Shown here: positions 1 to 64,000 of the stretch, piece by piece
Layout: every line of letters starts with the position of its first letter
Position numbering within the stretch: the first letter of the stretch is position 1
DNA from: a virus
Length of the DNA: 64,000 nucleotides
Reading direction: 5' to 3' (one strand)
IMG/VR virus record: IMGVR_UViG_3300028592_000008
Span: 1 to 64,000 of that record
Translations under genes and position numbers: made by a program
The notes under the pieces: model-generated
Seen by the model: only the letters and a program-made list of their open reading frames with translations
Databases searched by the model: none
What the model was told of the DNA's origin: nothing

Positions 1-36
1 GCCTGGGGCCGGGTGCCATTCCCGGCCGGAGGTAGA

Positions 37-690
37 TCACGCACTCATCAAGGCGACGTCGAGATCCCGGAGGGCCAGCCGGAAGCTGGGGTTCCAGTCT
101 CCCATACGGGGGTGACCGGCGGCGTCAGCGATCGGGCAGGCCCGGGACCCGGTTTCGGCTTCCCACACGTCGCAGGAGAACTCCTTGAGCGGGGCCGAGA
201 GGGCGGCGACCGTGTCGTTGAAGGCGAACTGCGTGCAGCGGTTGACGATCCGCTGTGGGAGCTTCTCGGGGTGGTTTGTCGTGAAGACGATCACCGATCT
301 GGCGGGCAACTGCTCGAGCCGGCCGAGCCAGATGTTCTCCGCGGCCGGGCTCATTCGGTCCGCTTCATCGACGGTCAGAACCTTCCACCCGGTCTTGCTG
401 AACATCGGGCGGAGGGCCAGGCCGCGGAAGGTCTCGATGACGCTCTCCGCGGTCTGCTGCCCGGCCGGGATCTGGTGGAAGCCGCCAAGGGCGTCCTTGG
501 ACGGGTCGGCGCCGAGGGCCGCGGCGAGCAGCCGGCCGGTCATCGTCTTCCCGACCCCGGACCCTCCGGAGAACATGAACACTTGCGGCGCCGGGTCGGC
601 GACGAACTTCGTGAGGTAGCGGACAATGTGCGGCTGACCCCGGAGTTCCGCGAGGCTCTTGGGGGCGTACTTGCGCTCGAGGCGTGACAT
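37..690 (-). CDS. AAA+ clamp-loader-like ATPase (DnaX/RFC small-subunit type)
   Basis: This 217-residue protein resembles the ATPase module of a sliding-clamp loader. Seen: a Walker A loop GGSGVGKT at about residues 42-49, a Walker B with VDEAD near 107-111, a sensor-1-like FTTN and an NRC motif resembling the SRC box. An RFC-like start (RKYAPKSLAELRGQ) precedes the P-loop. The start at 690 follows AAAGGA at good spacing; an in-frame ATG at 735 lacks one. It is far shorter than cellular DnaX, so it would be a minimal phage loader like T4 gp44. It is the last gene of the visible leftward operon, and one promoter-like element lies 35 bases upstream. A general AAA+ chaperone is less likely. Confidence 0.8.
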   Translation of the reverse strand: MSRLERKYAPKSLAELRGQPHIVRYLTKFVADPAPQVFMFSGGSGVGKTMTGRLLAAALGADPSKDALGGFHQIPAGQQTAESVIETFRGLALRPMFSKTGWKVLTVDEADRMSPAAENIWLGRLEQLPARSVIVFTTNHPEKLPQRIVNRCTQFAFNDTVAALSAPLKEFSCDVWEAETGSRACPIADAAGHPRMGDWNPSFRLALRDLDVALMSA

Positions 691-724
691 AGCGTCCTTT
701 CTGGGGAACGGTGAAGCGGCCAGT

Positions 725-742
725 AGGTATTTCACAAACCGG
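725..742 (-). promoter_or_regulatory. Promoter-like element, copy 1
   Basis: On the minus strand this reads CCGGTTTGTGAAATACCT, shared with other copies upstream of early operons. It sits 35 bases before the start of the clamp-loader-like gene. The TGAAAT core could be a -10 box, but no good -35 box is visible here, so a phage-specific sigma or activator site is possible. Confidence 0.5.
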
Positions 743-798
743 CTTTCTGAACAGCCCGCAGGCCGCCCGGGAGCGTTCCAGGGGGGCGAGCGGGAGTC

Positions 799-1593
799 TC
801 AGAACAGGAGTCCGGCCGGAGCGGCCTTCGTGGCGGGTGCAGCCGGCTCAGGCTCGCGGTCTTGCACCAGGGCGATCTCGACGACGATGTTCGTCATGTC
901 GAATCCGTCGTAATAAGTGCAGTCGATGCCGCAGTTCGCGGCGAGCGTGAGACCGGTCTCTCTTGACCAGGATTCGTACCGAGCGTTCTGCGTGTTCGTG
1001 TAGGACTGCCGGCCGGAGTATTCCCAATTCGTGGCCCCCCGGGGGAGGATCATCGTTCCGCCGTTGGTGCAGAGTCGCATTCCGATCTCGGCGACGGCGT
1101 GTGGGACGCTCGGCGCCGTGGGGTGCTGCTTGCGTCGCCCTTTGGGGACGGGCATGAACGGAGGGTTTGAGTAGAACTCCTCGAACTGCCGCCCCTTGAG
1201 AATCTCCGGGACGTCGAACACGTCCGCCACGATCCATTCAGCCTCGGGGAAGATTTGCCGGCCGATGGCGGCGTATTCTTCGTTGATCTCGACGCAGGTG
1301 ACCGCGGGGCGAGTCTCATTCCCCCAGCGTTCCCACTGGCGGTAGGAAAGGATTCCGTAGCCGGCACACAAATCGAGGACTCGCTTGGGCTCCTTGCGGT
1401 GCCAGTTCAGCGTTTCGATCTGGAAATCTCCGGCCAGGTCCCAAGGCGTGAAAAACGCTCCGCCGGCGCCGATGTCCGTTGTGGCGTACGGCTTGATGTC
1501 CCGGTAGAGCGCCTCGCGGTCGCTCAGGTCCCCGGCATTCAGGCGTTTCAAGGCGTTGTCCATCGCCTTGCGTTCGGGCTTCGTCAGCTTCAT
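799..1593 (-). CDS. Class I SAM-dependent methyltransferase, N6-adenine-type
   Basis: The 264-residue product has a Rossmann methyltransferase core: motif I VLDLCAGYG at 72-80, an acidic ribose-binding position in VEINEE (101-106) and motif IV SNPPF at 142-146. An NPPF tetrad is typical of enzymes that methylate exocyclic amino groups (N6-adenine in DNA, or amines in RNA or protein). The N-terminal 60 residues include GAFFTPWDLA, resembling the FxTP motif of N6-DNA methylases. No target-recognition domain is obvious. The ATG at 1593 follows GGAGATCACC; an upstream ATG at 1623 lacks a site. No partner nuclease is seen nearby, so protection from host restriction is a reasonable inference. Confidence 0.75.
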   Translation of the reverse strand: MKLTKPERKAMDNALKRLNAGDLSDREALYRDIKPYATTDIGAGGAFFTPWDLAGDFQIETLNWHRKEPKRVLDLCAGYGILSYRQWERWGNETRPAVTCVEINEEYAAIGRQIFPEAEWIVADVFDVPEILKGRQFEEFYSNPPFMPVPKGRRKQHPTAPSVPHAVAEIGMRLCTNGGTMILPRGATNWEYSGRQSYTNTQNARYESWSRETGLTLAANCGIDCTYYDGFDMTNIVVEIALVQDREPEPAAPATKAAPAGLLF

Positions 1594-1659
1594 GGTGATC
1601 TCCAGTGGGGTCGGAACGGTCAATGTCCGCCAGGTCGGCGCCGGGCGGTTGTTGACGGC

Positions 1660-2292
1660 TCAGAGCTCGCAATGGGCGAGGATGTGGCGGCAGAGCCTCT
1701 TGGCTCCTGGCGAATCATCGACGATCTTCGTATACAGGTCGCGGCTCTTGATGTGTGGCATCGTCGGAGCAAGCCCGGAATAGAACCTCACCCGGCTCCG
1801 GAAGGAGTCGGCGAAATACTCTCCACCGTCCGTTCCGCCGCGCTGCAAGTCGAACCGTCCTTCGTAAACGGTTCCGTCCTCCCACTCGCACCTGAAGTCG
1901 CACTTGTCGTATCCCGTGGTCGGTGCCGAGTGCCCCCACGCTCGCATGCCGGATGATGCCTTGATGAAACCGGAGATCCAGTACGGCTTCTCCCAGTGCG
2001 ACCCCGGGACTCCGTCGCCAGGCTCCAGGGTGTTCACGAAGACCTCGGGGATTCCGCAGAGTTTGCTTGGCCCCTCGGCTCTGGTGATCGTGATCGACTT
2101 GAGTTTCACGAGCACTTCCGGAATGAGAACTCGCCACTGAAGCGATCCAGTGCCGGTGTCGAACAGCACGATTTCGAGCCCGTCTTCGGCTTTTGGTAGC
2201 CTCTCGAGGATTGCACCCTCAGCGGGGCTGCGGGTCAGGCGGTGCAGGTAGACTCCAACGTCCTCGACTGGCGGATGTTTTTCAGTTCCCAT
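1660..2292 (-). CDS. Hypothetical protein
   Basis: A 210-residue soluble-looking protein with no family I recognise. It has many aromatic residues and a paired pattern of conserved-looking Cys and Trp (for example YDKCDFRCEWEDG). The start at 2292 (MGTEKHPPVE) is chosen because CGGAG lies upstream; an in-frame ATG further up overlaps the promoter-like element. It lies directly upstream of the methyltransferase gene in the leftward operon, separated by about 65 bases. Confidence 0.6.
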   Translation of the reverse strand: MGTEKHPPVEDVGVYLHRLTRSPAEGAILERLPKAEDGLEIVLFDTGTGSLQWRVLIPEVLVKLKSITITRAEGPSKLCGIPEVFVNTLEPGDGVPGSHWEKPYWISGFIKASSGMRAWGHSAPTTGYDKCDFRCEWEDGTVYEGRFDLQRGGTDGGEYFADSFRSRVRFYSGLAPTMPHIKSRDLYTKIVDDSPGAKRLCRHILAHCEL

Positions 2293-2363
2293 TAGCGTTT
2301 CTCCGTGGGTGAGTGTGAACGTCCAAGGCTCCCCGGCGGTCCGGGGAGCGAAGGTCGGCCACA

Positions 2364-2381
2364 AGGTATTTCACAAACCGG
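2364..2381 (-). promoter_or_regulatory. Promoter-like element, copy 2
   Basis: Identical over 18 bases to the copy at 725-742, in the same orientation. It lies between the stop of the 58-residue gene (2385) and the start of the gene at 2292, where an internal operon promoter would be expected. Confidence 0.5.
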
Positions 2382-2384
2382 GGT

Positions 2385-2561
2385 CTACTGGACGGCGTAG
2401 AGGGCCACAATCTCCTCTTCGGGCTCCTCGGGGGTGACGCCGAGCGAGAGCAGCTCCTGGGCGTGCTGGAACGATTCCCGGGTGCCGTGGACATGCCCGG
2501 CGCAGTAGCAGCCGACAGCAGTCATGGCGAACAGCAGGACGTGGATGGCGGTGGTCTTCAT
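2385..2561 (-). CDS. Small exported or lipoprotein-like protein
   Basis: 58 residues, beginning MKTTAIHVLLFAMTAVGCYC. A short basic start, a hydrophobic stretch and AVGC just after resemble a lipoprotein signal, though the lipobox is weak; a single-span membrane protein is the alternative. The C-terminal half is acidic (PEEPEEE). The ATG is preceded by CGGAGCCCCC, a good ribosome-binding site. Function unknown. Confidence 0.55.
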   Translation of the reverse strand: MKTTAIHVLLFAMTAVGCYCAGHVHGTRESFQHAQELLSLGVTPEEPEEEIVALYAVQ

Positions 2562-2630
2562 GGGGGCTCCGTGCGAGGGGGTGAACAGCCGAGTCCCGGG
2601 GCCATCCTGGCGGTCCCGGGGGACGGTAGG

Positions 2631-2792
2631 TCACTTTTCGATGCGAAACTCACAAATCAGCCATCGGGAAGGGACGATGCAGTGATTGAAAACCTTTCCG
2701 TTTCGCATGAACCAGACGTGGACGTGATCGGTCTTTCGCGGATCTTCGTCCGCAATGGCATCGCAAGTGGTGGATGTCAGCTTCGTCTTCAT
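2631..2792 (-). CDS. Small hypothetical protein
   Basis: 53 residues (MKTKLTSTTCDAIADEDPRK at the start), soluble, with two cysteines and several aromatic residues. The start codon is preceded by GGGAG at 7-8 bases, and the gene fits the spacing of its neighbours. No family recognised. Confidence 0.55.
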   Translation of the reverse strand: MKTKLTSTTCDAIADEDPRKTDHVHVWFMRNGKVFNHCIVPSRWLICEFRIEK

Positions 2793-2856
2793 GGGCAACT
2801 CCCGGAGTGTGGTGAACAGCCGTCGCGCCGGGTGCCATTCCCGGCGGTGCGGTAGG

Positions 2857-3051
2857 TCACTGGCGGTTGCCGATCGAACGCCGCAGGGCGTCGCGGTAGG
2901 TGGCGCAGTGGGCGTCGATGGCGGCTGACCCCTTGCGGGCGATCTTCAGCTCCTCGGGCGTGGGATTCAGGGCTCGGATCGCGTTGAGGCGCTCCCGGCG
3001 GCTGTCGACGTGGAATTCGTACCGGAACGTGGGGTCGTGCTTCACAGTCAC
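2857..3051 (-). CDS. Small hypothetical protein
   Basis: 64 residues, charged and predicted helical (SRRERLNAIRALNPTPEELK). It begins with GTG preceded by AAAGGA. Nothing in the sequence indicates a function. Confidence 0.55.
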   Translation of the reverse strand: MTVKHDPTFRYEFHVDSRRERLNAIRALNPTPEELKIARKGSAAIDAHCATYRDALRRSIGNRQ

Positions 3052-3078
3052 GGCTGGCGGTCCTTTCTGGCGTGCGTC

Positions 3079-3234
3079 TCACGCCCACAGCAGGTTGAGA
3101 ATCAGGATCAGGATGGCGGCGGCGACCAACGCGACCAGCAGCCCAACGGGAAGCGGTCCATCGTCGCCCGGATTCGTGTCCATTTCGTGCGTGTCCCCAT
3201 CGTGGGTGGCGTTGGGGTCGATGGGCTCAAACAT
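3079..3234 (-). CDS. Small single-span membrane protein
   Basis: 51 residues: an acidic N-terminal half (MFEPIDPNATHDGDTHEMD) and a C-terminal membrane segment at about 29-50 rich in Leu, Ile, Val and Ala. The ATG follows GAGG. This topology is common among small phage membrane proteins such as superinfection factors, but no specific role is visible. Confidence 0.6.
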   Translation of the reverse strand: MFEPIDPNATHDGDTHEMDTNPGDDGPLPVGLLVALVAAAILILILNLLWA

Positions 3235-3262
3235 GGTAAAAACCTCGGTCTGGCGGGTGCGT

Positions 3263-3276
3263 GTTTCCCGGGAAAC
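3263..3276. promoter_or_regulatory. ParB/Noc-type palindrome, site 1
   Basis: Perfect 14-base palindrome GTTTCCCGGGAAAC in the gap between the genes at 3079-3234 and 3290-3682. The outer pair is T...G, so the 16-base form is not fully symmetric here. Confidence 0.8.
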
Positions 3277-3289
3277 GCTCCCGGGGGTC

Positions 3290-3682
3290 TCAGTAGCCGG
3301 CGGCCTCGGCGTAAGCGTCGCGGTGGAACGATCCTCCCCTGTGCCAGATGGGAACCATCGGAAGTCCGTCATCAGGCCCTTCGCCCGCCCGGAGGTCGAT
3401 GATCGGGCAGTGGAAGCCTCGGACGTCCTCGATTGGGCCGTCGCAGTCGCATCCTTCGCTCAGGCAATCGCACCGGACCTCCATGGCGTCCCGGTCGTAT
3501 TCGTACGTCACGCCCTCACCGCTCCAGCCTTCCTCGGTCTGGCGGGCGGAGTAGTGGCTCAGCTTCTGCCCGGGGCGGAGCGTGAGCGTCACATAGCCCC
3601 CGTCCTCGGGACCGGACCCGGAATGCCAAGTGTTGAACCTGGCGTTGGGCGGGAAGGCGCACATCGGAAGTTTGGCGGACAT
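3290..3682 (-). CDS. Hypothetical Cys-rich protein
   Basis: 130 residues with a cysteine cluster CDCLSEGCDCDG around 71-82 and a further Cys in FHCPIID, possibly a metal-binding site. A strong AAAGGAG lies before the ATG. It is flanked on both sides by intergenic copies of the dispersed palindrome. No family recognised. Confidence 0.65.
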   Translation of the reverse strand: MSAKLPMCAFPPNARFNTWHSGSGPEDGGYVTLTLRPGQKLSHYSARQTEEGWSGEGVTYEYDRDAMEVRCDCLSEGCDCDGPIEDVRGFHCPIIDLRAGEGPDDGLPMVPIWHRGGSFHRDAYAEAAGY

Positions 3683-3707
3683 GGGATGCTCCTTTCGTGA
3701 GCGTGGT

Positions 3708-3721
3708 GTTTCCCGGGAAAC
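3708..3721. promoter_or_regulatory. ParB/Noc-type palindrome, site 2
   Basis: Perfect GTTTCCCGGGAAAC between the genes at 3290-3682 and 3728-3949, about 26 bases upstream of the former's start codon, so binding here could also affect its expression. Confidence 0.8.
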
Positions 3722-3727
3722 GATGGG

Positions 3728-3949
3728 TCAGATCATGCGGCTGCGGCGGACGTATCCACAGAAGCGAAACCAGTCAGCCACAAGCGCGGTGTTGATCGCC
3801 CGGCCTCTGGCGGCGGGCAGCAGATACGCCTTCCCGTCCTGGGCGTAGACATCCCAGCTCCTCATCGTGCCGACGTAGGTCGAATGGCCGACAACCATCT
3901 GGCGGATGCGTTGCGCCCGGGGGCCGCGGATCCGTTCAAACACTCGCAT
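3728..3949 (-). CDS. Small basic hypothetical protein
   Basis: 73 residues, strongly basic (MRVFERIRGPRAQRIRQMVV at the start, YVRRSRMI at the end), which may indicate nucleic-acid binding. AAGGAG precedes the ATG. First gene of the leftward operon after the divergent control region. Confidence 0.6.
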   Translation of the reverse strand: MRVFERIRGPRAQRIRQMVVGHSTYVGTMRSWDVYAQDGKAYLLPAARGRAINTALVADWFRFCGYVRRSRMI

Positions 3950-3987
3950 TGTTGGTCTCCTTGTGGTGACTGGTCTGGCGGTCCGGG

Positions 3988-4003
3988 AGATATTTCACAA
4001 ACC
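3988..4003 (-). promoter_or_regulatory. Promoter-like element, copy 3
   Basis: Minus-strand GGTTTGTGAAATATCT, a close variant of copies 1 and 2, located 39 bases before the start of the leftward gene at 3949. Two GGTCTGGCGGT direct repeats (3972-3982 and 4006-4016) flank it. Confidence 0.5.
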
Positions 4004-4059
4004 CCGGTCTGGCGGTCTCCGGTCCACGTACGTCTGGCGCTCCTTCGAGTCAAGACGAG

Positions 4060-4121
4060 GGCTTGGTTTCGCGTCCGCCGCGTCCTGCATTAGTGAACGG
4101 CTGTCGCCGCAAACCAAAGCC
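4060..4121. repeat. Imperfect inverted repeat in the divergent control region
   Basis: GGCTTGGTTT at 4060-4069 and AAACCAAAGCC at 4111-4121 can pair with one bulge across a 41-base loop. The 340 bases from 3950 to 4288 contain no gene. They hold this repeat and three promoter-like elements, so they are probably the switch between leftward and rightward transcription. Confidence 0.45.
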
Positions 4122-4128
4122 TGCTAAC

Positions 4129-4144
4129 GGTTTCACAAATCCGG
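4129..4144 (-). promoter_or_regulatory. Promoter-like element, weak copy 4
   Basis: Minus-strand CCGGATTTGTGAAACC keeps the TTTGTGAAA core but not the following ATACC. It faces away from copy 5, giving a divergent pair 46 bases apart. Confidence 0.35.
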
Positions 4145-4172
4145 TCCGTCTTGGAAAATCTCACGATGGGCA

Positions 4173-4205
4173 TTGACTTCATCCGAGACAGTTTGTGAAA
4201 TACCT
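4173..4205 (+). promoter_or_regulatory. Rightward promoter (copy 5 of the element)
   Basis: TTGACT at 4173-4178, a 17-base spacer, then TGAAAT at 4196-4201: a plausible sigma-70-type promoter. Its -10 region lies inside GTTTGTGAAATACCT (4191-4205), the element shared with the leftward copies. It reads toward the gene at 4289. Confidence 0.6.
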
Positions 4206-4288
4206 TCTGTCCGCCGGTCACGCTGACCCGGCAGACACGAACGGGACTAGGCTAGCTCGCTTTGCTGGCCGCTCTGAAAGGATCAATC

Positions 4289-4837
4289 ATGGTGGCTTCC
4301 GCACGGCTCGACTCAGGAACGGCTTTCTCTGCATTCGTGTCTCTCTTCCAGACCGCCGCCCGGCGCGGGGGACGCTGGCACAACATGCGGCGGAACATGG
4401 GGAATCCGTTCTCTCAGGATCATCAGCGCCACGCGACGGACGAGCAGGTACAGACGGGACTGGCATACGCTTGGCGCGAATGGCAGCGGCGGACCGGAAT
4501 CGAGGGGGCGCCGACGGACTGGACGGAGGCGACGCATCTCGCCAACAGCATCGCTCGGCGCGTTTGCCAACTGGTCAGCCGGGGGAGCGACTTCAATGCG
4601 GAACGTCGCGGACCCCGGACATGCGCCATGTCGCACGGCTTCGGGCGAGAGATCGACGAACGGGACCGGATCGAAGACGAAGAGACCGGCATCGAGGATC
4701 GGGGAGACGGCCGGATTGCCGAATACGATGAAGACGGCGGTTTCGTGGTCGCGCTCGGGGACGAGATCCGGGCGGAACTCTCGGCCGTCACGATCAAGCC
4801 GGTTCTCGCTTTCGTGAGCTTCGGACGCCGGGACTGA
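4289..4837 (+). CDS. Hypothetical protein, first rightward early gene
   Basis: 182 residues, soluble. The C-terminal half is strongly acidic (DERDRIEDEETGIEDRGDG), the N-terminal half has many Arg and aromatic residues. The ATG at 4289 is preceded by AAAGGA at 7 bases; an ATG at 4262 has none. It is the first gene after the rightward promoter. No family recognised. Confidence 0.65.
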   Translation: MVASARLDSGTAFSAFVSLFQTAARRGGRWHNMRRNMGNPFSQDHQRHATDEQVQTGLAYAWREWQRRTGIEGAPTDWTEATHLANSIARRVCQLVSRGSDFNAERRGPRTCAMSHGFGREIDERDRIEDEETGIEDRGDGRIAEYDEDGGFVVALGDEIRAELSAVTIKPVLAFVSFGRRD

Positions 4838-4839
4838 TC

Positions 4840-4884
4840 GACCGTAGGCGCTCCCGGCATCGCTCGGAGCGCCGTCGGCCGGTC
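4840..4884 (+). promoter_or_regulatory. Intergenic hairpin
   Basis: GGCGCTCC (4847-4854) pairs perfectly with GGAGCGCC (4866-4873), with GACCG/CGGTC forming an outer stem. No U-tract follows, so it is not a classical terminator; an attenuator, pause or RNA-processing site is possible. A leader with CGCTGACCCCCGGCACGAAC follows it. Confidence 0.5.
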
Positions 4885-4952
4885 ACTCCGATCAGGCAAT
4901 CACCACACCGCCGGGACACGCTGACCCCCGGCACGAACAGGAGACTTTCGCT

Positions 4953-5594
4953 ATGGCTCGCACCATCAATCGCACCGCTCCGGCTGTCGTCATGTCGCTG
5001 CGCTCGGTTCTTTCGCTTGTTTCCGTCAACGGCCTGCAGCCGACGACCTTTCCGCAGGTCATCGGACTGACCGGCAAGCCCGCCGCCATCGTGCAGGCAG
5101 TTTGCTGCGGGCTCGCGGACAAGAGCATGGGCATCGACGAAGCCTTGGTCGCTCTCGGCGAACAGCCCGCACCGGCACCGGCGAAGCCTGCAGCACCGAA
5201 GAAGACCGCCGCCGAGCTGTTCCGGGAGTTTCAGGCCGGCAAGATCACCGAGGCGCAGCTTACGGCCGAGCTGGATCGACTGACCGTCCGCGCCCCGGCT
5301 CCGGTCAAACCGCTGGCAGAGATCACCATGACGGGCGACATGGTCGACCGTTGCATCCGGGACGCCGATGGGAATCTGATCCGCGAGCCCGGCAGCAAGA
5401 AGAACCAGAAGCACCAGATTGCCTACACGGGGAAGCCGATCATCAGCATCCGAGGCGGGAAGCCGATCCCGGCATGGACCGTCTACGCTGTGCTGAAACA
5501 CGCTGAGGCGCTCACGAAGGCACTGACGGAGCGAGGCTACACGGAATCCGAGGCCCGGAAGGATTCGACCGGAGCCGCCGCGCTGGCCGACTGA
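4953..5594 (+). CDS. Hypothetical protein with Pro/Ala linker
   Basis: 213 residues. Residues 1-65 look globular, 70-85 form an Ala/Pro-rich linker (EQPAPAPAKPAAPKK), 86-108 look like a short helical region (AELFREFQAGKITEAQLTAE), and a basic C-terminal domain follows (GSKKNQKHQIAYTGKP). The start follows AGGAGA. The leader resembles those of both flanking genes. Function unknown. Confidence 0.65.
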   Translation: MARTINRTAPAVVMSLRSVLSLVSVNGLQPTTFPQVIGLTGKPAAIVQAVCCGLADKSMGIDEALVALGEQPAPAPAKPAAPKKTAAELFREFQAGKITEAQLTAELDRLTVRAPAPVKPLAEITMTGDMVDRCIRDADGNLIREPGSKKNQKHQIAYTGKPIISIRGGKPIPAWTVYAVLKHAEALTKALTERGYTESEARKDSTGAAALAD

Positions 5595-5601
5595 TCGGAC
5601 T

Positions 5602-5640
5602 GGCCTTACGCGCCCGGCATGGCACCGGGCGCAGTAGGCC
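5602..5640 (+). promoter_or_regulatory. Intergenic hairpin
   Basis: GCGCCCGG (5610-5617) pairs with CCGGGCGC (5625-5632), enclosed by GGCCT (5602-5606) and AGGCC (5636-5640). Like the hairpin at 4840 it has no U-tract and is followed by a GCTGAC...AGAACGGGAGA leader. Confidence 0.5.
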
Positions 5641-5684
5641 GGACCGACCCGGCACCGCTGACACACAGAACGGGAGAAAACGCT

Positions 5685-5897
5685 ATGACGGACGAGACGC
5701 TGTCGAGAATGGTCAATGCCTCACGGAGATCCGCAGCCGAGGTACTGCGCGGAATGATCGAATCGGGGGAGATGTTGCCCGGCACCAGTGTGCAGCACGC
5801 GATTCGGATTCTTGTCTGCCGAGGAGTGAACCTCACAGGCACAACACCGGAAGGTTGGGACCGCATCGAGGGAGGAGGAGAGACGCACGGCAGCTAG
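5685..5897 (+). CDS. Small hypothetical protein
   Basis: 70 residues (MTDETLSRMVNASRRSAAEV at the start), predicted mostly helical. GGGAG precedes the ATG. Last gene of the first rightward operon; a strong terminator follows within 30 bases. Confidence 0.6.
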   Translation: MTDETLSRMVNASRRSAAEVLRGMIESGEMLPGTSVQHAIRILVCRGVNLTGTTPEGWDRIEGGGETHGS

Positions 5898-5925
5898 ACC
5901 CGGCATTGAACGCGACGCAAGACAC

Positions 5926-5963
5926 AACCGCCTGCAGTCCACACCGGACGCAGGCGGTTTTTT
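5926..5963 (+). terminator. Rho-independent terminator
   Basis: AACCGCCTGC (5926-5935) and GCAGGCGGTT (5950-5959) form a perfect 10-base stem followed by a run of T to 5963. It closes the operon of 4289-5897. Confidence 0.9.
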
Positions 5964-6520
5964 CATGCGCCGACCGGAACGCGGCAGACTGGCGTCAGGA
6001 TGGCCCGGCATCAGGAGGCGACCGGATTGCCACGCTGACGGATGAAACGCCCGGCAGCACGCACGGCAAGGCGTCTGGCGATGGAAACGAGACCGAGAGG
6101 AGGAAGCGAGATCCAGGCACGGGCGAACCAGGCACGCGGAGGAGGCGGAGAACGCCCGGCATCGGCTCGACCCGGCAGCATGCACTCAGCTACCAGGCAC
6201 AGAGAAGGCAACGACCTCGGCACAGAGCGAGGCCGCATGGACGACACGCATCGATGACACATGGGGATCGGACGGGGAGGGAGGGAGGAATGCAACCATC
6301 TGAGGCACGTATTGCACCGCGCTTATGCAGCGTAACGCAGCACGCTCCCGCGACGGAACCCTTGAAGTGAACATAACTTACATTATCGGACGTTGAGCGA
6401 GGCGAGCGCAGGAGGCATCGCGAGGGCCGGACTGCAGCGGTTCGCAGCATCGGCACGGGTATCGGCCGTCATGCGCGAGGCACAAGGGGGGAGGGAGCCC
6501 CATCAGTCTGGCGGGTCGAT
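5964..6520. other. Gene-free interval
   Basis: About 560 bases with no convincing gene. The first 400 bases are purine-rich on the plus strand; open frames here are basic, low-complexity and lack ribosome-binding sites. A short AT-rich pocket (around 6368-6386) stands out. It lies between a strong terminator and the next rightward operon, so it should hold a promoter and could hold a replication origin, but I see no iterons or clear boxes. Confidence 0.4.
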
Positions 6521-6766
6521 GTGTATTGTCCCCCGTCCAAATTTTTCCCACAAAACCCCCCTGTCAGTCCGGCAGCCATTGGTTGCTCTAACCTCTATCC
6601 TCTTAGGGACTTTCTGCTGCTGCTCGCGGCGGGGCTTGGTGCCTGCTGGGTGGGCAGGTGTGGTTTGCTGGAGTTCTTCTGGGGTCGGGAGGGGTTGAAT
6701 TGGTTGGATCGTGTGGCGATGATGTGTTCATTGTCGGGGATTCTTGTCTGTATTGTGATGGGGTGA
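6521..6766 (+). CDS. Possible small membrane protein
   Basis: 81 residues if the ATG at 6521 is used. Two hydrophobic segments (about 31-45 and 66-80) flank WGREGLNWLDR. The ribosome-binding site is poor and the N-terminal 25 residues look non-coding, so a later start is possible. The C-terminal half has coding-like codon use and ends 4 bases before the next start. Confidence 0.4.
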   Translation: MYCPPSKFFPQNPPVSPAAIGCSNLYPLRDFLLLLAAGLGACWVGRCGLLEFFWGREGLNWLDRVAMMCSLSGILVCIVMG

Positions 6767-6770
6767 TTGG

Positions 6771-7016
6771 ATGGAATGGCCGGTTGGACGGAAGCCTGTT
6801 TGGCCGGGGTACTTCTTTGACGGGAAGCTGTACCGCCGGACGCTGGTGGCGATGGTGGAGGAGGTGCCGATCCTGAAGGGTTGCGACCTGATGGGGGTAA
6901 AGGAGCGTCTCCGGGGGACGGCGAAGCGTCGCGGGGTAGGGATGCACGCGAAGGTGGAGGGGAAGGAGTTGGTGTTCCAGGCGATCCTTCGGGGGTCGGA
7001 AGGGGGTGCGGGGTGA
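6771..7016 (+). CDS. Small basic hypothetical protein
   Basis: 81 residues with an aromatic start (MEWPVGRKPVWPGYFFDGK) and a basic, Gly-rich second half. It overlaps the next gene by four bases (GTGA). No family recognised. Confidence 0.55.
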   Translation: MEWPVGRKPVWPGYFFDGKLYRRTLVAMVEEVPILKGCDLMGVKERLRGTAKRRGVGMHAKVEGKELVFQAILRGSEGGAG

Positions 7017-7540
7017 CGTTTGATTCTCAGCGGGCGATGGACCTGATCCGGTACTGTCGGGCGGAGTTGCAGGACGCTGGTCTGATTTCGGACAAGGAGT
7101 ACGCCGATCTGGTCGCCATGGGGAAGGACTCCCGGGAGCGTCTCGAGGATTACGACTCGATGCGGTCCCGGATTCGGGAGCTCGAGGGGCGGATCGCGGA
7201 CTACGAATCCGCTGGGGCGGACGTGCGGCGGCTGACCCGTCAGCTTGACGTGGAGATGCACGGGGAGGGGGCGGCTCCGCAGGCGAGTCTCTGCGACCTG
7301 ATGGGGTCCGGGAAGAAGCTGCGCGACCGGGCGGAGTTGGCGGAGCGGGTGGTCGCGGACCTTCTGGATCACTGGCCCGGGGAGTGGGTCTATGAGGACG
7401 CCCTCCCGGAGATGACGAAGGAACAGTTCGACCGGGCTTATCAGTTCAGCAAGGTCGATGGCGTGCGGATGTACCCGGCGATCCAGGGGATCATCGTTGA
7501 CTCGCTTGAAGGGGAGGCCGAGGCCGATGGGTCGTCGTGA
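7013..7540 (+). CDS. Hypothetical coiled-coil protein
   Basis: 175 residues from the GTG at 7013, which overlaps the preceding stop. Residues 40-75 have a heptad-like pattern (DSMRSRIRELEGRIADYESA), suggesting a coiled coil. It is translationally coupled to the genes on both sides. Function unknown. Confidence 0.6.
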   Translation: MTFDSQRAMDLIRYCRAELQDAGLISDKEYADLVAMGKDSRERLEDYDSMRSRIRELEGRIADYESAGADVRRLTRQLDVEMHGEGAAPQASLCDLMGSGKKLRDRAELAERVVADLLDHWPGEWVYEDALPEMTKEQFDRAYQFSKVDGVRMYPAIQGIIVDSLEGEAEADGSS

Positions 7541-7634
7541 GAAGCATCGCCGGAAGGAAGAGCGGCGGCGCCGGGCGAAGATGGATCGGGCGTACGAGGA
7601 ATGGGTGGGGGCCGCGGGGGAGGTGGCGAAGTGA
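7527..7634 (+). CDS. Very small basic protein
   Basis: 35 residues starting MGRREKHRRKEERRRRAKMD: the first half is almost entirely basic, as in nucleic-acid-binding peptides. GGGGAGG lies upstream, and the gene overlaps both neighbours (ATG inside the preceding gene, GTGA at the end). Confidence 0.5.
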   Translation: MGRREKHRRKEERRRRAKMDRAYEEWVGAAGEVAK

Positions 7635-8161
7635 GTTCTATACGCGAACGTCTTTACGAGTCTGGAGAGGTCGCTCAGGTGGGCGACGTGGTGATGATCG
7701 ATTCTGTGTCGAGTGCAGAGGCGCGCGGCCTTGAGGCTGGCGAGCCTTATCGGGTCGTGGAGTTCAACTCGCTCGGTAATCTTGTGGTCGTTCCCCTGAA
7801 TGCAGTGGGCGAGAATCAAGGGCATGGTTCGCTCCGCTTCCGGTTGGTCAGGCGAGCAACTGCAGATGAAGTCCGAGAAGCCGCCAAGGATCGGCAGGCT
7901 CTTGTCGACGAGGTGGCGCGGCTGAAGGACGAGAACCAGCGGCTGCGGGAGGCGGGGGACAGTCCGGTGTTCTCGCCGATGGTCGTTCGTGCTGCGAGAC
8001 GGGCGCGGTCGCTCTATCTCGGTGAGCCTGTGCCGGACGCATGCCGCCTTCGCGCTCAGGACTGGGATGTGTTGGCAGAAGCCGCCCGTGACTTCCTCGC
8101 GTTGCACTTTGACCAGTTCGATGAATTGGGCGTCAGGACTGACACGAGTGCCCTGAAGTGA
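7631..8161 (+). CDS. Hypothetical protein with coiled coil
   Basis: 176 residues from the GTG at 7631. Residues 1-75 look like a beta-rich domain (EPYRVVEFNSLGNLVVVPLN); 85-115 form a likely coiled coil (RQALVDEVARLKDENQRLRE). The C-terminal part is helical. No family recognised. Confidence 0.55.
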   Translation: MSSIRERLYESGEVAQVGDVVMIDSVSSAEARGLEAGEPYRVVEFNSLGNLVVVPLNAVGENQGHGSLRFRLVRRATADEVREAAKDRQALVDEVARLKDENQRLREAGDSPVFSPMVVRAARRARSLYLGEPVPDACRLRAQDWDVLAEAARDFLALHFDQFDELGVRTDTSALK

Positions 8162-8273
8162 TCCGCCCGCTGTCGACCGTCAAGTCAGCGTGCAGCCCGG
8201 TGCGAGGCCGGAGGGTGTCTGAACAAGTAACGCCGCCCTCGATCCGGGGCGAACTGAGGAGAGGTGGGAGATT

Positions 8274-8507
8274 CTGAGCCCGCTGATCGAGAAGCTGTGC
8301 TGGCGTAAGGGGTGTTACGAGCCCGGGGTCCCATCGGTCGCTCACGAGCTTTGCGAGTCCTGCCGGCGGGAGTGCTTCGCGCAGCTCGACCGGGCGGGGA
8401 TGCGTCATGGCGAAAAGGGGACTGTGATGCGGGCGATCCGGCGGTTCATGGAAGGGCTGCCGATCCTCCCGGATTCGGGATTGACCGACCGGGGTGGGCA
8501 GGGGTAG
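8274..8507 (+). CDS. Small Cys-rich, zinc-binding-like protein
   Basis: About 77 residues with cysteines in CWRKGCYEP and ELCESCRREC, a spacing typical of a small zinc finger. No ATG or GTG lies at the 5' end of the frame: the candidates are CTG at 8274 or ATT at 8271, next to GAGGAG and GGGAG. The frame is open from 8223 and ends in TAG at 8505. The Cys spacing supports it as real; the start is uncertain. Confidence 0.45.
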   Translation: MSPLIEKLCWRKGCYEPGVPSVAHELCESCRRECFAQLDRAGMRHGEKGTVMRAIRRFMEGLPILPDSGLTDRGGQG

Positions 8508-8554
8508 ATTTCCGCCGCTGATTTCTGGAACGGGTTTGGACGCTTTGGGGAGAC

Positions 8555-10438
8555 ATGGGAATGGTCGAGATTCCGTCGTGGCTTTTCTGGTCAGTCTTTG
8601 TGTTGGCTTGGCTGCACGTGCTTGTTTCGTTTTGGGTCCTGTGGCAGTGGCGCCGAGAGAAGTCCCGGGCCGATGCGTTCCGCCGAGTTGTTGAGAAGTA
8701 TGAGGTTATTGTCGATCCAGGGGTCCCGGTGGGGGCACCCGCGGGGCGGAGCGGGGCGAGCGAGCCGGAGTACATGACCGAGGCTTCGCGGCCTTCGGTG
8801 GCCGGGGAGGACGGGAAGAAGCTCGCGGAGGACATGGTCGACCGTCAGCGGGAGCTCGATAAGTGCCGGGCGGAACTGACCAGCAAGGAGGAACTGCTCT
8901 CGGCTGAGATCGATCGGATCAGCGCGATCCGGCGGAACCTTGTCGCCGCGATGGAGGGCACCCGGGAGCAACTGAACTGGCTGGCCGGGCATCTCCGCCT
9001 GGAGCCACTGAAGATCGACGAGCCGACAGCGGACGCGGCGAAGCGGGTCGTGGCCGCGGCGGCTGAGAAGATTCGGGCGGCGACGCTGGAATCGCTCCCA
9101 GCGCCAGGCCCGGCGATCGTCGCCGTGAAGGGGCTGGCTGAGACTGTTCTGGTCCGCCACGACGGCCGGGACGTGGCGTGCCTGAAGTGGAAGCCGCGAC
9201 TCTGGGAGCCGCTCCCGGCCGAGTTCTACCACAAGGCCTCGGGGTCGGCCGGCTGGGCGATTCACAGGACCCAGCCGCAAGTCTCTGGGGAGTGGCTGAA
9301 GGTCTTCGGGGACGGGGAATTGGCCGTTCCGCTCTCGGTGCAGGCACACAGCCCGGAACTTGCGGAGATCGCGAAACTGTCCTCCGTGGCCGACCCGCTG
9401 AAGGTCCGGGCGATCGAGATCGAGGAAGCCCTCAAGGCCGTGCGTGAGACCGCCGGGGTGTACCTCAAGGCTCACGACGTCGCGAAGATCGGGGCCGCCC
9501 GGAACCGCCTGCAGCGCCGGGTCGATGGGCAACTGAAGCAGATCCACAAGCTGCTGAAGTGCATCGAGCGGCTGAAGCAGGAGGTCATCTCCGCCGTAGC
9601 CCGGGAGGGGACGCAGGTCTCCAAGTTCAAGGCCGAGGCGGACGACTGGCGGGCGAAGTACGACGAGATGCAGGGGCGGATCGGGACCGAGCGGAACACC
9701 GCCCTCGGACAGCTAAACGCCGAGAAGGAGCGGCTTGAGAAATGCGGTAAGGAGGCGAAAGATCCAGTCAAGGAGGCCTACTTCGCCAGCATGGCTGATG
9801 CCTTCCTGCGGGCGTACCAGATCGTCAACCGCTGCATCAAGCGGCGGGCCCCGGCGGGCGGATCGGCGGACGCTGGCCGGCGGGCGGCGACGGAGGTGGC
9901 CGTGGCCTGCGTGGAGGCGGCGATCGCGGCGGATGACGCTCCGCGGGAGATTGCTGTCAGAGGCGGATTGACAGCTTTTGCGAAGCCGTGGCACCCGAAG
10001 GCCGGAGACCTGCGTCCGGAGTTCTATTTCTGGAGGGGGTCGAGGTCGGTGGACAATGCGTGGTGTACGCGAAGCATGCCGGTAAGCGAGGCGATCAACG
10101 AATGGGAGCTACAAGACCGGGAACACATGGTCCCGTGCGACCATCCGCCGGCCGCGGAAATCGTTTCCCGGGAAACGCCGGCTCCTGGGACCGAGGAAAA
10201 AGCCTCTCCGGAGAAACCGAAGATCGAGCAGGGGGAGGTGTTCCGGGTCGGAACGGGGGAGTCCCTGGGGATCCACCAGTTCGTCCGGCTGAACCCCGGG
10301 GAGTGGCGTCCGGCGCCGCACATTGCGTGGTGTCCCGGGTGGGACCGCTTCTTCCGATTCGAGGTTCCCGGCTGGGTCCGGGAGGCGACGCCGTACCGTT
10401 TCTACCGCATTGCCACCGAGGAGGATCTGCTTCCATGA
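8555..10438 (+). CDS. Large membrane-anchored coiled-coil protein
   Basis: 627 residues. An N-terminal transmembrane segment at about 9-31 is followed by basic residues, so the bulk is probably cytoplasmic. Long heptad-rich regions lie near 85-150 and 290-410. Two similar domains stand out: about 190-265 (KWKPRLWEPLPAEFYHKASG) and 465-510 (KPWHPKAGDLRPEFYFWRGS), with a third related segment near the C terminus (RLNPGEWRPAPHIAWCPGW). These look like diverged copies of one fold. The dispersed palindrome is embedded at residues 537-541 as VSRET in a Pro/Glu/Lys-rich linker. GGGGAGAC precedes the ATG. Function unknown; membrane anchoring of a phage complex is an inference. Confidence 0.65.
   Translation: MGMVEIPSWLFWSVFVLAWLHVLVSFWVLWQWRREKSRADAFRRVVEKYEVIVDPGVPVGAPAGRSGASEPEYMTEASRPSVAGEDGKKLAEDMVDRQRELDKCRAELTSKEELLSAEIDRISAIRRNLVAAMEGTREQLNWLAGHLRLEPLKIDEPTADAAKRVVAAAAEKIRAATLESLPAPGPAIVAVKGLAETVLVRHDGRDVACLKWKPRLWEPLPAEFYHKASGSAGWAIHRTQPQVSGEWLKVFGDGELAVPLSVQAHSPELAEIAKLSSVADPLKVRAIEIEEALKAVRETAGVYLKAHDVAKIGAARNRLQRRVDGQLKQIHKLLKCIERLKQEVISAVAREGTQVSKFKAEADDWRAKYDEMQGRIGTERNTALGQLNAEKERLEKCGKEAKDPVKEAYFASMADAFLRAYQIVNRCIKRRAPAGGSADAGRRAATEVAVACVEAAIAADDAPREIAVRGGLTAFAKPWHPKAGDLRPEFYFWRGSRSVDNAWCTRSMPVSEAINEWELQDREHMVPCDHPPAAEIVSRETPAPGTEEKASPEKPKIEQGEVFRVGTGESLGIHQFVRLNPGEWRPAPHIAWCPGWDRFFRFEVPGWVREATPYRFYRIATEEDLLP
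10163..10176. promoter_or_regulatory. ParB/Noc-type palindrome, site 3
   Basis: Perfect CGTTTCCCGGGAAACG (16-base form 10162-10177) inside the coding sequence of 8555-10438, read as V-S-R-E-T in a disordered linker. Confidence 0.8.
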
Positions 10439-10833
10439 ACGTCAACCGCGAAATCCTGTTCTTTGGTGGCCCGGCGCACGGGATGGTCCAGACGATGCCA
10501 GACAGTGCCTTGAGCATTCCGTGCATTATCCAGCAGCGGGACGACGTGGACATCTGCCGGGCGTTCTCGCCGGCTTGGATCGACGTCCCGATGAACTGGC
10601 TGCAGCGGCTTGCCGCGACGCTCTTCTTGATCCCGCGGCGTGTCCTGAAACCATCCGAGCACTTCAAGCCGCGGGAGGTCAGATACCGTGCCGTGGGGCT
10701 ATACCGCCATCCTGAGACCTGGGCGGTGATGACCGTCGACGGGAAGCCCCTGGAGGGGCAGGATCTCGCCGACGCAGCCTACTACATCGACTCCCGGAGG
10801 CTGCAGCCGGTCGAGCGGTATCCGATACGCTGA
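10435..10833 (+). CDS. Hypothetical protein
   Basis: 132 residues beginning MNVNREILFFGGPAHGMVQT, coupled to the preceding gene by ATGA. The N-terminal strand-loop and the pattern of aromatic residues suggest a small alpha/beta domain. No family recognised. Confidence 0.6.
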   Translation: MNVNREILFFGGPAHGMVQTMPDSALSIPCIIQQRDDVDICRAFSPAWIDVPMNWLQRLAATLFLIPRRVLKPSEHFKPREVRYRAVGLYRHPETWAVMTVDGKPLEGQDLADAAYYIDSRRLQPVERYPIR

Positions 10834-10844
10834 TTCGTGGTCAA

Positions 10845-10918
10845 TGGGGCGTAGCTCAATCGGTAGAGCGATCGAGGTGCATGCCTGAGAGATGCCGGTT
10901 CGAGTCCGGCCGCCCCTA
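10845..10918 (+). tRNA. tRNA-like gene with unusual anticodon arm
   Basis: Six acceptor base pairs (GGGGCG/CGCCCC, with a T-T mismatch at 1:72), TA at 8-9, a perfect D stem (GCTC/GAGC) and a perfect T arm (GCCGG TTCGAGT CCGGC) are seen. The 24 bases between them do not fold into a normal 5-base anticodon stem. The best arm is TCGAG/CCTGA with one mismatch and loop GTGCATG, giving anticodon GCA (Cys). No CCA is encoded. It may be a real but odd tRNA, a decaying tRNA or a tRNA mimic. Confidence 0.55.
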
Positions 10919-10955
10919 CTCCCGGAATTCCCGGGCAAATTGAAAGGACACTGCA

Positions 10956-11147
10956 ATGCTGGTTCTGAGCCGCAAAGAGGGTGAGTCGATCATCATTGGG
11001 GATGGGATCGAGGTGAAGGTCGTCGACATCGACGGCAACAAGGTGCGGATCGGCATCGAGGCGCCGCGGAACGTATCGGTTCACCGCAAGGAGGTTTACG
11101 ACGCGATGAAGCGTGAAGCGAAGGAAGGAGGCAGCCGTGGGGCTTGA
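10956..11147 (+). CDS. csrA: CsrA/RsmA-family RNA-binding translational regulator
   Basis: 63 residues matching CsrA along its length: [12 protein letters not shown] start with Leu4 and Arg6, [20 protein letters not shown] strands, and [17 protein letters not shown] with Arg44, the RNA-contacting residue. CsrA dimers bind GGA motifs near ribosome-binding sites and alter translation or mRNA stability. A good AAAGGA precedes the ATG. The gene overlaps the next one by 11 bases. A phage copy could reprogramme host mRNAs or control phage genes; many leaders here contain GGA. Confidence 0.95.
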
Positions 11148-12027
11148 AACTGGGATTAGCTGGACCGACTACACATGGAACCCATGGCAGGGCTGCACGA
11201 AGATCAGTCCGGCGTGCGCGAATTGCTATATGTTCCCGGGGATGTGGCGATGGGGCAAGGACCCGACAGTTGTCCGCCGCTCGTCTCCACAGACTTTCAA
11301 TCTGCCGCTCAAGCGGAAGTCGGCGAAGAACGGCGGCGGATACGCGATGGAGCCGGGCAAGTGGGTGTTCACCTGCTCGTGGTCCGACTGGTTCCACAAG
11401 GACGCGGACCCTTGGAGGGACGAAGCCTGGGCAATCGTGAGGGCTCGCCCGGACCTGAACTTCCAGATCGTCACGAAGCGGACGGAGCGGATCAAGGACT
11501 GTCTGCCATCCGATTGGGGCGACGGATACCGGAACGTCATCCTGATCGCGACTGTCGAGAATCAGGAGTTCCTCGAAAAGCGGGTTCCGGACCTGTTCTC
11601 CGTCCCGGCGTGGCGTCGCGGGTTGTCGTGCGAGCCGCTGCTGGGGCCGCTCGATTTCCACCGCAGGTGCTTTGCCGACAACTGCCAGGGAGAGTGCGGA
11701 TGGCCTTCTCCGTTCGATCTCCTTGGAGACAACAAAAACGGATCCGGCGCACTGATCGACTGGATCATCACCGGCGGGGAATCCGGAACAGGGGCGCGGC
11801 CATCGAATCCTCAGTGGTTCCGGGACGTCCGGGATCAGTGCTTCTTGGCGGGAGTTCCGTTCCACCACAAGCAAAACGGCGAGTGGGTGTCTGTCAGTGA
11901 GGTCGAGGGACCCGGGGAGCACTTCGCCTTCTCGGATCACAGGGTTGTGCGGCGGGTAGGTGTCGCCGCGGCTGGGAGAACGATCGACGGAAAGGTCTAT
12001 GATGCCTTCCCGTCCATGGGAGCATAG
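11137..12027 (+). CDS. Phage Gp37/Gp68 (DUF5131) family protein
   Basis: 296 residues. The start has the family signature [14 protein letters not shown] followed by three cysteines, C20-x6-C27-x2-C30, as in other Gp37/Gp68 proteins. Later motifs also fit ([35 protein letters not shown]). The biochemical activity is not established to my knowledge; the three-Cys motif recalls metal or iron-sulfur binding, and members are found next to the TcmP three-Cys-motif partner protein in other genomes, which I do not see here. The GTG at 11137 follows AAGGAGG inside csrA, so the two are coupled. Confidence 0.85.
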
Positions 12028-12031
12028 GGAA

Positions 12032-12559
12032 ATGCGTCGTTTAAGCTGCGCGATTCTCCCGGACCTGTCGCGGGTCCGGGAGGTGACGGTGTTCTACAGG
12101 ATGCGTTGGCGTTTCGTGCGGCCGGGGGACGAAGTCCTGCTGGTCGACCGGATCGCCAATCGATCGGGAGGCGAGGCGAAAGGCCTGTCGGTAGTCCGGG
12201 TCGTTTCGATCCGCGAGACCCGGCTTATCGAGATGACGGCGGCGGCTGACGGCGGCCGGGCGGAGACGGACAGGTGCGGCTTTTGGGGGAAGACCCCGCA
12301 GGAGTTCGTGGACGCGATGTGTGACGCGCACAAGACCGATCCGTGGTACATGATCTCCCGGATCGAGGTGGAGCACGCGGAGCCGCTTCCGGAGCCGAAC
12401 TTCCGCGGGTATCTCCCGATGGACGTTCACCCCGCCCCGGAAGGTCGCGTCGCCAAGGCGATGCGAAACGGGATCGCCGCCATGACGAAGTCTCCCAACG
12501 AGGATGACATCGAACGCTGGGATGACGACGGCGGCCCGGCAGTGGAGACCGAGCAGTGA
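12032..12559 (+). CDS. Hypothetical protein with ASCH/PUA-like N-terminus
   Basis: 175 residues. The region 15-60 (VFYRMRWRFVRPGDEVLLVD followed by RVVSIRETRL) resembles the beta-barrel of ASCH/PUA-type RNA-binding domains. A second part around 85-115 has TPQEFVDAMCDAHKTDPW. The acidic C terminus is probably disordered. Domain assignment is by eye only. Confidence 0.5.
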   Translation: MRRLSCAILPDLSRVREVTVFYRMRWRFVRPGDEVLLVDRIANRSGGEAKGLSVVRVVSIRETRLIEMTAAADGGRAETDRCGFWGKTPQEFVDAMCDAHKTDPWYMISRIEVEHAEPLPEPNFRGYLPMDVHPAPEGRVAKAMRNGIAAMTKSPNEDDIERWDDDGGPAVETEQ

Positions 12560-13059
12560 TCTTGCTGGCAATCGACCCCGGGAGCGCGGAGACCGCCTGG
12601 GTCAAAATCGAGCGTGAGACCGGGCGGATCTGCGGGAAGGAGATCGTCGAAAACGACGCCTTCCGGCTGCAGCTCTGGCGGCGCGAAATCGACGGGTACG
12701 ACCGGATCGCGCTCGAGTATTTCCAGCCGCGCGGGATGCCGACCGCTGCGGAGGAGATGGACACGATCTTCTGGTCCGGCCGCTTCATCGAGGCGGCGGG
12801 CCGGGACTGGGACAAGGTGTTCCGGATGCAGGAGAAAATCTCCATCTGCGGGCACGGCTCGGCGACGGACTCCAACATCTCCACGGCGCTCCGGGATATG
12901 TACGGGGGGCAGAAGGAGGCCAAGGGGCTCAAGGCGAGCCCGGGGCCGCTGTACGGGTTCAAGGACGACCTGTGGGCGGCCCTGGCAATCGGAGTGACGT
13001 GGTTTCGTCGGAACGGGAGCCCGGAGTGGGTTCCGAACCTCGAGGAGATTCGGAAGTGA
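12556..13059 (+). CDS. RuvC-like (RNase H fold) nuclease or resolvase
   Basis: 167 residues. The first strand carries AIDPGS with Asp7, the second acidic residue is Glu54 in IALEYFQP, and KDDLWAALAIG near the C terminus supplies Asp137/Asp138. This order of acidic residues and the DPGS motif match RuvC-type Holliday junction resolvases, which cut branched DNA before packaging. The GTG start overlaps the previous stop. Confidence 0.7.
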   Translation: MILLAIDPGSAETAWVKIERETGRICGKEIVENDAFRLQLWRREIDGYDRIALEYFQPRGMPTAAEEMDTIFWSGRFIEAAGRDWDKVFRMQEKISICGHGSATDSNISTALRDMYGGQKEAKGLKASPGPLYGFKDDLWAALAIGVTWFRRNGSPEWVPNLEEIRK

Positions 13060-13475
13060 ACTACACGTTGGACGCTCTGGACAGCCAGGCAATCACGATG
13101 ATCTCGCGCGGCGTCGGGACCCTCCGGATTTCGGAGGCTGCGAAGCGGAAGATCATGGCGGCTTGGAAACCGCCGGATCACATGCGGCATCCGCTTATCT
13201 CATTCGAGGGGCTGCTCGGCCTGGGGATCGACGTCACGGTGGACCCGTCGATGCCGATCTTCGTGAAGTCGAACCGCCTGCGTTCCCGGGACCGCTTCAC
13301 GCTCTTCGAGGCCGCGGACGCCGATTGGGCGGTGGCGGCCGGGCTCGCGGAGTGGGAGCTGGACGAGGTCCATGCCGTCTGGTTCGACGAGCTGCGTCTT
13401 CAGTTCTACCGCTCGCACTACAACTTCGGGGTGAAGTTGATGGAGCCGCGGGGATTCATCCGGGGGCTCGCGTAG
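13056..13475 (+). CDS. Hypothetical protein
   Basis: 139 residues from a GTG that overlaps the RuvC-like gene's stop. Soluble, no membrane segment, acidic C-terminal half rich in Trp and Phe. No family recognised. Confidence 0.6.
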   Translation: MNYTLDALDSQAITMISRGVGTLRISEAAKRKIMAAWKPPDHMRHPLISFEGLLGLGIDVTVDPSMPIFVKSNRLRSRDRFTLFEAADADWAVAAGLAEWELDEVHAVWFDELRLQFYRSHYNFGVKLMEPRGFIRGLA

Positions 13476-13476
13476 C

Positions 13477-13695
13477 GTGAAGCAGTTTCAGATCAGCGAG
13501 GAAGACCTGCAGTCCCTCGAGCACATTCTCCCGGCCGTGCTGTGGAAGCTGACCTGCAGGCCAGATGCGGACCCGCAGGATCGCGTCCACTTCCGTCAGG
13601 TCCGGGGCATCCTGACAAACGTGCGATGGGGATACTGGCCCCCGGAGAACGTAGAGATCATTCCGCCAGGGGAGACTGACCATGCTGCTGAGTGA
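13477..13695 (+). CDS. Small hypothetical protein
   Basis: 72 residues (MKQFQISEEDLQSLEHILPA at the start) from GTG. It overlaps the following terminase-like gene by 14 bases. Size and helical start would be compatible with a packaging accessory protein, but nothing proves it. Confidence 0.55.
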   Translation: MKQFQISEEDLQSLEHILPAVLWKLTCRPDADPQDRVHFRQVRGILTNVRWGYWPPENVEIIPPGETDHAAE

Positions 13696-14428
13696 GTTTC
13701 AGGCGTTGCCATTTCAGGACGCCGCACTGAATTGTGGGCAGAAGATCCAGATCATCCGCGGGGGCAATCGGTCCTCGAAGAGCCTGGTCGCTGCCGTGAA
13801 GGTGGCCGCCGCGCTGACCGGGGAGACGGTGAAGCTGTCCAACGGGGCGGGCGTGGCGTACACCCCGGCGAAGCGGGTCTACTGCGCCGGGAAGGACTTC
13901 GAGCACGTCTCGGAGAAAATGGCGGCGCCGCTGTTCGGGTCGGCCATCGGAATCGGGGAGGCCCCGGGACTGATCGCCGCCGACAAGATCGAGATGGTTT
14001 CGTGGTTCAACAAGACGCTTGGCTGGCCGGCGATGGTCCGGCTGAAGAGCGGTGCCGAGGTTGTTTTCGGACAGGGATTCAGCAATCACGGGTTCCGCTT
14101 CGCGATCATCTGGGCAGACGAGAAGGTGCTCAGCGACGGGCGGCTCCTGTCGATGGTTGCGCAGGCCGACGTCTTCATCTGGTCGACCTGGCCGGACTCG
14201 ACGAACGACGAGCTCCGGAGGCTGTGCAAGCTGGCGGCGGAGACCGGCGCGGAGTTCGTCTTCCGGATGCAGGACAACACCACGATCTCCGAAGAGAAGC
14301 GGGCGTCGATCCTGGAGACGTGGGGAGCATTGGGGTCGCAGCATTTGCAGGCCCGGAACCTCGGCGAATTCCCGGCCGATCCGCCGGCCGAAGAGAAAGC
14401 TCTTGACACGGAGAAGCCGGCCCCCTAG
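13682..14428 (+). CDS. Terminase-like ATPase lacking the nuclease domain (TerL paralogue)
   Basis: 248 residues, homologous by eye to the ATPase half of the full TerL at 24023-25774. Shared blocks: IIRGGNRSSKS (residues 24-34) versus LIRGGNRSGKS; AIIWADEKV (141-149) versus IIWVDEKV; FIWSTWPDSTNDELRR (165-180) versus FWWSTWPTSTNTALRS; and WGALGSQHLQARNLGEF versus WQALGAGHVQARNEGEF. It stops where TerL continues into its nuclease domain. The Walker A glycine before Lys33 is Ser32, so ATP use may be altered. GGGGAGACTGACC precedes the ATG. A gene-free, structured stretch follows immediately. It could be an accessory packaging ATPase, a decoy subunit or a decaying duplicate. Confidence 0.8.
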   Translation: MLLSEFQALPFQDAALNCGQKIQIIRGGNRSSKSLVAAVKVAAALTGETVKLSNGAGVAYTPAKRVYCAGKDFEHVSEKMAAPLFGSAIGIGEAPGLIAADKIEMVSWFNKTLGWPAMVRLKSGAEVVFGQGFSNHGFRFAIIWADEKVLSDGRLLSMVAQADVFIWSTWPDSTNDELRRLCKLAAETGAEFVFRMQDNTTISEEKRASILETWGALGSQHLQARNLGEFPADPPAEEKALDTEKPAP

Positions 14429-14429
14429 T

Positions 14430-15020
14430 GTTCCGCCGGTGACGCCTTCCTGTCCTCAACCGGGAAGTCGAAAATTTGATTTTGCATTTCGTAGGCTTCG
14501 GCCTGCGGAAATAAGCCCGTGTGGTTAGGCGAGTTGAGGCGCCTTCCACGCGGGCTATTTTCGTGGACTGAGGCGAATGAACGAGCCAAAGCTCTCATAG
14601 CGCCCATTTGCAGTTCTGGTTAAGCACGAACCCCTGGGTGCGACCGGAGCCAAGCATATGGGCACCTTAACGCCCAAGGTATGTCGGGGACGTGAACGCC
14701 GGGAAAGGGTTATTTGCTGCCCGTGTCGATTGCAGGCGAAGGTCGCCGCGAAGCACGGGGTAAGGCGTAATTCCCCGGAGACATGATGTGGCGATGGTAG
14801 CCTAAACCTCGCTGGGCAATATCACCTTCCACCTTGTGTGGACACCGCATTAAGCGGAGCAACCGTCGTGAGGAATCAGGCTGAGTTCGCAGCGACGTTA
14901 AACAAATGCGGGGAGTAGCCCCACAAGCCATCACGCGCCGGGACCAAACCCTTAGCGCTCAAGCCGGGACCGATGGACGCTGTTCTTTTGTTGGACGAAC
15001 ACTGGACTCTTTGAGGATTA
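14430..15020 (+). ncRNA. Candidate large structured noncoding RNA
   Basis: About 590 bases with no usable reading frame, visibly less GC-rich than the flanks, but full of perfect helices. Examples: a 10-base stem capped by a UUCG tetraloop (14487-14510); an 11-base stem 14514-14524/14546-14556 enclosing AGGCG/CGCCT; CCTCAAC (14454-14460) pairing with GTTGAGG (14533-14539) in that hairpin's loop, a pseudoknot; GCCCAT/ATGGGC (14602/14658) crossing GTTAAG/CTTAAC (14619/14666); CCCGTG/CACGGG (14720/14754) around GGCGA/TCGCC; CGTCG/CGACG (14864/14893); and GGGG/CCCC (14910/14919). I see no tmRNA, RNase P, group I or group II hallmarks. Large phage RNAs such as GOLLD or ROOL are the nearest concept, but no match is claimed. 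Confidence 0.6.
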
Positions 15021-15024
15021 TGAC

Positions 15025-15456
15025 ATGCCACGTTACGAGCTTATCAATCCGAGCGACTACTACACCTTCGAAGCCCGGGACATCCTGATCGCCGGCGCGG
15101 TGACGATGTTCCTGAGTTCCAACTTCGGGGCGGTGCAGATCCACCCGGAGGGGGACGAGCGGACGCCGATGCTGTTCGGCTGGGAGGAGTGGTTCAAGTC
15201 GAAGGGGGTCGACCTGCATGATCCGAAGTGGACCCGGGAGAACCTGCAGGCGATCGCGGAGGCTTTCGAGTCGTTCGTCATCGGGGACCGGGCGGAGTAC
15301 ATGGCTGGGCTCGAGGCGACCCTGGAGGCAGACCGGCCGGCGTTCATCGAGAAGTGGAACAACGAGAAGCGGAGCAGCGTGAACGACATCGGGAAGGCCG
15401 CGCGGAGCTACGCGACTCAGTGTCGGAAGATGCTTGAGGCTGTGGCCGCGGGCTGA
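15025..15456 (+). CDS. Hypothetical protein
   Basis: 143 residues, soluble. The N-terminal part reads ELINPSDYYTFEARDILIAG; the C-terminal half is helical with EKWNNEKRSSVNDIGKAARS. The first gene after the structured RNA candidate; GAGGA lies before the ATG. No family recognised. Confidence 0.65.
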   Translation: MPRYELINPSDYYTFEARDILIAGAVTMFLSSNFGAVQIHPEGDERTPMLFGWEEWFKSKGVDLHDPKWTRENLQAIAEAFESFVIGDRAEYMAGLEATLEADRPAFIEKWNNEKRSSVNDIGKAARSYATQCRKMLEAVAAG

Positions 15457-15491
15457 GTCGCCCGGGATCGAACACTGGACGCTGGGAGTCG

Positions 15492-15800
15492 ATGATGGTG
15501 ACGCCGATCGGCCCGGATGACGTGGTGGCAAACCGCGGGGTGACGACGATCCCGCAGGCGGTGATCCTCGCCTTCAACCGTCTGATCGAGGGGCGGTGGG
15601 ACGGGGTGCAGGCCCGGTTCACGCGGTCGGATGCGGTCGGAGCGATCTGGGCGGCGACGGGTCTGTGCGAGCAGGAGATGTTGCACGCCCGGCATCTGGA
15701 CATTGAGCCGCTGTACCGGGACGCTGGGTGGAAGGTGACGTACGAGGCCCCGGAGATCGGGGAGACGTGGGAAGCCCATTACGTTTTCGAGGTGCGGTGA
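15492..15800 (+). CDS. Hypothetical protein
   Basis: 102 residues with the pattern PQAVILAFNRLIEGRWDG near the start, a helical block often seen in small uncharacterised phage proteins. Two adjacent ATG codons (15492 and 15495) are possible starts. It overlaps the next start by one base. Confidence 0.6.
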   Translation: MMVTPIGPDDVVANRGVTTIPQAVILAFNRLIEGRWDGVQARFTRSDAVGAIWAATGLCEQEMLHARHLDIEPLYRDAGWKVTYEAPEIGETWEAHYVFEVR

Positions 15801-16210
15801 TGGACCCGGTGTCTTTTCAGATCGCTCTGCTGTTCGTCGTCCTGGGCGTCTGCGCGGCCGCGGTGTTGCGGAAGATGCAGGAGACCAGGGAGTTCGAGTT
15901 GCGGATGTTTCAGATCGCCGAGCGGTGGGACAATCGCTGCGACTATCGATGGCAGGACCGGGTCGAGATTGACCCTGTGAAGGCCGAGGAGGCGCACGAC
16001 AAAATCGTCCGAGATCACAAGGCGTATTTCATCGAACTCGAGTGGCGCCGTCTCGGCGCGGGAGGATCCAGTGGTGGCGAGAAACCAGAAGACTCAGCCG
16101 GACCCGGTGGCGGCGATGATCGGGCCGATGCGTCGGGCGGCCCTGGCGGGGACGTATGCCGGGAAGGTGCCGACTCCGTACTTCATGTCGTGCCGCCGGG
16201 TGATTCCTGA
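15800..16210 (+). CDS. Membrane-anchored hypothetical protein with overlapping tail
   Basis: 136 residues. A transmembrane segment lies at about 8-24 (ALLFVVLGVCAAAVL), followed by a charged helical region. From about residue 91 the sequence becomes Gly/Asp-rich low complexity because the frame runs 140 bases into the next gene. The functional part is probably the first 90 residues. Confidence 0.55.
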   Translation: MDPVSFQIALLFVVLGVCAAAVLRKMQETREFELRMFQIAERWDNRCDYRWQDRVEIDPVKAEEAHDKIVRDHKAYFIELEWRRLGAGGSSGGEKPEDSAGPGGGDDRADASGGPGGDVCREGADSVLHVVPPGDS

Positions 16211-16634
16211 GCTCGGGGTGAGCGTCTGCTTCACCCGGGACGTCGGGTATCACACGAGCGGCTGGTGGAAGAACCCGGACTACGAACGCTGCTTCCACCT
16301 GAGCCTCGCGTTCTACCATCCGTACTCGAACAACGAGCCACGGCCGCGGGACTACGCGATCACCGATCGGTTCATCCGCGGGTTGTACGGGGACGCCCGG
16401 CGGATGATCTGGTGCGAGCCTCCGTACTCTGAGAAGGGGAAGCGGGAGGACATCTGGCACTACCGGCTGTTCTGCGACGAGGGGTGGCAGCCGATCAAGC
16501 CTCGCGGCGAGGTGTACGAGAAGGAGCTGACGGAGGCCGGCTGGAAGTCCTACAGCGACGTGCAGGCGGACGCACTGAAGAAGTCGCTCGCCGAACTGAA
16601 CGGCTACATGCAGGGAGGCCGCGGCCGACCATGA
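16071..16634 (+). CDS. Hypothetical protein
   Basis: 187 residues from a GTG preceded by GGAGGATCCA. The central part is rich in Trp, Tyr and His (TSGWWKNPDYERCFHLSLAF), giving a globular look. No family recognised; the gene belongs to a chain of coupled short genes ending at 17621. Confidence 0.65.
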   Translation: MVARNQKTQPDPVAAMIGPMRRAALAGTYAGKVPTPYFMSCRRVIPELGVSVCFTRDVGYHTSGWWKNPDYERCFHLSLAFYHPYSNNEPRPRDYAITDRFIRGLYGDARRMIWCEPPYSEKGKREDIWHYRLFCDEGWQPIKPRGEVYEKELTEAGWKSYSDVQADALKKSLAELNGYMQGGRGRP

Positions 16635-16906
16635 TCGAGGAAGGGGAAGTCCAGCCCGGCGTCCTGCGTCGCTGCGAAGCGTGCGGTCACCGGGACGACT
16701 ACCCGGCCTACGCGGATCGGTGCATCGCCTGCAGCCATCGGTTCGGGGAAGCGATCTCCCGGGTCCCGGCGAAGGAATTCATGATCCTCTGGCACTGCGG
16801 GCCCTGCGATAAGTTTCACGAGTCCGACTACCGTTTCGACGCCCGGTGTTCGTGCGGGAAGACGGGGATCATTGGGCGGGCGGAGCTGCCCGGGAGAGAG
16901 CCTTGA
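16631..16906 (+). CDS. Small double zinc-ribbon protein
   Basis: 91 residues with two Cys clusters: CEACGH...CIACSH (about 14-36) and WHCGPCDKFH...CSCGK (about 57-80). The CxxC spacing is typical of zinc ribbons that bind DNA, RNA or protein. ATG overlaps the preceding stop. The partner is unknown. Confidence 0.65.
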   Translation: MIEEGEVQPGVLRRCEACGHRDDYPAYADRCIACSHRFGEAISRVPAKEFMILWHCGPCDKFHESDYRFDARCSCGKTGIIGRAELPGREP

Positions 16907-17283
16907 GTCTTTGCCCAGCGTTTGTTCGCGCCGAGGACGGCAATCTGTACCGGAACCCGACGATCCGCGGGGAGGACTGGTACGTCTGCTTCGATGATGA
17001 CGATCCGCCGGAGTTGGTCGTCTTCGCGCCGACGTTCGAGCGAGCGTGGCGGAGGATGTGGACGCTGAAGAGGCAGCACGGATTCATCGGGTCGTTTCAG
17101 GAGTACTGGCACCCGGTCAGATATTCCTGGAGAAACGGCTGCCCGAAGAATCTGTCCGCATGGAGCCGGTTCTTCGGGTTGGCGGCGCCAATCCCTGTTC
17201 CTACTGACAGGGGCCCGGTGACAAACCTGAAGCGGGAGTACGTCCTGTACGATCCTGTGGCCGCTGGCCGAGAGGTGTGGTGA
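16903..17283 (+). CDS. Hypothetical protein
   Basis: 126 residues from a TTG that overlaps the preceding TGA. The region WYVCFDDDDPPELVVFAPTF and the following basic helical stretch look globular. No family recognised. Confidence 0.55.
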   Translation: MSLCPAFVRAEDGNLYRNPTIRGEDWYVCFDDDDPPELVVFAPTFERAWRRMWTLKRQHGFIGSFQEYWHPVRYSWRNGCPKNLSAWSRFFGLAAPIPVPTDRGPVTNLKREYVLYDPVAAGREVW

Positions 17284-17621
17284 TGAAGTACCTCGAGTCG
17301 ATGCGAGCCGGCGACCCCGCGCGGTCCAAGGCGATGAAGAAGGCCAGGGCACGGTACGGTCGCATGCTCTGGAACGAGATGGCGAGGATGCGAACGGAGG
17401 AGGAGCGGAACGCTCTGATCCGGCGGTGTGGCGAGAAGGCGTGTGAGCGTGGTCTCTACGCCAAGACGTACGGGTGGAAGCTGGCCGGGTGCGCGCTGGT
17501 CAGGTGGGCAGTGACCAGGATGTCCAGCCTTGAGAGCTATCACGAATGGAAGAACCGGGTCGGATTCATTCCTTACGCGGGCGGGTTCACCCGGCTGCGG
17601 CTGATGAGGGATGCCGGATAG
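17283..17621 (+). CDS. Small basic hypothetical protein
   Basis: 112 residues, strongly basic and helical (SKAMKKARARYGRMLWNEMA), suggesting nucleic-acid binding. The ATG at 17283 follows GAGAGG; two GTG codons just upstream are alternatives. It ends just before a gene-free structured stretch. Confidence 0.55.
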   Translation: MKYLESMRAGDPARSKAMKKARARYGRMLWNEMARMRTEEERNALIRRCGEKACERGLYAKTYGWKLAGCALVRWAVTRMSSLESYHEWKNRVGFIPYAGGFTRLRLMRDAG

Positions 17622-17628
17622 AGATCAT

Positions 17629-17815
17629 TTCGCCGCGGACTGGAACGGCTTGTAAACAGGTGCCGGGAAAGACCCACCCGGGGGCAATAGGAGCTCCCGG
17701 CCGCGGCGAACGTAGGGGCAGTCACCGACCCGAAGTGCGAACTCGAGCGCCTGGGGGTGAGCGTGTGGGGGTTGCCGAGCATGGACGCAAAAGCCCCTTG
17801 TTTCGTAGGCTGATG
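17629..17815 (+). ncRNA. Candidate structured RNA / leader
   Basis: A 196-base gap without a gene. TTCGCCGCGG (17629-17638) pairs perfectly over 10 bases with CCGCGGCGAA (17701-17710), and CCGGGA (17663-17668) pairs with TCCCGG (17695-17700) directly inside. Further on, GGGG and GCCCC near 17768-17797 can pair. It lies just upstream of the gene at 17818 and could be its regulatory leader or an independent small RNA. I do not recognise the class. Confidence 0.45.
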
Positions 17816-17817
17816 CA

Positions 17818-19155
17818 ATGAAAACTCTGACCTACCATTGTTCCCGGGAACCGAGGCCGCAGGACGTCGAGACTGCCTACCTCGAGGCTCGAGGCCTGGC
17901 GGGTCCGGCGAGTTTCTGGGACAGGGCTGGCGGGAAGAAGGGTCCGTTCACCCAGCGGCGCGATGGCGGCCGGCTGATGGCTGATCTTGGGCCCGGCGAC
18001 CATGTCGTCTTTCGGTCGATCGGCTCGGCGTTCGGAAGCCTGGCTGACTGGCGGGACACGGTGCGGCTGATGCTGGTCCGCGGGGCGACGGTCCATTTCA
18101 TCGGCGAGGGGCTGGTCATCTCCCGGGAATCTTCGTGGGTCGTGGGGACCGTGCTCGACGTCTACCTCCGCTTCGTGGCCGAGTTCGCGTCGGCGGACCG
18201 GCGGCGGCCGACGGAACCGTGCTCACAGCGGAAGCGGCGGTGTTCCGGAGGTGAAGTGGAGATTCCGGCCGGGAAGTTCGACGAGCTGTTGCGCCAGCAG
18301 AAGTGGGGCGACTGCCGGTTCCCGGCGACGACCGGGACACGGCACTCATACGCCATGCTGGAGGAGCCGCCGCGTTTCCCGGGAAACGATTTCCGGTACT
18401 GGCGCGAGGTGCGATACCTCCACACGCAGTACCCGTTCATCGAGCGTCCGGAGGGGAAGCGGCTGGTGCTGCGGGCCAAGCCAGGCGACGCGATGTTCGT
18501 CTGCGCCGGAAAGGCCTTCCGTTCTGTCGAAGACATGGTCTCCGCTTCCCGGACGCTTGCCGCCATTGGTGTCTCGGTGACGATCACGGACTTCGGGATC
18601 ACGACGCTGGCCGAGGAGGGGCGCGCCCTGATGAACCTGCTGGCGGTGTACGACATCTTGGCCCGGCGGCGGAAGTCGGAAGAACGCAAAGAACGCGGGC
18701 AGCGGAAGCAGATAACGATGGAGCTCCCGTTCTACCTGAAACGGCGGCCGAACGGGCGGGTCGTCATCAACGAGTTCCGGCTGTGGGGCGTCCTGCAGGT
18801 TCTCAATCGTCGGGAAATGAGGGGGATCGAGCTCGAGGACTGGATGGAAGAGCAGGAGGCCGAGCACTTCGGGGACCGGAAGCTGCCCCGCCACACGATC
18901 AACCGGCGGGCCAGGTATCGCTGGCACCCGGATCACGGCACGCTGCTTCGGCACCCGGGGCGCGGATACTGCCGGTCGCGATTCTGGCACAAGGCCCGGA
19001 TCAACGACATCCGTCGCGCGGGGCTGGAGCCGGTGAAGACCATGCTCGCCCAATACGGAATTCGTTTCCCGGGAAACGATATGCCCCGGCCACCGAAGGC
19101 CAGCCGGCGGAAGCGGGGAGTCACGAGCGGAACTGATTCCAGTCAGCCAGAGTGA
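17818..19155 (+). CDS. Protein with two resolvase-like domains, probably not catalytic
   Basis: 445 residues. Two stretches follow the order of a serine-recombinase N-terminal domain: residues 1-125, with LGPGDHVVFRSIGSAFGSLADWRDTVRLML..GATVHFIGEG (split), and 195-290, with AKPGDAMFVCAGKAFRSVEDMVSASRTL..IGVSVTITDFG. In real resolvases this block is pGD-hydrophobic-DRxxRS-dl; here the catalytic arginines are not evident. Residues 290-400 are basic with HTINRRARYRWHPDH, possibly DNA-binding. Two perfect palindromes are embedded as RFPGN (186-190 and 416-420) and one shortened copy lies at 17840. The fold assignment is an inference. Confidence 0.5.
   Translation: MKTLTYHCSREPRPQDVETAYLEARGLAGPASFWDRAGGKKGPFTQRRDGGRLMADLGPGDHVVFRSIGSAFGSLADWRDTVRLMLVRGATVHFIGEGLVISRESSWVVGTVLDVYLRFVAEFASADRRRPTEPCSQRKRRCSGGEVEIPAGKFDELLRQQKWGDCRFPATTGTRHSYAMLEEPPRFPGNDFRYWREVRYLHTQYPFIERPEGKRLVLRAKPGDAMFVCAGKAFRSVEDMVSASRTLAAIGVSVTITDFGITTLAEEGRALMNLLAVYDILARRRKSEERKERGQRKQITMELPFYLKRRPNGRVVINEFRLWGVLQVLNRREMRGIELEDWMEEQEAEHFGDRKLPRHTINRRARYRWHPDHGTLLRHPGRGYCRSRFWHKARINDIRRAGLEPVKTMLAQYGIRFPGNDMPRPPKASRRKRGVTSGTDSSQPE
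17840..17851. promoter_or_regulatory. Shortened palindrome variant
   Basis: GTTCCCGGGAAC, the dispersed palindrome lacking one T-A pair per arm, 22 bases into the resolvase-like gene. It may be a weak site or chance. Confidence 0.35.
18374..18387. promoter_or_regulatory. ParB/Noc-type palindrome, site 4
   Basis: Perfect CGTTTCCCGGGAAACG (18373-18388) inside the resolvase-like gene, read as R-F-P-G-N. Confidence 0.8.
19064..19077. promoter_or_regulatory. ParB/Noc-type palindrome, site 5
   Basis: Perfect 16-base form at 19063-19078, near the 3' end of the resolvase-like gene, again read as R-F-P-G-N, 690 bases from site 4. This is the closest pair of perfect sites after sites 1 and 2. Confidence 0.8.
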
Positions 19156-19390
19156 CGTAAACTACGCCGCCGATTTCCTTTGAGCCGAGAATGCGGGTCG
19201 AGCCGTTCTGCAATTTGGCTCCAACTTTGATCCATCGGTAGATCGTCCGAGCGCTCTTGACGATCCCGAATCGCTCCTGCAGGACCCGGACGAAATTCGC
19301 CACCGTCCACTCTTCGGGTGCCTTGCTTCGCTTTGCCATTTCGTGACATCCATCGGGGGATGATTGCGTGAAGGGAATCTGGGGAGCCAT
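19121..19390 (-). CDS. DUF1580-like helix-turn-helix protein
   Basis: 89 residues from the ATG at 19390, or 72 from the ATG at 19339 (MAKRSKAPEEW). The core KSARTIYRWIKVGAKLQNG..RILGSKEIGGVVYVTLADWNQF (split) resembles the MerR/excisionase-type DNA-binding fold of DUF1580 proteins, which are mostly known from planctomycetes. It is the only leftward gene in this part, converges on the gene at 17818 (35-base overlap) and diverges from the scaffold gene, so it may regulate late genes or direct excision. Confidence 0.55.
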   Translation of the reverse strand: MAPQIPFTQSSPDGCHEMAKRSKAPEEWTVANFVRVLQERFGIVKSARTIYRWIKVGAKLQNGSTRILGSKEIGGVVYVTLADWNQFRS

Positions 19391-19437
19391 CGTAATCGCC
19401 TGCGGCGGGAAGTTCTAACTCACGGTGACACGCGATT

Positions 19438-20730
19438 ATGGCACGTCCAAGATCAACCAAAGGGGCTCAGACAGCGACCGGCCCGGCCGCCGCGCCGAGC
19501 GTGAAGGACGAACGGGCTCCGTCCATGCGGGAGCTCGGCGAGCAGGTTCTCGCCGGCCGCAGCGAGACGGACTCGAACGCCAGCGACGCCGCGGCAAGTG
19601 CGGCCCTCGGCGGAGTCCCAGGTGCCAGCGACGACGTTGAGGAAGACAGTCCGCTCTCGACCGACGATTCGGACTTCGGCGTGCAGGCTCAGGGGCAGGA
19701 CGGCGACATCTTCGAGGACGACGATGTCCCTGCTCAGGGGCAGCAGGACGGCCAAGCTCCTCCGTCCCGCGCGATCGCCGAGGCGTTCAAGGCCCGGAAC
19801 ATGGGCTGGGACGAGGACGTCACCGACGAAGACATCATCGCGGAATTCCAGCACACGAACACGCTGCTCGCCCAGCAGCAGGAAGAGCTCAACTGGTATC
19901 GGCAGCAGGCCGCAGCGGGCGGCCAGGGGAATCAGGGTGCAGGCTCAGCCGCTCCGGCGCCGGGCACGGGCGCGACCGGGGGGGCGTCACCTGCCCCCGG
20001 CGCGCCTAAGTTGCCTGAGTTCAAGGTAGACGCGCCGGAGTGGGACCCGGCGTGGGAAGCCGGCCTGAAGGTGGACGAAGAGGGCACGATCGTCGCGAAG
20101 CCCGGCTGGGATCCGAGCTTGCCCGGGAAGTACAACCGCTTCAAGCAATGGGAATCGCAGCAGATTTCCACCTTGGCCCGGAACCCGTACCTCCTGCAGA
20201 TGGCTCAGAATCCGCAGGCGTTCCTCGAGCAGATCGTTCGCCCGATGGCCGAGCAGATCGCCACCGCCCGGACGAACGAGCTGGCCGGTCAGTACCAGCG
20301 TCAGAGCGAGGACGCCTACATCAACCAGATCCGGGCTCAGGCCGGGTATCTGAACACGAACGCCGCTGGGCAGGTCGTTCGGCACGCGAAGACCGGGCAG
20401 GTCATGCTCACCCCGGAGGGGCAGGCGTTCGAGCGTGAATTCGCCGCGCTCCTTCAGGACGCCCCGGGGATGTCCCGGGTCAAGGCTGCCGAACTCGCCT
20501 CCCGTCTGCACCCGCCGCGCAAGGCCGCGGCCCCGGCCCGGCAGACCAACGGCGGTGCGGCTCCGGCTCAGCGTGCGACGAGCCCGACGTACGGGCAGCG
20601 TCTCGGGGGAACCGTTCATCAGCCGCGGCGGACCCCGGCAAATCGAATCCCGACTGACGGTCGGGGTCTCCCGGATCAGCGAGCTCTCGGAGAAGCGTAC
20701 CTCCGGGAAAAGCAGTCCGGGGCGCAGTGA
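19438..20730 (+). CDS. Putative capsid scaffolding protein
   Basis: 430 residues, placed directly before the capsid gene. The first 130 residues are acidic and disordered; 130-150 are helical and Gln-rich (LAQQQEELNWYRQQ); a Gly/Ala/Pro linker follows; 220-370 are helical; the C terminus is basic and Pro-rich. Acidic-helical-basic layout and position fit a scaffold that guides prohead assembly and is then removed. No protease motif is seen in it. Confidence 0.65.
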   Translation: MARPRSTKGAQTATGPAAAPSVKDERAPSMRELGEQVLAGRSETDSNASDAAASAALGGVPGASDDVEEDSPLSTDDSDFGVQAQGQDGDIFEDDDVPAQGQQDGQAPPSRAIAEAFKARNMGWDEDVTDEDIIAEFQHTNTLLAQQQEELNWYRQQAAAGGQGNQGAGSAAPAPGTGATGGASPAPGAPKLPEFKVDAPEWDPAWEAGLKVDEEGTIVAKPGWDPSLPGKYNRFKQWESQQISTLARNPYLLQMAQNPQAFLEQIVRPMAEQIATARTNELAGQYQRQSEDAYINQIRAQAGYLNTNAAGQVVRHAKTGQVMLTPEGQAFEREFAALLQDAPGMSRVKAAELASRLHPPRKAAAPARQTNGGAAPAQRATSPTYGQRLGGTVHQPRRTPANRIPTDGRGLPDQRALGEAYLREKQSGAQ

Positions 20731-20797
20731 TCGGTCCGGTTTCACTTTCAGGTTTCATGTAACTGCCGGGTGACCCCGGATCACGAGGAGTCCAGCG

Positions 20798-21955
20798 ATG
20801 GCGAACTTGGTGCCGCAGACGACTGACGAAGCGACGGAAGTCGCGCGGGCAACAGCTCCGACCTTCATCAAGGGGTTTGCGGACCTCACGATGCGGAAGC
20901 GGATTTGGATGGCCCTCCTGCGGAAGTACGGTCGGGTCCTGTTCAACCAGGGCGGTCACACGACCGTCTGGGGTGTCCGGGTCCGGGAGGCGACGCCGCA
21001 CACGATCGGGGCGAACCCGACGTTCGACTTCAACTCCATCAACCGGAACGAGCAGCTCTCGCTCGACTGGCGTGGCTACGGGCACGAAGGCGTGCTGTGG
21101 GTGAAGGACAAGCTGATGAACGGCCAGGCTGGCGCGTCGCAGCTTTGGAACATGCTGAACGACCGCACGGAAACGCTCGCGGAAGAGTTCGCCCGCATGT
21201 TCAACCGCGAGATTTACGTTGACGGCGAAGCGGCCGGCAACGGCGAGCGGTTCCACGGTCGCGGGACGTTCCTGAACTACAAGGCCGGGGTGACCTCGGA
21301 CGACCGCGTCGCTCTTCCGGACGGCAGTTACGCCGGCCTGTCGATCGAGCTCGGCGGCCTCGGCGGCTCCTGCACCAATGCGATCTCGGCCGGCGAGAAG
21401 CCGAACACCGACCTCGGGGCCGACTGGCCGGAAGGTCAGGCGACGGCGGACTTCGACGCGACGAGCCCGCTGATCCTGAACATCTCGTCGGATCGCTGGA
21501 CGCCGGACGGCGGCACGACCTGGCGGGACAACAACGAGGCGATTCTCTCGTACACCAACGAGATCCAGTCGGCTCGCGGCGCCCGGGAATCCCGGACGGC
21601 AGGTGAGGCTCCGATCCTCAACCTGATGACGGCGAAGATGAAGAACGAGTTCGAGATGGGACAGCGCGGGCGGTTCCAGATCAACCTGCAGATGCAGGAG
21701 ATGATCGACCTCGGATTCCCGGACACGTACCGCTACGAAGGTGCGGTGATCGCGGCGGACTACGAATGCCCGCACGGCGAAATGCACCAGCTTTCCCCGG
21801 GCACGATGGAGTACGCGGCGCTGACCGAGGACTACTGGACCTTCGAAGGTCCGACGTACCTCCCCGGGCAGATGAAGTGGATCTGGCTGCTGTACACCTA
21901 CGGCAACTTCCGCTTCCAGCCCAAGTGTGAGGCGTTCGGCAAGAGCATCGCCTGA
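20798..21955 (+). CDS. Major capsid protein (putative)
   Basis: 385 residues. Size, position after the scaffold and before terminase and portal, and an N-terminal helix followed by beta-rich sequence fit a HK97-fold capsid protein. Features include FADLTMRKRIWMALLRKYG, a loop with WRGYGHEGVLWVKDK and a C-terminal WLLYTYGNFRFQPKCEAFG. GAGGAGT before the ATG is strong, as expected for an abundant product. The assignment rests on context rather than a recognised motif. Confidence 0.7.
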   Translation: MANLVPQTTDEATEVARATAPTFIKGFADLTMRKRIWMALLRKYGRVLFNQGGHTTVWGVRVREATPHTIGANPTFDFNSINRNEQLSLDWRGYGHEGVLWVKDKLMNGQAGASQLWNMLNDRTETLAEEFARMFNREIYVDGEAAGNGERFHGRGTFLNYKAGVTSDDRVALPDGSYAGLSIELGGLGGSCTNAISAGEKPNTDLGADWPEGQATADFDATSPLILNISSDRWTPDGGTTWRDNNEAILSYTNEIQSARGARESRTAGEAPILNLMTAKMKNEFEMGQRGRFQINLQMQEMIDLGFPDTYRYEGAVIAADYECPHGEMHQLSPGTMEYAALTEDYWTFEGPTYLPGQMKWIWLLYTYGNFRFQPKCEAFGKSIA

Positions 21956-22035
21956 TCCGATCCTGCGTAGGGACCGGCAGTTCTGTTCGATAGAAAACCT
22001 GCGGCGAGGGCCGCAAACCTCTGAGGGGACGAGTC

Positions 22036-23058
22036 ATGGTGGATCAGGTTCAGAACATCACGAAGCTGGGGAGTGTCGACTTCATCGGCACTTCCAGCCG
22101 GAAGATGGGGCTGGTCGGGAAGTACAAGGACAACCAGCCGGACCCGTCCGCGCCGGGTGCTCCGCCGACGACCGATTACGAGCAGTGGATTCACGCTCTG
22201 ACCGTCGTGAATCGTTCGGGCGGTCTGCTGCTTCCCGGCCGCCGGGTCATCTTCGAGGACGGCACGACCTACGCCGGTCCGTACCGCGCTATCTCCGGAT
22301 ACGCGGCTGCGGGTCAGCGTGGGGACGGCGTGGTTCCCTGGACCTGCCCGTCCGCTGGTGTCGGAAACGGGAGCGTCTTCAACATCATCACGAAGGGCCC
22401 GGCGAAGCTGGTGTTCGACGGGGTGAACGTCGCGATCGCCAAGAACGACCTGATCGGTGGTTCGGCGGACGGGAAGGCGGCGAAGTACGGGTCGACGACT
22501 CAGGTCGCCAACTCGGCCACCTTCACCAACACGACCGACGCCGCGGACGTCGCGACGAAGCAGATCGCCCCGGCGAACGGGCTCAAGAAGTACGACCGCT
22601 TCCGGATCGTCATGGCCGGGACCTGCCCGTCGACGAACTCGACCGACACCCTGACGCTGCTCGCCAAGATCGGCGGACAGACGGCGGGGAGCACGGGCGC
22701 GATCGACGTCGCGAACAACGACCCGTTCGTCGCGGTTCTCGACTGCGTCGTCTGGGCGACCGGAGCGAGTGGTTCGATCCAGGTCACCGGATTCGTGGCC
22801 CTCAAGACAACGACCGTCCCGGTCTCCACGACGCTGACCGTCGACACCACGGCGGCCGTCTCCGCGGCGGTCAACGCCGACTGGTCCGCGATCAGCACGA
22901 GCGACCAGTTCGTGGTGACCGCACTCTCGGTCGACTTCCAGGCCGGGACGGGACCGTTTGCCCTGCCGTTCGCCCGCGCACTCGAAGTCGTGGCGGCCGA
23001 TGCGGCGGACGACACGCAGTTCAAGTGCATGGTCGACTTCGAATCGCCGATCGCCTGA
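22036..23058 (+). CDS. Putative capsid decoration or head fibre protein
   Basis: 340 residues, beta-rich and Thr/Ala-rich (for example FTNTTDAADVATKQIAP and VSTTLTVDTTAAVSAAV). It follows the capsid gene at about 80 bases with its own GAGGGG site. An N-terminal domain of about 150 residues has a decoration-protein look (VNRSGGLLLPGRRVIFEDGT). Minor capsid or head fibre are the reasonable options. Confidence 0.55.
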   Translation: MVDQVQNITKLGSVDFIGTSSRKMGLVGKYKDNQPDPSAPGAPPTTDYEQWIHALTVVNRSGGLLLPGRRVIFEDGTTYAGPYRAISGYAAAGQRGDGVVPWTCPSAGVGNGSVFNIITKGPAKLVFDGVNVAIAKNDLIGGSADGKAAKYGSTTQVANSATFTNTTDAADVATKQIAPANGLKKYDRFRIVMAGTCPSTNSTDTLTLLAKIGGQTAGSTGAIDVANNDPFVAVLDCVVWATGASGSIQVTGFVALKTTTVPVSTTLTVDTTAAVSAAVNADWSAISTSDQFVVTALSVDFQAGTGPFALPFARALEVVAADAADDTQFKCMVDFESPIA

Positions 23059-23140
23059 TCGAAGTCTCCCCCGGGGGCGTGAGATCGGATAGAGTTTTTG
23101 TGGGGCTCGATTCTGAGCTCAGTCCTCGAGGGGGTTTGAG

Positions 23141-23314
23141 ATGGCGAACGAAAACATGCAGCTCCGCCCGGACAAGGCGGCCAACAAGTATCCGAAGCTG
23201 CCGACTCGGGAGAACGCGACCGGAGGGGTGACGACCGGCCGGGCGAACGTCGAGCCGAAGTGCGACAAGTCAAGCAACGGGATCAAGGGCGAGTCCACCA
23301 AGGGCAAGTATTGA
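23141..23314 (+). CDS. Small hypothetical virion-block protein
   Basis: 57 residues, MANENMQLRPDKAANKYPKL at the start, Lys- and Asn-rich and probably disordered. CGAGGGGG precedes the ATG. A terminator follows at once, so it ends the capsid transcript. Confidence 0.6.
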   Translation: MANENMQLRPDKAANKYPKLPTRENATGGVTTGRANVEPKCDKSSNGIKGESTKGKY

Positions 23315-23343
23315 TCCTTCTGCACGCGAAGCACTGAAGGGGG

Positions 23344-23377
23344 GCGGTCTGGGGCGTCAGTCTCAGACCGCTTTTTT
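23344..23377 (+). terminator. Rho-independent terminator
   Basis: GCGGTCTG (23344-23351) pairs with CAGACCGC (23364-23371), followed by six T. It separates the capsid genes from the terminase-portal genes. Confidence 0.9.
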
Positions 23378-23391
23378 CATTGGGTGACACC

Positions 23392-24042
23392 ATGCCGCGG
23401 ACGGTCTACGAAACTCCGACGAAGCGATGCCAAGCCTGTCAGCGGATGTTGACGGTTCACTGCTTCAAGCCGGCGACGGCGGTCTACTGTGAGGGCTGCA
23501 CGGAGACCGTACAGCCGATCGCGGTGAAGCTGGCCGAGGAGAAGGTCGGGGCGGTCGCGATCAGCCTGGCGGACTCCCTGCAGCGCACAGTCGACGCCAG
23601 TCAGCCGGACATGGAACAGATCGTCCGGCTGACGATGAGGGCCATGGGCGGCCCGGATGGCATCGTGGGCATCGTCTCCCGGCAGATCGCGGACCTCGAG
23701 GGGCGGCTGATCAACGGGAAGATCGTCAGCTACGAAGAGGCGGTCCGACTGAACGAGGGAAAGACGAAAGACCGGAAGACGTTGCTCGCGTACCTGAAGC
23801 TGTTCACGGCGATGGTCGCGAAGAACGACGAGGCGAAGGCGGACGAGCGGAAGCGGACCGCCGGGCTGAATGTCGTCGAGATGGGGAACCGCCTGCTCGA
23901 CTTCTGCTGGAAGCAGATCAACGGGGACAAGTCGTTCCGCGAGCGGCTGATCCGGCTGCTGGTGTCGAAGTTCCGGGACGACGTCGCCCGGGCGATGAAC
24001 ACGATCGAGACGGAGGCGGTCGGTGGGACAGCTCAACCTTGA
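23392..24042 (+). CDS. Putative terminase small subunit with N-terminal zinc finger
   Basis: 216 residues. A CQACQ...YCEGC pair (about 13-37) forms a zinc-finger-like start; the rest is helical. It overlaps the TerL gene by 20 bases, the usual place for TerS. The classic TerS helix-turn-helix is not obvious, so this is a context call. The ATG at 23392 follows GGGTGACACC; a TTG at 23380 is an alternative. Confidence 0.5.
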   Translation: MPRTVYETPTKRCQACQRMLTVHCFKPATAVYCEGCTETVQPIAVKLAEEKVGAVAISLADSLQRTVDASQPDMEQIVRLTMRAMGGPDGIVGIVSRQIADLEGRLINGKIVSYEEAVRLNEGKTKDRKTLLAYLKLFTAMVAKNDEAKADERKRTAGLNVVEMGNRLLDFCWKQINGDKSFRERLIRLLVSKFRDDVARAMNTIETEAVGGTAQP

Positions 24043-25774
24043 GGAGACGGACTACGTACCGTACTCCGAAGACGACCTGCAGTGGATCGCCCAATGGGCG
24101 GCCGAAGAGTCGGACGCGATCAAGCTCTTCCGGCCGATGCCCCCGGAGTTCATGTCGCAGGAGGACGTGCTCCGCGCGGAGTGTCTGCACAAGCTGATCC
24201 GCGGCGGAAATCGTAGTGGAAAATCCACGATCGCGGCGGTCATGTTCGCCGCGGCGGCCCGGGACATGCCGATCACGACCTGGAGCGGGGAGGAGATCCA
24301 CGTCCGGCGGCCGTGGCAGCGCGGGAAGCCGCTGCTGATGTGGGTCGTGGGCTACGATTGGGACCATATCGGCGACACGATTTACCGGCTCCTGTGCGAG
24401 CCGAATCACTCGCTGAAGATGATCCGGGACCTCGAGACGGGGGTCCTTCGCGCGTTCAAGCCGTGGGACCCGTCCGACGCCGCGCGGGAGGACGAGACCG
24501 AGCCCTGCCCTCCGCTGATCCCCGGGCACGAGATCGAGAGGATCGTCTGGAAGAATGCGGGCGCGCATATCTTCGACCAGATCCGGCTCAGGAACGGCAC
24601 CGTCATTCACGGTCACAGCTCGAAGGAGGCCAAGGCAGGGGACCCGGTCGACATCATCTGGGTCGACGAAAAGGTGGAGTACGAGATCAACGTCGCCGAG
24701 TGGCAGGCGCGTCTCGGGGACAAGCGCGGGCAGTTCTGGTGGAGCACCTGGCCGACCTCCACGAACACCGCGCTGCGGTCCATGTCACGAAAGGCGAAGT
24801 CGGACGACGTCGAGATCCGGGAGGGAAAGCGGAAGCGGAGGACGGTGCAGGAATGGGTTTTCAAGATGTACAAAAACCCGTACATGCCCGCCGAGTCCAA
24901 ACAGGACTTGCTCGAGAACTGGCAGGCCCTCGGCGCCGGGCACGTCCAGGCTCGAAACGAGGGGGAGTTCGTCGACGAGGGGGACCGCGCGTATCCGATG
25001 TTCAACGAGGACACCTGCGCGGCGATCGTGCATGGGGACCTCGAGGACGTGATCTCCCGGATCCTGCGGAAGCGGAATGGGGAGCCGCCGAGCGATTGGG
25101 CCCGGTTCATGATGCTCGACCCCGGGACGACGCGACCGGCCCTGCTCTTCGGGGCGATCCCGCCGCCGGCACTCGGGGACTGGCGAGTCATCTACCAGGA
25201 GATCATCGCCCCGGGGCACGACGCATTCCGGCTGATGAAGCTGGCGGAGCCGTTCTTCCAGAACTACTCGTTTCAGACGTTCGTCATCGACATGCAGGCT
25301 GGCCGGAAGACGGGCGAAGGCCACCGGATCAGCAACGCCGAGAACTACTCGAACGCCATGCGGAAGTACGGAATCCGCTCGGAGAAGACCGGGTTCGGGT
25401 TCGTCCCCGGGTCGCCGGACATCAATGCCCGGCGCGGCATCATCCAGTCGTGGATGCACGTCGGAGCGAGCGGCCTGGCGAAACTGCGGATCGTGAAGGA
25501 GCGGTGCAAGATCCTTGTCCACGAGCTCAGTACGGTCAAAACCAAGGTGACGCAGGCTGGCGCGGAGAAGATCGACGGCCGGGAACACGACGCGACGGAC
25601 ACGCTCGAATACTTCGGCTCGATCGACCCGCAGTGGGAACCTCCTGTTCACGTAGAGCGGCAGGTGCTAAAAAATCCTGCGGAAGTGCTCAGGGAATACC
25701 TTGAGACTCTGCGTCCCTCGGAACGGCCGAAGAGCAGCGGAAGCGTCTTCGGCGCATGCGGAAATGGAAGGTGA
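24023..25774 (+). CDS. terL: Terminase large subunit
   Basis: 583 residues with all expected parts. ATPase: Walker A GGNRSGKST at 61-69, Walker B IIWVDE at 211-216, and a coupling-like STWPTS at 241-246. Nuclease (RNase H fold): Asp366 in MMLDPGTT, Asp423 in FVIDMQAG, and Asp523/Asp526 in EHDATDTLEYFG. It pumps DNA into the prohead and cuts it. The GTG start lies within the TerS-like gene with GGAGGC upstream. A nuclease-less paralogue lies 10 kb upstream. Confidence 0.92.
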   Translation: MGQLNLEETDYVPYSEDDLQWIAQWAAEESDAIKLFRPMPPEFMSQEDVLRAECLHKLIRGGNRSGKSTIAAVMFAAAARDMPITTWSGEEIHVRRPWQRGKPLLMWVVGYDWDHIGDTIYRLLCEPNHSLKMIRDLETGVLRAFKPWDPSDAAREDETEPCPPLIPGHEIERIVWKNAGAHIFDQIRLRNGTVIHGHSSKEAKAGDPVDIIWVDEKVEYEINVAEWQARLGDKRGQFWWSTWPTSTNTALRSMSRKAKSDDVEIREGKRKRRTVQEWVFKMYKNPYMPAESKQDLLENWQALGAGHVQARNEGEFVDEGDRAYPMFNEDTCAAIVHGDLEDVISRILRKRNGEPPSDWARFMMLDPGTTRPALLFGAIPPPALGDWRVIYQEIIAPGHDAFRLMKLAEPFFQNYSFQTFVIDMQAGRKTGEGHRISNAENYSNAMRKYGIRSEKTGFGFVPGSPDINARRGIIQSWMHVGASGLAKLRIVKERCKILVHELSTVKTKVTQAGAEKIDGREHDATDTLEYFGSIDPQWEPPVHVERQVLKNPAEVLREYLETLRPSERPKSSGSVFGACGNGR

Positions 25775-25778
25775 CACT

Positions 25779-26228
25779 GTGGCGAAGAAGGCAGCATCGA
25801 AGGGTCGGGCTCCGGCCGGCGGGAGCAATCGCGAGACTCCGCGGCAGCTCGGCGACGCGCCGATCGTTGACGCGGCGGGGCTCGTGATTCCGACGCCTGG
25901 TTGGCGGGTGAACTACTGGCCGAACGGTCAGGGGATCGGGGCCCCGCTTCCGGCGGACGTGATCTCGGTGACGGGGTCGCAACTCAACCTGAGCGTCCTG
26001 CGGATCAGCGGGGCGGTCCCGGCGGAGAACGTCTACTGCCGGCACGACAAGCGGGTCGTCGACAATCCGAAGGCGGCGAAGACCGGGGTCTGGGACTGGA
26101 TGCAGGGGTACGAGCCGGAGAGACTGTACGGCGACAAGCTGCAGCCGCGCCCGGCCCTGTTGGACGGGAAGAAGGGCGGCGGCGCGCCGAGCGGCGGATC
26201 GACTCCGCCGATCAAGAACGCCGAGTGA
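25779..26228 (+). CDS. Hypothetical virion-block protein
   Basis: 149 residues from a GTG in the context AGGTGACACTGTG. A basic disordered N terminus (AKKAASKGRAPAGGSN) and a Gly/Pro-rich C terminus enclose a small beta-rich domain. Between terminase and portal; a head accessory protein is possible. Confidence 0.55.
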   Translation: MAKKAASKGRAPAGGSNRETPRQLGDAPIVDAAGLVIPTPGWRVNYWPNGQGIGAPLPADVISVTGSQLNLSVLRISGAVPAENVYCRHDKRVVDNPKAAKTGVWDWMQGYEPERLYGDKLQPRPALLDGKKGGGAPSGGSTPPIKNAE

Positions 26229-26257
26229 TTCTGGCGGAGTGATCCGGAGGGGGCGGG

Positions 26258-28603
26258 ATGGACATTTTGCAGAATCGGCAGCCGAACGTGGTGAAGCGGC
26301 TCGCGGCGCTTTGGTCGACAAAGATCAAGGCGGGCGTCGAGGCGCGGAAGACGTTCGACAACATCGCCGACCAGTGCCGCATGTTCATGTACGCCCCCAA
26401 CGGCTTTCTCTGGGACGAGGGGTATCGCCGCCGCTTCAAGATCGAGGCGGAGGTGCCGAAGTTCCAGGTCACCATCAACAAGCTGTTCGAGCTTGTCGCG
26501 ATCGTAGGCCCATACATCTATTGGGATTACGCGGACCGCAAGGTGTCGTCACTGGTCCCGGTGGACATCGTCGAAGGGGCTTTCGGCGAGGGGATGGACC
26601 AGCAGGTCGAGCAACTCCGGATGGAGCAGCAGTTCCAAGCGAACCGCATGGAACAGGCCTGCAAGCTGTTCGAGAAGGTTCTGAATCACACGCAGCGGAG
26701 CCAGCGGAACGGGGGGCTGATTTCGGAAGGCCGGCAGATCGTCCAGGACTTCCTCATGACCGGCTGGGGGATTGCCTGGCCGGAGGTGACGAGCAGTCCC
26801 GGGCTCCCGCGGAAGATCACCGGCTGCTACCGCATGGACCCGAAGGAGATGGTCGTCGATCCGGACTGTTCGGATCCGACCCTTGAGAGCGCGGGCTGGG
26901 TCGGGCGGCGACGGATCACGCCGCACTACCAGCTCGAGCGGATGTTCGGCCGGAAGCCCGGGTCGCTGAAGCAGTACGCCACGGTTCAGGGCACGGACGC
27001 GATGGCGGATCAGGCCTCGCGCAAGGGCCGGAAGTTCAGCCAGTCGTTCGATCACGTCGTCTGGTTCGAGATTTACAGCAAGTGCGGGATCGGGTTCAAC
27101 CTGTCGAATTCGATCCGCGACGAGCGGGGGAAGTTCGAGGAGCCGCTCATGTCGCCGGTTGAGCAGATGCTCGACGACGATGTGCAGGACTTCGCCTACG
27201 TCTGCGTGATCCCCGGGCACGACGTCATCCTCAACCTCGAGAAACCGCTCCCGGAGATGACGAGCGAGGAGGTGCAGGACGCCTTCCGCTGGCCGTTCCA
27301 GAGCTACAAGGCGGACCGCTGGCCGTTCGCGAAGTACGCCTGCTACTCGGATGGCACGGGGCCGTATCCGATCGCCCCGCTGGCCCCAGCGCTCGGCCAC
27401 CTGATCTGCATCTCCGTCCTGACCGCGGCCTACGTCGAGAAGGCGTGGACGAACCGGAAGGACATCATCGCGGTTCTCGACACGTACTACAAAGACTTGA
27501 CCGAGGCGCTCAAGTCGAACAACAGCGAGACGATCGTCAAACTGTCGAAGGAACTCGGGAAGCCGATCAACGAGCTGATCCAGTTCCTCCAGCGCCCGGA
27601 TCAGAATTACGACATCCTCAAGGCGCTCGAGTGGGAGACCCAGAACTTCCGGGAATCCTCGGGGCTGTACGAGGTTCTGTACGCCGCGTCCGCCGGGATC
27701 GAGCGTTCCGCGGAGGGGACGAAGCAGAAGGCCAAGTCCGCGTCGATCCGCCCGGACGATATGTCCGCGCAGTTCGGCCGGTTCATGGGCGAGCTTGCCT
27801 ACCTGGAGCTCCTGCTGATGTGGGAAAAGCTGGACCCGGACGACGTGGTCGACATTCTGGGTGTCGGCGGGGACATGCTCTGGCAGGAGTTCGTGCTCTC
27901 CCTGCAGGAGACCGAGGTCTACCGGATGTGCCGGGTGGAGGTGTCGGCGACGGACATGCGGCGCCCGGACCGGGACAAGGAGCTCGCGGATCTGAAGGAA
28001 GTCATCCCGGTCATCATGCCGATGCTGCAGCTTGCCGCGCAGTCCGGGACGCCGGAGGGGATCGAGCCAATCAACGTGCTGATGCGTCAGTTTGCGAAGG
28101 CACTCAACTGGAAGGAGCCGATCCAGTTCGCTCCGATCCAGCCGCCGGCCCCTCCGCCGGAAGTCGCGGAGCAGCAGACCCGGATGACCGAGGCCGAGAT
28201 CGCGAAGACGGAAGCCGACGCCGCTCTCAAGGGTGCGCAGGCTCAGGCCGCGGGTGCGGACGGCGAGGGCGAGATGGCGATGCGAGAGCAGGAACTCGAG
28301 CACGACCGGATCCGAATGGACATGGAACTCGAGAAGGGTCAGCAGGAGATGGCGCTCGAGGGGGCGAAGGGCGAGCAGCAGATGGCCCTCGATGGAGCCA
28401 AGGCCCGGCAGTCGATGATGCTCGCCGCCGCGCAGGGGCGTCAGCAACTCGACCTGACCAGCGCGAAGGGGGCGCTGGACCTGAAGAGTGCTATCCTGAA
28501 GTCGCAGCTCGCTCTCCGGCAGCAGTCGGAAATGGGCGACGCGAAGGTGGCGACGGCAAAGAAGATGGCCGCCGCCAAGCCGAAGACTTCAACGCAGGGG
28601 TGA
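26258..28603 (+). CDS. Portal protein
   Basis: 781 residues, directly after the terminase genes. The first 560 residues have the mixed alpha/beta layout of large portals (EARKTFDNIADQCRMFMYAP, VDPDCSDPTLESAGWVGRRR). From about 640 there is a long Ala/Glu/Gln coiled-coil tail with repeats of KGQQEMALEGAKGEQQMALDG type, like the crown or barrel extensions of podovirus portals. No motif is diagnostic; size and position make this a firm call. Confidence 0.8.
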   Translation: MDILQNRQPNVVKRLAALWSTKIKAGVEARKTFDNIADQCRMFMYAPNGFLWDEGYRRRFKIEAEVPKFQVTINKLFELVAIVGPYIYWDYADRKVSSLVPVDIVEGAFGEGMDQQVEQLRMEQQFQANRMEQACKLFEKVLNHTQRSQRNGGLISEGRQIVQDFLMTGWGIAWPEVTSSPGLPRKITGCYRMDPKEMVVDPDCSDPTLESAGWVGRRRITPHYQLERMFGRKPGSLKQYATVQGTDAMADQASRKGRKFSQSFDHVVWFEIYSKCGIGFNLSNSIRDERGKFEEPLMSPVEQMLDDDVQDFAYVCVIPGHDVILNLEKPLPEMTSEEVQDAFRWPFQSYKADRWPFAKYACYSDGTGPYPIAPLAPALGHLICISVLTAAYVEKAWTNRKDIIAVLDTYYKDLTEALKSNNSETIVKLSKELGKPINELIQFLQRPDQNYDILKALEWETQNFRESSGLYEVLYAASAGIERSAEGTKQKAKSASIRPDDMSAQFGRFMGELAYLELLLMWEKLDPDDVVDILGVGGDMLWQEFVLSLQETEVYRMCRVEVSATDMRRPDRDKELADLKEVIPVIMPMLQLAAQSGTPEGIEPINVLMRQFAKALNWKEPIQFAPIQPPAPPPEVAEQQTRMTEAEIAKTEADAALKGAQAQAAGADGEGEMAMREQELEHDRIRMDMELEKGQQEMALEGAKGEQQMALDGAKARQSMMLAAAQGRQQLDLTSAKGALDLKSAILKSQLALRQQSEMGDAKVATAKKMAAAKPKTSTQG

Positions 28604-28607
28604 CACT

Positions 28608-29375
28608 GTGGGGATTCGTTTTGAGGTGGTCGATGGTCAAGTCGTTCGCGTCGGGGGTCCGCCCTCGAAGGCCGAGGAAGCCCGGGTTCGGCGCAATCGT
28701 CGGGCCCTGGCGGAGTCAAAGCCCGTCGTGGTCGAGGAAACGCTCGAGGCTCCGCCGGCCGACTTCGCTGGAACGGCCGAGGATTACGCGCGATTCAAGC
28801 GGGAAGTCCGCCGCCGGGTGAACGGCCGGGAAGTCACCGAGGAGGAGTTCCGCGTTTCCCGGGAAACGAAACGGGAGGAGCTCGACGCCAATTTGCAGGG
28901 GATCATCGAGTCAAAGAAGTTCCCCGGGATCAAGGGGGACGACACGACCTTCAACAACGCCACCCGGTACTCCGACCTGGTGAAGCGGTACGGCGAGAAG
29001 AAGGTCAAGCGGATGATGGCCAAGGCCCGGAAGGCGGGCGTTCCTGTCGGCCCGGACTGGACTTACGACGCCGGACTCGCGACGGGGGCGGAGTCGCCGG
29101 ACGGGTGGATCGCTCCCACGGAAACGCGGGGGGACATCAAGCGGCGGATCCGGAAGTCCGGGGGAGTGTGCGAGGACTTCGGGGTGAAGGCCCGGCCGCT
29201 GGAGAAAGATCCGCACGAGCGGGTCCACCGGCTCGCCCCGGATCTCGTGAATGAGCAGGTCGTCCAGAAGCTCCGCGCGGACGGGGACCTGCTGGCGCGG
29301 GTGAAGGAGAAGCCCCGGAAGATCCGGGAACTCAAGGAAGCCGTCATCGATAAGCATGGGGCGAAGGGAAAATGA
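28608..29375 (+). CDS. Hypothetical basic protein in the head block
   Basis: 255 residues, Lys/Arg/Glu-rich, from a GTG in the context GGGTGACACTGTG. The middle has DLVKRYGEKKVKRMMAKARK. A perfect palindrome is embedded as V-S-R-E-T at residues 83-87. It lies between portal and connector; function unknown. Confidence 0.6.
   Translation: MGIRFEVVDGQVVRVGGPPSKAEEARVRRNRRALAESKPVVVEETLEAPPADFAGTAEDYARFKREVRRRVNGREVTEEEFRVSRETKREELDANLQGIIESKKFPGIKGDDTTFNNATRYSDLVKRYGEKKVKRMMAKARKAGVPVGPDWTYDAGLATGAESPDGWIAPTETRGDIKRRIRKSGGVCEDFGVKARPLEKDPHERVHRLAPDLVNEQVVQKLRADGDLLARVKEKPRKIRELKEAVIDKHGAKGK
28854..28867. promoter_or_regulatory. ParB/Noc-type palindrome, site 6
   Basis: Perfect 16-base form at 28853-28868 inside the gene at 28608-29375. 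Confidence 0.8.
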
Positions 29376-30535
29376 GCCAGCGACTCGACGTTGATCGTTC
29401 TCAGCCACTTCCGACATGGCAGGATGCCGTGGACGAAGTGCTGCTGGCGTTTGATGTCGACGCGCGGGGGCGGCACCTGCAGTGGGCCCGGCGGGCCGTA
29501 CGGCAGGCTGGGCGGGACTTTGCCGGGAAGTGGAACTGGACGTACTACCTCCGGCATCAGACCGTGCAGACGCTTGCTCCGTTCTCGGACGGGACGATCG
29601 CGATGACGACCGGCGGCGTGGTGACGCTGACCGGCGCGACGTGGCCGGCGGACATGCTCTACCGCCGGCTGCTGATCTCGGATCAGGTCTACTTCGTGAC
29701 GTCGATCACGAGCTCGACCGTGTTGACCGTCTCCGGGCCGCCGATCACCGCGATCGCCTCGGGGAGTTCGTACCAGGCCCTCCTCGCGGAGTACCCGCTC
29801 CCGCAGAACACCAGGCGGATCACCGAGCTTGTCCCGACGTCTGGCGTGACGGCGTGCGTCTACACGCCACCGGATCAAGCCCTGCAGTACCGAAGCTGGC
29901 AGAACACCGCGGGCAATCCCTCGAGCTACACGATCCGCGGGGACCAGAAGCGAGCCGGCCGCCAGGTCATCGAGTTCTCGCCGATGCCCACTTCGGCCCG
30001 GCGGTACGAGTTCATGACCTACGCTTCGCCAGGGGACGCGGAGCCGAAGATGTATCCCGGCGGTTCGTACCAGTACAACGTCGGGAACGCGACGTGGTCG
30101 GACGGCGGGACGACGATCACCGGCGCCGGGACCGCGTGGACGGAGAGCATGGTCGGTTCGATCATCCGCTTCTCGTCGATCAAGTCGCCGCCGGATGGGG
30201 AGTTCGGGAAAAATCCCGCAGTCGCCGCGAGGGTCGTCACGGCGGTCGGAAGCGGGACGTCGCTGACGGTGGACGAGGCGATGGAGGGGGCCGGGTCGCA
30301 GCTTGGCTACTCGATCTCCGATCCGCTCGATGTCCCCCCGGAGATGTGGAACTTCTTCGTCCGGATGGCGGAGTACGAGTTCGCGAAGGGCACCAAAGGC
30401 GGCCCGGAGCTTCAGTTCCGCAGGGACAATTACCTGATGGCGCTCGAGGGGGCCATGGTGGCTGACCAGGCGATGCGTCCGCCGCAGTGGGGCTCCTGGG
30501 CTTGGATTCCGATTACGCAGGTGCTCCCGGTATGA
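29372..30535 (+). CDS. Putative head-tail connector / adaptor protein
   Basis: 387 residues, coupled by ATGA. A helical N-terminal part (TWQDAVDEVLLAFDVDARGR) is followed by beta-rich segments with ATWSDGGTTITGAGTAWTES and a C-terminal helix. Helical start, position after the portal and the long beta domain resemble podovirus-type adaptor or tail-hub proteins. By context only. Confidence 0.5.
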   Translation: MSQRLDVDRSQPLPTWQDAVDEVLLAFDVDARGRHLQWARRAVRQAGRDFAGKWNWTYYLRHQTVQTLAPFSDGTIAMTTGGVVTLTGATWPADMLYRRLLISDQVYFVTSITSSTVLTVSGPPITAIASGSSYQALLAEYPLPQNTRRITELVPTSGVTACVYTPPDQALQYRSWQNTAGNPSSYTIRGDQKRAGRQVIEFSPMPTSARRYEFMTYASPGDAEPKMYPGGSYQYNVGNATWSDGGTTITGAGTAWTESMVGSIIRFSSIKSPPDGEFGKNPAVAARVVTAVGSGTSLTVDEAMEGAGSQLGYSISDPLDVPPEMWNFFVRMAEYEFAKGTKGGPELQFRRDNYLMALEGAMVADQAMRPPQWGSWAWIPITQVLPV

Positions 30536-31062
30536 GCGAACGAATCTACCAGTGGGAGGCGATCTGCTGGATCCGGACGGAGCTCAAGAACGTCAAGTTC
30601 GCGGGCTTCCCTGGCATCGAGGCGATCCCGGAAGAGAACATCGTCGTCCACCCGTTCACGCTCGACCAGGACAGCAACGACGACTGGCTGCGGGAGTTGC
30701 GGCCGGGGGTCGTCATCAGCCCGGCGAGGACGGCGTCGGTCGGCGGAAGTCTGAACTGCGAAGACGACGTCGATTACCCGATCACGATCCAGTTCTTCGA
30801 CCGTGACATGAGCACGCGCCCGGACGAGGAGCGGCTGCAGGGGTGGCTCCTCTGGCAGCAGAAGGCCCGGCAGATTTTCAGCGAGACGGACTGTCGCGGA
30901 GAGATCCCGGACCTGCTCTGGATGTCCGTTCCGAGCCAGCAGTGGGTCGAGAAGCAGCGGTTCCAGCGGCACCGCTTGGCGTTGTGGGCGATGCCCGTTG
31001 TCGTGAAGATGCGTGAGCCGCGGGCGGCGAGCAGCCGGTCCGGCGGGATCAACGGGGAGTGA
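30532..31062 (+). CDS. Putative head-closure or tail-completion protein
   Basis: 176 residues, coupled by ATGA. Mixed alpha/beta with DYPITIQFFDRDMSTRPDEE in the middle, typical of small proteins of the neck or tail terminus. Assigned from size and from its place between connector and tail-tube candidates. Confidence 0.45.
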   Translation: MSERIYQWEAICWIRTELKNVKFAGFPGIEAIPEENIVVHPFTLDQDSNDDWLRELRPGVVISPARTASVGGSLNCEDDVDYPITIQFFDRDMSTRPDEERLQGWLLWQQKARQIFSETDCRGEIPDLLWMSVPSQQWVEKQRFQRHRLALWAMPVVVKMREPRAASSRSGGINGE

Positions 31063-31065
31063 GCG

Positions 31066-31953
31066 ATGGCAGACGAAGGTGAACAGTCCGCGTTCGGCCA
31101 GTTCGCGATCGGCGGCTACAAGATGTGCTTCATGCGCATCCTTCCGATCGACACGGCGAAGATCAAGGATCACTCCGACGATCTGAACTGCGGCACCCGC
31201 GCGCGGTCCGCCGACGACCAGTCGCCGTCGATCATCACGCCGGGGCTGAACGTGCTCCTGCAGCCGACCCCGGAGGAGCTGGCCGTCCTGCTGCCCCTGA
31301 TCGGGTTCACGCTCGACACGACCTACAAGTGGACGGACACGGCACTTCCGTCGTTCAACATGAAGTGGGACCGCGGGGTGGCGGCGGCGATCCGCGCGTA
31401 CACGGGGGCCAAGGTCGACCAGGCTCAGTTCTACAGCGTGAAGGGGTCGGCGCTGATCCTGTCCCTCCGGATCTTCGCCATGACGATCTCGGACGGCGCG
31501 ACGTTCACGGAGGCGCCGGTCGCCAACAACTCGACGCCGTTCGTTCACAGCCAAGGGGTCATCAATCTGGACGGATCCGCCCGGAAGTACACCCGGGTCC
31601 AATACTCGGTTTCGAACCGGCTGACGGTCGAGCACAACAACTCGGTCTACCCCACGAACATCGACGCCGGGGACCGGATCGAGCAGGTCTCCGTCAACTT
31701 CCCGGCGAATACCGAGCACGAGGATCTGATCGCCGAAGGGTGGGGAGCGACTCGCGCGGACGGGATCGCCGGGGATCTGCAGTTCACCCGCGGGGGCAAG
31801 AGCGTCCTGTTCGATTGGGACGTCATGAAGGCGGACGGCAAGGAGCCGCCGATCCCGCCGCGTGGGCAGGAGATCCGATTCGACCAGACTTGGAGCGTCT
31901 ACAAGGGCGAGGCAGCCTCCTCGACGATCGTCACCCTCGACACGACGGCTTGA
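31066..31953 (+). CDS. Putative major tail (tube) protein
   Basis: 295 residues, beta-rich and compact, with VNLDGSARKYTRV-like segments and AGDRIEQVSVNFPANTEHED. Followed by an overlapping pair of genes in the place of tail chaperones, which is where a tube gene normally sits. If this is a tube, the phage has a tail of some length, but no tape-measure gene is visible nearby. Confidence 0.5.
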   Translation: MADEGEQSAFGQFAIGGYKMCFMRILPIDTAKIKDHSDDLNCGTRARSADDQSPSIITPGLNVLLQPTPEELAVLLPLIGFTLDTTYKWTDTALPSFNMKWDRGVAAAIRAYTGAKVDQAQFYSVKGSALILSLRIFAMTISDGATFTEAPVANNSTPFVHSQGVINLDGSARKYTRVQYSVSNRLTVEHNNSVYPTNIDAGDRIEQVSVNFPANTEHEDLIAEGWGATRADGIAGDLQFTRGGKSVLFDWDVMKADGKEPPIPPRGQEIRFDQTWSVYKGEAASSTIVTLDTTA

Positions 31954-31956
31954 GCC

Positions 31957-32658
31957 ATGGAATTCATCCCGGACGGCTACAATCGGGTGGCCGAGATTTC
32001 CGGCGGGCGGAAGCTCGTGTTCCGGCCGCTCGTCCGCGAGTCCCGGGTGCAGGCCGTGGGGATCGCCAGGTCGCTCGACAAGCCGACCGGCTGGAGCTTC
32101 CTCGAGGAGATCGCCCGGACGCGGATCATCCATCCGCGCGAGATCGGGGATCTGCTCCCGGAGGACATGAAGATCATTTTCGGCCAGGACTCCTCGGCCG
32201 CGCAGCTCGCGGACGTCGAGAACCTCCGGGCCGGGGTCGAGTTCGCCCTGCAGTACCCGCACCTGATCGACGTCGAGTGCAGCCAGTGCCGGGCGTGGTG
32301 GTTCTCTCCGCTGGAAGGTAGGCTGGTCCGGGATGCGGACGGGAAGCCTTACCGGCGGACGGACGAGCCGCTCCTGTGCGAGACTGGCGATTGCCCGTTG
32401 GGGCATTACAGTTCACGCAAAGGGTTTACGCCGAAGAATCGGCTGGCCTTCCGTCACTGGCAGCGATGCAAACTGACGGGCGTATTCCCGGACGACGAAA
32501 TCGTGCGGCGGAATGCGGGAGTGATCCAGGAGGTTCTCGATGGACGACGATCTCGAAAACTGGCAGGAGGCGGAAGAGCCGCTGCCGGAAGCGGAAGAGA
32601 TGATCGTTTCCCGGGAAACGCCGGAGGAGCCATCCGAGGAGGAGCCGTCACCGCCTGA
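31957..32658 (+). CDS. Hypothetical tail protein with zinc-binding motif
   Basis: 233 residues. A Cys group (ECSQCRAWWF...LCETGDCPLGHY, about 106-150) suggests zinc binding. The last 40 residues are Gly/Ala/Arg low complexity because the frame continues 119 bases into the next gene. That overlap resembles a tail-chaperone G/T pair, but no slippery site is clear and the next gene has its own strong start. Confidence 0.5.
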   Translation: MEFIPDGYNRVAEISGGRKLVFRPLVRESRVQAVGIARSLDKPTGWSFLEEIARTRIIHPREIGDLLPEDMKIIFGQDSSAAQLADVENLRAGVEFALQYPHLIDVECSQCRAWWFSPLEGRLVRDADGKPYRRTDEPLLCETGDCPLGHYSSRKGFTPKNRLAFRHWQRCKLTGVFPDDEIVRRNAGVIQEVLDGRRSRKLAGGGRAAAGSGRDDRFPGNAGGAIRGGAVTA

Positions 32659-33049
32659 GCCGGCAGAAATGCCGGAGGGGGAACAAGTTGGGTCTGACGA
32701 AGATGTTCCGGTTGATCCGCCAGAGGAGGACGTCCCGCCGCCACCGGAGGCAACGGGAATGGCGGAGTTCGGACTTCAGGAGGATTCCGCCGCCGAGGCG
32801 TCTCCGATGGCGGAGTCTGACGGGCCGCCCCCGGACCCGGATGCCGTAGACGAGCCGGAGCGGACGGAGGGCCCGGATGATACGACGCTCTTGGAGATGG
32901 CGCAGAAGTACACCGACTCGAACATGGAATACAAGCCGACGCAGTACGAGGCGGAGGAGTCGGCCCGCGGCGGCGGGGTGACCCGGGGCGAAGTGCAGGA
33001 GATGCTCAGCCAGTCGCTCTATCAGAATCAGGCGGGGGCGTTCGGATGA
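32540..33049 (+). CDS. Acidic Pro/Glu-rich protein
   Basis: 169 residues, extremely acidic and Pro-rich (EEPLPEAEEMI, SEEEPSPPEPAEMPEGEQVG), so mostly disordered, with a helical end (RGEVQEMLSQSLYQNQAGAF). AGGAGG precedes the ATG. A perfect palindrome is embedded as V-S-R-E-T at 23-27. A tail-assembly chaperone-like or scaffold role is possible. Confidence 0.55.
   Translation: MDDDLENWQEAEEPLPEAEEMIVSRETPEEPSEEEPSPPEPAEMPEGEQVGSDEDVPVDPPEEDVPPPPEATGMAEFGLQEDSAAEASPMAESDGPPPDPDAVDEPERTEGPDDTTLLEMAQKYTDSNMEYKPTQYEAEESARGGGVTRGEVQEMLSQSLYQNQAGAFG
32606..32619. promoter_or_regulatory. ParB/Noc-type palindrome, site 7
   Basis: Perfect 16-base form at 32605-32620 in the overlap of two genes, read as R-F-P-G-N in one frame and V-S-R-E-T in the other. 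Confidence 0.8.
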
Positions 33050-33768
33050 TTCTCAAGGTCGGCGCGACGTCACTGCCGCAGAACGAGGTCCGGCTCCGCC
33101 AGGTCGAGAAGACGGGGATCATCGGGCCCCGCGGGTATTTCAACGGCTACCGGATGCGGGCGGTCATCAGCGGGATCGTGCGGGAGGCGACTCAGTCCGC
33201 GCTCAAGACGACGGTCGACGCCCGGATCGCGCTGTTCAACTCGAAGGACTACAACCGGGACATAGGGCTGTATTTCAACAACGGGACGACGCCGACGAGC
33301 GACATCCTCACGGCGACCGGCAGCACAAACGGCGTGGTGATCCGGAACGTCACCTGGTCCGACGAGGGCTCGGCCCGCGGGGCGATGGTCGAGTGGGTGT
33401 ACTACCGGCATTACACGTTCGTCGCCGACGTCGAGTTCGCGGACGCATCCCAGAGCACGGTCGTCTCTTACAGCGAGGGTCTCGAGATCATCGGGGACGG
33501 AAGCTCCGACTACGCGATCCTCGAGTGCCTCACGGCGACCCCGCAACCACAAACGACAAAGCTGTTCACGAAGCAGGCGTTCCGGCAGTGGGGGAGCGCG
33601 GTCGGACTGCTGACATACGAAGCGTTCCCGCTTCCACTGGCGACGCCGAAGCCGAAGGGGATCCGCCGGTCCCGGCTCAGTCCGCAGGTCCGCGGCCGGC
33701 TGGTCGATCGGAACTGGCCTTGTAGCTGGTCGTATTACGGCGAAGCGACGGGAGGCCTCGATTTCTGA
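33046..33768 (+). CDS. Putative tail protein
   Basis: 240 residues, coupled by ATGA, beta-rich (MILKVGATSLPQNEVRLRQV at the start, YYRHYTFVADVEFAD in the middle). It is the size of distal-tail or minor tail proteins and lies in the tail block. No motif recognised. Confidence 0.5.
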   Translation: MILKVGATSLPQNEVRLRQVEKTGIIGPRGYFNGYRMRAVISGIVREATQSALKTTVDARIALFNSKDYNRDIGLYFNNGTTPTSDILTATGSTNGVVIRNVTWSDEGSARGAMVEWVYYRHYTFVADVEFADASQSTVVSYSEGLEIIGDGSSDYAILECLTATPQPQTTKLFTKQAFRQWGSAVGLLTYEAFPLPLATPKPKGIRRSRLSPQVRGRLVDRNWPCSWSYYGEATGGLDF

Positions 33769-35399
33769 TGTCACTGAGCGTTTCATTCCCGGGGCTCGTC
33801 GGAACGCGGCGGGGGACCTACACCGGCGTCCATGGGATGCAGCCGGGGGTCGCCGTCGTGGAGACCGTTCCGCAGACGATCTCGACGACGGTCGGAAGCT
33901 TGGTCCTGTCGGATGCCTCCACGTCGCTGACGCTGACCGGGGCGCTCCTGTCCGAGACAGGGGTTCGGGCGAACGGTGAGCGAACGATCCAGGTCAACTA
34001 CCTGAAGGATCGCCGCTGGCGGTGGCAGAAGCCGATCTGCGTTGGGGAGTGGAATGTCCCGCTCCCAGACGGAACGGTCGACTCGGCGACGCAGAAGTCC
34101 GCCCGGGAGCTGGTGTCGGAACTGTTCGATTCCATGGGGGAGACCGTCGACTGCACGGCCCTTCCGGCGGACGACTACCCGCACGTCGAGTGGCGGGGGC
34201 GGAAGTCCTGGGTTGAGTGCCAGGAGCTCATGGCGCGGTACGGCTGCGACGTCGCACCGAACTTCTTCACGGACACGTTCGTCGTCGTCCGGCTGAACGC
34301 CGGGGCGTCGCTGCCGACCGGCGGGACGGAAATGAGCGTCTCGGTGGGGACGAGCTTCGACCCTTGGCCGGACATCATCGGGATCATCTGCGGGCGGTCG
34401 ATCTGGGAAACGAAGTTCGTCCTGCAGGCGGTTGCCCCGGACACGGACGGGCAGATCAAGGCGATCGACGATCTGAGCTATGCGCCGGCGGAGGGCTGGG
34501 CGGCGCACGGCGGGGTGAACACGACGGGCGAGGGGGACCTGACGAACCTGATACCGACCGCGGGGGCGCAGGCGTACGGCCTCGCGAATCGGTACATCTA
34601 CCGGATGTATCAGATCGCCTCGATCGTCGGAGGGGAGCTCGCGGACGGGACGATCCCGGCGTCGGTCGAGCACTGCCTGCCCCTCGAGCGGGAGAGGCTG
34701 CTGACCTACAACACGGCGAACGAGCAGTACCGAGCGCCGGCGCTGGTGGAGGGGACGTTTTTGATTCAGGCGGCCCCGGACGCGCTCGAGAACTCGGCCG
34801 AATTCACGCAGGTCGACACGCCGTTCACGATCAACCGGGAGAAGGGGTACATTCTCTTCGCGGTTCCGGTCGTCAAGGTCAGCGAATCGAACGACCAGAT
34901 CCTCCCGGCGACGCTCTACCTGACCACCGCCCATTACGTCCAGGACGAGACGAAGAACTTCCTGCGGTACTACCAGACGCTCACGATCGCGTCGAACGGG
35001 GTTCCTTCCGAGGGCCGGCTCCGCGAGGAGTACCGGGCGATGATCCGCGGCGTCTACACCGGGGAGACGCTGGACGACACGATCACGAACGAGACGGCCC
35101 TGACCGGGACGATCGACATTGAGCTGGCGGCATGGGCGAACAGCTACGTCGTGCAGTCGGCGACGGCGATCACCTACGCGAACCTTCAGGCGATCGGCCT
35201 CTCAGGGAAGATTCGGGCGGTGACCTGGACGGTGGACTGCGGCGACCCCGGGGACGGCTACTGCATCACGCAGGGGACCGAGAACTCGGAGTGCATCATC
35301 GGCATCATCCCGCGTTGGGCCCGGTATCGGAACGCTATGTCCGAGCCATACTACGCGAGCTCCGGATACCGGCGGCGCAGAATGCGTGGGCGTGAATGA
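33768..35399 (+). CDS. Putative baseplate/tail hub protein
   Basis: 543 residues, mostly beta with helical segments (SARELVSELFDSMGETVDCT, KSWVECQELMARYGCDVAPN). A phage-hub-like order (two beta domains around helices) and position before the fibre region suggest a tail hub or baseplate component. The basic C terminus is RRRRMRGRE. Confidence 0.5.
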   Translation: MSLSVSFPGLVGTRRGTYTGVHGMQPGVAVVETVPQTISTTVGSLVLSDASTSLTLTGALLSETGVRANGERTIQVNYLKDRRWRWQKPICVGEWNVPLPDGTVDSATQKSARELVSELFDSMGETVDCTALPADDYPHVEWRGRKSWVECQELMARYGCDVAPNFFTDTFVVVRLNAGASLPTGGTEMSVSVGTSFDPWPDIIGIICGRSIWETKFVLQAVAPDTDGQIKAIDDLSYAPAEGWAAHGGVNTTGEGDLTNLIPTAGAQAYGLANRYIYRMYQIASIVGGELADGTIPASVEHCLPLERERLLTYNTANEQYRAPALVEGTFLIQAAPDALENSAEFTQVDTPFTINREKGYILFAVPVVKVSESNDQILPATLYLTTAHYVQDETKNFLRYYQTLTIASNGVPSEGRLREEYRAMIRGVYTGETLDDTITNETALTGTIDIELAAWANSYVVQSATAITYANLQAIGLSGKIRAVTWTVDCGDPGDGYCITQGTENSECIIGIIPRWARYRNAMSEPYYASSGYRRRRMRGRE

Positions 35400-36487
35400 C
35401 CCCGATCAGCTTTCGAAACGACAGCGGCGAGACGATCCCGTCCTACGCGATCGTCGGGCTGGCGTACGTGGCGTCCCCGGCGACGGGGAGGAAGGTGGCC
35501 TCCGGGGACCAGATCGTCAATTCGTCGAATCCGTGGGTCGTCAACTCCCGGGTCGCGGTGTCGAGTGACGGCCCTGGCTGGGGGTTCGGTTCCGCGAATC
35601 GGTACGAGTGGATCGCGTACGAATCGGCGGATGGGACGCCCGCTGTCGGGGACGAGTGGGGGCCGAAGGCGGACAGTTGGAAGCTCCGGCGCGCGGCGGC
35701 CGGGTGCCGGATCGTCTCAGTCGGGAGCGGCGTCGTCTTTTGCGAGATCATGGGGCGATCCGGGATTCGGGTCGCGTACTGCACGCAGAAGTGCAAGAAG
35801 GGGCAGACGAAGACGTTCCAGCTCCGCGAGGGGTATGGGTCGAGCGAGGCCGGCGCGGAGATCCAGGTCAAGAATCGGATCTACGGGACGATCAGCTCGG
35901 GGACTCCCTGTTACGTCTCGGAAATCTACGGGACGTGGGAGGTCATCGCTGTCAATGACGACGACGAGTCCGACTCCTCGAGCTCGAACACGGGGACTGG
36001 AACGGCGACAGACACCGGGACTGGAACGGGCGACACTGGAACGGGCGACACTGGAACGGGCACGGGGACCGGCGACACCGGAACGGGGACCGGCAAGGAC
36101 ACCGCGGTCGTCAAGGCCGACTGGTCGCCCGGGGGCTACGCGGCTCTGTTCGTCGAGGAATCCCCGGAGGTCCGCTTCAACGATGTGATGGTCGTCGAGA
36201 TGCGGGAGTTGTCCGGGAGTTTTGACATCGACCCGCGGTTCGTGAAGGTTTGCGAGCGGGACACGATTGAGGTCTGCGGCTTCTCCGTGGACGGGGCCGT
36301 CGCGGTGGGAGCCCGCGCGAGAAATGGCCGGGTGACGGTTTCGCACAGCGGCGTTCCCGGGAACACGATGCGGATCGTCCTGCGACTGACCGGCATCCGC
36401 AAAGGCTTCAAGGGCGTGCGGTTCCCAGAACGGACCCGGGACGAGTTCATGGCGAACGAAGCCTGGCTCAAGCGGGGTGCGAAGTGA
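35396..36487 (+). CDS. Two-domain tail protein with Gly-Thr-Asp repeat linker
   Basis: 363 residues. An N-terminal domain (1-195) and a C-terminal domain (235-363) are joined by a low-complexity linker of Gly, Thr and Asp encoded by tandem repeats at 35989-36096. The C-terminal domain has an Ig-like feel (FDIDPRFVKVCERDTIEVCG). Such linkers are common in virion surface proteins. Confidence 0.55.
   Translation: MTPISFRNDSGETIPSYAIVGLAYVASPATGRKVASGDQIVNSSNPWVVNSRVAVSSDGPGWGFGSANRYEWIAYESADGTPAVGDEWGPKADSWKLRRAAAGCRIVSVGSGVVFCEIMGRSGIRVAYCTQKCKKGQTKTFQLREGYGSSEAGAEIQVKNRIYGTISSGTPCYVSEIYGTWEVIAVNDDDESDSSSSNTGTGTATDTGTGTGDTGTGDTGTGTGTGDTGTGTGKDTAVVKADWSPGGYAALFVEESPEVRFNDVMVVEMRELSGSFDIDPRFVKVCERDTIEVCGFSVDGAVAVGARARNGRVTVSHSGVPGNTMRIVLRLTGIRKGFKGVRFPERTRDEFMANEAWLKRGAK
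35989..36096 (+). repeat. Coding minisatellite
   Basis: Tandem, imperfect units of about 9-15 bases built on GGAACGGGCGACACT and ACGGGGACCGGC. In frame they encode Gly-Thr-Asp-Thr-type linker sequence. The number of units is likely to vary between relatives by slippage. Confidence 0.85.
36353..36364. promoter_or_regulatory. Shortened palindrome variant
   Basis: GTTCCCGGGAAC, the same shortened form as at 17840, inside the tail gene at 35396 (read V-P-G-N). Confidence 0.35.
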
Positions 36488-36843
36488 GCGACGGGTCGGC
36501 GAAGGAGTCGAGCGACGAGGGGACGGCGCCGTGCAAGGCCGGCGTTGCAACTCTCGATGTGGCCGGCGAACTGACCGGCACCCTCCTGAGCGGCGGCGGG
36601 ACGACATACGGCGGCCTCTGCACGCCGGTCCCGCCGATCGGGTTCTTCCAGTTCCAGATCGGTATCGGCTGCGCGCTGGGGGAGTACAGCGGGACGTACG
36701 TCAAATACTCTCTTGGCGGTCCGGCATCACCCCCCGAGAGCGGCAGCGTCGCCGTCACGATTGTCAGTGCTGACCCGATCTCCCTGATCTGCAGCTTCAC
36801 GTCCCCCTCGCTGGGTGGCTTTGACTTCACGGTGCAAGAGTGA
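36484..36843 (+). CDS. Hypothetical beta-rich tail-region protein
   Basis: 119 residues, coupled by ATGA. Gly/Ser/Thr-rich beta sequence with three cysteines (CKAG, LCTP, IGCA, plus LICSF), perhaps a small surface domain. No family recognised. Confidence 0.5.
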   Translation: MSDGSAKESSDEGTAPCKAGVATLDVAGELTGTLLSGGGTTYGGLCTPVPPIGFFQFQIGIGCALGEYSGTYVKYSLGGPASPPESGSVAVTIVSADPISLICSFTSPSLGGFDFTVQE

Positions 36844-39053
36844 GGTACATCGAGGACGTCCTGGCCGGAGACTCCGATCTTCCCCCGGAAACGGTGGAGA
36901 AGTACCGCCGTTTCTACGAAGACTGGCAAAAGCGGGTCGGGGTGGACGTCGGGAACGGTCTGACGGAGGAGCAAGCGGCCGACCGCTGGCCGTGCGCCTT
37001 CCGGGTTCCGACCGACGAGATCGTTGTGTGCCAGCCATGCCAAGGGGCCCGGACGCACACGCTCTGCGACTGCCTGATGCTGAAGAAGAAATGCACGGTC
37101 AGAGCCTCCAGTCAGCGGGGCGTCCTGACGTGCCTGACGTGTCAAGAAAGGGAGGGGCAGGTGACAGCTCCGATGGACGATGGCCGGTGGGTGGTGGGGG
37201 TGACAACGGCGCCGCGGCGCGGGTCGACTCTGGGGCAGTGCCTCGCGTCGCTGGTGGCGGCGGGGTGGCGGCCGATCGTCTTCGCGGAACCCGGGACCGA
37301 CGTCACGGCGGCGAAGCAACTCGGCCTGCAGGTCGTCCAGTGGAAGAAGCGGATGGGCTGCTGGGGGAACTGGACGGCGATGTCCCGGCACCTGATCGCG
37401 TCGTTCCCGGACGCCGAGATCGTCATGACCGTCCAAGACGACACGATCTTCCACTTGGAGTCGAAGCGCTTCGCCGAGGCGAACGGGGTGTTCCCGGCGA
37501 CGCCAGAGACGACCGGGTTCTTCAGTTTCTACACGGCGAAACACTACCAGTACCGCTACCACGTTGTCCGGCCTGACGGGTCAATGGTGCAGGACTACCC
37601 GAGCCTGCTCGCGGCGGACAAGGCGATCAAGAATCCGAAGTACCCGGGCCGAAAGCTGAAGTGGGTCCAGAAGCCCCGCGGCGCGCACCAGATTGTCACC
37701 CGCGGGTTCTGGGGGGCGTGCGCGCTGGCTTTCCCGCGGGAGTCCCTTCGGCGGATCATCAATCACCGGATCGCGCTCGAGTGGCGCGGGGCGAACGGGA
37801 ACCAGAGCGGGGCGGGGATCAAGAACTCCGACACGGCGATCGGTAAGATTTGTGACACGCTCAACCTGACGATGTGGGTCTGGCAGCCGTCCCTCGCCCA
37901 GCATGTCGCGAAGCACTCGACCCTGGGGCACGGGGACAACTCCGGCCGGCGGGCGGCGCAGATCGTCACGAAGGACCCCTGGAAGGACGGGATCCCGGAT
38001 CAGCGGATGACGTGGGCCGACATGAACGATCTCGACGTCCAGTGCGCGAGGCTGGCCGCGAGACTCCCGAAAGACATCCGCGCCGTGGCCGGCGTCCCGC
38101 GGTCCGGACTCCCGGCGGCGGCCCTGCTCGCGAAGCACCTGCATCTGCCGCTTATCACGATCGACGAGTGCATGGGGCGGACGCAGAACTCCTATCGACC
38201 GAAGGTCAGCCGGCCGATCCTGAATCCCGCGGAGGGGAAGGTTCTGATCGTCGACGACTCCATCGGGAAGGGGAAGACGTGGAAGGAACTCAAGCCGCTG
38301 ATTAAGGTTCCGTTCTACACGGCGACGCCGTACTCCCGGGACCAGGGGATTCAGCACACTGACTTCGTCGGATGCGAGATCCAGAATCCTCAACTCTTTC
38401 ACTGGCAATGGCTTAGCGTGAATTCGACCAAGCTGTGCGCGTTCGACATGGACGGGGTGATCTGTGAGGACTGGACGGGTCCAGAGCAGGCACACGAGGT
38501 CGCGCGGGTCGCGTACGAGGACTTCCTGCGGAACGTGCTCCCCTTGCACCTGCCTCGGGTCCGGATCCAGGCGATCGTCACCGGCCGGCGGGAGCGGTAT
38601 CGCGCCGAGACGGAGGAGTGGCTGTCGCGGCACGGCGTCGAGCATGGCGGCCTGCATATGCTGCCAGACGACTCCCGGCTCAATCACGCAGAATTCAAGG
38701 CCAGGACGCTGCAGCGGCTTACGGGGGTGGTATGCTTCGTGGAGTCCAGTTCGCGGCAAGCCGAGCACATTGCCCGGGTGACGGGGCGATCGGTCTTGTG
38801 CGTTGAGAACTGGCGGATGCTGAACGGCCTCGCGCCGAAACCCCATGCAGCGACTCAAGCCGGTCATCCTCGACCCAAGAATCAAAAGCCAGTTCCCGCC
38901 GCCCCCCGTGTGGTCGATGAAGGAGTTGTCGATGGCGGCCCCGTTCGTCCAGTCACTCTCGACGCGGCGGGTCTACCTCGAGATCGGGGGTTTTCGCGGC
39001 GGCACGCTGCTGCACGCGAGCCAGTGGGTGAAGCCCGGGGGGCTGCTGATTAG
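36840..39053 (+). CDS. Fusion of Cys-rich, glycosyltransferase, phosphoribosyltransferase and HAD domains
   Basis: 737 residues. (1) A Cys-rich module at 52-101 (CQPC, CDC, CLTC). (2) A GT-A-like domain at about 118-350: VGVTTAPRRGSTLGQCLASL start, GNWTAMSRHLI, and the metal-binding acidic cluster VQDD at 198-201. (3) A type I phosphoribosyltransferase at about 395-520, with GVPRSGLPAAALLA (418-431) and the PRPP loop VLIVDDSIGKGKT (468-480). (4) A HAD phosphatase at about 531-660 with FDMDGV (535-540), Thr581 in VTGRRERYR, Lys620 and an acidic SS-loop CFVESS. The last 70 residues run 209 bases into the next gene and look low complexity. A linked sugar or nucleotide modification pathway is inferred. 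Confidence 0.75.
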   Translation: MRYIEDVLAGDSDLPPETVEKYRRFYEDWQKRVGVDVGNGLTEEQAADRWPCAFRVPTDEIVVCQPCQGARTHTLCDCLMLKKKCTVRASSQRGVLTCLTCQEREGQVTAPMDDGRWVVGVTTAPRRGSTLGQCLASLVAAGWRPIVFAEPGTDVTAAKQLGLQVVQWKKRMGCWGNWTAMSRHLIASFPDAEIVMTVQDDTIFHLESKRFAEANGVFPATPETTGFFSFYTAKHYQYRYHVVRPDGSMVQDYPSLLAADKAIKNPKYPGRKLKWVQKPRGAHQIVTRGFWGACALAFPRESLRRIINHRIALEWRGANGNQSGAGIKNSDTAIGKICDTLNLTMWVWQPSLAQHVAKHSTLGHGDNSGRRAAQIVTKDPWKDGIPDQRMTWADMNDLDVQCARLAARLPKDIRAVAGVPRSGLPAAALLAKHLHLPLITIDECMGRTQNSYRPKVSRPILNPAEGKVLIVDDSIGKGKTWKELKPLIKVPFYTATPYSRDQGIQHTDFVGCEIQNPQLFHWQWLSVNSTKLCAFDMDGVICEDWTGPEQAHEVARVAYEDFLRNVLPLHLPRVRIQAIVTGRRERYRAETEEWLSRHGVEHGGLHMLPDDSRLNHAEFKARTLQRLTGVVCFVESSSRQAEHIARVTGRSVLCVENWRMLNGLAPKPHAATQAGHPRPKNQKPVPAAPRVVDEGVVDGGPVRPVTLDAAGLPRDRGFSRRHAAAREPVGEARGAAD

Positions 39054-39471
39054 CATTGACGCCCCGGATGGCCCGGGCGGTGGCGGGGCCCGGGCGTGGG
39101 ATGACCTGCAGGATTCGGCCAAGATCGTCCGAGATCGAGGGTTCCGGGTTCACGTCATCGAGGGGCTGTCGTCTTCGCCGGAAGTCATGGAACGGGTCCG
39201 GGATATCCTGGGAGAGCGGAAGATCAACATCTTGGTGATCGACGGGGACCACGGCCCGGGGGCGGCCTATGCGGACTGGACCCGGTTCTCGCCGCTGCTC
39301 GATGGCTTGGGGATCTGGCACGACTGCGGGGTGCCGAACGGGCTCTACGATCTGTCGACCGAGTCGATTGAGTGCATGCGGTGGACTCGCGCGGGTTTCG
39401 ACTGCGCGGCGGTCGGCCATTGCTTCGCCACCCTGCAGGATGACTTCGGAACCGGGCTGATCTGGTCCTGA
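38845..39471 (+). CDS. SAM-dependent methyltransferase-like protein
   Basis: 208 residues with VYLEIGGFRGGTLLHAS (motif I), GGLLISIDAPDG (motif II) and INILVIDGDHGPGAAYADW, an order seen in sugar O-methyltransferases and cephalosporin-hydroxylase-like proteins. It starts inside the end of the glycosyltransferase fusion, so the two are probably coupled; methylation of a transferred sugar is an inference. Confidence 0.65.
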   Translation: MQRLKPVILDPRIKSQFPPPPVWSMKELSMAAPFVQSLSTRRVYLEIGGFRGGTLLHASQWVKPGGLLISIDAPDGPGGGGARAWDDLQDSAKIVRDRGFRVHVIEGLSSSPEVMERVRDILGERKINILVIDGDHGPGAAYADWTRFSPLLDGLGIWHDCGVPNGLYDLSTESIECMRWTRAGFDCAAVGHCFATLQDDFGTGLIWS

Positions 39472-39473
39472 GC

Positions 39474-39487
39474 GTTTCCCGGGAAAC
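39474..39487. promoter_or_regulatory. ParB/Noc-type palindrome, site 8
   Basis: Perfect 16-base form at 39473-39488, intergenic, right after the methyltransferase stop and 44 bases before the next start. Confidence 0.8.
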
Positions 39488-39530
39488 GATTTGCCGGTAG
39501 CATGTCCCCCGGGTGACCGAGGAGACGGCG

Positions 39531-39863
39531 ATGCTTTTCCCGAAATTGTGGCTGGATTTCATCAGCGATCAGCTCGTGAATGCGAAGGCAGTTCGCATGT
39601 CCGGCTGCCGCGCCGCGCACGTCCATGTCCCGGCCTCGACGAGCGTTACGACGCTGACGTGGTACGGGTCACCGACGCGGGACGGGGCGTTCGCCGCGAT
39701 CCAAGGATCGACCGGAACTGCCATCACGTCGACGAACATCGACGGGACGGCCGGCTGCTATGCGGTCCCGGCGGAAGTCCTGGGGGTGCCGTGGGTCAAG
39801 GCCGTGGGCAACGCGGACGGGGACATCACGCTCTCGGCGGACTACGATAGCGCGGACGTCTGA
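39531..39863 (+). CDS. Hypothetical small virion-region protein
   Basis: 110 residues from the ATG at 39531, preceded by GAGGAGA (a GTG at 39513 is less likely). Beta-rich with STSVTTLTWYGSPTRDGAFA, resembling small tail-surface domains. Function unknown. Confidence 0.55.
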   Translation: MLFPKLWLDFISDQLVNAKAVRMSGCRAAHVHVPASTSVTTLTWYGSPTRDGAFAAIQGSTGTAITSTNIDGTAGCYAVPAEVLGVPWVKAVGNADGDITLSADYDSADV

Positions 39864-39884
39864 ACTTTCGCGCGGGGGTAGGTC

Positions 39885-40256
39885 ATGAAGGTCCCGGTCA
39901 TCCATTTCGATGTCTACGATGAAGCTCTGACGTGGGAGGAGTTCGAGCTCACGGACGAGGACACCGGGGACCCGATCCTGCTGACGAGCGACGGGACGTC
40001 TGGGGGCGTGGCCGACAAGGCGCGGGCTACCATCTTCGACCCGAACGGCGGCAACGTGCTGTGGACTGCTCAGTCCGACGACGTCAACGCCCAGATTTCG
40101 ATCACCCCGCTCAGCGGGAAGATTCAGCTCATGCCGGACTTCAGCAGTGCCGGCCCGCAGTCCTGGCCGGATGGTGCCAAGATCAAGATTGACCGCTTGC
40201 GGAACGACGGGGCGGTGATCCCGTTCGCCCGCGGAACCGCAAAGCTCAATAAATGA
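39885..40256 (+). CDS. Hypothetical protein before the tail fibre
   Basis: 123 residues, acidic, predicted beta-rich (MKVPVIHFDVYDEALTWEEF at the start), coupled to the fibre gene by ATGA. Size and position would suit a fibre-attachment or BppU-type domain protein. Confidence 0.55.
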   Translation: MKVPVIHFDVYDEALTWEEFELTDEDTGDPILLTSDGTSGGVADKARATIFDPNGGNVLWTAQSDDVNAQISITPLSGKIQLMPDFSSAGPQSWPDGAKIKIDRLRNDGAVIPFARGTAKLNK

Positions 40257-43200
40257 CCAATCTGATCCAGCGGACGACGAACATCACGCTCCGGCAGAGC
40301 GGCCCGACCCGGCTGACGACTCGCCCGGTGTCGAACCGGGTGATGGGTCAAACCCGAATGCGGCTCGTCCAGAAGGCCCTCCAGACGCGGACGCTGTACG
40401 TCAACCAGGGGCTCCCCGGTCCGCAGGGCGTTGGGGTGCCGGTCGGCGGGACAACGGGGCAGGCGCTCGTGAAGGCGAGCGGCACCGATTACGACACCGA
40501 GTGGGCGACCGTCTCTGGAAGCGGGGAGGCGAACACCGCGTCGAACGTCGGGGCGGGGCAGGGGGTCTTCAAGGCGAAGTCTGGCGTCGATCTGCAGTTC
40601 TTCTCGCTCGCCGCCGCGGCGAACGATGTGTCCGTCACGCTGGACGGGGACACAATCAAGATCGGCGTGGTGGAGTCGAATTTCGCGGGCATCCCGCAGT
40701 CTGCGGTGACGAACCTCACGACAGACCTGGCCGGGAAGGTGGACGAGAACCCGGCGATCACTGCGGCGACGAAGACGAAGATCACGTACGACGTCAAGGG
40801 GCTGGTGACCGGCGGGGCGGATGCGACTACTGCGGACATCGCTCCTTCGACGGACCGGCAGTACCTCACGGACGCGCAGCAGACGGTCGTCCAGAACACC
40901 TCGGGGGTGAACACCGGGGACCAGAACGCCTTCACGACGCTGGTCGTCGCGGGGCAGTCGAACGTGGTGGCGGATCAGCCCGGGGACACGCTGACGATCG
41001 CCGCGGGGACGAGCATTGCGATCACGACCAATGCCGGAGCGGACACCGTCACGATCGCGGTGGACGGCCTCGACATCGGCTCCGATGTGCAGGCGTGGGA
41101 CTCGACGCTGGACGCTCTCGCGGCGTTCAACACGAACGGGTTCATGGTGCAGACCGCGGCCGACACCTTCGGGGCCCGGACCATGACCGGCACCTCGAAC
41201 CGGATCACCGTCACGAACGGGGACGGCACCGTCGGGAATCCGACCTTCGACATCGCGGCGACGTATGTCGGGCAGAGCTCGATCACGACCTTGGGGACCG
41301 TGACGACGGGGACCTGGCAGGCGACGCAGGTCGGCATCCTCTACGGCGGCACGGGGGCGACGACGGCGAGCGGCGCGCGGACGAACCTCGGCCTGGGGAA
41401 CTCGGCGACGCGGGACGTGGGGACCGGCTCCGGGGACGTGGCGGCCGGTGACCACACGCACACGTCGAGTGCGATCACCGACTTCAACTCGGCGGTTGAT
41501 GCCAGGATCGCGGCCTCGACGCTGGCGATCACGGACACGTTCGTCGTGGCGGATGAGACGGCCCGGCTCGCGCTGACGGATGCGGAGCGGGGGGACGTGG
41601 CGATCCAGACGGACGACGGGTCGTCGTGGATCCTCGGCGGGGCGAACGATCCGAGCGACCCGGCTGACTGGTTCCAGCTTGGGGTTCCCGGCTCGGCGCC
41701 GGTGACGTCGGTCAATGGGCAGACCGGGGCGGTCGTGCTGACGACGGCGGACGTGGCCGACAGCACGAATAAGCGGTACGTCACGGACGCGCACCTGACG
41801 ATCCTCGGGGACACCTCCGGCACCAACACGGGGGACCAGAACACGTTCAGCACGATCGCCGTCTCGGGGCAGTCGAATGTCGTGGCCGACGCGACGACGG
41901 ACACGCTGACGCTCGCGGCCGGGGCGAACATCGCGATCACGACGAACGCCTCGACGGACACGGTCACCTTCGCCGTGACGGGGCTGACGATCGGCTCCGA
42001 CGTGCAGGCCTTCGACGCGGATCTCTCGGCCCTGGCGGCGCTGACCGGGACGAACACGATCTACTACCGCTCAGGGGTCTCGACGTGGACCGCGGTGACG
42101 GTGGGGACCGGACTCGGCTTCAGCGGCGGGACGCTCTCGGCGACGGGCGTGTCGGTGACGGACGGCGACAAGGGGGATATCACGGTCTCCTCGACCGGGA
42201 CCGTCTGGACGATCGACAACGGCGTGGTGACCTACGCCAAGATGCAGGCCACGTCGACGACGGACGTCCTGCTGGGGCGATCCAGCTCCGGCGGCGGGAC
42301 GATTCAGGAGATCGCCTGCACCAGTTTCGCGCGGTCGATTCTGGACGACGTGGATGCGTCAGCAGTCCGGTCGACTTTGGGGCTCGTGATCGGGACCAAC
42401 GTCCAGGCGTACGACGCGACGCTGGCGGCGCTGGCGGCCTACAACTCGAACGGGCTGGTCTGCCAGACGGCGGCGGACACCTTCACGTCCCGGACGATTA
42501 CGGGGACGGCGAGCCGGATCTCGGTGACGAACGGGGACGGGGTGAGCGGCCAGCCGACGATCGACATCCACTCCAGCTACGCCGGGCAGACGTCGATCAC
42601 GACGCTCGGGACGGTGACGACCGGGTATTGGGCAGGGACCGCGGTTGACGTGGCCTACGGCGGAACGGGCTCGAACACGCCGGCAGGGGCCCGGTCGGCC
42701 TTGCAGCTCGAGTATGGCGTTCACGTCATGGCGTACGATGCCGGGCTGCAGGCGCTCGCCGGCAACACCCCGGCGGCGAACAAGCTCCCGTACTACACCG
42801 GCTCCACAACGTCGGCCATGACGGACTTCACCGCCGCGGGGCGGGCGCTGGTCGGGCTCGCGAACGCGGCGTTCCTGGTGTGCGGGCGGCTGACCCTCGA
42901 GAGCGGGGTTCCGGTCTCGACTTCCGACCAGTCGGCGAAATCAACGATCTATTTCACCCCGGACGGCGGGGACGTGGTCTGCATCTATGACGGGACGCGG
43001 TTCGTCCCTCGAACCTTCGCTGAGCTCAGTCGTTCCATCTCCGGCCTGACCTCCGGCAAGAATTACGACGTCGTGGCGTACTGGTCGGGCTCCGCTGTCG
43101 TCATCGACCTGGCCCTCGCATGGACGAGCGATACCGCCCGGAACACCGCCTTCTCGCTGCTCAACGGGATCTGGGTCAACACGTCGAGTTTCACGACGGT

Positions 43201-43699
43201 CATGGGGAGCGTGTCGATCTCGGCGAACCAGGCGACTCTCCTCGGGACCATTCGGACGACGGCAACGAATCAGACCGAGGACTCTCAGACGAAGCGGTTT
43301 GTGTCGAACTTGTGGCGCCCGGCGATTCGCCACTTCAACCGCACGGACGCTACGAACCACACCTACAGCTCGACGACCGTGCGCGGCTGGAACAACGCCA
43401 GCACGCATTGCCTGGAGTGGGTGACGTGCATTCCGCGGAACTCGGCCACCCTGACGCTGAACGCTGCCTTTAACGCGAGCGGCGCCGGGTCGCAGGGGGC
43501 GCGGGTCGGCGTTGGCAGCGTCACGACGGCGCACATCCAGTGGCTCGACTGGAACAGCACAATCATCCCCGGGCTGGCGATCCCGTTGGTCGTCGCCCCG
43601 GCTGGTGGCTACAACATTTACTACGTGACGGAATCTGCGACGGGGTCCGGGAACTCGAACTACTATTACTACACGTTCGGCGGGGGGGTCTGGAATTGA
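40253..43699 (+). CDS. Tail fibre protein
   Basis: 1148 residues. An N-terminal attachment part ends in a short collagen-like stretch (GLPGPQGVG, about 53-61). Then long Thr/Gly/Ala/Asp beta repeats follow: NTGDQNxFxTxxVxGQSNVVAD blocks near 220 and 525, each followed by IAITTNA...IGSDVQA, and TLGTVTTGxWxAT...YGGTG blocks near 345 and 785. A distinct globular tip (about 900-1148) carries Tyr/Trp-rich segments for receptor binding. This is the usual architecture of a trimeric receptor-binding fibre. The repeats favour domain shuffling. Confidence 0.85.
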   Translation: MTNLIQRTTNITLRQSGPTRLTTRPVSNRVMGQTRMRLVQKALQTRTLYVNQGLPGPQGVGVPVGGTTGQALVKASGTDYDTEWATVSGSGEANTASNVGAGQGVFKAKSGVDLQFFSLAAAANDVSVTLDGDTIKIGVVESNFAGIPQSAVTNLTTDLAGKVDENPAITAATKTKITYDVKGLVTGGADATTADIAPSTDRQYLTDAQQTVVQNTSGVNTGDQNAFTTLVVAGQSNVVADQPGDTLTIAAGTSIAITTNAGADTVTIAVDGLDIGSDVQAWDSTLDALAAFNTNGFMVQTAADTFGARTMTGTSNRITVTNGDGTVGNPTFDIAATYVGQSSITTLGTVTTGTWQATQVGILYGGTGATTASGARTNLGLGNSATRDVGTGSGDVAAGDHTHTSSAITDFNSAVDARIAASTLAITDTFVVADETARLALTDAERGDVAIQTDDGSSWILGGANDPSDPADWFQLGVPGSAPVTSVNGQTGAVVLTTADVADSTNKRYVTDAHLTILGDTSGTNTGDQNTFSTIAVSGQSNVVADATTDTLTLAAGANIAITTNASTDTVTFAVTGLTIGSDVQAFDADLSALAALTGTNTIYYRSGVSTWTAVTVGTGLGFSGGTLSATGVSVTDGDKGDITVSSTGTVWTIDNGVVTYAKMQATSTTDVLLGRSSSGGGTIQEIACTSFARSILDDVDASAVRSTLGLVIGTNVQAYDATLAALAAYNSNGLVCQTAADTFTSRTITGTASRISVTNGDGVSGQPTIDIHSSYAGQTSITTLGTVTTGYWAGTAVDVAYGGTGSNTPAGARSALQLEYGVHVMAYDAGLQALAGNTPAANKLPYYTGSTTSAMTDFTAAGRALVGLANAAFLVCGRLTLESGVPVSTSDQSAKSTIYFTPDGGDVVCIYDGTRFVPRTFAELSRSISGLTSGKNYDVVAYWSGSAVVIDLALAWTSDTARNTAFSLLNGIWVNTSSFTTVMGSVSISANQATLLGTIRTTATNQTEDSQTKRFVSNLWRPAIRHFNRTDATNHTYSSTTVRGWNNASTHCLEWVTCIPRNSATLTLNAAFNASGAGSQGARVGVGSVTTAHIQWLDWNSTIIPGLAIPLVVAPAGGYNIYYVTESATGSGNSNYYYYTFGGGVWN

Positions 43700-52766: not shown

Positions 52767-53055
52767 GCACTGGTCGAATTACGCGACGGTGTGGATGACG
52801 CCGGGGGGCCCGCACGACTGGAAGCATGACAACTCCGTCGAGGCCCGGATCGTCATCACGGCGTTCAAGTTCGATCTGTACCTGGCAACGAAGGACGAGC
52901 GGCATTTCGACATCGAGGCGCTCCGCGCGGCTTCCGGGGTGTACGTCCCGGGCTGGGTCGAGGTGAAGCTGGAGACCCAGGGGCACCGGCTCCCGGAATA
53001 CGTTTTGCGGATCGGCCAAGACTTCATCGAAAGGTTCAACGCTTCGCGAGGGTGA
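52597..53055 (+). CDS. HNH-like protein
   Basis: 152 residues. CVEHIWARHGAASEHWSNYA with following HDWKHDN near 44-78 recalls the His-rich core of HNH or NinG-type nucleases, but only one upstream Cys (CQYSA) fits, so the call is tentative. The GTG start at 52597 has GAGGTG upstream; ATG at 52606 is the alternative. Confidence 0.45.
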   Translation: MPKMSEQDKREMRREYLDAFPECQYSAAFGPDLQWPRIKRGQVCVEHIWARHGAASEHWSNYATVWMTPGGPHDWKHDNSVEARIVITAFKFDLYLATKDERHFDIEALRAASGVYVPGWVEVKLETQGHRLPEYVLRIGQDFIERFNASRG

Positions 53056-53112
53056 CCGCGGGTCGGAGTTTGTCTATGGTGTCTTCGGAGGATTGAATCC
53101 CCGGAGGGCAAC

Positions 53113-53508
53113 ATGATCGGTTTTCTGCCACATTTGATTGCCCAAACCCCAGTCGCTTCACAAATGCCGACGACTCTTGAGGGGGCGATCATCTTTATTG
53201 CGGTTAGTGCTGTAGTGGCGTCGCTGACCTTCATCAACAAACTTTCGACCGACAACCGGCTAGACCGGCAGGAGGAGCGGAAGAACATCGAGAAGATCGC
53301 TGATGCCGTAACTGCTGCGACCAACGAGTTTAAGACAGCGTCAGTTAAGATGCTGGACGAGCACAAGGAGGACCGCGAGGTCTACCAGGACTCTATGGCT
53401 GAACTGCAGCGGGAAATCTCCGCCGGATTCGCCTCCATGAAGACCGAGATGGCGGGCGTCAAAGATGCACTCAGGGAAAGCCGTCGCCTCCAAGGGGGCG
53501 GCGGATGA
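53113..53508 (+). CDS. Membrane protein with coiled coil, holin- or spanin-like
   Basis: 131 residues. One transmembrane segment at about 22-41 (EGAIIFIAVSAVVASLTFIN) and then a long charged coiled coil. Could be a pinholin-like, i-spanin-like or scaffold membrane protein. CGGAGGGCAAC precedes the ATG. It opens a run of small membrane proteins. Confidence 0.55.
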   Translation: MIGFLPHLIAQTPVASQMPTTLEGAIIFIAVSAVVASLTFINKLSTDNRLDRQEERKNIEKIADAVTAATNEFKTASVKMLDEHKEDREVYQDSMAELQREISAGFASMKTEMAGVKDALRESRRLQGGGG

Positions 53509-53804
53509 ATCCCGTGCTCGAGGAACTGTTGAGGAACCTCCAAGTCACACAATCGCGTATCTCCTGGCGGCACTCGATGCTCGTTCTGTGTGTGTCGACG
53601 GTGGTTACGTCGCTGGCCTGCGCGTACTTCACGCTCAAGTCAGAGCGGGATGTCTACATGCTGCTCGGCGAGGTGCGCGCGTTGCGGGACACAGTCGAGT
53701 CTTCCCGGTGCAACTGTCACTCGCTATCCAGGGGGCTGGGCAGCTTGAAGGGGGCGGGCGTGCGTGGGCATATGTCACTGGACGTTAAGCCGGGCGTCGA
53801 GTAG
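53505..53804 (+). CDS. Single-span membrane protein
   Basis: 99 residues, coupled by ATGA, with a transmembrane segment at about 24-44 (MLVLCVSTVVTSLACAYF) and a helical tail. A likely partner of the preceding protein, for example two-component holin or spanin. Confidence 0.5.
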   Translation: MNPVLEELLRNLQVTQSRISWRHSMLVLCVSTVVTSLACAYFTLKSERDVYMLLGEVRALRDTVESSRCNCHSLSRGLGSLKGAGVRGHMSLDVKPGVE

Positions 53805-53810
53805 CGTGAT

Positions 53811-53834
53811 ACCTGCTTTCTCTTTCCAGCAGGT
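53811..53834 (+). promoter_or_regulatory. Hairpin masking a ribosome-binding site
   Basis: ACCTGCT (53811-53817) pairs with AGCAGGT (53828-53834). The 3' arm contains the AGGTGA ribosome-binding site of the holin-like gene at 53841, so folding would hide it. This would delay or tune translation. Confidence 0.5.
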
Positions 53835-53840
53835 GACGTG

Positions 53841-54062
53841 ATGCAGAAGACGACTCTCCTCGGGATCATGGGCATCATCGGCGTCGTGATGGGCTTTCTC
53901 ACGGCGACCTTCGATGGAAACCCGGCAACGGTTCCGGATTCGCTTCCCTCGGTCATCCAGCAGATCACTACGCTCTGCGTGAGCGCGGGGCTGATCGTCT
54001 CGCGTGACAACAAGGTCTCCGACGAGCAGGCCGGAGCCGGGGACCTCGGGAAGAAGAAGTAG
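53841..54062 (+). CDS. Holin-like small membrane protein
   Basis: 73 residues with two hydrophobic segments (about 6-21 and 38-53) and a charged C-terminal tail ending KKK. This fits class II holins. ATG at 53841 or GTG at 53838. Confidence 0.55.
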   Translation: MQKTTLLGIMGIIGVVMGFLTATFDGNPATVPDSLPSVIQQITTLCVSAGLIVSRDNKVSDEQAGAGDLGKKK

Positions 54063-54076
54063 CTGGACCGTCCAGC

Positions 54077-54090
54077 GTTTCCCGGGAAAC
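54077..54090. promoter_or_regulatory. ParB/Noc-type palindrome, site 10
   Basis: Perfect 16-base form at 54076-54091 in the intergenic gap between the holin-like gene and the gene at 54120. Confidence 0.8.
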
Positions 54091-54119
54091 GAATCTCAGC
54101 CGGCCAAGGGGAGAGAGTC

Positions 54120-54689
54120 ATGCGCGTCACATACTTCACGGGCAACGACCGCCAGGGCACCAAGGCCTACGATGGCGAGATCGTCAGCGAGAACGATTCG
54201 ATTCTCGTGGTCCACAACGACCGGGGCGGGAACCGGACGATCGACAAGAGCCTGATCGTCAGCCGGTCGGACCAGCCGGACCTCCCGAAAGCGAAGAGCT
54301 CGACGGAGCTGGAGGCTGAGCGGAAGCGTAAGGTCGCCGCCCAGCAGGCACAGATCGCCCCGGCGATCGAAGTGGCGAACCCGGAGGCCAAGCCGCTCGA
54401 GCCTGGCCCGCTTGTCCCGATAGACATTGAGACGCCCGTCGCAAGCAACACGGAGTCCGGCGCGGAAAGCGAGTCGGTCGTGGGGGCCGCGTCGGACTCC
54501 GGTTCTTCCGAGGAAGCCAGCGTTTCCCGGGAAGCGACCGAGCAGGAAGCGGAAGCTCCGGCCGGCGGTTCGGGCGAGCCGGCGCCGCCTGCGACGGAAG
54601 GCGAGGGCAGCGACACGATTTCCGGGTCCGGCGAGGATCGTCCCTCCCCGGAGGCCTCGGAACTGAACACGTCGATGAAGGTCGACTGA
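54120..54689 (+). CDS. Hypothetical protein, paralogue of 54700-54888
   Basis: 189 residues. The first 60 form a small domain with YFTGNDRQGTKAYDGEIVSE and end in VSRSDQP, shared with the next gene. The rest is disordered, rich in Ser, Glu and Ala, and holds a one-mismatch palindrome (read V-S-R-E-A). Function unknown. Confidence 0.5.
   Translation: MRVTYFTGNDRQGTKAYDGEIVSENDSILVVHNDRGGNRTIDKSLIVSRSDQPDLPKAKSSTELEAERKRKVAAQQAQIAPAIEVANPEAKPLEPGPLVPIDIETPVASNTESGAESESVVGAASDSGSSEEASVSREATEQEAEAPAGGSGEPAPPATEGEGSDTISGSGEDRPSPEASELNTSMKVD
54522..54535. promoter_or_regulatory. One-mismatch palindrome copy
   Basis: GTTTCCCGGGAAGC, one base from the consensus, 445 bases from site 10. It may be a decayed or weak site. 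Confidence 0.5.
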
Positions 54690-54699
54690 GGGTAGAGCG

Positions 54700-54888
54700 A
54701 TGGCCGTCTTCGTGTATGACAAGGGCGACGGTGGTAAGCCGAAAACTTACACCGGCGAGATCATCACGGAGACGCCAACGCATCTCATCATCCGAAACAA
54801 CGCGGATGGCGTGCCGCGGAACTTTGTGAAGAGCAAGCTGGTGAGCCGGTCGGATCAGCCGCCGGCCGAGAAGCCGAAGGACGGGTGA
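54700..54888 (+). CDS. Small protein, paralogue of the preceding gene
   Basis: 62 residues, aligning by eye with the first 60 residues of the gene at 54120 (KTYTGEIITETPTHLIIRNN versus KAYDGEIVSENDSILVVHND, both followed by LVSRSDQP or IVSRSDQP). A tandem duplication of one small domain. Confidence 0.6.
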   Translation: MAVFVYDKGDGGKPKTYTGEIITETPTHLIIRNNADGVPRNFVKSKLVSRSDQPPAEKPKDG

Positions 54889-54889
54889 C

Positions 54890-55177
54890 ATGAACTGGAT
54901 CCAGCAGCATCCCTACATCACGGGGAGCCTCGGCGTTCTCCTGACGCTCATCGGGACGGTCGTCGTTCCGTTCGGCGACAAGATTATGGCCGGCGTGAAG
55001 GGGCTCCGGCGGGCTCCGGCGGCGGCCGAGGGCACCGACGAGGATCAGATGTCCGCAGACCTGTTCCGGATCGAGAAACACGCCCGGGACGAGTTGAAGG
55101 ACCAGCAGCTCGTCGACCTCCTGGGGCAGGCCCGGTCGCGGCTCATGATGGTCCGGACCACGAACGCTGCAGGGTGA
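54890..55177 (+). CDS. Membrane protein
   Basis: 95 residues: a membrane segment at about 10-31 (GSLGVLLTLIGTVVVPFG) and a charged helical C-terminal half. A possible member of the lysis or membrane cluster. The context GGGTGACATG overlaps the preceding stop. Confidence 0.5.
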   Translation: MNWIQQHPYITGSLGVLLTLIGTVVVPFGDKIMAGVKGLRRAPAAAEGTDEDQMSADLFRIEKHARDELKDQQLVDLLGQARSRLMMVRTTNAAG

Positions 55178-55178
55178 C

Positions 55179-55601
55179 ATGCGAGTCTTCGGTGCGATTT
55201 GTACGACGCTTGGCGGCTTCCTCCTGATCGCCCTCGCGGTGTCCGGCGGCGGTGGCGGACTTCTCCCCGCCACCCCTCCGCCGATTCCAGGAATCGCGAA
55301 GGCGTTTCTTGTCGTGCATGACCAGGCGAACCGCCGGAACCTCAAGCCGGACCAGCTCGCCGTCCTGACGTCGACGATCCTTGTCGACAAGCTGAATCAG
55401 AACGGCTTCCAGTCCCGGTATTGGGACAAGTCCAACGTCTTGAACGGCACGGGCCCCATTGCCGAGGCCGGCAAGAAAGTCCTGGCCGAGAACAAGCCCC
55501 TCCCGTGGATGCTGATCTCCAACGAGACGGCCGGGAAGGGGTACTCCGGCCCGGTGGAGACGCTGGACGGGGCATTGAAGCACGTCGACGAGGTCAAGTG
55601 A
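55179..55601 (+). CDS. Secreted or membrane-anchored hypothetical protein
   Basis: 140 residues. A signal-anchor at about 4-23 (FGAICTTLGGFLLIALAVSG) is followed by Gly- and Pro-rich linkers and an alpha/beta domain. Coupled to the protease gene that follows. Confidence 0.5.
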   Translation: MRVFGAICTTLGGFLLIALAVSGGGGGLLPATPPPIPGIAKAFLVVHDQANRRNLKPDQLAVLTSTILVDKLNQNGFQSRYWDKSNVLNGTGPIAEAGKKVLAENKPLPWMLISNETAGKGYSGPVETLDGALKHVDEVK

Positions 55602-55602
55602 G

Positions 55603-56421
55603 ATGCCGCAGTCATTCTTCTCGGACCTGCACAACCGGCTCGTCATCGACGACTCGAACTTCCAGAAGTACGTCCAGCCGGTGATCGACGGGGACGTACG
55701 GTTCCGCGGGTACAAGCCGCGCGACTGGAACGCGGAGCCGTACGGGTCGAGCGGCGTCGCGGTGCCGATGTCCATGCCGCTGATCCCCCGAACGGAGTGG
55801 GTCGAGCGGATCCGGGACATCAACAAGGCGAAGGGGCTGCTCAGCCAGCGGCGGAAGCAGGCCGGCATCGGTCCGTTCAACCAGCAGAACACGAACTTCT
55901 GCTGGGGCAACGGCGTCCTCAAGTGCTTCCAGATCCTCCGGATGCTGCAGGGGGAGGATTTCGTCGATCTCTCCCCGGCGTCCATCTGCTGCATGATCAC
56001 GAACTTCCAGAACGTCGGGGGCTGGGGGACGCAGTTCCTCAAGTACCTGAACTTGAAGGGGGCGGTCCCGGCGCAGTTCTGGCCGCACAACGCGATCAAC
56101 CGGAAGTACAACACCGCCGAGACGATGGCGATGCGGGCGAAGTTCCGCGTCCCGGACGGCGGGTGGTACGACATCGACCCCCGGCAGAGCTTCGATGCAA
56201 CGATGACGCTGGTCCTGCTCGGGATCCCGGTTGCCGTGGCCTACAACTGGTGGGGGCACCTTGTCCTGGCGGAAGATCCAATCGTTGACAAGGACGGCCG
56301 CTTCGGTCTGGGCGAACTGAATTCGTGGGGGCCGTGGGGCGAGAATGGCGACGGGACGTTCGTCCTGATGGAAGGCAAGGGGACGCCTTCGGAAGCCGTG
56401 GCCCCGGCCCTCGCGGTCTGA
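55603..56421 (+). CDS. Papain-like (C1) cysteine protease
   Basis: 272 residues with the clan CA layout: oxyanion Gln94/95 and nucleophile Cys100 in NQQNTNFCWGNGVLKCF, His219 in WWGHLVLA, and Asn240 in LNSWGPWGENGDGTFVL, the classic NSWGxxWGxxG block. No signal peptide; residues 1-90 may be a propeptide or targeting domain. A role in host proteolysis, virion maturation or cell-envelope attack is open. Confidence 0.78.
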   Translation: MPQSFFSDLHNRLVIDDSNFQKYVQPVIDGDVRFRGYKPRDWNAEPYGSSGVAVPMSMPLIPRTEWVERIRDINKAKGLLSQRRKQAGIGPFNQQNTNFCWGNGVLKCFQILRMLQGEDFVDLSPASICCMITNFQNVGGWGTQFLKYLNLKGAVPAQFWPHNAINRKYNTAETMAMRAKFRVPDGGWYDIDPRQSFDATMTLVLLGIPVAVAYNWWGHLVLAEDPIVDKDGRFGLGELNSWGPWGENGDGTFVLMEGKGTPSEAVAPALAV

Positions 56422-56426
56422 AGTAC

Positions 56427-56500
56427 ACCCCGTTAGCTCAATCGGGAGAGCACCGGTCTCCAAAGCCGGCGGTTGCCAGGTTCGATTCCGGCACGGGGTG
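56427..56500 (+). tRNA. tRNA-Trp (CCA)
   Basis: Acceptor ACCCCGT/ACGGGGT (7 pairs), TA, D arm GCTC/GAGC, anticodon arm CCGGT/GCCGG with loop CTCCAAA giving anticodon CCA, discriminator G as in bacterial tRNA-Trp. The T arm (GCCAG/CCGGC) has one mismatch and an 8-base loop. CCA is not encoded. It lies between two protease genes. Confidence 0.85.
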
Positions 56501-56530
56501 CTGAGTTCCTTTCTCTTTCGGAGGTTTGCG

Positions 56531-57514
56531 ATGTTGCGAAGGATGTTGTCTGGGCTCGTGATGGCCTGCGCGGGGCTGGTGTTTGGTGCGATCAGCGTGT
56601 CGACTCCGGGGCCGGGGGTCTCCGGCAATCTCAGCGCCCGGGAGTACCAGCCGGCGGACACGATTGGTCAGTACCCGGTGAATCCCAACGTCACGGTCGC
56701 CGATGACGTCGTCAGTCAGGGGGAGGTGGCCCCGGCGGCGAACACCTTTCCCGGTGAGGTACAGCTCCAGGCAAACGCGGAGGGAGCGTCGCCGGGCGTC
56801 GCCGCCTCGAGCTCGCCGCAGGTCTCGGCAATCCATGCAGTTCGCGTCATCGGCCGCAGTTCCGATCCCCGCAGCTACGGGCAGCGGGCAGAAGCCGGAG
56901 GAACCGCCGTCGCCGTGAAGGCCGACAAGCTCCACACGGCAAGCCATCTGACAGCCAGGCTGATGCCCGGGTGGACGATCGAGGTCGAGGTCGACGGAAA
57001 GTGGGTGGCTGCGACGTATGCCGGGGTCCCGGGAAAGGACCTGGCCGTGCTGACGATCCCAAACGGAAGCCTGCAGGGGGTCCCGGTGCGGGAGCCGATC
57101 TACGGCGAGCGGCTGACAGTGTACGGCCTCAAGACGAAGTCCTTCTCTCAGGGGACATACGCTGGGGACATGAACAAAGCCATCGGAAGTGGGCACGTCC
57201 CGCTCGACGTCGGACAGGCCCCGGCATTGGAAGGCGACAGCGGCGGCGGCGTCTTTGGGGATGACGGCGCTCTGGTCGGGACGATCAGTGGGAGCCCGGT
57301 GGACTCGCCGATGGTCGTCACGATGGTTCCGATCGTCAGTTCGCCCCCGGCCGCCGCGGCTGCACCGAAGCGAACGTCGAGCGTCTACGTCTCGGCGGAC
57401 CTGGCTCCGTCTTCCGGGAACTGCGTGAACGGGGTATGCTCGGCGCCACCCCAGCAGATGTACCAGCCCACCTTCGGGAAGCAGCGGCGGGGGGGCTTCG
57501 GCTTCAAGAAGTAA
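56531..57514 (+). CDS. Secreted trypsin-like (S1) serine protease
   Basis: 327 residues from the ATG at 56531 (CGGAGG upstream). A signal peptide precedes a disordered region; the protease domain is at about 105-275: His139 in LHTASH, Asp170 in GKDLAVL and Ser237 in ALEGDSGGGVFG. The C terminus is Ala/Pro-rich with two Cys and a basic end. Phage-borne secreted S1 proteases are unusual; degradation of envelope or surface proteins is an inference. Confidence 0.78.
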   Translation: MLRRMLSGLVMACAGLVFGAISVSTPGPGVSGNLSAREYQPADTIGQYPVNPNVTVADDVVSQGEVAPAANTFPGEVQLQANAEGASPGVAASSSPQVSAIHAVRVIGRSSDPRSYGQRAEAGGTAVAVKADKLHTASHLTARLMPGWTIEVEVDGKWVAATYAGVPGKDLAVLTIPNGSLQGVPVREPIYGERLTVYGLKTKSFSQGTYAGDMNKAIGSGHVPLDVGQAPALEGDSGGGVFGDDGALVGTISGSPVDSPMVVTMVPIVSSPPAAAAAPKRTSSVYVSADLAPSSGNCVNGVCSAPPQQMYQPTFGKQRRGGFGFKK

Positions 57515-57957
57515 TGTCCGCCACACGGCTCGATTCAAAGCAAGCCGCGGTTGCCCGGGATTGGATCCCTCGGGTGATCGCGGCTTGTTCCTCTTCCGGG
57601 GCTCAGTTCGGCGGCGCGGGGTTCAAGCTGTTTGGGCTCCCGGCGCCGCAGCGGGTGGCCGGGGCGGTGATCCTCGAGCTCATGTTCGGGGAGATCCGGC
57701 TGACGGACCAGTGGTTCCTCGATTGGGCGGCGGGGAAGCCGGTGCCGGTCGGGTCGCACACGATCGAGTTCCCGAAGCCGATGCCGATGCTGAAAACGCT
57801 GGCCGGCGGGGTGCGGCTGCAGTGGGAGGAGTCGCCGCGGATCGTCACGAACTTCGCGACCCGGCTGGTGGGAGTAGCCATCGCACACATCGACGCATAT
57901 CCTTCCCGTGCTGTTGCTGTCATCGAACGGGGTCCGGACCAAGTCTGGGAGTGGTAA
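57514..57957 (+). CDS. Hypothetical protein
   Basis: 147 residues, overlapping the protease stop. The middle (AGAVILELMFGEIRLTDQWF) looks globular; no membrane span. Function unknown. Confidence 0.55.
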   Translation: MSATRLDSKQAAVARDWIPRVIAACSSSGAQFGGAGFKLFGLPAPQRVAGAVILELMFGEIRLTDQWFLDWAAGKPVPVGSHTIEFPKPMPMLKTLAGGVRLQWEESPRIVTNFATRLVGVAIAHIDAYPSRAVAVIERGPDQVWEW

Positions 57958-57958
57958 A

Positions 57959-58222
57959 ATGTCGCGGGATATGCATGTTCTCGTGTTCGCTTTCGCTGTT
58001 TGCGTGGTCGCGTGGAGGCACAACGACCGGGTCGACGCGCTCGAGAAGGCGGAGACGGCCAGGGCGGCGGCCGAGGCCCGGCAGAAGGAGCCGGCCCTCG
58101 AGCACAGGCTGACCCGTGTCGAGCGGCAGATCATCATCCTCCAGCCGGTGATCGACGCGATCCATGGTGACGCGGAGAGTGTCCCGGAGCCGGCGGCAGA
58201 TCCGAAGGGGGTAGAGCTGTGA
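57959..58222 (+). CDS. Membrane-anchored coiled-coil protein
   Basis: 87 residues with a short hydrophobic segment at about 6-17 (VLVFAFAVCVVAW) and a heptad-rich helix (VDALEKAETARAAAEARQKE). GGGAGTGG precedes the ATG. Spanin-like in layout. Confidence 0.5.
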   Translation: MSRDMHVLVFAFAVCVVAWRHNDRVDALEKAETARAAAEARQKEPALEHRLTRVERQIIILQPVIDAIHGDAESVPEPAADPKGVEL

Positions 58223-58566
58223 ACTTGAGACGCAGGATGTTGCGGGCTGGGCGGCGGTCGTCGAAGTCGATGATGACGCTCTTGGAACTGGAGAAGGCCG
58301 GGGCGGTCAAGCCGGAGGAGCCGGAACCGCCGCGGCAGATCCTTCCTAAGCTGGTCATGGATATGGCGAACGACCGCATCCGTGGCGGGGCGTCGACGGC
58401 GGAGGCCCGGCAGTTCATCCTCGAGATGACGAAACCGGAGGGAGGCGAGCATGAAGGTCCGGGAGTGGAAGATCGTCAACCCGGTGTACCACTACGTCAT
58501 CCTCATCAGGCAAGGCGGGACGCTGAAGCAGGCGATCGCGTGGGCGAAGAAGAAGTTGGGGTGTGA
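58219..58566 (+). CDS. Hypothetical basic protein with overlapping tail
   Basis: 115 residues from a GTG. The first 75 residues are basic and helical; the last 40 are out-of-frame-like low complexity over the next gene's start (116-base overlap). The functional unit is probably the first part. Confidence 0.45.
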   Translation: MNLRRRMLRAGRRSSKSMMTLLELEKAGAVKPEEPEPPRQILPKLVMDMANDRIRGGASTAEARQFILEMTKPEGGEHEGPGVEDRQPGVPLRHPHQARRDAEAGDRVGEEEVGV

Positions 58567-58804
58567 GTTCCGGATTAAGGGGCATGTGACTGTCGGCCGG
58601 ATCTTCATCAAGGATGACGAGATCACGCACTGCATCTGGTTCCCGGAGAAGCCCGGGGGCGGGACGGTGGCGCACGAGGCGTACCACTCGATCATGCACG
58701 TCATGGAGTCCGTTGGCATGGAGCGGCCGACGCGGGAGAACGAGGAGGCCTACGCCTATCTGTTGGCGTGGACAGTGATTGAAATCGGGAGGCTGCTCTG
58801 GTGA
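58451..58804 (+). CDS. HEXXH metallopeptidase-like protein
   Basis: 117 residues with HEAYHSIMHVM (75-85), an HEXXH zinc motif, and acidic residues at 98-99 followed by YAYLLAW in the place of a third ligand. Small proteins of this type are known in phages but rarely characterised. CGGAGGGAGG precedes the ATG. Confidence 0.65.
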   Translation: MKVREWKIVNPVYHYVILIRQGGTLKQAIAWAKKKLGCEFRIKGHVTVGRIFIKDDEITHCIWFPEKPGGGTVAHEAYHSIMHVMESVGMERPTRENEEAYAYLLAWTVIEIGRLLW

Positions 58805-58989
58805 CGCACGGACTCTTTTCACCGGAGCTCGCCGAGAAGTGGAAGCGGGCCGATCTCGCCGAGAGTCTCCGGTGCCATCGAGTGTGGACGGGGATCGCCA
58901 CGGGCCGGATTCGCCAAGTGAAGCATGACCCGCCTTGCACGGTGCAGGACGGGAAGATTTCGTGCCGGTCATTCCCGGCGGGAGGTTGA
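58801..58989 (+). CDS. Small hypothetical protein
   Basis: 62 residues from a GTG that overlaps the preceding stop. Start MTHGLFSPELAEKWKRADLA, ending with two cysteines (PPCTVQDGKISC). No family recognised. Confidence 0.5.
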   Translation: MTHGLFSPELAEKWKRADLAESLRCHRVWTGIATGRIRQVKHDPPCTVQDGKISCRSFPAGG

Positions 58990-58990
58990 G

Positions 58991-59428
58991 ATGGAACGAC
59001 GCGGGTTTCTGAGGACGATGGCGGCGGTGGCGCTCGGGGCCCTCGGCTTCCGGGCAGCGAAGGGGGCGAATGGAACGCACCATGAATACTCCGCTTCGCA
59101 TGTTCGGCCGTACCAGCCGAGCGCCGCTGGGGGCGACTTCGGAGGTTGGAATTGCAAGACCTACATCCCGGACAAGGAGTGGTTCGAGATGCGAAAGCTC
59201 CCGGCCGGGTATTCATGGAAGAGGTGGGTCGGGAAGTGCCAGTTGCTTTGCCACCCGGACCGCCGCATGGTGGAGATCCGCTTCAACCGGATCGAGGACT
59301 CGCCGATGCTGGATCAGCTATGCGGGTTCTACGTCGTCCGGATCGACGAGTTCGTTCGTCGGCACGTCTACCGATTCCCCAGGGGCGGCCAGTCCGAGTG
59401 GGGGCCTGGCTGGCACCGTCCGGAGTAA
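58991..59428 (+). CDS. Tat-exported hypothetical protein
   Basis: 145 residues. The start MERRGFLRTMAAVALGALGF is a twin-arginine signal (RRGFLR plus hydrophobic stretch), so the protein is exported folded. The mature part has four cysteines (WNCKT, GKCQLLCH, QLCGF) and many aromatic residues. A phage protein using Tat export is uncommon. Confidence 0.6.
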   Translation: MERRGFLRTMAAVALGALGFRAAKGANGTHHEYSASHVRPYQPSAAGGDFGGWNCKTYIPDKEWFEMRKLPAGYSWKRWVGKCQLLCHPDRRMVEIRFNRIEDSPMLDQLCGFYVVRIDEFVRRHVYRFPRGGQSEWGPGWHRPE

Positions 59429-59545
59429 GGTGGCCTTGCCATGCATGAGGGGGTGACGTAGACTTCCGCCGCTCGGTGTCGAATGCCCGGTGGGAGTACA
59501 GGTTAGTTCCTCTCGCCAAGCCCTTGTCGACCATGAGCCCCTCCA

Positions 59546-59575
59546 AAGCCGCCCGATCTGGGCGGCTTCTTTTTT
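59546..59575 (+). terminator. Rho-independent terminator
   Basis: AAGCCGCCC (59546-59554) pairs with GGGCGGCTT (59560-59568) around a 5-base loop, followed by CTTTTTT. It ends the membrane/protease operon. Confidence 0.92.
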
Positions 59576-59770
59576 GCCCGGGCGTTCTTGACGCTCCGGG
59601 AACCGGCGATAGAGTTGCCGCGCCGGCGCGATGCCATCCCTTCAGCAAGGAACCATTGCACTAAGCGTGGAAGGTGGGGCCAGACTGGTTTGGTGGCTTA
59701 CGTCCCATGTTCGCCAGTCCGCCCTGCCTTCCTCGCCGGCGCTGAAGCTGAAAAACGAACGGGTGACATC

Positions 59771-60505
59771 TTGGAACTGATCGACAGGGAGGCCCGGCTG
59801 GGTCTCGAGAAACGGCGTGCCATCTATTCCGCGGACGAGCGGTTCCGGTACGCGCTGCACATCGAATTCGGGGACGACCTGTTCCCGGGAGTGAGCCCCT
59901 CCTACGTCGCGTACATCGGCCTCAATCCATCGACCGCCACAGAGAACGAGGACGACCCGACCGTCAGGCGGTGCAAGGAGCGGGCGCGGCGGATGGGGTT
60001 CGGCGGGATGGTGATGCTGAACCTCTACGCCTTCCGGGACACTGATCCCCGGAAGCTCAAGGAGGCGGGGTATCCCGTGGGCCCGGCGAATGACCGAACT
60101 GTCCGAGCTGTCTGCGAAGAGGCCGGGATGGTTATCCTTGCCTACGGTCAGCTTGGCGAGGCGGAGCGGGTGAAGGCCCTCTTGAGCGTGCTCGAGGGGA
60201 TTCCTTGCCACTGCCTCGGGGTGACTCAGTCGGGGCGGCCGAAGCATCCGCTCTATCTGTCGTACGACGTCAAACCAGTCCCTTACGAGTTTGGAGCCGG
60301 CGATGCGGTCGATCGAAGAGATTCAGGCGCAGCTCGTGGCGAGCTACGGGTCGGAGAAGACGACGTCGTCGATGGCGGCGGCGAACAGCGCGTCCCGGGA
60401 AGGGGTGGCGATTGTCATGGCGATCGCGGAGAAGGAAGGTTTCTCTGGGGATCGCTCCCGGCGGACGAATCGCAAGCTGAATCGGGAGATGTCCCATCGG
60501 TATGA
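59771..60505 (+). CDS. DUF1643 family protein
   Basis: 244 residues from the TTG at 59771 (context GGGTGACATC). Family signature: YIGLNPSTATENEDDPTVRRC, a following MNLYAFRDTDPRKL block and PVGPANDR. The activity of DUF1643 is not established. After about residue 180 the frame becomes low complexity, running 203 bases into the next gene. Confidence 0.75.
   Translation: MELIDREARLGLEKRRAIYSADERFRYALHIEFGDDLFPGVSPSYVAYIGLNPSTATENEDDPTVRRCKERARRMGFGGMVMLNLYAFRDTDPRKLKEAGYPVGPANDRTVRAVCEEAGMVILAYGQLGEAERVKALLSVLEGIPCHCLGVTQSGRPKHPLYLSYDVKPVPYEFGAGDAVDRRDSGAARGELRVGEDDVVDGGGEQRVPGRGGDCHGDRGEGRFLWGSLPADESQAESGDVPSV

Positions 60506-64000: not shown

What the first reader, a model, noticed from the sequence alone, without database searches (positions are those of the whole stretch)
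13682..15020. Nuclease-less terminase ATPase next to a structured RNA: phi29-like packaging logic?
The 248-residue protein is a clear paralogue of the ATPase half of the TerL at 24023-25774 and ends before the nuclease. It is followed at once by the structured RNA candidate. In phi29 the packaging motor is an ATPase working with an RNA ring (pRNA). Here a full TerL exists as well, so an accessory motor, regulatory subunit or packaging decoy could be involved. Ser replaces the usual Gly before the Walker Lys.
Basis: partly seen in the sequence, partly recalled or inferred. Interest (0 to 1): 0.78.

Follow-up and report, generated by a model that had tools for sequence, protein, structure and literature searches.

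The report
Nuclease-less terminase copy beside structured RNA
An otherwise unknown phage carries, besides its normal DNA-packaging enzyme, a shortened second copy that has lost its DNA-cutting half and a key motor residue, next to an unrecognised folded RNA; both are real, but nothing shows that they work together like the phi29 packaging motor.

Summary
The 248-aa ORF (13682-14428) is a terminase-large-subunit (TerL) ATPase domain: 30% identity to the TerL at 24023-25774 (E 2e-21), a confident model (pLDDT 88.8) matching solved TerL ATPase domains (Z up to 18.5), and coding composition like the real TerL. It stops where the nuclease should start. A profile walk found about 20 new TerL relatives in viral and bacterial contigs; none has a second ATPase or the RNA. 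Against these, the short copy keeps the ATP-binding residues but lacks an otherwise invariant arginine at the likely trans-arginine-finger position and a conserved 31-residue segment. The following RNA is real: 14447-14696 has folding z -6.7, plus strand only, the strongest signal sampled in the 64 kb; its 3' 220 nt is unstructured. The phi29 reading is not supported: the pRNA model finds phi29's own pRNA but nothing here, phi29's ATPase keeps a vestigial nuclease-fold domain that this protein lacks, and the full TerL sits in the conserved packaging module. Best guess: an ATP-binding auxiliary that modulates or poisons TerL rings, beside a separate, new RNA. Function is inferred.

The parts
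13682..14428 (+). ATPase-only TerL paralogue, 248 aa; start codon overlaps the preceding ORF by 14 nt, GGGGAG ribosome-binding-like site upstream
   Evidence: BLASTP to own TerL E 2e-21; model pLDDT 88.8; VIA-align Z 18.5 to P74-26 TerL ATPase domain; GC by codon position as in TerL
13760..13783 (+). P-loop GGNRSSKS (residues 27-34), with cis arginine R30 and Lys33; Ser32 replaces Gly
   Evidence: sequence; conserved-site audit
14105..14122 (+). Walker B with catalytic Glu, IIWADE (residues 142-147)
   Evidence: sequence; D146/E147 invariant in all TerL relatives
14162..14164 (+). Gln161, at the position of the arginine invariant in 17 of 17 close TerLs (Arg230 of own TerL), the inferred trans-arginine finger
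   Evidence: spacing compared with D6E E143/R158/N169 (PMC5727402)
14447..14696 (+). structured RNA core: five hairpin arms (the largest 14488-14581, 38 bp) enclosed by a 12-bp helix (14447-14460 with 14683-14696)
   Evidence: z -6.7, entropy 0.17 against 0.98 +/- 0.30, plus strand only; helices with mean pairing probability 0.88-0.99
14699..14778 (+). second RNA hairpin domain
   Evidence: helices of 5, 18 and 9 bp, mean probability 0.81-0.97
14781..15024 (+). 3' part of the non-coding gap, not more structured than chance; leader of the 15025 gene
   Evidence: z +0.6 for 14781-15000; flat codon-position GC
15025..15456 (+). downstream gene, family phrog_10705, unknown function
   Evidence: E 2.3e-16; relatives in three named phages have no terminase-like gene annotated beside them
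12556..13059 (+). RuvC-like Holliday junction resolvase, three genes upstream in the same tightly packed gene run
   Evidence: phrog_1770 E 1.4e-9; phage resolvases 32-36% identity
24023..25774 (+). full-length TerL (ATPase plus nuclease; acidic residues D366, D423, D526)
   Evidence: phrog_2 E 4.7e-9; about 20 relatives; nuclease columns conserved
20798..21955 (+). major capsid protein of the conserved packaging module
   Evidence: phrog_9953; matched upstream of TerL in 11 relatives
26258..28603 (+). portal protein of the conserved packaging module
   Evidence: phrog_156; matched downstream of TerL in 12 relatives

Best explanation
Shown: 13682-14428 encodes an isolated TerL ATPase domain, a diverged paralogue of the phage's working TerL, with the composition of a normal gene, with the residues to bind ATP but without the nuclease, a conserved segment and the arginine at the likely trans-finger position. 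A separate, folded, sense-strand RNA of about 330 nt follows it. Inferred: the copy cannot form a working motor by itself, because ring ATPases of this kind need an arginine supplied in trans by the neighbour. It most likely acts as an ATP-binding auxiliary of the real TerL, entering or competing for TerL rings or their TerS/portal contacts, so that it slows, times or titrates packaging. The RNA is most likely an independent element co-transcribed with the gene (3'-UTR or leader element, or an excised non-coding RNA); no physical link to the protein is shown.
For: Paralogy and fold. Active gene: codon-position GC and coding score equal to TerL. Retained Q12, R26, G27, G28, R30, K33, D146, E147, W167, P171, N175, E191, N199, R225, G228, against lost R230 and E226 (17/17 in close TerLs), R143 (16/17), R155 (15/17). 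In D6E TerL the arginine between helix alpha3 and strand beta4 (R158) is indispensable for ATP hydrolysis and acts in trans, and the nuclease-free ATPase domain oligomerises and is about 59 times faster than the whole protein (PMC5727402); an ATPase-only paralogue without this arginine is thus a plausible ring poison or modulator. The full TerL lies in the conserved capsid-TerL-portal module and the copy lies outside it. The RNA is real.
Against: No relative with the gene was found, so there is no evolutionary proof that it is kept for a function; its branch is long (2.4 substitutions per site), which also fits relaxed constraint. Calling R230 the trans-finger rests on spacing and alignment; the finger's place varies between terminases (R139 on another strand in P74-26). 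Interaction with TerL is untested.
Confidence: 0.35

Rival explanations
1. A non-functional duplicate or recombination relic: the ATPase half of a TerL left behind from a duplication or from another phage's terminase cassette, on its way to loss, next to an unrelated RNA.
For: No relative carries it; long branch and loss of otherwise invariant residues; some phages have a resolvase near TerS-TerL (Xanthomonas phage Rb1), so RuvC-x-x-ATPase could be a relic of such a cassette.
Against: Open frame of 248 codons with codon-position GC identical to the real TerL, clean domain boundary, ATP-site residues kept, ribosome-binding-like site and overlap with the upstream gene; at 30% identity an unconstrained relic should have stops. 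The genes next to it do not resemble Rb1's HTH, TerS or TerL proteins.
Confidence: 0.25
2. Decoy or anti-defence protein: it mimics TerL so that host sensors of TerL (Avs-type proteins) or satellites that target the terminase bind the dummy instead.
For: The fold matches the TerL in the Avs3-terminase structure (8dgc, Z 12.5); an inactive copy of the sensed domain is what a decoy would be.
Against: No sensor, host or satellite is known for this virus; the ATP site is still kept; no paper on such decoys was found.
Confidence: 0.12
3. The ATPase works with the upstream RuvC-like resolvase as a two-protein DNA-processing enzyme (ATPase plus RNase-H-fold nuclease on separate chains), clearing branched DNA before packaging.
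For: A RuvC-like resolvase is encoded three genes upstream in the same tightly packed run; RuvC is related in fold to TerL nucleases (stated in PMC7672431).
Against: Such resolvases are common in phages without an ATPase-only partner beside them; two ORFs intervene; the trans-arginine is missing.
Confidence: 0.1
4. phi29-like motor: an ATPase ring working on an RNA ring made of the adjacent RNA.
For: Adjacency of a TerL-type ATPase and a well-defined multibranched RNA.
Against: pRNA model negative with phi29 as working positive control; no C-terminal nucleic-acid-binding domain as in gp16 (PMC7672431); likely trans-arginine lost; a complete TerL with its own module is present.
Confidence: 0.04

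Closest known systems
TerL ATPase domain, T4-gp17/Terminase_6N type (T4 gp17, D6E, P74-26, Sf6 solved structures)
   Same: Same fold over residues 1-238 (Z 15-18.5), P-loop with cis arginine, Walker B Asp-Glu, motif C, Q motif, lid segment ending A-R-N-x-G-E-F
   Different: Encoded alone without nuclease, in a genome that also has a full-length TerL; lacks the arginine at the D6E R158 position and a 31-residue segment conserved in its close relatives; Ser in the P-loop
phi29 packaging ATPase gp16 with pRNA
   Same: A packaging-type ATPase without active nuclease and a structured RNA in one phage
   Different: gp16 keeps a vestigial nuclease-fold domain and is the only motor; pRNA is a 118-position family (RF00044) not found here; this RNA is about 330 nt with a different layout
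Ornate large RNAs of phages and bacteria (GOLLD, ROOL, OLE, HEARO)
   Same: Long multibranched non-coding RNA, here in a phage genome
   Different: No match to any Rfam 15 family even with relaxed filters; shorter; known from one genome only
Split TerL genes (ATPase and nuclease on separate genes; known to me from actinobacteriophage annotation, from memory, not tested)
   Same: ATPase-only TerL protein of similar size; two 222-225-aa BFVD models match at E 1.6e-8 and 8.2e-8 (unnamed)
   Different: There the split pair would replace the whole TerL; here a complete TerL is present as well

Membership tests
TerL ATPase domain family | ASCE/terminase ATPase fold | tested here: met
   pLDDT 88.8 model; P74-26, D6E, Sf6, T4 TerL as top matches
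TerL ATPase domain family | P-loop Lys, cis-Arg, Walker B Asp-Glu, motif C | tested here: met
   R30, K33, D146, E147, W167-P171 retained
TerL ATPase domain family (as an active ring motor) | Trans-acting arginine between alpha3 and beta4 | tested here: not met
   R230 invariant 17/17 in close TerLs; Gln161 here and no Arg in that loop; position assigned by spacing to D6E R158, so the function of R230 itself is inferred
Full TerL | C-terminal RNase-H-fold nuclease | tested here: not met
   ORF ends 18 aa after the ATPase domain; the following DNA is not a decayed nuclease (no collinear tblastx match)
phi29-type packaging motor | pRNA (RF00044) | tested here: not met
   No match in the record or in the RNA region; phi29 control 145 bits
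phi29-type packaging motor | gp16-like vestigial nuclease domain after the ATPase | tested here: not met
   Only an 18-aa tail after residue 230, low confidence from 238 on; gp16 architecture from PMC7672431
phi29-type packaging motor | RNA bound to procapsid and required for packaging | not testable with these tools
   needs biochemistry
Known RNA families (Rfam 15) | covariance-model match | tested here: not met
   best chance-level match 14.9 bits against a cut-off of 142
CsrB-type CsrA-sponge RNA (the phage encodes CsrA) | excess of GGA in hairpin loops | tested here: not met
   17 GGA in 596 nt against a window mean of 18.8; most are at least partly paired

The most novel reading that the evidence does not exclude
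A heteromeric packaging motor: a finger-less, nuclease-less TerL paralogue enters the TerL ring as a special regulatory subunit, assembled on or timed by the adjacent large RNA, which would be a second, independent use of RNA in a viral DNA-packaging machine.
Probability: 0.04. Interest if true: 0.9.

Novelty: new variant of a known kind. Interest (0 to 1): 0.45.

Why it matters
TerL rings are thought to be homomeric. A naturally duplicated ATPase domain that should bind ATP but seems unable to serve its neighbour would be a ready-made tool to ask how subunits in a packaging ring depend on each other, and a possible natural brake on packaging. The RNA is an unusually ordered single-sequence fold in a phage intergenic gap and belongs to no Rfam family.

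Tried and rejected
Homologues by single-protein scans of viral contigs with the ATPase, TerL, portal and capsid proteins: none, because the exact 8-residue seeds are insensitive; a P-loop DNA pattern plus tblastn then found true TerL relatives, and a profile scan gave 21 viral and 2 bacterial-contig loci. Named phages: no tblastn match to the ATPase, TerL, portal or capsid. RNA by blastn in phages and plasmids, by one exact pattern in viral contigs, and by a covariance model of its long hairpin over 370 kb of window and relatives: only itself. RNA as a decayed nuclease half: rejected. RNA as an intron or other Rfam family: no support. RNA as a CsrA sponge: rejected. The first structure model, from a 2-row alignment, was too poor (pLDDT 42.5) and was not used. 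Tree: grouping with own TerL neither supported nor rejected (AU p 0.35), so recent duplication against older or foreign origin is undecided. Neighbouring ORFs as a vestigial TerS/TerL cassette like that of Xanthomonas phage Rb1: no similarity. The 15025 gene's relatives in three phages show no RNA or ATPase link. Literature on second or split TerL genes and on TerL decoys gave nothing usable.

Full report
The window is 64 kb of a 72,427-base IMG/VR virus record from a tailed phage with no close relative in the phage, viral-contig or bacterial-genome collections searched. Its packaging module runs capsid protein (20798-21955), a 220-aa ORF immediately upstream of TerL that may be TerS by position (23380-24042, no Pfam match), TerL (24023-25774), portal (26258-28603).

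The ATPase. The ORF at 13682-14428 is 30% identical to TerL residues 57-316 (E 2e-21). It looks like a working gene: GC by codon position 0.61/0.46/0.87 against 0.62/0.44/0.87 for TerL, coding score per codon 0.370 against 0.360 (TerL was among the training genes of that score). No relative was found by direct scans. A degenerate DNA pattern for the TerL P-loop gave 28 contigs, of which five carry clear relatives; a profile from three TerLs then gave 21 viral loci and 2 bacterial-contig loci with 22-42% identity. In these the capsid-TerL-portal order is kept. Searching each whole record with the ATPase-domain profile found the TerL in all 19 records and no second ATPase (one record gave two pieces of one TerL); the largest viral records are 58.7, 45.5 and 43.5 kb, plus two whole bacterial bins. 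The copy is therefore peculiar to this phage so far, although the records may be incomplete.

With an alignment of 20 sequences the ATPase model reaches pLDDT 88.8 and matches the TerL ATPase domains of P74-26 (Z 18.5, 204 residues, rmsd 3.2), D6E, Sf6 and T4. The alignment consists of TerLs, so the model is guided by them. An audit of conserved sites shows what was kept and lost. Kept: Q12, R26-G28, the cis arginine R30, K33, D146, E147, W167, P171, N175, E191, N199, R225, G228. Lost: the P-loop glycine (Ser32), R122 (Ala82), a 31-residue segment holding T139, R143, D152 and R155, and E226-W227-x-x-R230, of which E226 and R230 are invariant in 17 of 17. R230 lies 14 residues after the catalytic Glu and 11-12 before motif C. 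In D6E TerL the trans-arginine finger R158 lies 15 after E143 and 11 before N169, in the loop used by the HerA/FtsK superfamily between alpha3 and beta4, and is indispensable for hydrolysis (PMC5727402). In the copy, Gln161 occupies this place, between helix 155-160 and strand 162-169 of the model. The assignment is by spacing; P74-26 uses an arginine on another strand. Ser32 alone is weak evidence of inactivity, because a TerL-like frame of another lineage has it too (L035). The tree places the copy on a long branch (2.4 substitutions per site); grouping it with its own TerL is not rejected (AU p 0.35).

The RNA. The 596-nt gap 14429-15024 has no coding signature. In 798 window-strands of 200 nt sampled over the 64 kb, the three lowest z-scores are at 14401-14800 on the plus strand (-4.3, -5.3, -4.3). 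The 341-nt stretch 14440-14780 has z -5.3; its core 14447-14696 has z -6.7, ensemble diversity 9.2 against 58 +/- 19 and positional entropy 0.17 against 0.98 +/- 0.30, with 0 of 200 shuffles as ordered, and nothing similar on the minus strand. The core boundaries were chosen after seeing the fold, so the z of the fixed windows is the fairer figure. The predicted shape is a 12-bp closing helix around five hairpin arms, one of 38 bp, followed by a second hairpin domain. The last 220 nt are not structured. This is a single-sequence prediction; without homologues there is no covariation test.

The phi29 idea. Rfam's pRNA model finds phi29's pRNA (145 bits) but nothing here. phi29 gp16 is not simply nuclease-less: it keeps a vestigial nuclease fold whose nucleic-acid binding was assayed (PMC7672431); this protein has no such domain. 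The real TerL is complete and in its usual place. I therefore reject membership and give little weight to the claim that it works like phi29.

Mechanism. Shown: a diverged ATPase-only TerL copy with an intact set of ATP-site residues and no arginine at the likely finger position; a real RNA next to it. Inferred: the copy is a poor motor alone but could occupy a TerL ring or its partners, as receiver but not donor of the finger, and so slow or time packaging. A relic, a decoy for TerL-sensing immunity, or a partner of the RuvC-like resolvase remain possible. The RNA is probably independent: the two are adjacent in one genome and nothing more is known.

Noticed in passing
window 10956-11147 +: The phage encodes a CsrA homologue (PF02599, E 3.5e-27) directly after a tRNA-Cys; the structured RNA is not enriched in GGA and is not an obvious CsrA sponge.
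   Followed up: partly
window 14996-15007 and 15469-15480 +: The 12-mer CGAACACTGGAC stands exactly twice in the window, each time 11-17 nt before the start codon of consecutive genes (15025 and 15492).
   Followed up: no
window 26201-26400: Strong folding on both strands (z about -4.0 and -3.8) at the junction before the portal gene; possibly a terminator or a DNA hairpin.
   Followed up: no
window 17818-19155 +: Serine-recombinase-like protein (PF00239) upstream of the capsid module; distant relatives lie upstream of the module in L066 and L067.
   Followed up: partly
window 11113-12027 +: DUF5131 protein, E 5.6e-64, in the same gene run.
   Followed up: no
L045-L067: A group of about 20 uncharacterised phages sharing a divergent TerL, capsid and portal, including contigs binned with Porticoccaceae and Flavobacteriaceae MAGs.
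   Followed up: partly
L005 280-5052 (G000 64280-69052): A 1590-aa ORF near the end of the record, possibly a large virion protein.
   Followed up: no

What the first reader, a model, noticed from the sequence alone, without database searches (positions are those of the whole stretch)
14430..15020. About 590-base gene-free region with multiple perfect helices and pseudoknots
Between two genes lies a stretch with no reading frame but dense complementary segments, including a UUCG-capped 10-base stem, an 11-base stem with a loop-upstream 7-base pseudoknot, and two crossing 6-base helices. It is larger than most phage RNAs and matches no class I know by eye. Large ornate RNAs of unknown function exist in phages (GOLLD, ROOL), so this may be a member or a new class.
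Basis: partly seen in the sequence, partly recalled or inferred. Interest (0 to 1): 0.86.

Follow-up and report, generated by a model that had tools for sequence, protein, structure and literature searches.

The report
Folded non-coding RNA in unusual phage
A 596-base stretch between two genes of a poorly known phage codes for no protein and folds, as RNA, far better than chance over its first two-thirds, but no relative could be found, so whether it is a new large phage RNA or an ordinary mRNA hairpin region stays open.

Summary
The gap 14429-15024 is real and non-coding: codon-usage signal stops near the upstream stop codon and resumes at the downstream ATG, and GC falls from 65% to 57%. It is more folded than chance, but not evenly. 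One 33-pair hairpin (14495-14574) makes 14501-14600 the most over-folded of 1,278 windows in the 64 kb. A second hairpin (14602-14663) is over-stable on the + strand only. A 13-pair long-range helix could close 14429-14861 into one domain (z -5.6; 0 of 206 shuffles of the gap hold an equally stable 433-base stretch). The last 163 bases show no excess folding. The UUCG stem, 11-base stem and 7-base pseudoknot exist, but perfect helices in general are no more numerous than in shuffles. It matches no Rfam family (GOLLD and ROOL included). No homologue appeared in phage or plasmid records, or in pattern scans of viral and prokaryotic contigs, so covariation, the decisive test, could not be run. 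Best reading: a + strand structured intercistronic RNA whose main hairpin processes or attenuates the operon mRNA. A stand-alone new RNA class is almost as likely. An ATPase-only copy of the phage's terminase lies directly upstream.

The parts
14429..15024 (+). non-coding gap, GC 57% against about 65% around it
   Evidence: coding potential negative in all six frames, gap -0.5 to -0.7 bits/codon against +0.15 to +0.64 in genes; listed as one of the longest non-coding runs in the window
14429..14861 (+). candidate closed RNA domain (433 nt) whose ends pair with each other
   Evidence: z -5.55 on +, -2.07 on -; 48 control windows of the same length reach -4.23 at most; best 433-nt stretch beats 206 of 206 shuffles of the gap. 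The boundaries are predicted.
14429..14441 (+). 5' arm of the closing helix (UGUUCCGC + CGGUG), starting at the base after the upstream stop codon
   Evidence: pairs with GCGGAGCA 14854-14861 and CACCG 14843-14847, mean pair probability 0.96 and 0.89
14843..14861 (+). 3' arm of the closing helix; CCGCAUUAAGCGG could alternatively form a local hairpin
14495..14574 (+). main hairpin, 33 pairs of which 6 are G.U, 8-nt loop AGUUGAGG at 14532-14539
   Evidence: -52.2 kcal/mol, z -8.2 on + and -4.7 on -, 0 of 400 shuffles; top-ranked 100-nt window of 1,278
14514..14556 (+). GC-rich core of the main hairpin (11-pair stem plus inner 5-pair AGGCG/CGCCU), followed by AUUUUCG
   Evidence: terminator d-score -0.2
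14469..14563 (+). alternative three-way junction: stem 14469-14475/14557-14563, UUCG hairpin 14487-14510, 11-pair stem 14514-14556
   Evidence: lowest-energy fold of this stretch taken alone, z -5.7; competes with the 33-pair hairpin
14454..14460 (+). CCUCAAC, complementary to 7 of 8 loop bases of the main hairpin (14533-14539); UCCUCAA 14453-14459 is also complementary to UUGAGGA 15011-15017 at the ribosome site of the next gene
   Evidence: pairing not shown
14572..14604 (+). small hairpin (GAGC CAAA GCUC core)
   Evidence: z -3.1 on +
14602..14663 (+). second hairpin GCCCAUUUGC...GCAUAUGGGC
   Evidence: pair probability 0.98; z -4.25 on +, -0.92 on -
14680..14785 (+). third, weaker folded domain
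   Evidence: z -2.6 on +, -2.9 on -
14862..15024 (+). 3' part without excess folding; holds the ribosome-binding-like GAGGA (15013-15017) of ORF 15025
   Evidence: z +0.9; sequence
13682..14428 (+). upstream gene: ATPase-only paralogue of the phage's own terminase large subunit, no nuclease part
   Evidence: 35% identity over 156 aa to 24023-25774, E 2e-20; 24023-25774 matches phrog_2 terminase large subunit
15025..15456 (+). downstream gene, 143 aa, phrog_10705 of unknown function

Best explanation
The gap is a non-coding, structured intercistronic RNA read from the + strand as part of the long operon bounded by the strong terminators at 5957 and 23371. Its dominant part, an irregular 33-pair hairpin 67 bases after the upstream stop codon, most likely acts in cis on the mRNA: as a double-strand-specific RNase (RNase III type) cleavage site and/or partial transcription terminator that separates expression of the upstream genes from the 15025 group. 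The second hairpin and the long-range closing helix would protect or fold the ends left behind. Shown here: non-coding, over-folded, + strand bias, not a known family. Inferred: that it is transcribed, the cleavage or attenuation, and the effect on the neighbours.
For: Non-coding. Main hairpin z -8.2, the best window of 1,278. + strand folds better than - strand for both hairpins and for the 433-nt domain, and 6 of 33 pairs of the main hairpin are G.U, which works as RNA but not as a DNA palindrome. Most of the excess stability of the 433 nt comes from the two hairpins. Same-strand genes on both sides with no promoter-like site found in 13000-16000, so an mRNA-embedded element is the economical reading. 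The hairpin core followed by AUUUU scores borderline as a terminator.
Against: A processing or attenuation hairpin needs about 80 bases, not 433-596. The GC stem lacks a full U-tract (d -0.2 against 16 to 43 for the phage's four clear terminators). No transcript data. No homologue, so no covariation. Neither the closing helix nor the pseudoknot has been tested.
Confidence: 0.38

Rival explanations
1. A stand-alone large phage non-coding RNA of an undescribed class, folded as a closed 433-nt domain and acting in trans or as a homo-oligomer, in the manner of ROOL and GOLLD but unrelated to them.
For: 596 bases without a gene; 5' and 3' ends of 14429-14861 pair; z -5.55 for the domain and 0 of 206 shuffles as stable; no Rfam match; phage-borne. 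ROOL and GOLLD are phage RNAs of comparable size whose function is unknown (PMC12286853).
Against: 14575-14861 without the main hairpin has only z -2.2 and 14786-14864 none; no recognisable promoter or terminator of its own; no second copy or relative anywhere searched; not near a tRNA island (one tRNA-Cys 3.5 kb upstream).
Confidence: 0.32
2. A long 5' leader that controls translation of ORF 15025: the ribosome site is held in the predicted long-range helix 14865-14880/15010-15024 or by UCCUCAA 14453-14459, which can pair either with the hairpin loop or with UUGAGGA.
For: Pair probability 0.97 and 0.86 for the helices that cover the ribosome site; 7-base match of 14453-14459 to 15011-15017.
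Against: 14862-15024 folds no better than chance; SD-like purine runs match CCUC by chance; the related genes in three named phages have no comparable gap before them.
Confidence: 0.1
3. A DNA site (replication origin, packaging or recombination site) rather than an RNA.
For: AT-richer gap in a GC-rich genome; the main hairpin core is stable on both strands.
Against: No iterons (only two pairs of 9-nt direct repeats in 14300-15150); GC skew does not change sign in any lasting way; no copy of the phage's GTTTCCCGGGAAAC palindrome in it; hairpin II folds on + only.
Confidence: 0.1
4. Decayed former gene or neutral filler in which one hairpin (a weak terminator) is the only functional part.
For: No coding signal, 3' 240 bases unstructured; terminator-like hairpin.
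Against: A second hairpin and the closed domain are also over-folded on the + strand; phages rarely keep 500 idle bases.
Confidence: 0.1

Closest known systems
ROOL and GOLLD RNAs
   Same: large, structured, non-coding, phage-encoded, function unknown (PMC12286853)
   Different: no covariance-model match even with permissive filters; shorter folded domain; not beside a tRNA island; no known relatives
Intercistronic RNase III processing hairpins such as those of phage T7 early mRNA (from own knowledge)
   Same: irregular hairpin of more than 20 pairs between same-strand phage genes
   Different: the folded region here is several times longer; cleavage not tested
Intrinsic terminators
   Same: GC-rich hairpin followed by AUUUU
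   Different: weak U-tract, 41-nt stem-loop, d -0.2 against 16-43 for the phage's own terminators
phi29 packaging RNA (pRNA)
   Same: structured phage RNA next to a packaging-type ATPase gene without a complete nuclease half
   Different: no Rfam match; the phage also has a full terminase (24023-25774); adjacency is the only link

Membership tests
GOLLD / ROOL | match to the family covariance model | tested here: not met
   no hit at gathering score on the window; none with E up to 10 on 14300-15150 or 14429-14861
GOLLD / ROOL | phage or prophage location | tested here: met
   record is a virus contig of 72,427 bases
GOLLD / ROOL | often near tRNA islands | tested here: not met
   two tRNAs in 64 kb, nearest 3.5 kb upstream
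GOLLD / ROOL | secondary structure supported by covariation | not testable with these tools
   no homologue found
Intrinsic terminator | stable GC-rich hairpin | tested here: met
   14515-14555, -28.7 kcal/mol
Intrinsic terminator | U-tract directly after the stem | tested here: inconclusive
   UAUUUUCG; d-score -0.2, borderline
phi29-type packaging RNA | match to the pRNA model | tested here: not met
phi29-type packaging RNA | binds a packaging ATPase and portal | not testable with these tools
   only gene adjacency
Group I or group II intron | match to the intron covariance models | tested here: not met
Group I or group II intron | interrupts a gene | tested here: not met
   ORF 15025 begins with its own ribosome site and ATG, and homologues align from residue 1-4
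CsrB-like CsrA-binding RNA | excess of GGA/AGGA motifs | tested here: not met
   GGA 17 vs 12.1 expected (p 0.09), AGGA 2 vs 2.6
tmRNA / tRNA | ARAGORN or Rfam detection | tested here: not met

The most novel reading that the evidence does not exclude
14429-14861 is the first sighted member of a new class of large phage non-coding RNA with a closed multi-hairpin architecture, possibly working with the ATPase-only terminase paralogue encoded directly upstream (a pRNA-like accessory of DNA packaging).
Probability: 0.25. Interest if true: 0.78.

Novelty: new member of a known kind. Interest (0 to 1): 0.42.

Why it matters
If it is a discrete RNA it adds an unrelated example to the very short list of large structured phage RNAs of unknown function, in a phage whose main structural genes have no close relative among named phages. 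The terminase-ATPase neighbour gives a concrete partner to test. If it is only a processing hairpin it is ordinary.

Tried and rejected
Known RNA family: rejected; a SAM_alpha match of 13.1 bits at 14864-14907 (E 4.2) lacks the pseudoknot partner in its loop and is chance. Missed protein gene: rejected by codon-usage scores in six frames. Intron: no model match and neither neighbour is interrupted. CsrA sponge, suggested by the phage's own CsrA gene: GGA motifs not enriched. Homologue searches without success: blastn of the gap against phages and plasmids; own genome, one copy only; viral contigs scanned with the upstream protein, the terminase, the downstream protein, a terminase-paralogue alignment, two DNA patterns and back-translated nonsense frames of the RNA; genome contigs with the terminase alignment and a nonsense frame. 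The 16 loci with GACGTTAAACAAATGC carry no further similarity to the gap, and most fall into a few groups with near-identical flanks, so they are unrelated matches. A structure model of the upstream ATPase was too poor to use (pLDDT 42). Relatives cannot be drawn for a virus record.

Full report
What was checked. The finding lies between ORF 13682-14428 and ORF 15025-15456, all on the + strand of a 72,427-base virus record. A codon-usage score trained on 24 genes of this phage is clearly positive in the upstream frame until about 14380 and in the downstream frame from about 15000; in between no frame on either strand scores as coding. The gap is among the longest non-coding runs in the window and has nearly the lowest GC of them.

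Is the structure more than chance? Folding energy does show a signal, concentrated in the 5' part. The 100-nt window 14501-14600 has the lowest z (-5.6) of 1,278 windows along the 64 kb. The hairpin 14495-14574 (33 pairs, 6 of them G.U) has z -8.2 on the + strand and -4.7 on the - strand; hairpin 14602-14663 has -4.25 and -0.92. The stretch 14429-14861, whose first 13 bases pair with its last 19, has z -5.55 (+) and -2.07 (-), while 48 control windows of the same length reach -4.23 at most. Because those limits were chosen after seeing the fold, I repeated the test with the choice built in: the best 80-nt and the best 433-nt stretch were sought in each of 206 dinucleotide shuffles of the gap, and none was as stable as the real one (z about -4.6 for both). 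By contrast 14786-14864 and 14862-15024 fold no better than shuffled sequence, and the full 596 nt (z -3.1 to -3.6) is not outstanding against control windows of this GC-rich genome.

Anatomy. Two folds compete at the 5' side: the 33-pair hairpin, and a three-way junction made of CGAAAAU/AUUUUCG (14469-14475/14557-14563), the UUCG hairpin (14487-14510) and the 11-pair stem (14514-14556), which is the best fold of that stretch when it is taken alone. The 7-base pseudoknot CCUCAAC/GUUGAGG would occupy 7 of the 8 loop bases of the main hairpin; by a rough count the chance of such a match within 100 bases is a few per cent, so it is plausible but unproven. The G.U content and the better folding of the + strand point to an RNA read in the direction of the genes rather than to a DNA palindrome (inference).

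What it is not. Rfam gives no match at gathering scores for the gap (the two matches in the window are tRNAs), and only chance-level matches (E 3 to 7) with permissive filters, so it is not GOLLD, ROOL, an intron, tmRNA, the phi29 pRNA or any other curated class at that sensitivity. A CsrA-binding sponge was considered because the phage encodes CsrA, but GGA motifs are not enriched. As an intrinsic terminator the hairpin is borderline (d -0.2; formula from own knowledge), whereas four sites in the same genome are clear (42.8, 34.6, 27.1, 16.4 at 23371, 5957, 59566, 52117). These terminators bracket a long + strand unit from 5957 to 23371 in which the gap lies.

Relatives. None was found: one copy in its own genome; no blastn match in phages (E up to 10) or plasmids (E up to 1); none in viral or prokaryotic contigs by pattern-based scans. 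The phage itself is an orphan at this sensitivity: its terminase, head protein and portal have no tblastn match among 50,697 phage records, and pattern scans for the terminase in viral and genome contigs found no relative. Absence of relatives therefore neither supports nor refutes a new class, and covariation remains untested.

Mechanism. The most economical reading is an mRNA-embedded element: a long irregular hairpin shortly after a stop codon, inside a same-strand unit, with a weak U-tract, is what a processing or attenuating hairpin looks like. What this does not explain is why 430-600 bases are kept without a gene, and why the two ends of 14429-14861 pair. That leaves a stand-alone RNA nearly as likely. 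The neighbour upstream is worth noting: 13682-14428 is a 248-aa paralogue of the phage's own terminase (35% over 156 aa) that keeps GGNRSSKS and IIWADEK and stops before the nuclease half; its structure model was too poor to add anything. A link with the RNA rests on adjacency alone.

Verdict. It is a good candidate for experimental or metagenomic follow-up, not yet a demonstrated new RNA class.

Noticed in passing
window 3263, 3708, 10163, 18374, 19064, 28854, 32606, 39474, 49096, 54077, 63841 (54522 with one mismatch): Perfect 14-bp palindrome GTTTCCCGGGAAAC dispersed over the phage, 11 exact copies where about 0.1 matches are expected. It resembles a parS site, and the phage has a ParB-like HTH protein at 46125-47033.
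   Followed up: partly
window 13682-14428 and 24023-25774: Two terminase-type ATPases in one phage: a full terminase large subunit and an ATPase-only paralogue.
   Followed up: partly
window 10956-11147: Phage-encoded CsrA-like regulator directly upstream of a DUF5131 gene and just after a tRNA-Cys gene.
   Followed up: no
window 5930-6760: Strong terminator (to 5957) followed by several hundred bases with no coding signal by this phage's codon usage; possible control or origin region.
   Followed up: no
window 14996-15007 and 15469-15480: The same 12-mer CGAACACTGGAC stands shortly before the start codons of two consecutive genes (15025 and 15492).
   Followed up: partly
window 36840-39053: 737-aa protein with matches to polynucleotide kinase (phrog_415) and, below the curated cut-off, phosphoribosyltransferase.
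   Followed up: no
window 54451-54550: Second most over-folded 100-nt window (z -5.3), overlapping the one-mismatch copy of the palindrome.
   Followed up: no
whole record: Terminase, head protein and portal have no tblastn match in 50,697 phage records: an unusual phage lineage.
   Followed up: partly

Follow-up and report, generated by a model that had tools for sequence, protein, structure and literature searches.

A modular phage tail-block protein combining a putative glycosyltransferase with phosphoribosyltransferase and HAD phosphatase domains may assemble a ribose-containing glycan

The window analyzed here, a stretch of 64,000 nucleotides from the IMG/VR virus record IMGVR_UViG_3300028592_000008, contains an open reading frame (ORF) of 737 amino acids that joins a cysteine cluster, a putative glycosyltransferase (GT) with a QDD motif, a phosphoribosyltransferase (PRT) whose PRPP loop is intact, and a HAD phosphatase in a single coding frame (Table 1), as an earlier note on this DNA had recognized from the letters alone. 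Matches to head, terminase, portal, and tail-fibre PHROG families on the same strand support a tail-block position for the ORF, and no family match was found for the product of the gene that overlaps its start.

Table 1. Features of the 737-aa ORF and its neighbours (positions are those of the window)
Feature	Position	Strand	Remarks
119-aa protein directly upstream, 4-base overlap	36484..36843	+	possible structural protein
Cys module + GT + PRT + HAD ORF	36840..39053	+	737 aa, GTG start; functional part ~aa 1-668
8-Cys cluster, aa 52-101	36993..37142	+	probable metal-binding module, inferred
Putative GT domain, aa 113-389	37176..38006	+	invariant QDD, fusions, context
Xanthine-PRT-like phosphoribosyltransferase domain, aa 390 to ~525	38007..38414	+	PRPP loop VDDS
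HAD phosphatase domain, aa 532-665	38433..38834	+	nearest solved relative Pnkp1
C-terminal overrun of the ORF across the methyltransferase gene	38844..39050	+	third-codon GC; no domain
Class I methyltransferase, Methyltransf_24 (PF13578)	38845..39471	+	29 bits vs cut-off 26.3
Downstream tail fibre or structural protein, 1148 aa	40253..43699	+	candidate decoration target

Third-codon GC content stayed between 0.78 and 0.93 in one frame over aa 1 to 660, the GT/PRT junction included, which points to a single coding frame across that junction. From about aa 661 it fell to ~0.5, with 0.88 in the frame of the methyltransferase gene; given this shift of the coding signal, the last ~70 aa are read-through rather than a domain. 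A methyltransferase gene does start within the end of the long ORF, as the earlier note had stated, and the overlapped end of the ORF is an overrun. The PRT part opens at an ATG, at the same point as its stand-alone relatives, as would be expected had two once-separate genes been fused. Homology to other GT sequences extends in the same frame almost to the junction, so the fusion is explicable without a sequencing frameshift, although some error is possible in a single contig. When the same architecture was sought, no contig other than this metagenomic one showed exactly this order of the four modules. Pairwise fusions recurred elsewhere (described below), so that the chance fusion confined to one phage, which the earlier note had named as a ground against its reading, was not borne out.

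Scored alone, the PRT domain reached 26.6 bits against PF00156 (curated cut-off, 26.3; 24.3 bits when the whole 737-aa ORF was scored), and it carries a PRPP loop with an acidic pair, on which grounds it is classified by sequence as a type I phosphoribosyltransferase. Purine and xanthine PRTs were matched by the PRT profile in the PDB at 1e-10 to 1e-5; orotate PRTs were also among its matches. The HAD domain is likewise assigned to the HAD superfamily phosphatases on its motifs I (DxD, D536/D538), II (T/S, T581), III (K, K620), and IV (acidic, E635), the last of which reads E-S, not D-D. Across 67 sequences, D536, D538, K620, and E635 were invariant and T581 nearly so, and one Asp of the PRPP-loop pair was invariant and the other nearly so; loss of catalytic residues across homologues, which the earlier note had named as a ground for abandoning its reading, was thus not observed. 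Among PHROG families, the HAD domain matched phrog_415 "polynucleotide kinase" at 2.7e-13, and the sole PDB match of the HAD family profile up to E=10 was Pnkp1 (4xrp), at 1.6e-5.

Neither the putative GT domain nor its relatives matched any Pfam GT family, and the PDB held no credible match for either, so that the name glycosyltransferase derives entirely from the QDD motif (aa 199 to 201, invariant in 10 of 10 aligned phage sequences), the fusions, and the context. Single-sequence scans with the full-length protein and with the GT domain found no viral relatives beyond the contig of one locus (L069); a scan with the GT family alignment recovered nine further viral loci, mostly in tail regions. 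Cys+GT proteins came from this family scan at two loci (L239 and L240), and other viral loci encode Cys+GT+methyltransferase-like (L237), GT+FkbM-like+GT4-like (L244), and Cys+GT+GT2-like (L245) proteins, all partner labels being assigned by reading. The PRT-HAD pair was absent from all nine loci. Such varied pairings show that the modules recombine, and the window holds one such combination. This putative GT family occurs in Planctomycetota and in phage tail blocks, and its members are themselves joined to Cys modules, to methyltransferases, and to other GTs.

The N-terminal cluster of eight cysteines probably binds metal. No significant profile relation was detected between this module and the phage Cys modules of the relatives (score 3.3). 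Planctomycete sequences gave marginal matches, none significant by profile, and an apparent match of planctomycete Cys motifs to the window module was set aside.

Several other features of the window were observed. The 363-aa tail-block protein contains a Thr-Gly-Thr-Gly-Asp stretch derived from short tandem repeats (35988-36094), and Ser runs lie at a similar place upstream of GT genes in viral relatives. Two ORFs matched the terminase large subunit family phrog_2, one at 13682-14428 (weakly, 0.033) and one at 24023-25774. A phage-encoded CsrA global regulator (10956-11147; PF02599, 94.6 bits) adjoins a DUF5131 protein (11113-12027, 216 bits), and a pair of exonuclease VIII-like and RecT-like recombination genes occupies 44211-46128. 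Only two tRNA genes were found, for Cys (gca) and Trp (cca), at 10845-10919 and 56427-56501, the former being worthy of mention given the Cys-rich tail-block protein of the same phage.

The PRT-HAD pair is a common family: candidate stretches were confirmed in 161 viral and 456 genomic cases, of which the 80 best on each side were retained. The plasmid-borne copies of Paracoccus and Bosea belong to exopolysaccharide loci; those of Rhizobium lie beside a GT and type VI secretion genes. The commonest Pfam matches among 112 bacterial neighbours were to GT2 (19) and other GTs, including GT1/GT4, and Polysacc_synt flippases (6 and 5), methyltransferases (5), and Wzy ligases (3) were also common; in the 114 viral neighbours, the leading families were methyltransferases and GTs. 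This company of glycan genes is a strong pattern, not a measured enrichment. Fusions of the pair were also recurrent: to GT2 (L099 and L120), to an RgpF-like domain (L090), to GT4 in a virus (L026), to an FkbM-like methyltransferase (L114), and to methyltransferases in the viral loci L003, L022, and L023, of which only the L003 fusion was confirmed by Pfam, the remaining labels being assigned by reading. A radical SAM-like domain fused to PRT-HAD was also seen in a Spirochaetaceae MAG (L157, 7995-9797).

In many viral copies of PRT-HAD, the N terminus bears a Cys module and the gene comes after tail-region structural genes, the combination of Cys module and PRT-HAD being found at more than 20 viral loci. 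In the tree of 67 sequences, the PRT-HAD of the window grouped with Cys-bearing viral copies and L002 with a support of 0.94. The closest parallel is L069, a tail block in which Cys+PRT-HAD, radical SAM, GT, GT2, and GT4-like proteins are encoded by neighbouring genes and whose GT is related to that of the window (phmmer, 6.7e-11). A set of enzymes for sugar or ribosyl modification, as the earlier note had suggested, is supported by bacterial PRT-HAD genes lying among GTs, flippases, and methyltransferases and by the recombination of the same domains in phage tail blocks.

Of 343 Planctomycetota genomes, 7 contain relatives of the GT and 6 gave strong PRT-HAD matches; two genomes (G093 and G244) have both families. 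In G244 the two lie ~15 kb apart together with other glycan-type genes, and its Cys+PRT-HAD gene adjoins Methyltransf_24 and a weak sulfotransferase match; the PRT-HAD genes of G093 and G200 are located among phage-like tail and morphogenesis genes, as read by eye. The GT family profile matched none of 299 Pseudomonadota genomes, the Pseudomonadota having been scanned with this profile at E 1e-5 and the Planctomycetota with a single sequence at E 1e-3. This distribution favours a planctomycete host for the phage, which stays only a lead because the terminase of the window had no match in the 343 Planctomycetota genomes. A prophage with Cys+PRT-HAD is present in the planctomycete genome to which L236 belongs. 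On one planctomycete contig (L191, 6575-14312), a run of Cys-motif proteins, of which two carry fused GT-like domains, was followed by a 1529-aa Cys-rich protein.

In bacteria, beta-ribofuranose is added to glycans by transfer of phosphoribose from PRPP followed by 5'-dephosphorylation by a HAD enzyme (PMC11127046, PMC11231755, PMC10299916, and PMC12096443). The ribofuranosyltransferases in question (gPRT-PRP), namely those of Klebsiella O4/O7, Hib Bcs3 CriT/CrpP, and Campylobacter Cj1432, share with the window protein a PRPP-using PRT fold and a HAD domain in a single polypeptide, to which additional GT modules are often joined. They sit in polysaccharide loci, as do the bacterial PRT-HAD genes, whereas the window copy lies in a phage tail block. 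The active sites differ as well: the PRT of the window, short and xanthine-PRT-like, has its two Asp residues side by side, but in Bcs3 the acidic pair is split (D680/E818), and the HAD domain of the window protein is Pnkp-like with both motif I Asp residues invariant, while CrpP retains the first alone (PMC10299916). The HAD profile did not match the solved gPRT-PRP members 7SHG, 8A0C, and 8A0M up to E=10, and solved gPRT entries were absent from the best 60 of 84 PDB matches of the PRT profile. Since the HAD sequence and active-site comparisons failed, the window protein is better said to work like a gPRT-PRP enzyme than to be one. The stand-alone "phosphoribosyltransferase family proteins" of Rhizobium, Paracoccus, and Bosea belong to the same PRT-HAD family as the window copy (~32 to 36% identity over most of the domain pair); they lack an N-terminal Cys or GT module, lie in chromosomal or plasmid exopolysaccharide loci, and are apparently uncharacterized.

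Among phages, a GT together with a methyltransferase has been read as an indication that the virion is glycosylated (PMC13313380), and capsid glycans were reported for phages Che8 and Rita (PMC11256854). The virion glycosylation cassettes of these actinobacteriophages, also proposed in Rhodococcus phages, have GT and methyltransferase in common with the window; in the cassettes these are separate genes, whereas the window set is linked to tail genes, and no description of a PRT-HAD or Cys module in such cassettes was found. Genes for a putative GT and a methyltransferase accompany structural genes in the window and in its relatives.

We propose, with a probability of roughly 0.5, that the 737-aa protein is a phage enzyme of glycan assembly. 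The putative GT domain would add a sugar from a nucleotide-sugar donor of the host, the PRT domain would then move 5-phosphoribose from PRPP onto that glycan, and the HAD domain would strip the 5'-phosphate to leave ribofuranose, after which the product of the overlapping gene may methylate the glycan; the Cys module, probably metal binding, could tether the enzyme to its target. In many phages such cassettes come immediately after tail genes, so the tail fibre or virion most likely carries the glycan, the position of the genes being what makes the virion the likeliest target of decoration. The GT activity, the order of the steps, the product, the acceptor, and the biological role are what we infer from the architecture and its surroundings. 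The acceptor could instead be a base or nucleotide, given that the PRT domain resembles nucleobase PRTs and not those known to act on glycans.

The main rival, which we consider unlikely, retains the same chemistry but directs it at the surface polysaccharide of the host during infection or lysogeny, where it would block superinfection or alter phage receptors. Relatives of the PRT-HAD and GT do work in host polysaccharide loci, and cyanophage GT clusters have been proposed to alter host O antigen (PMC7824862); however, the phage copies lie inside the late tail block with Cys-rich structural genes immediately before them, expression at a late stage is a better fit to virion assembly, and no flippase or membrane protein was recognized beside the ORF within the window. 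Less probable still is a chance or artefactual join of parts that are separate or inactive, although the exact module order was seen once and the start of the PRT at an ATG and the overrun of the C terminus into the next gene are what losses of stop codons would give. The in-frame coding signature across the junction, the GT homology in the same frame up to its vicinity, and the full set of catalytic residues argue for a genuine fusion.

Two further alternatives move the chemistry away from glycans. That PRT-HAD makes a free nucleoside-like metabolite, from a nucleobase and PRPP with subsequent dephosphorylation, for signalling, defence, or counter-defence in the manner of Ter systems seems improbable to us, even though PRT and HAD phosphoesterase occur together in both, xanthine and purine PRTs are closest to the PRT domain, PRTase_2 is matched by a few PRT-HAD members, and PRT and HAD enzymes of Ter type have been proposed in a jumbo phage (PMC7824862). 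Neither TerB, TerC, nor TerD was found among the 25 commonest families of the 112 bacterial and 114 viral neighbours, the covalent partners being GT and methyltransferase domains instead; the defence role raised in the earlier note thus found no support. The same holds for DNA modification, no genes for which were seen among the listed neighbour families. The literature on BtrL/BtrP ribosylation and Ter systems yielded little of relevance. An action on phage DNA or RNA, with a HAD akin to polynucleotide kinase-phosphatase repairing or tagging nucleic acid ends, would account for the matches to phrog_415 and Pnkp1 but appears very improbable, considering that the protein has no kinase or ligase domain, that its gene lies among tail genes and away from the recombination and helicase genes at 44 to 50 kb, and that its bacterial relatives occupy glycan loci.

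Beyond this protein, a broader and more tentative proposal can be made, to which we give clearly less than even odds: PRT-HAD, widespread in bacteria and haloarchaea, may be a second family of PRPP-dependent ribofuranosyltransferases that evolved independently of the first. Phages, Planctomycetota prophages included, may have combined it with Cys modules, methyltransferases, and a new GT family, giving modular proteins by which they ribosylate their own tail or virion. The analysis delineates, in environmental phages, a modular glycan system of the tail block, the function of which was not found described in the literature searched. If the proposal is true, it would provide a function for a widespread uncharacterized family annotated merely as "phosphoribosyltransferase," would mean that ribose-containing glycans arose by a second evolutionary route, and would predict phage virions decorated with pentose.
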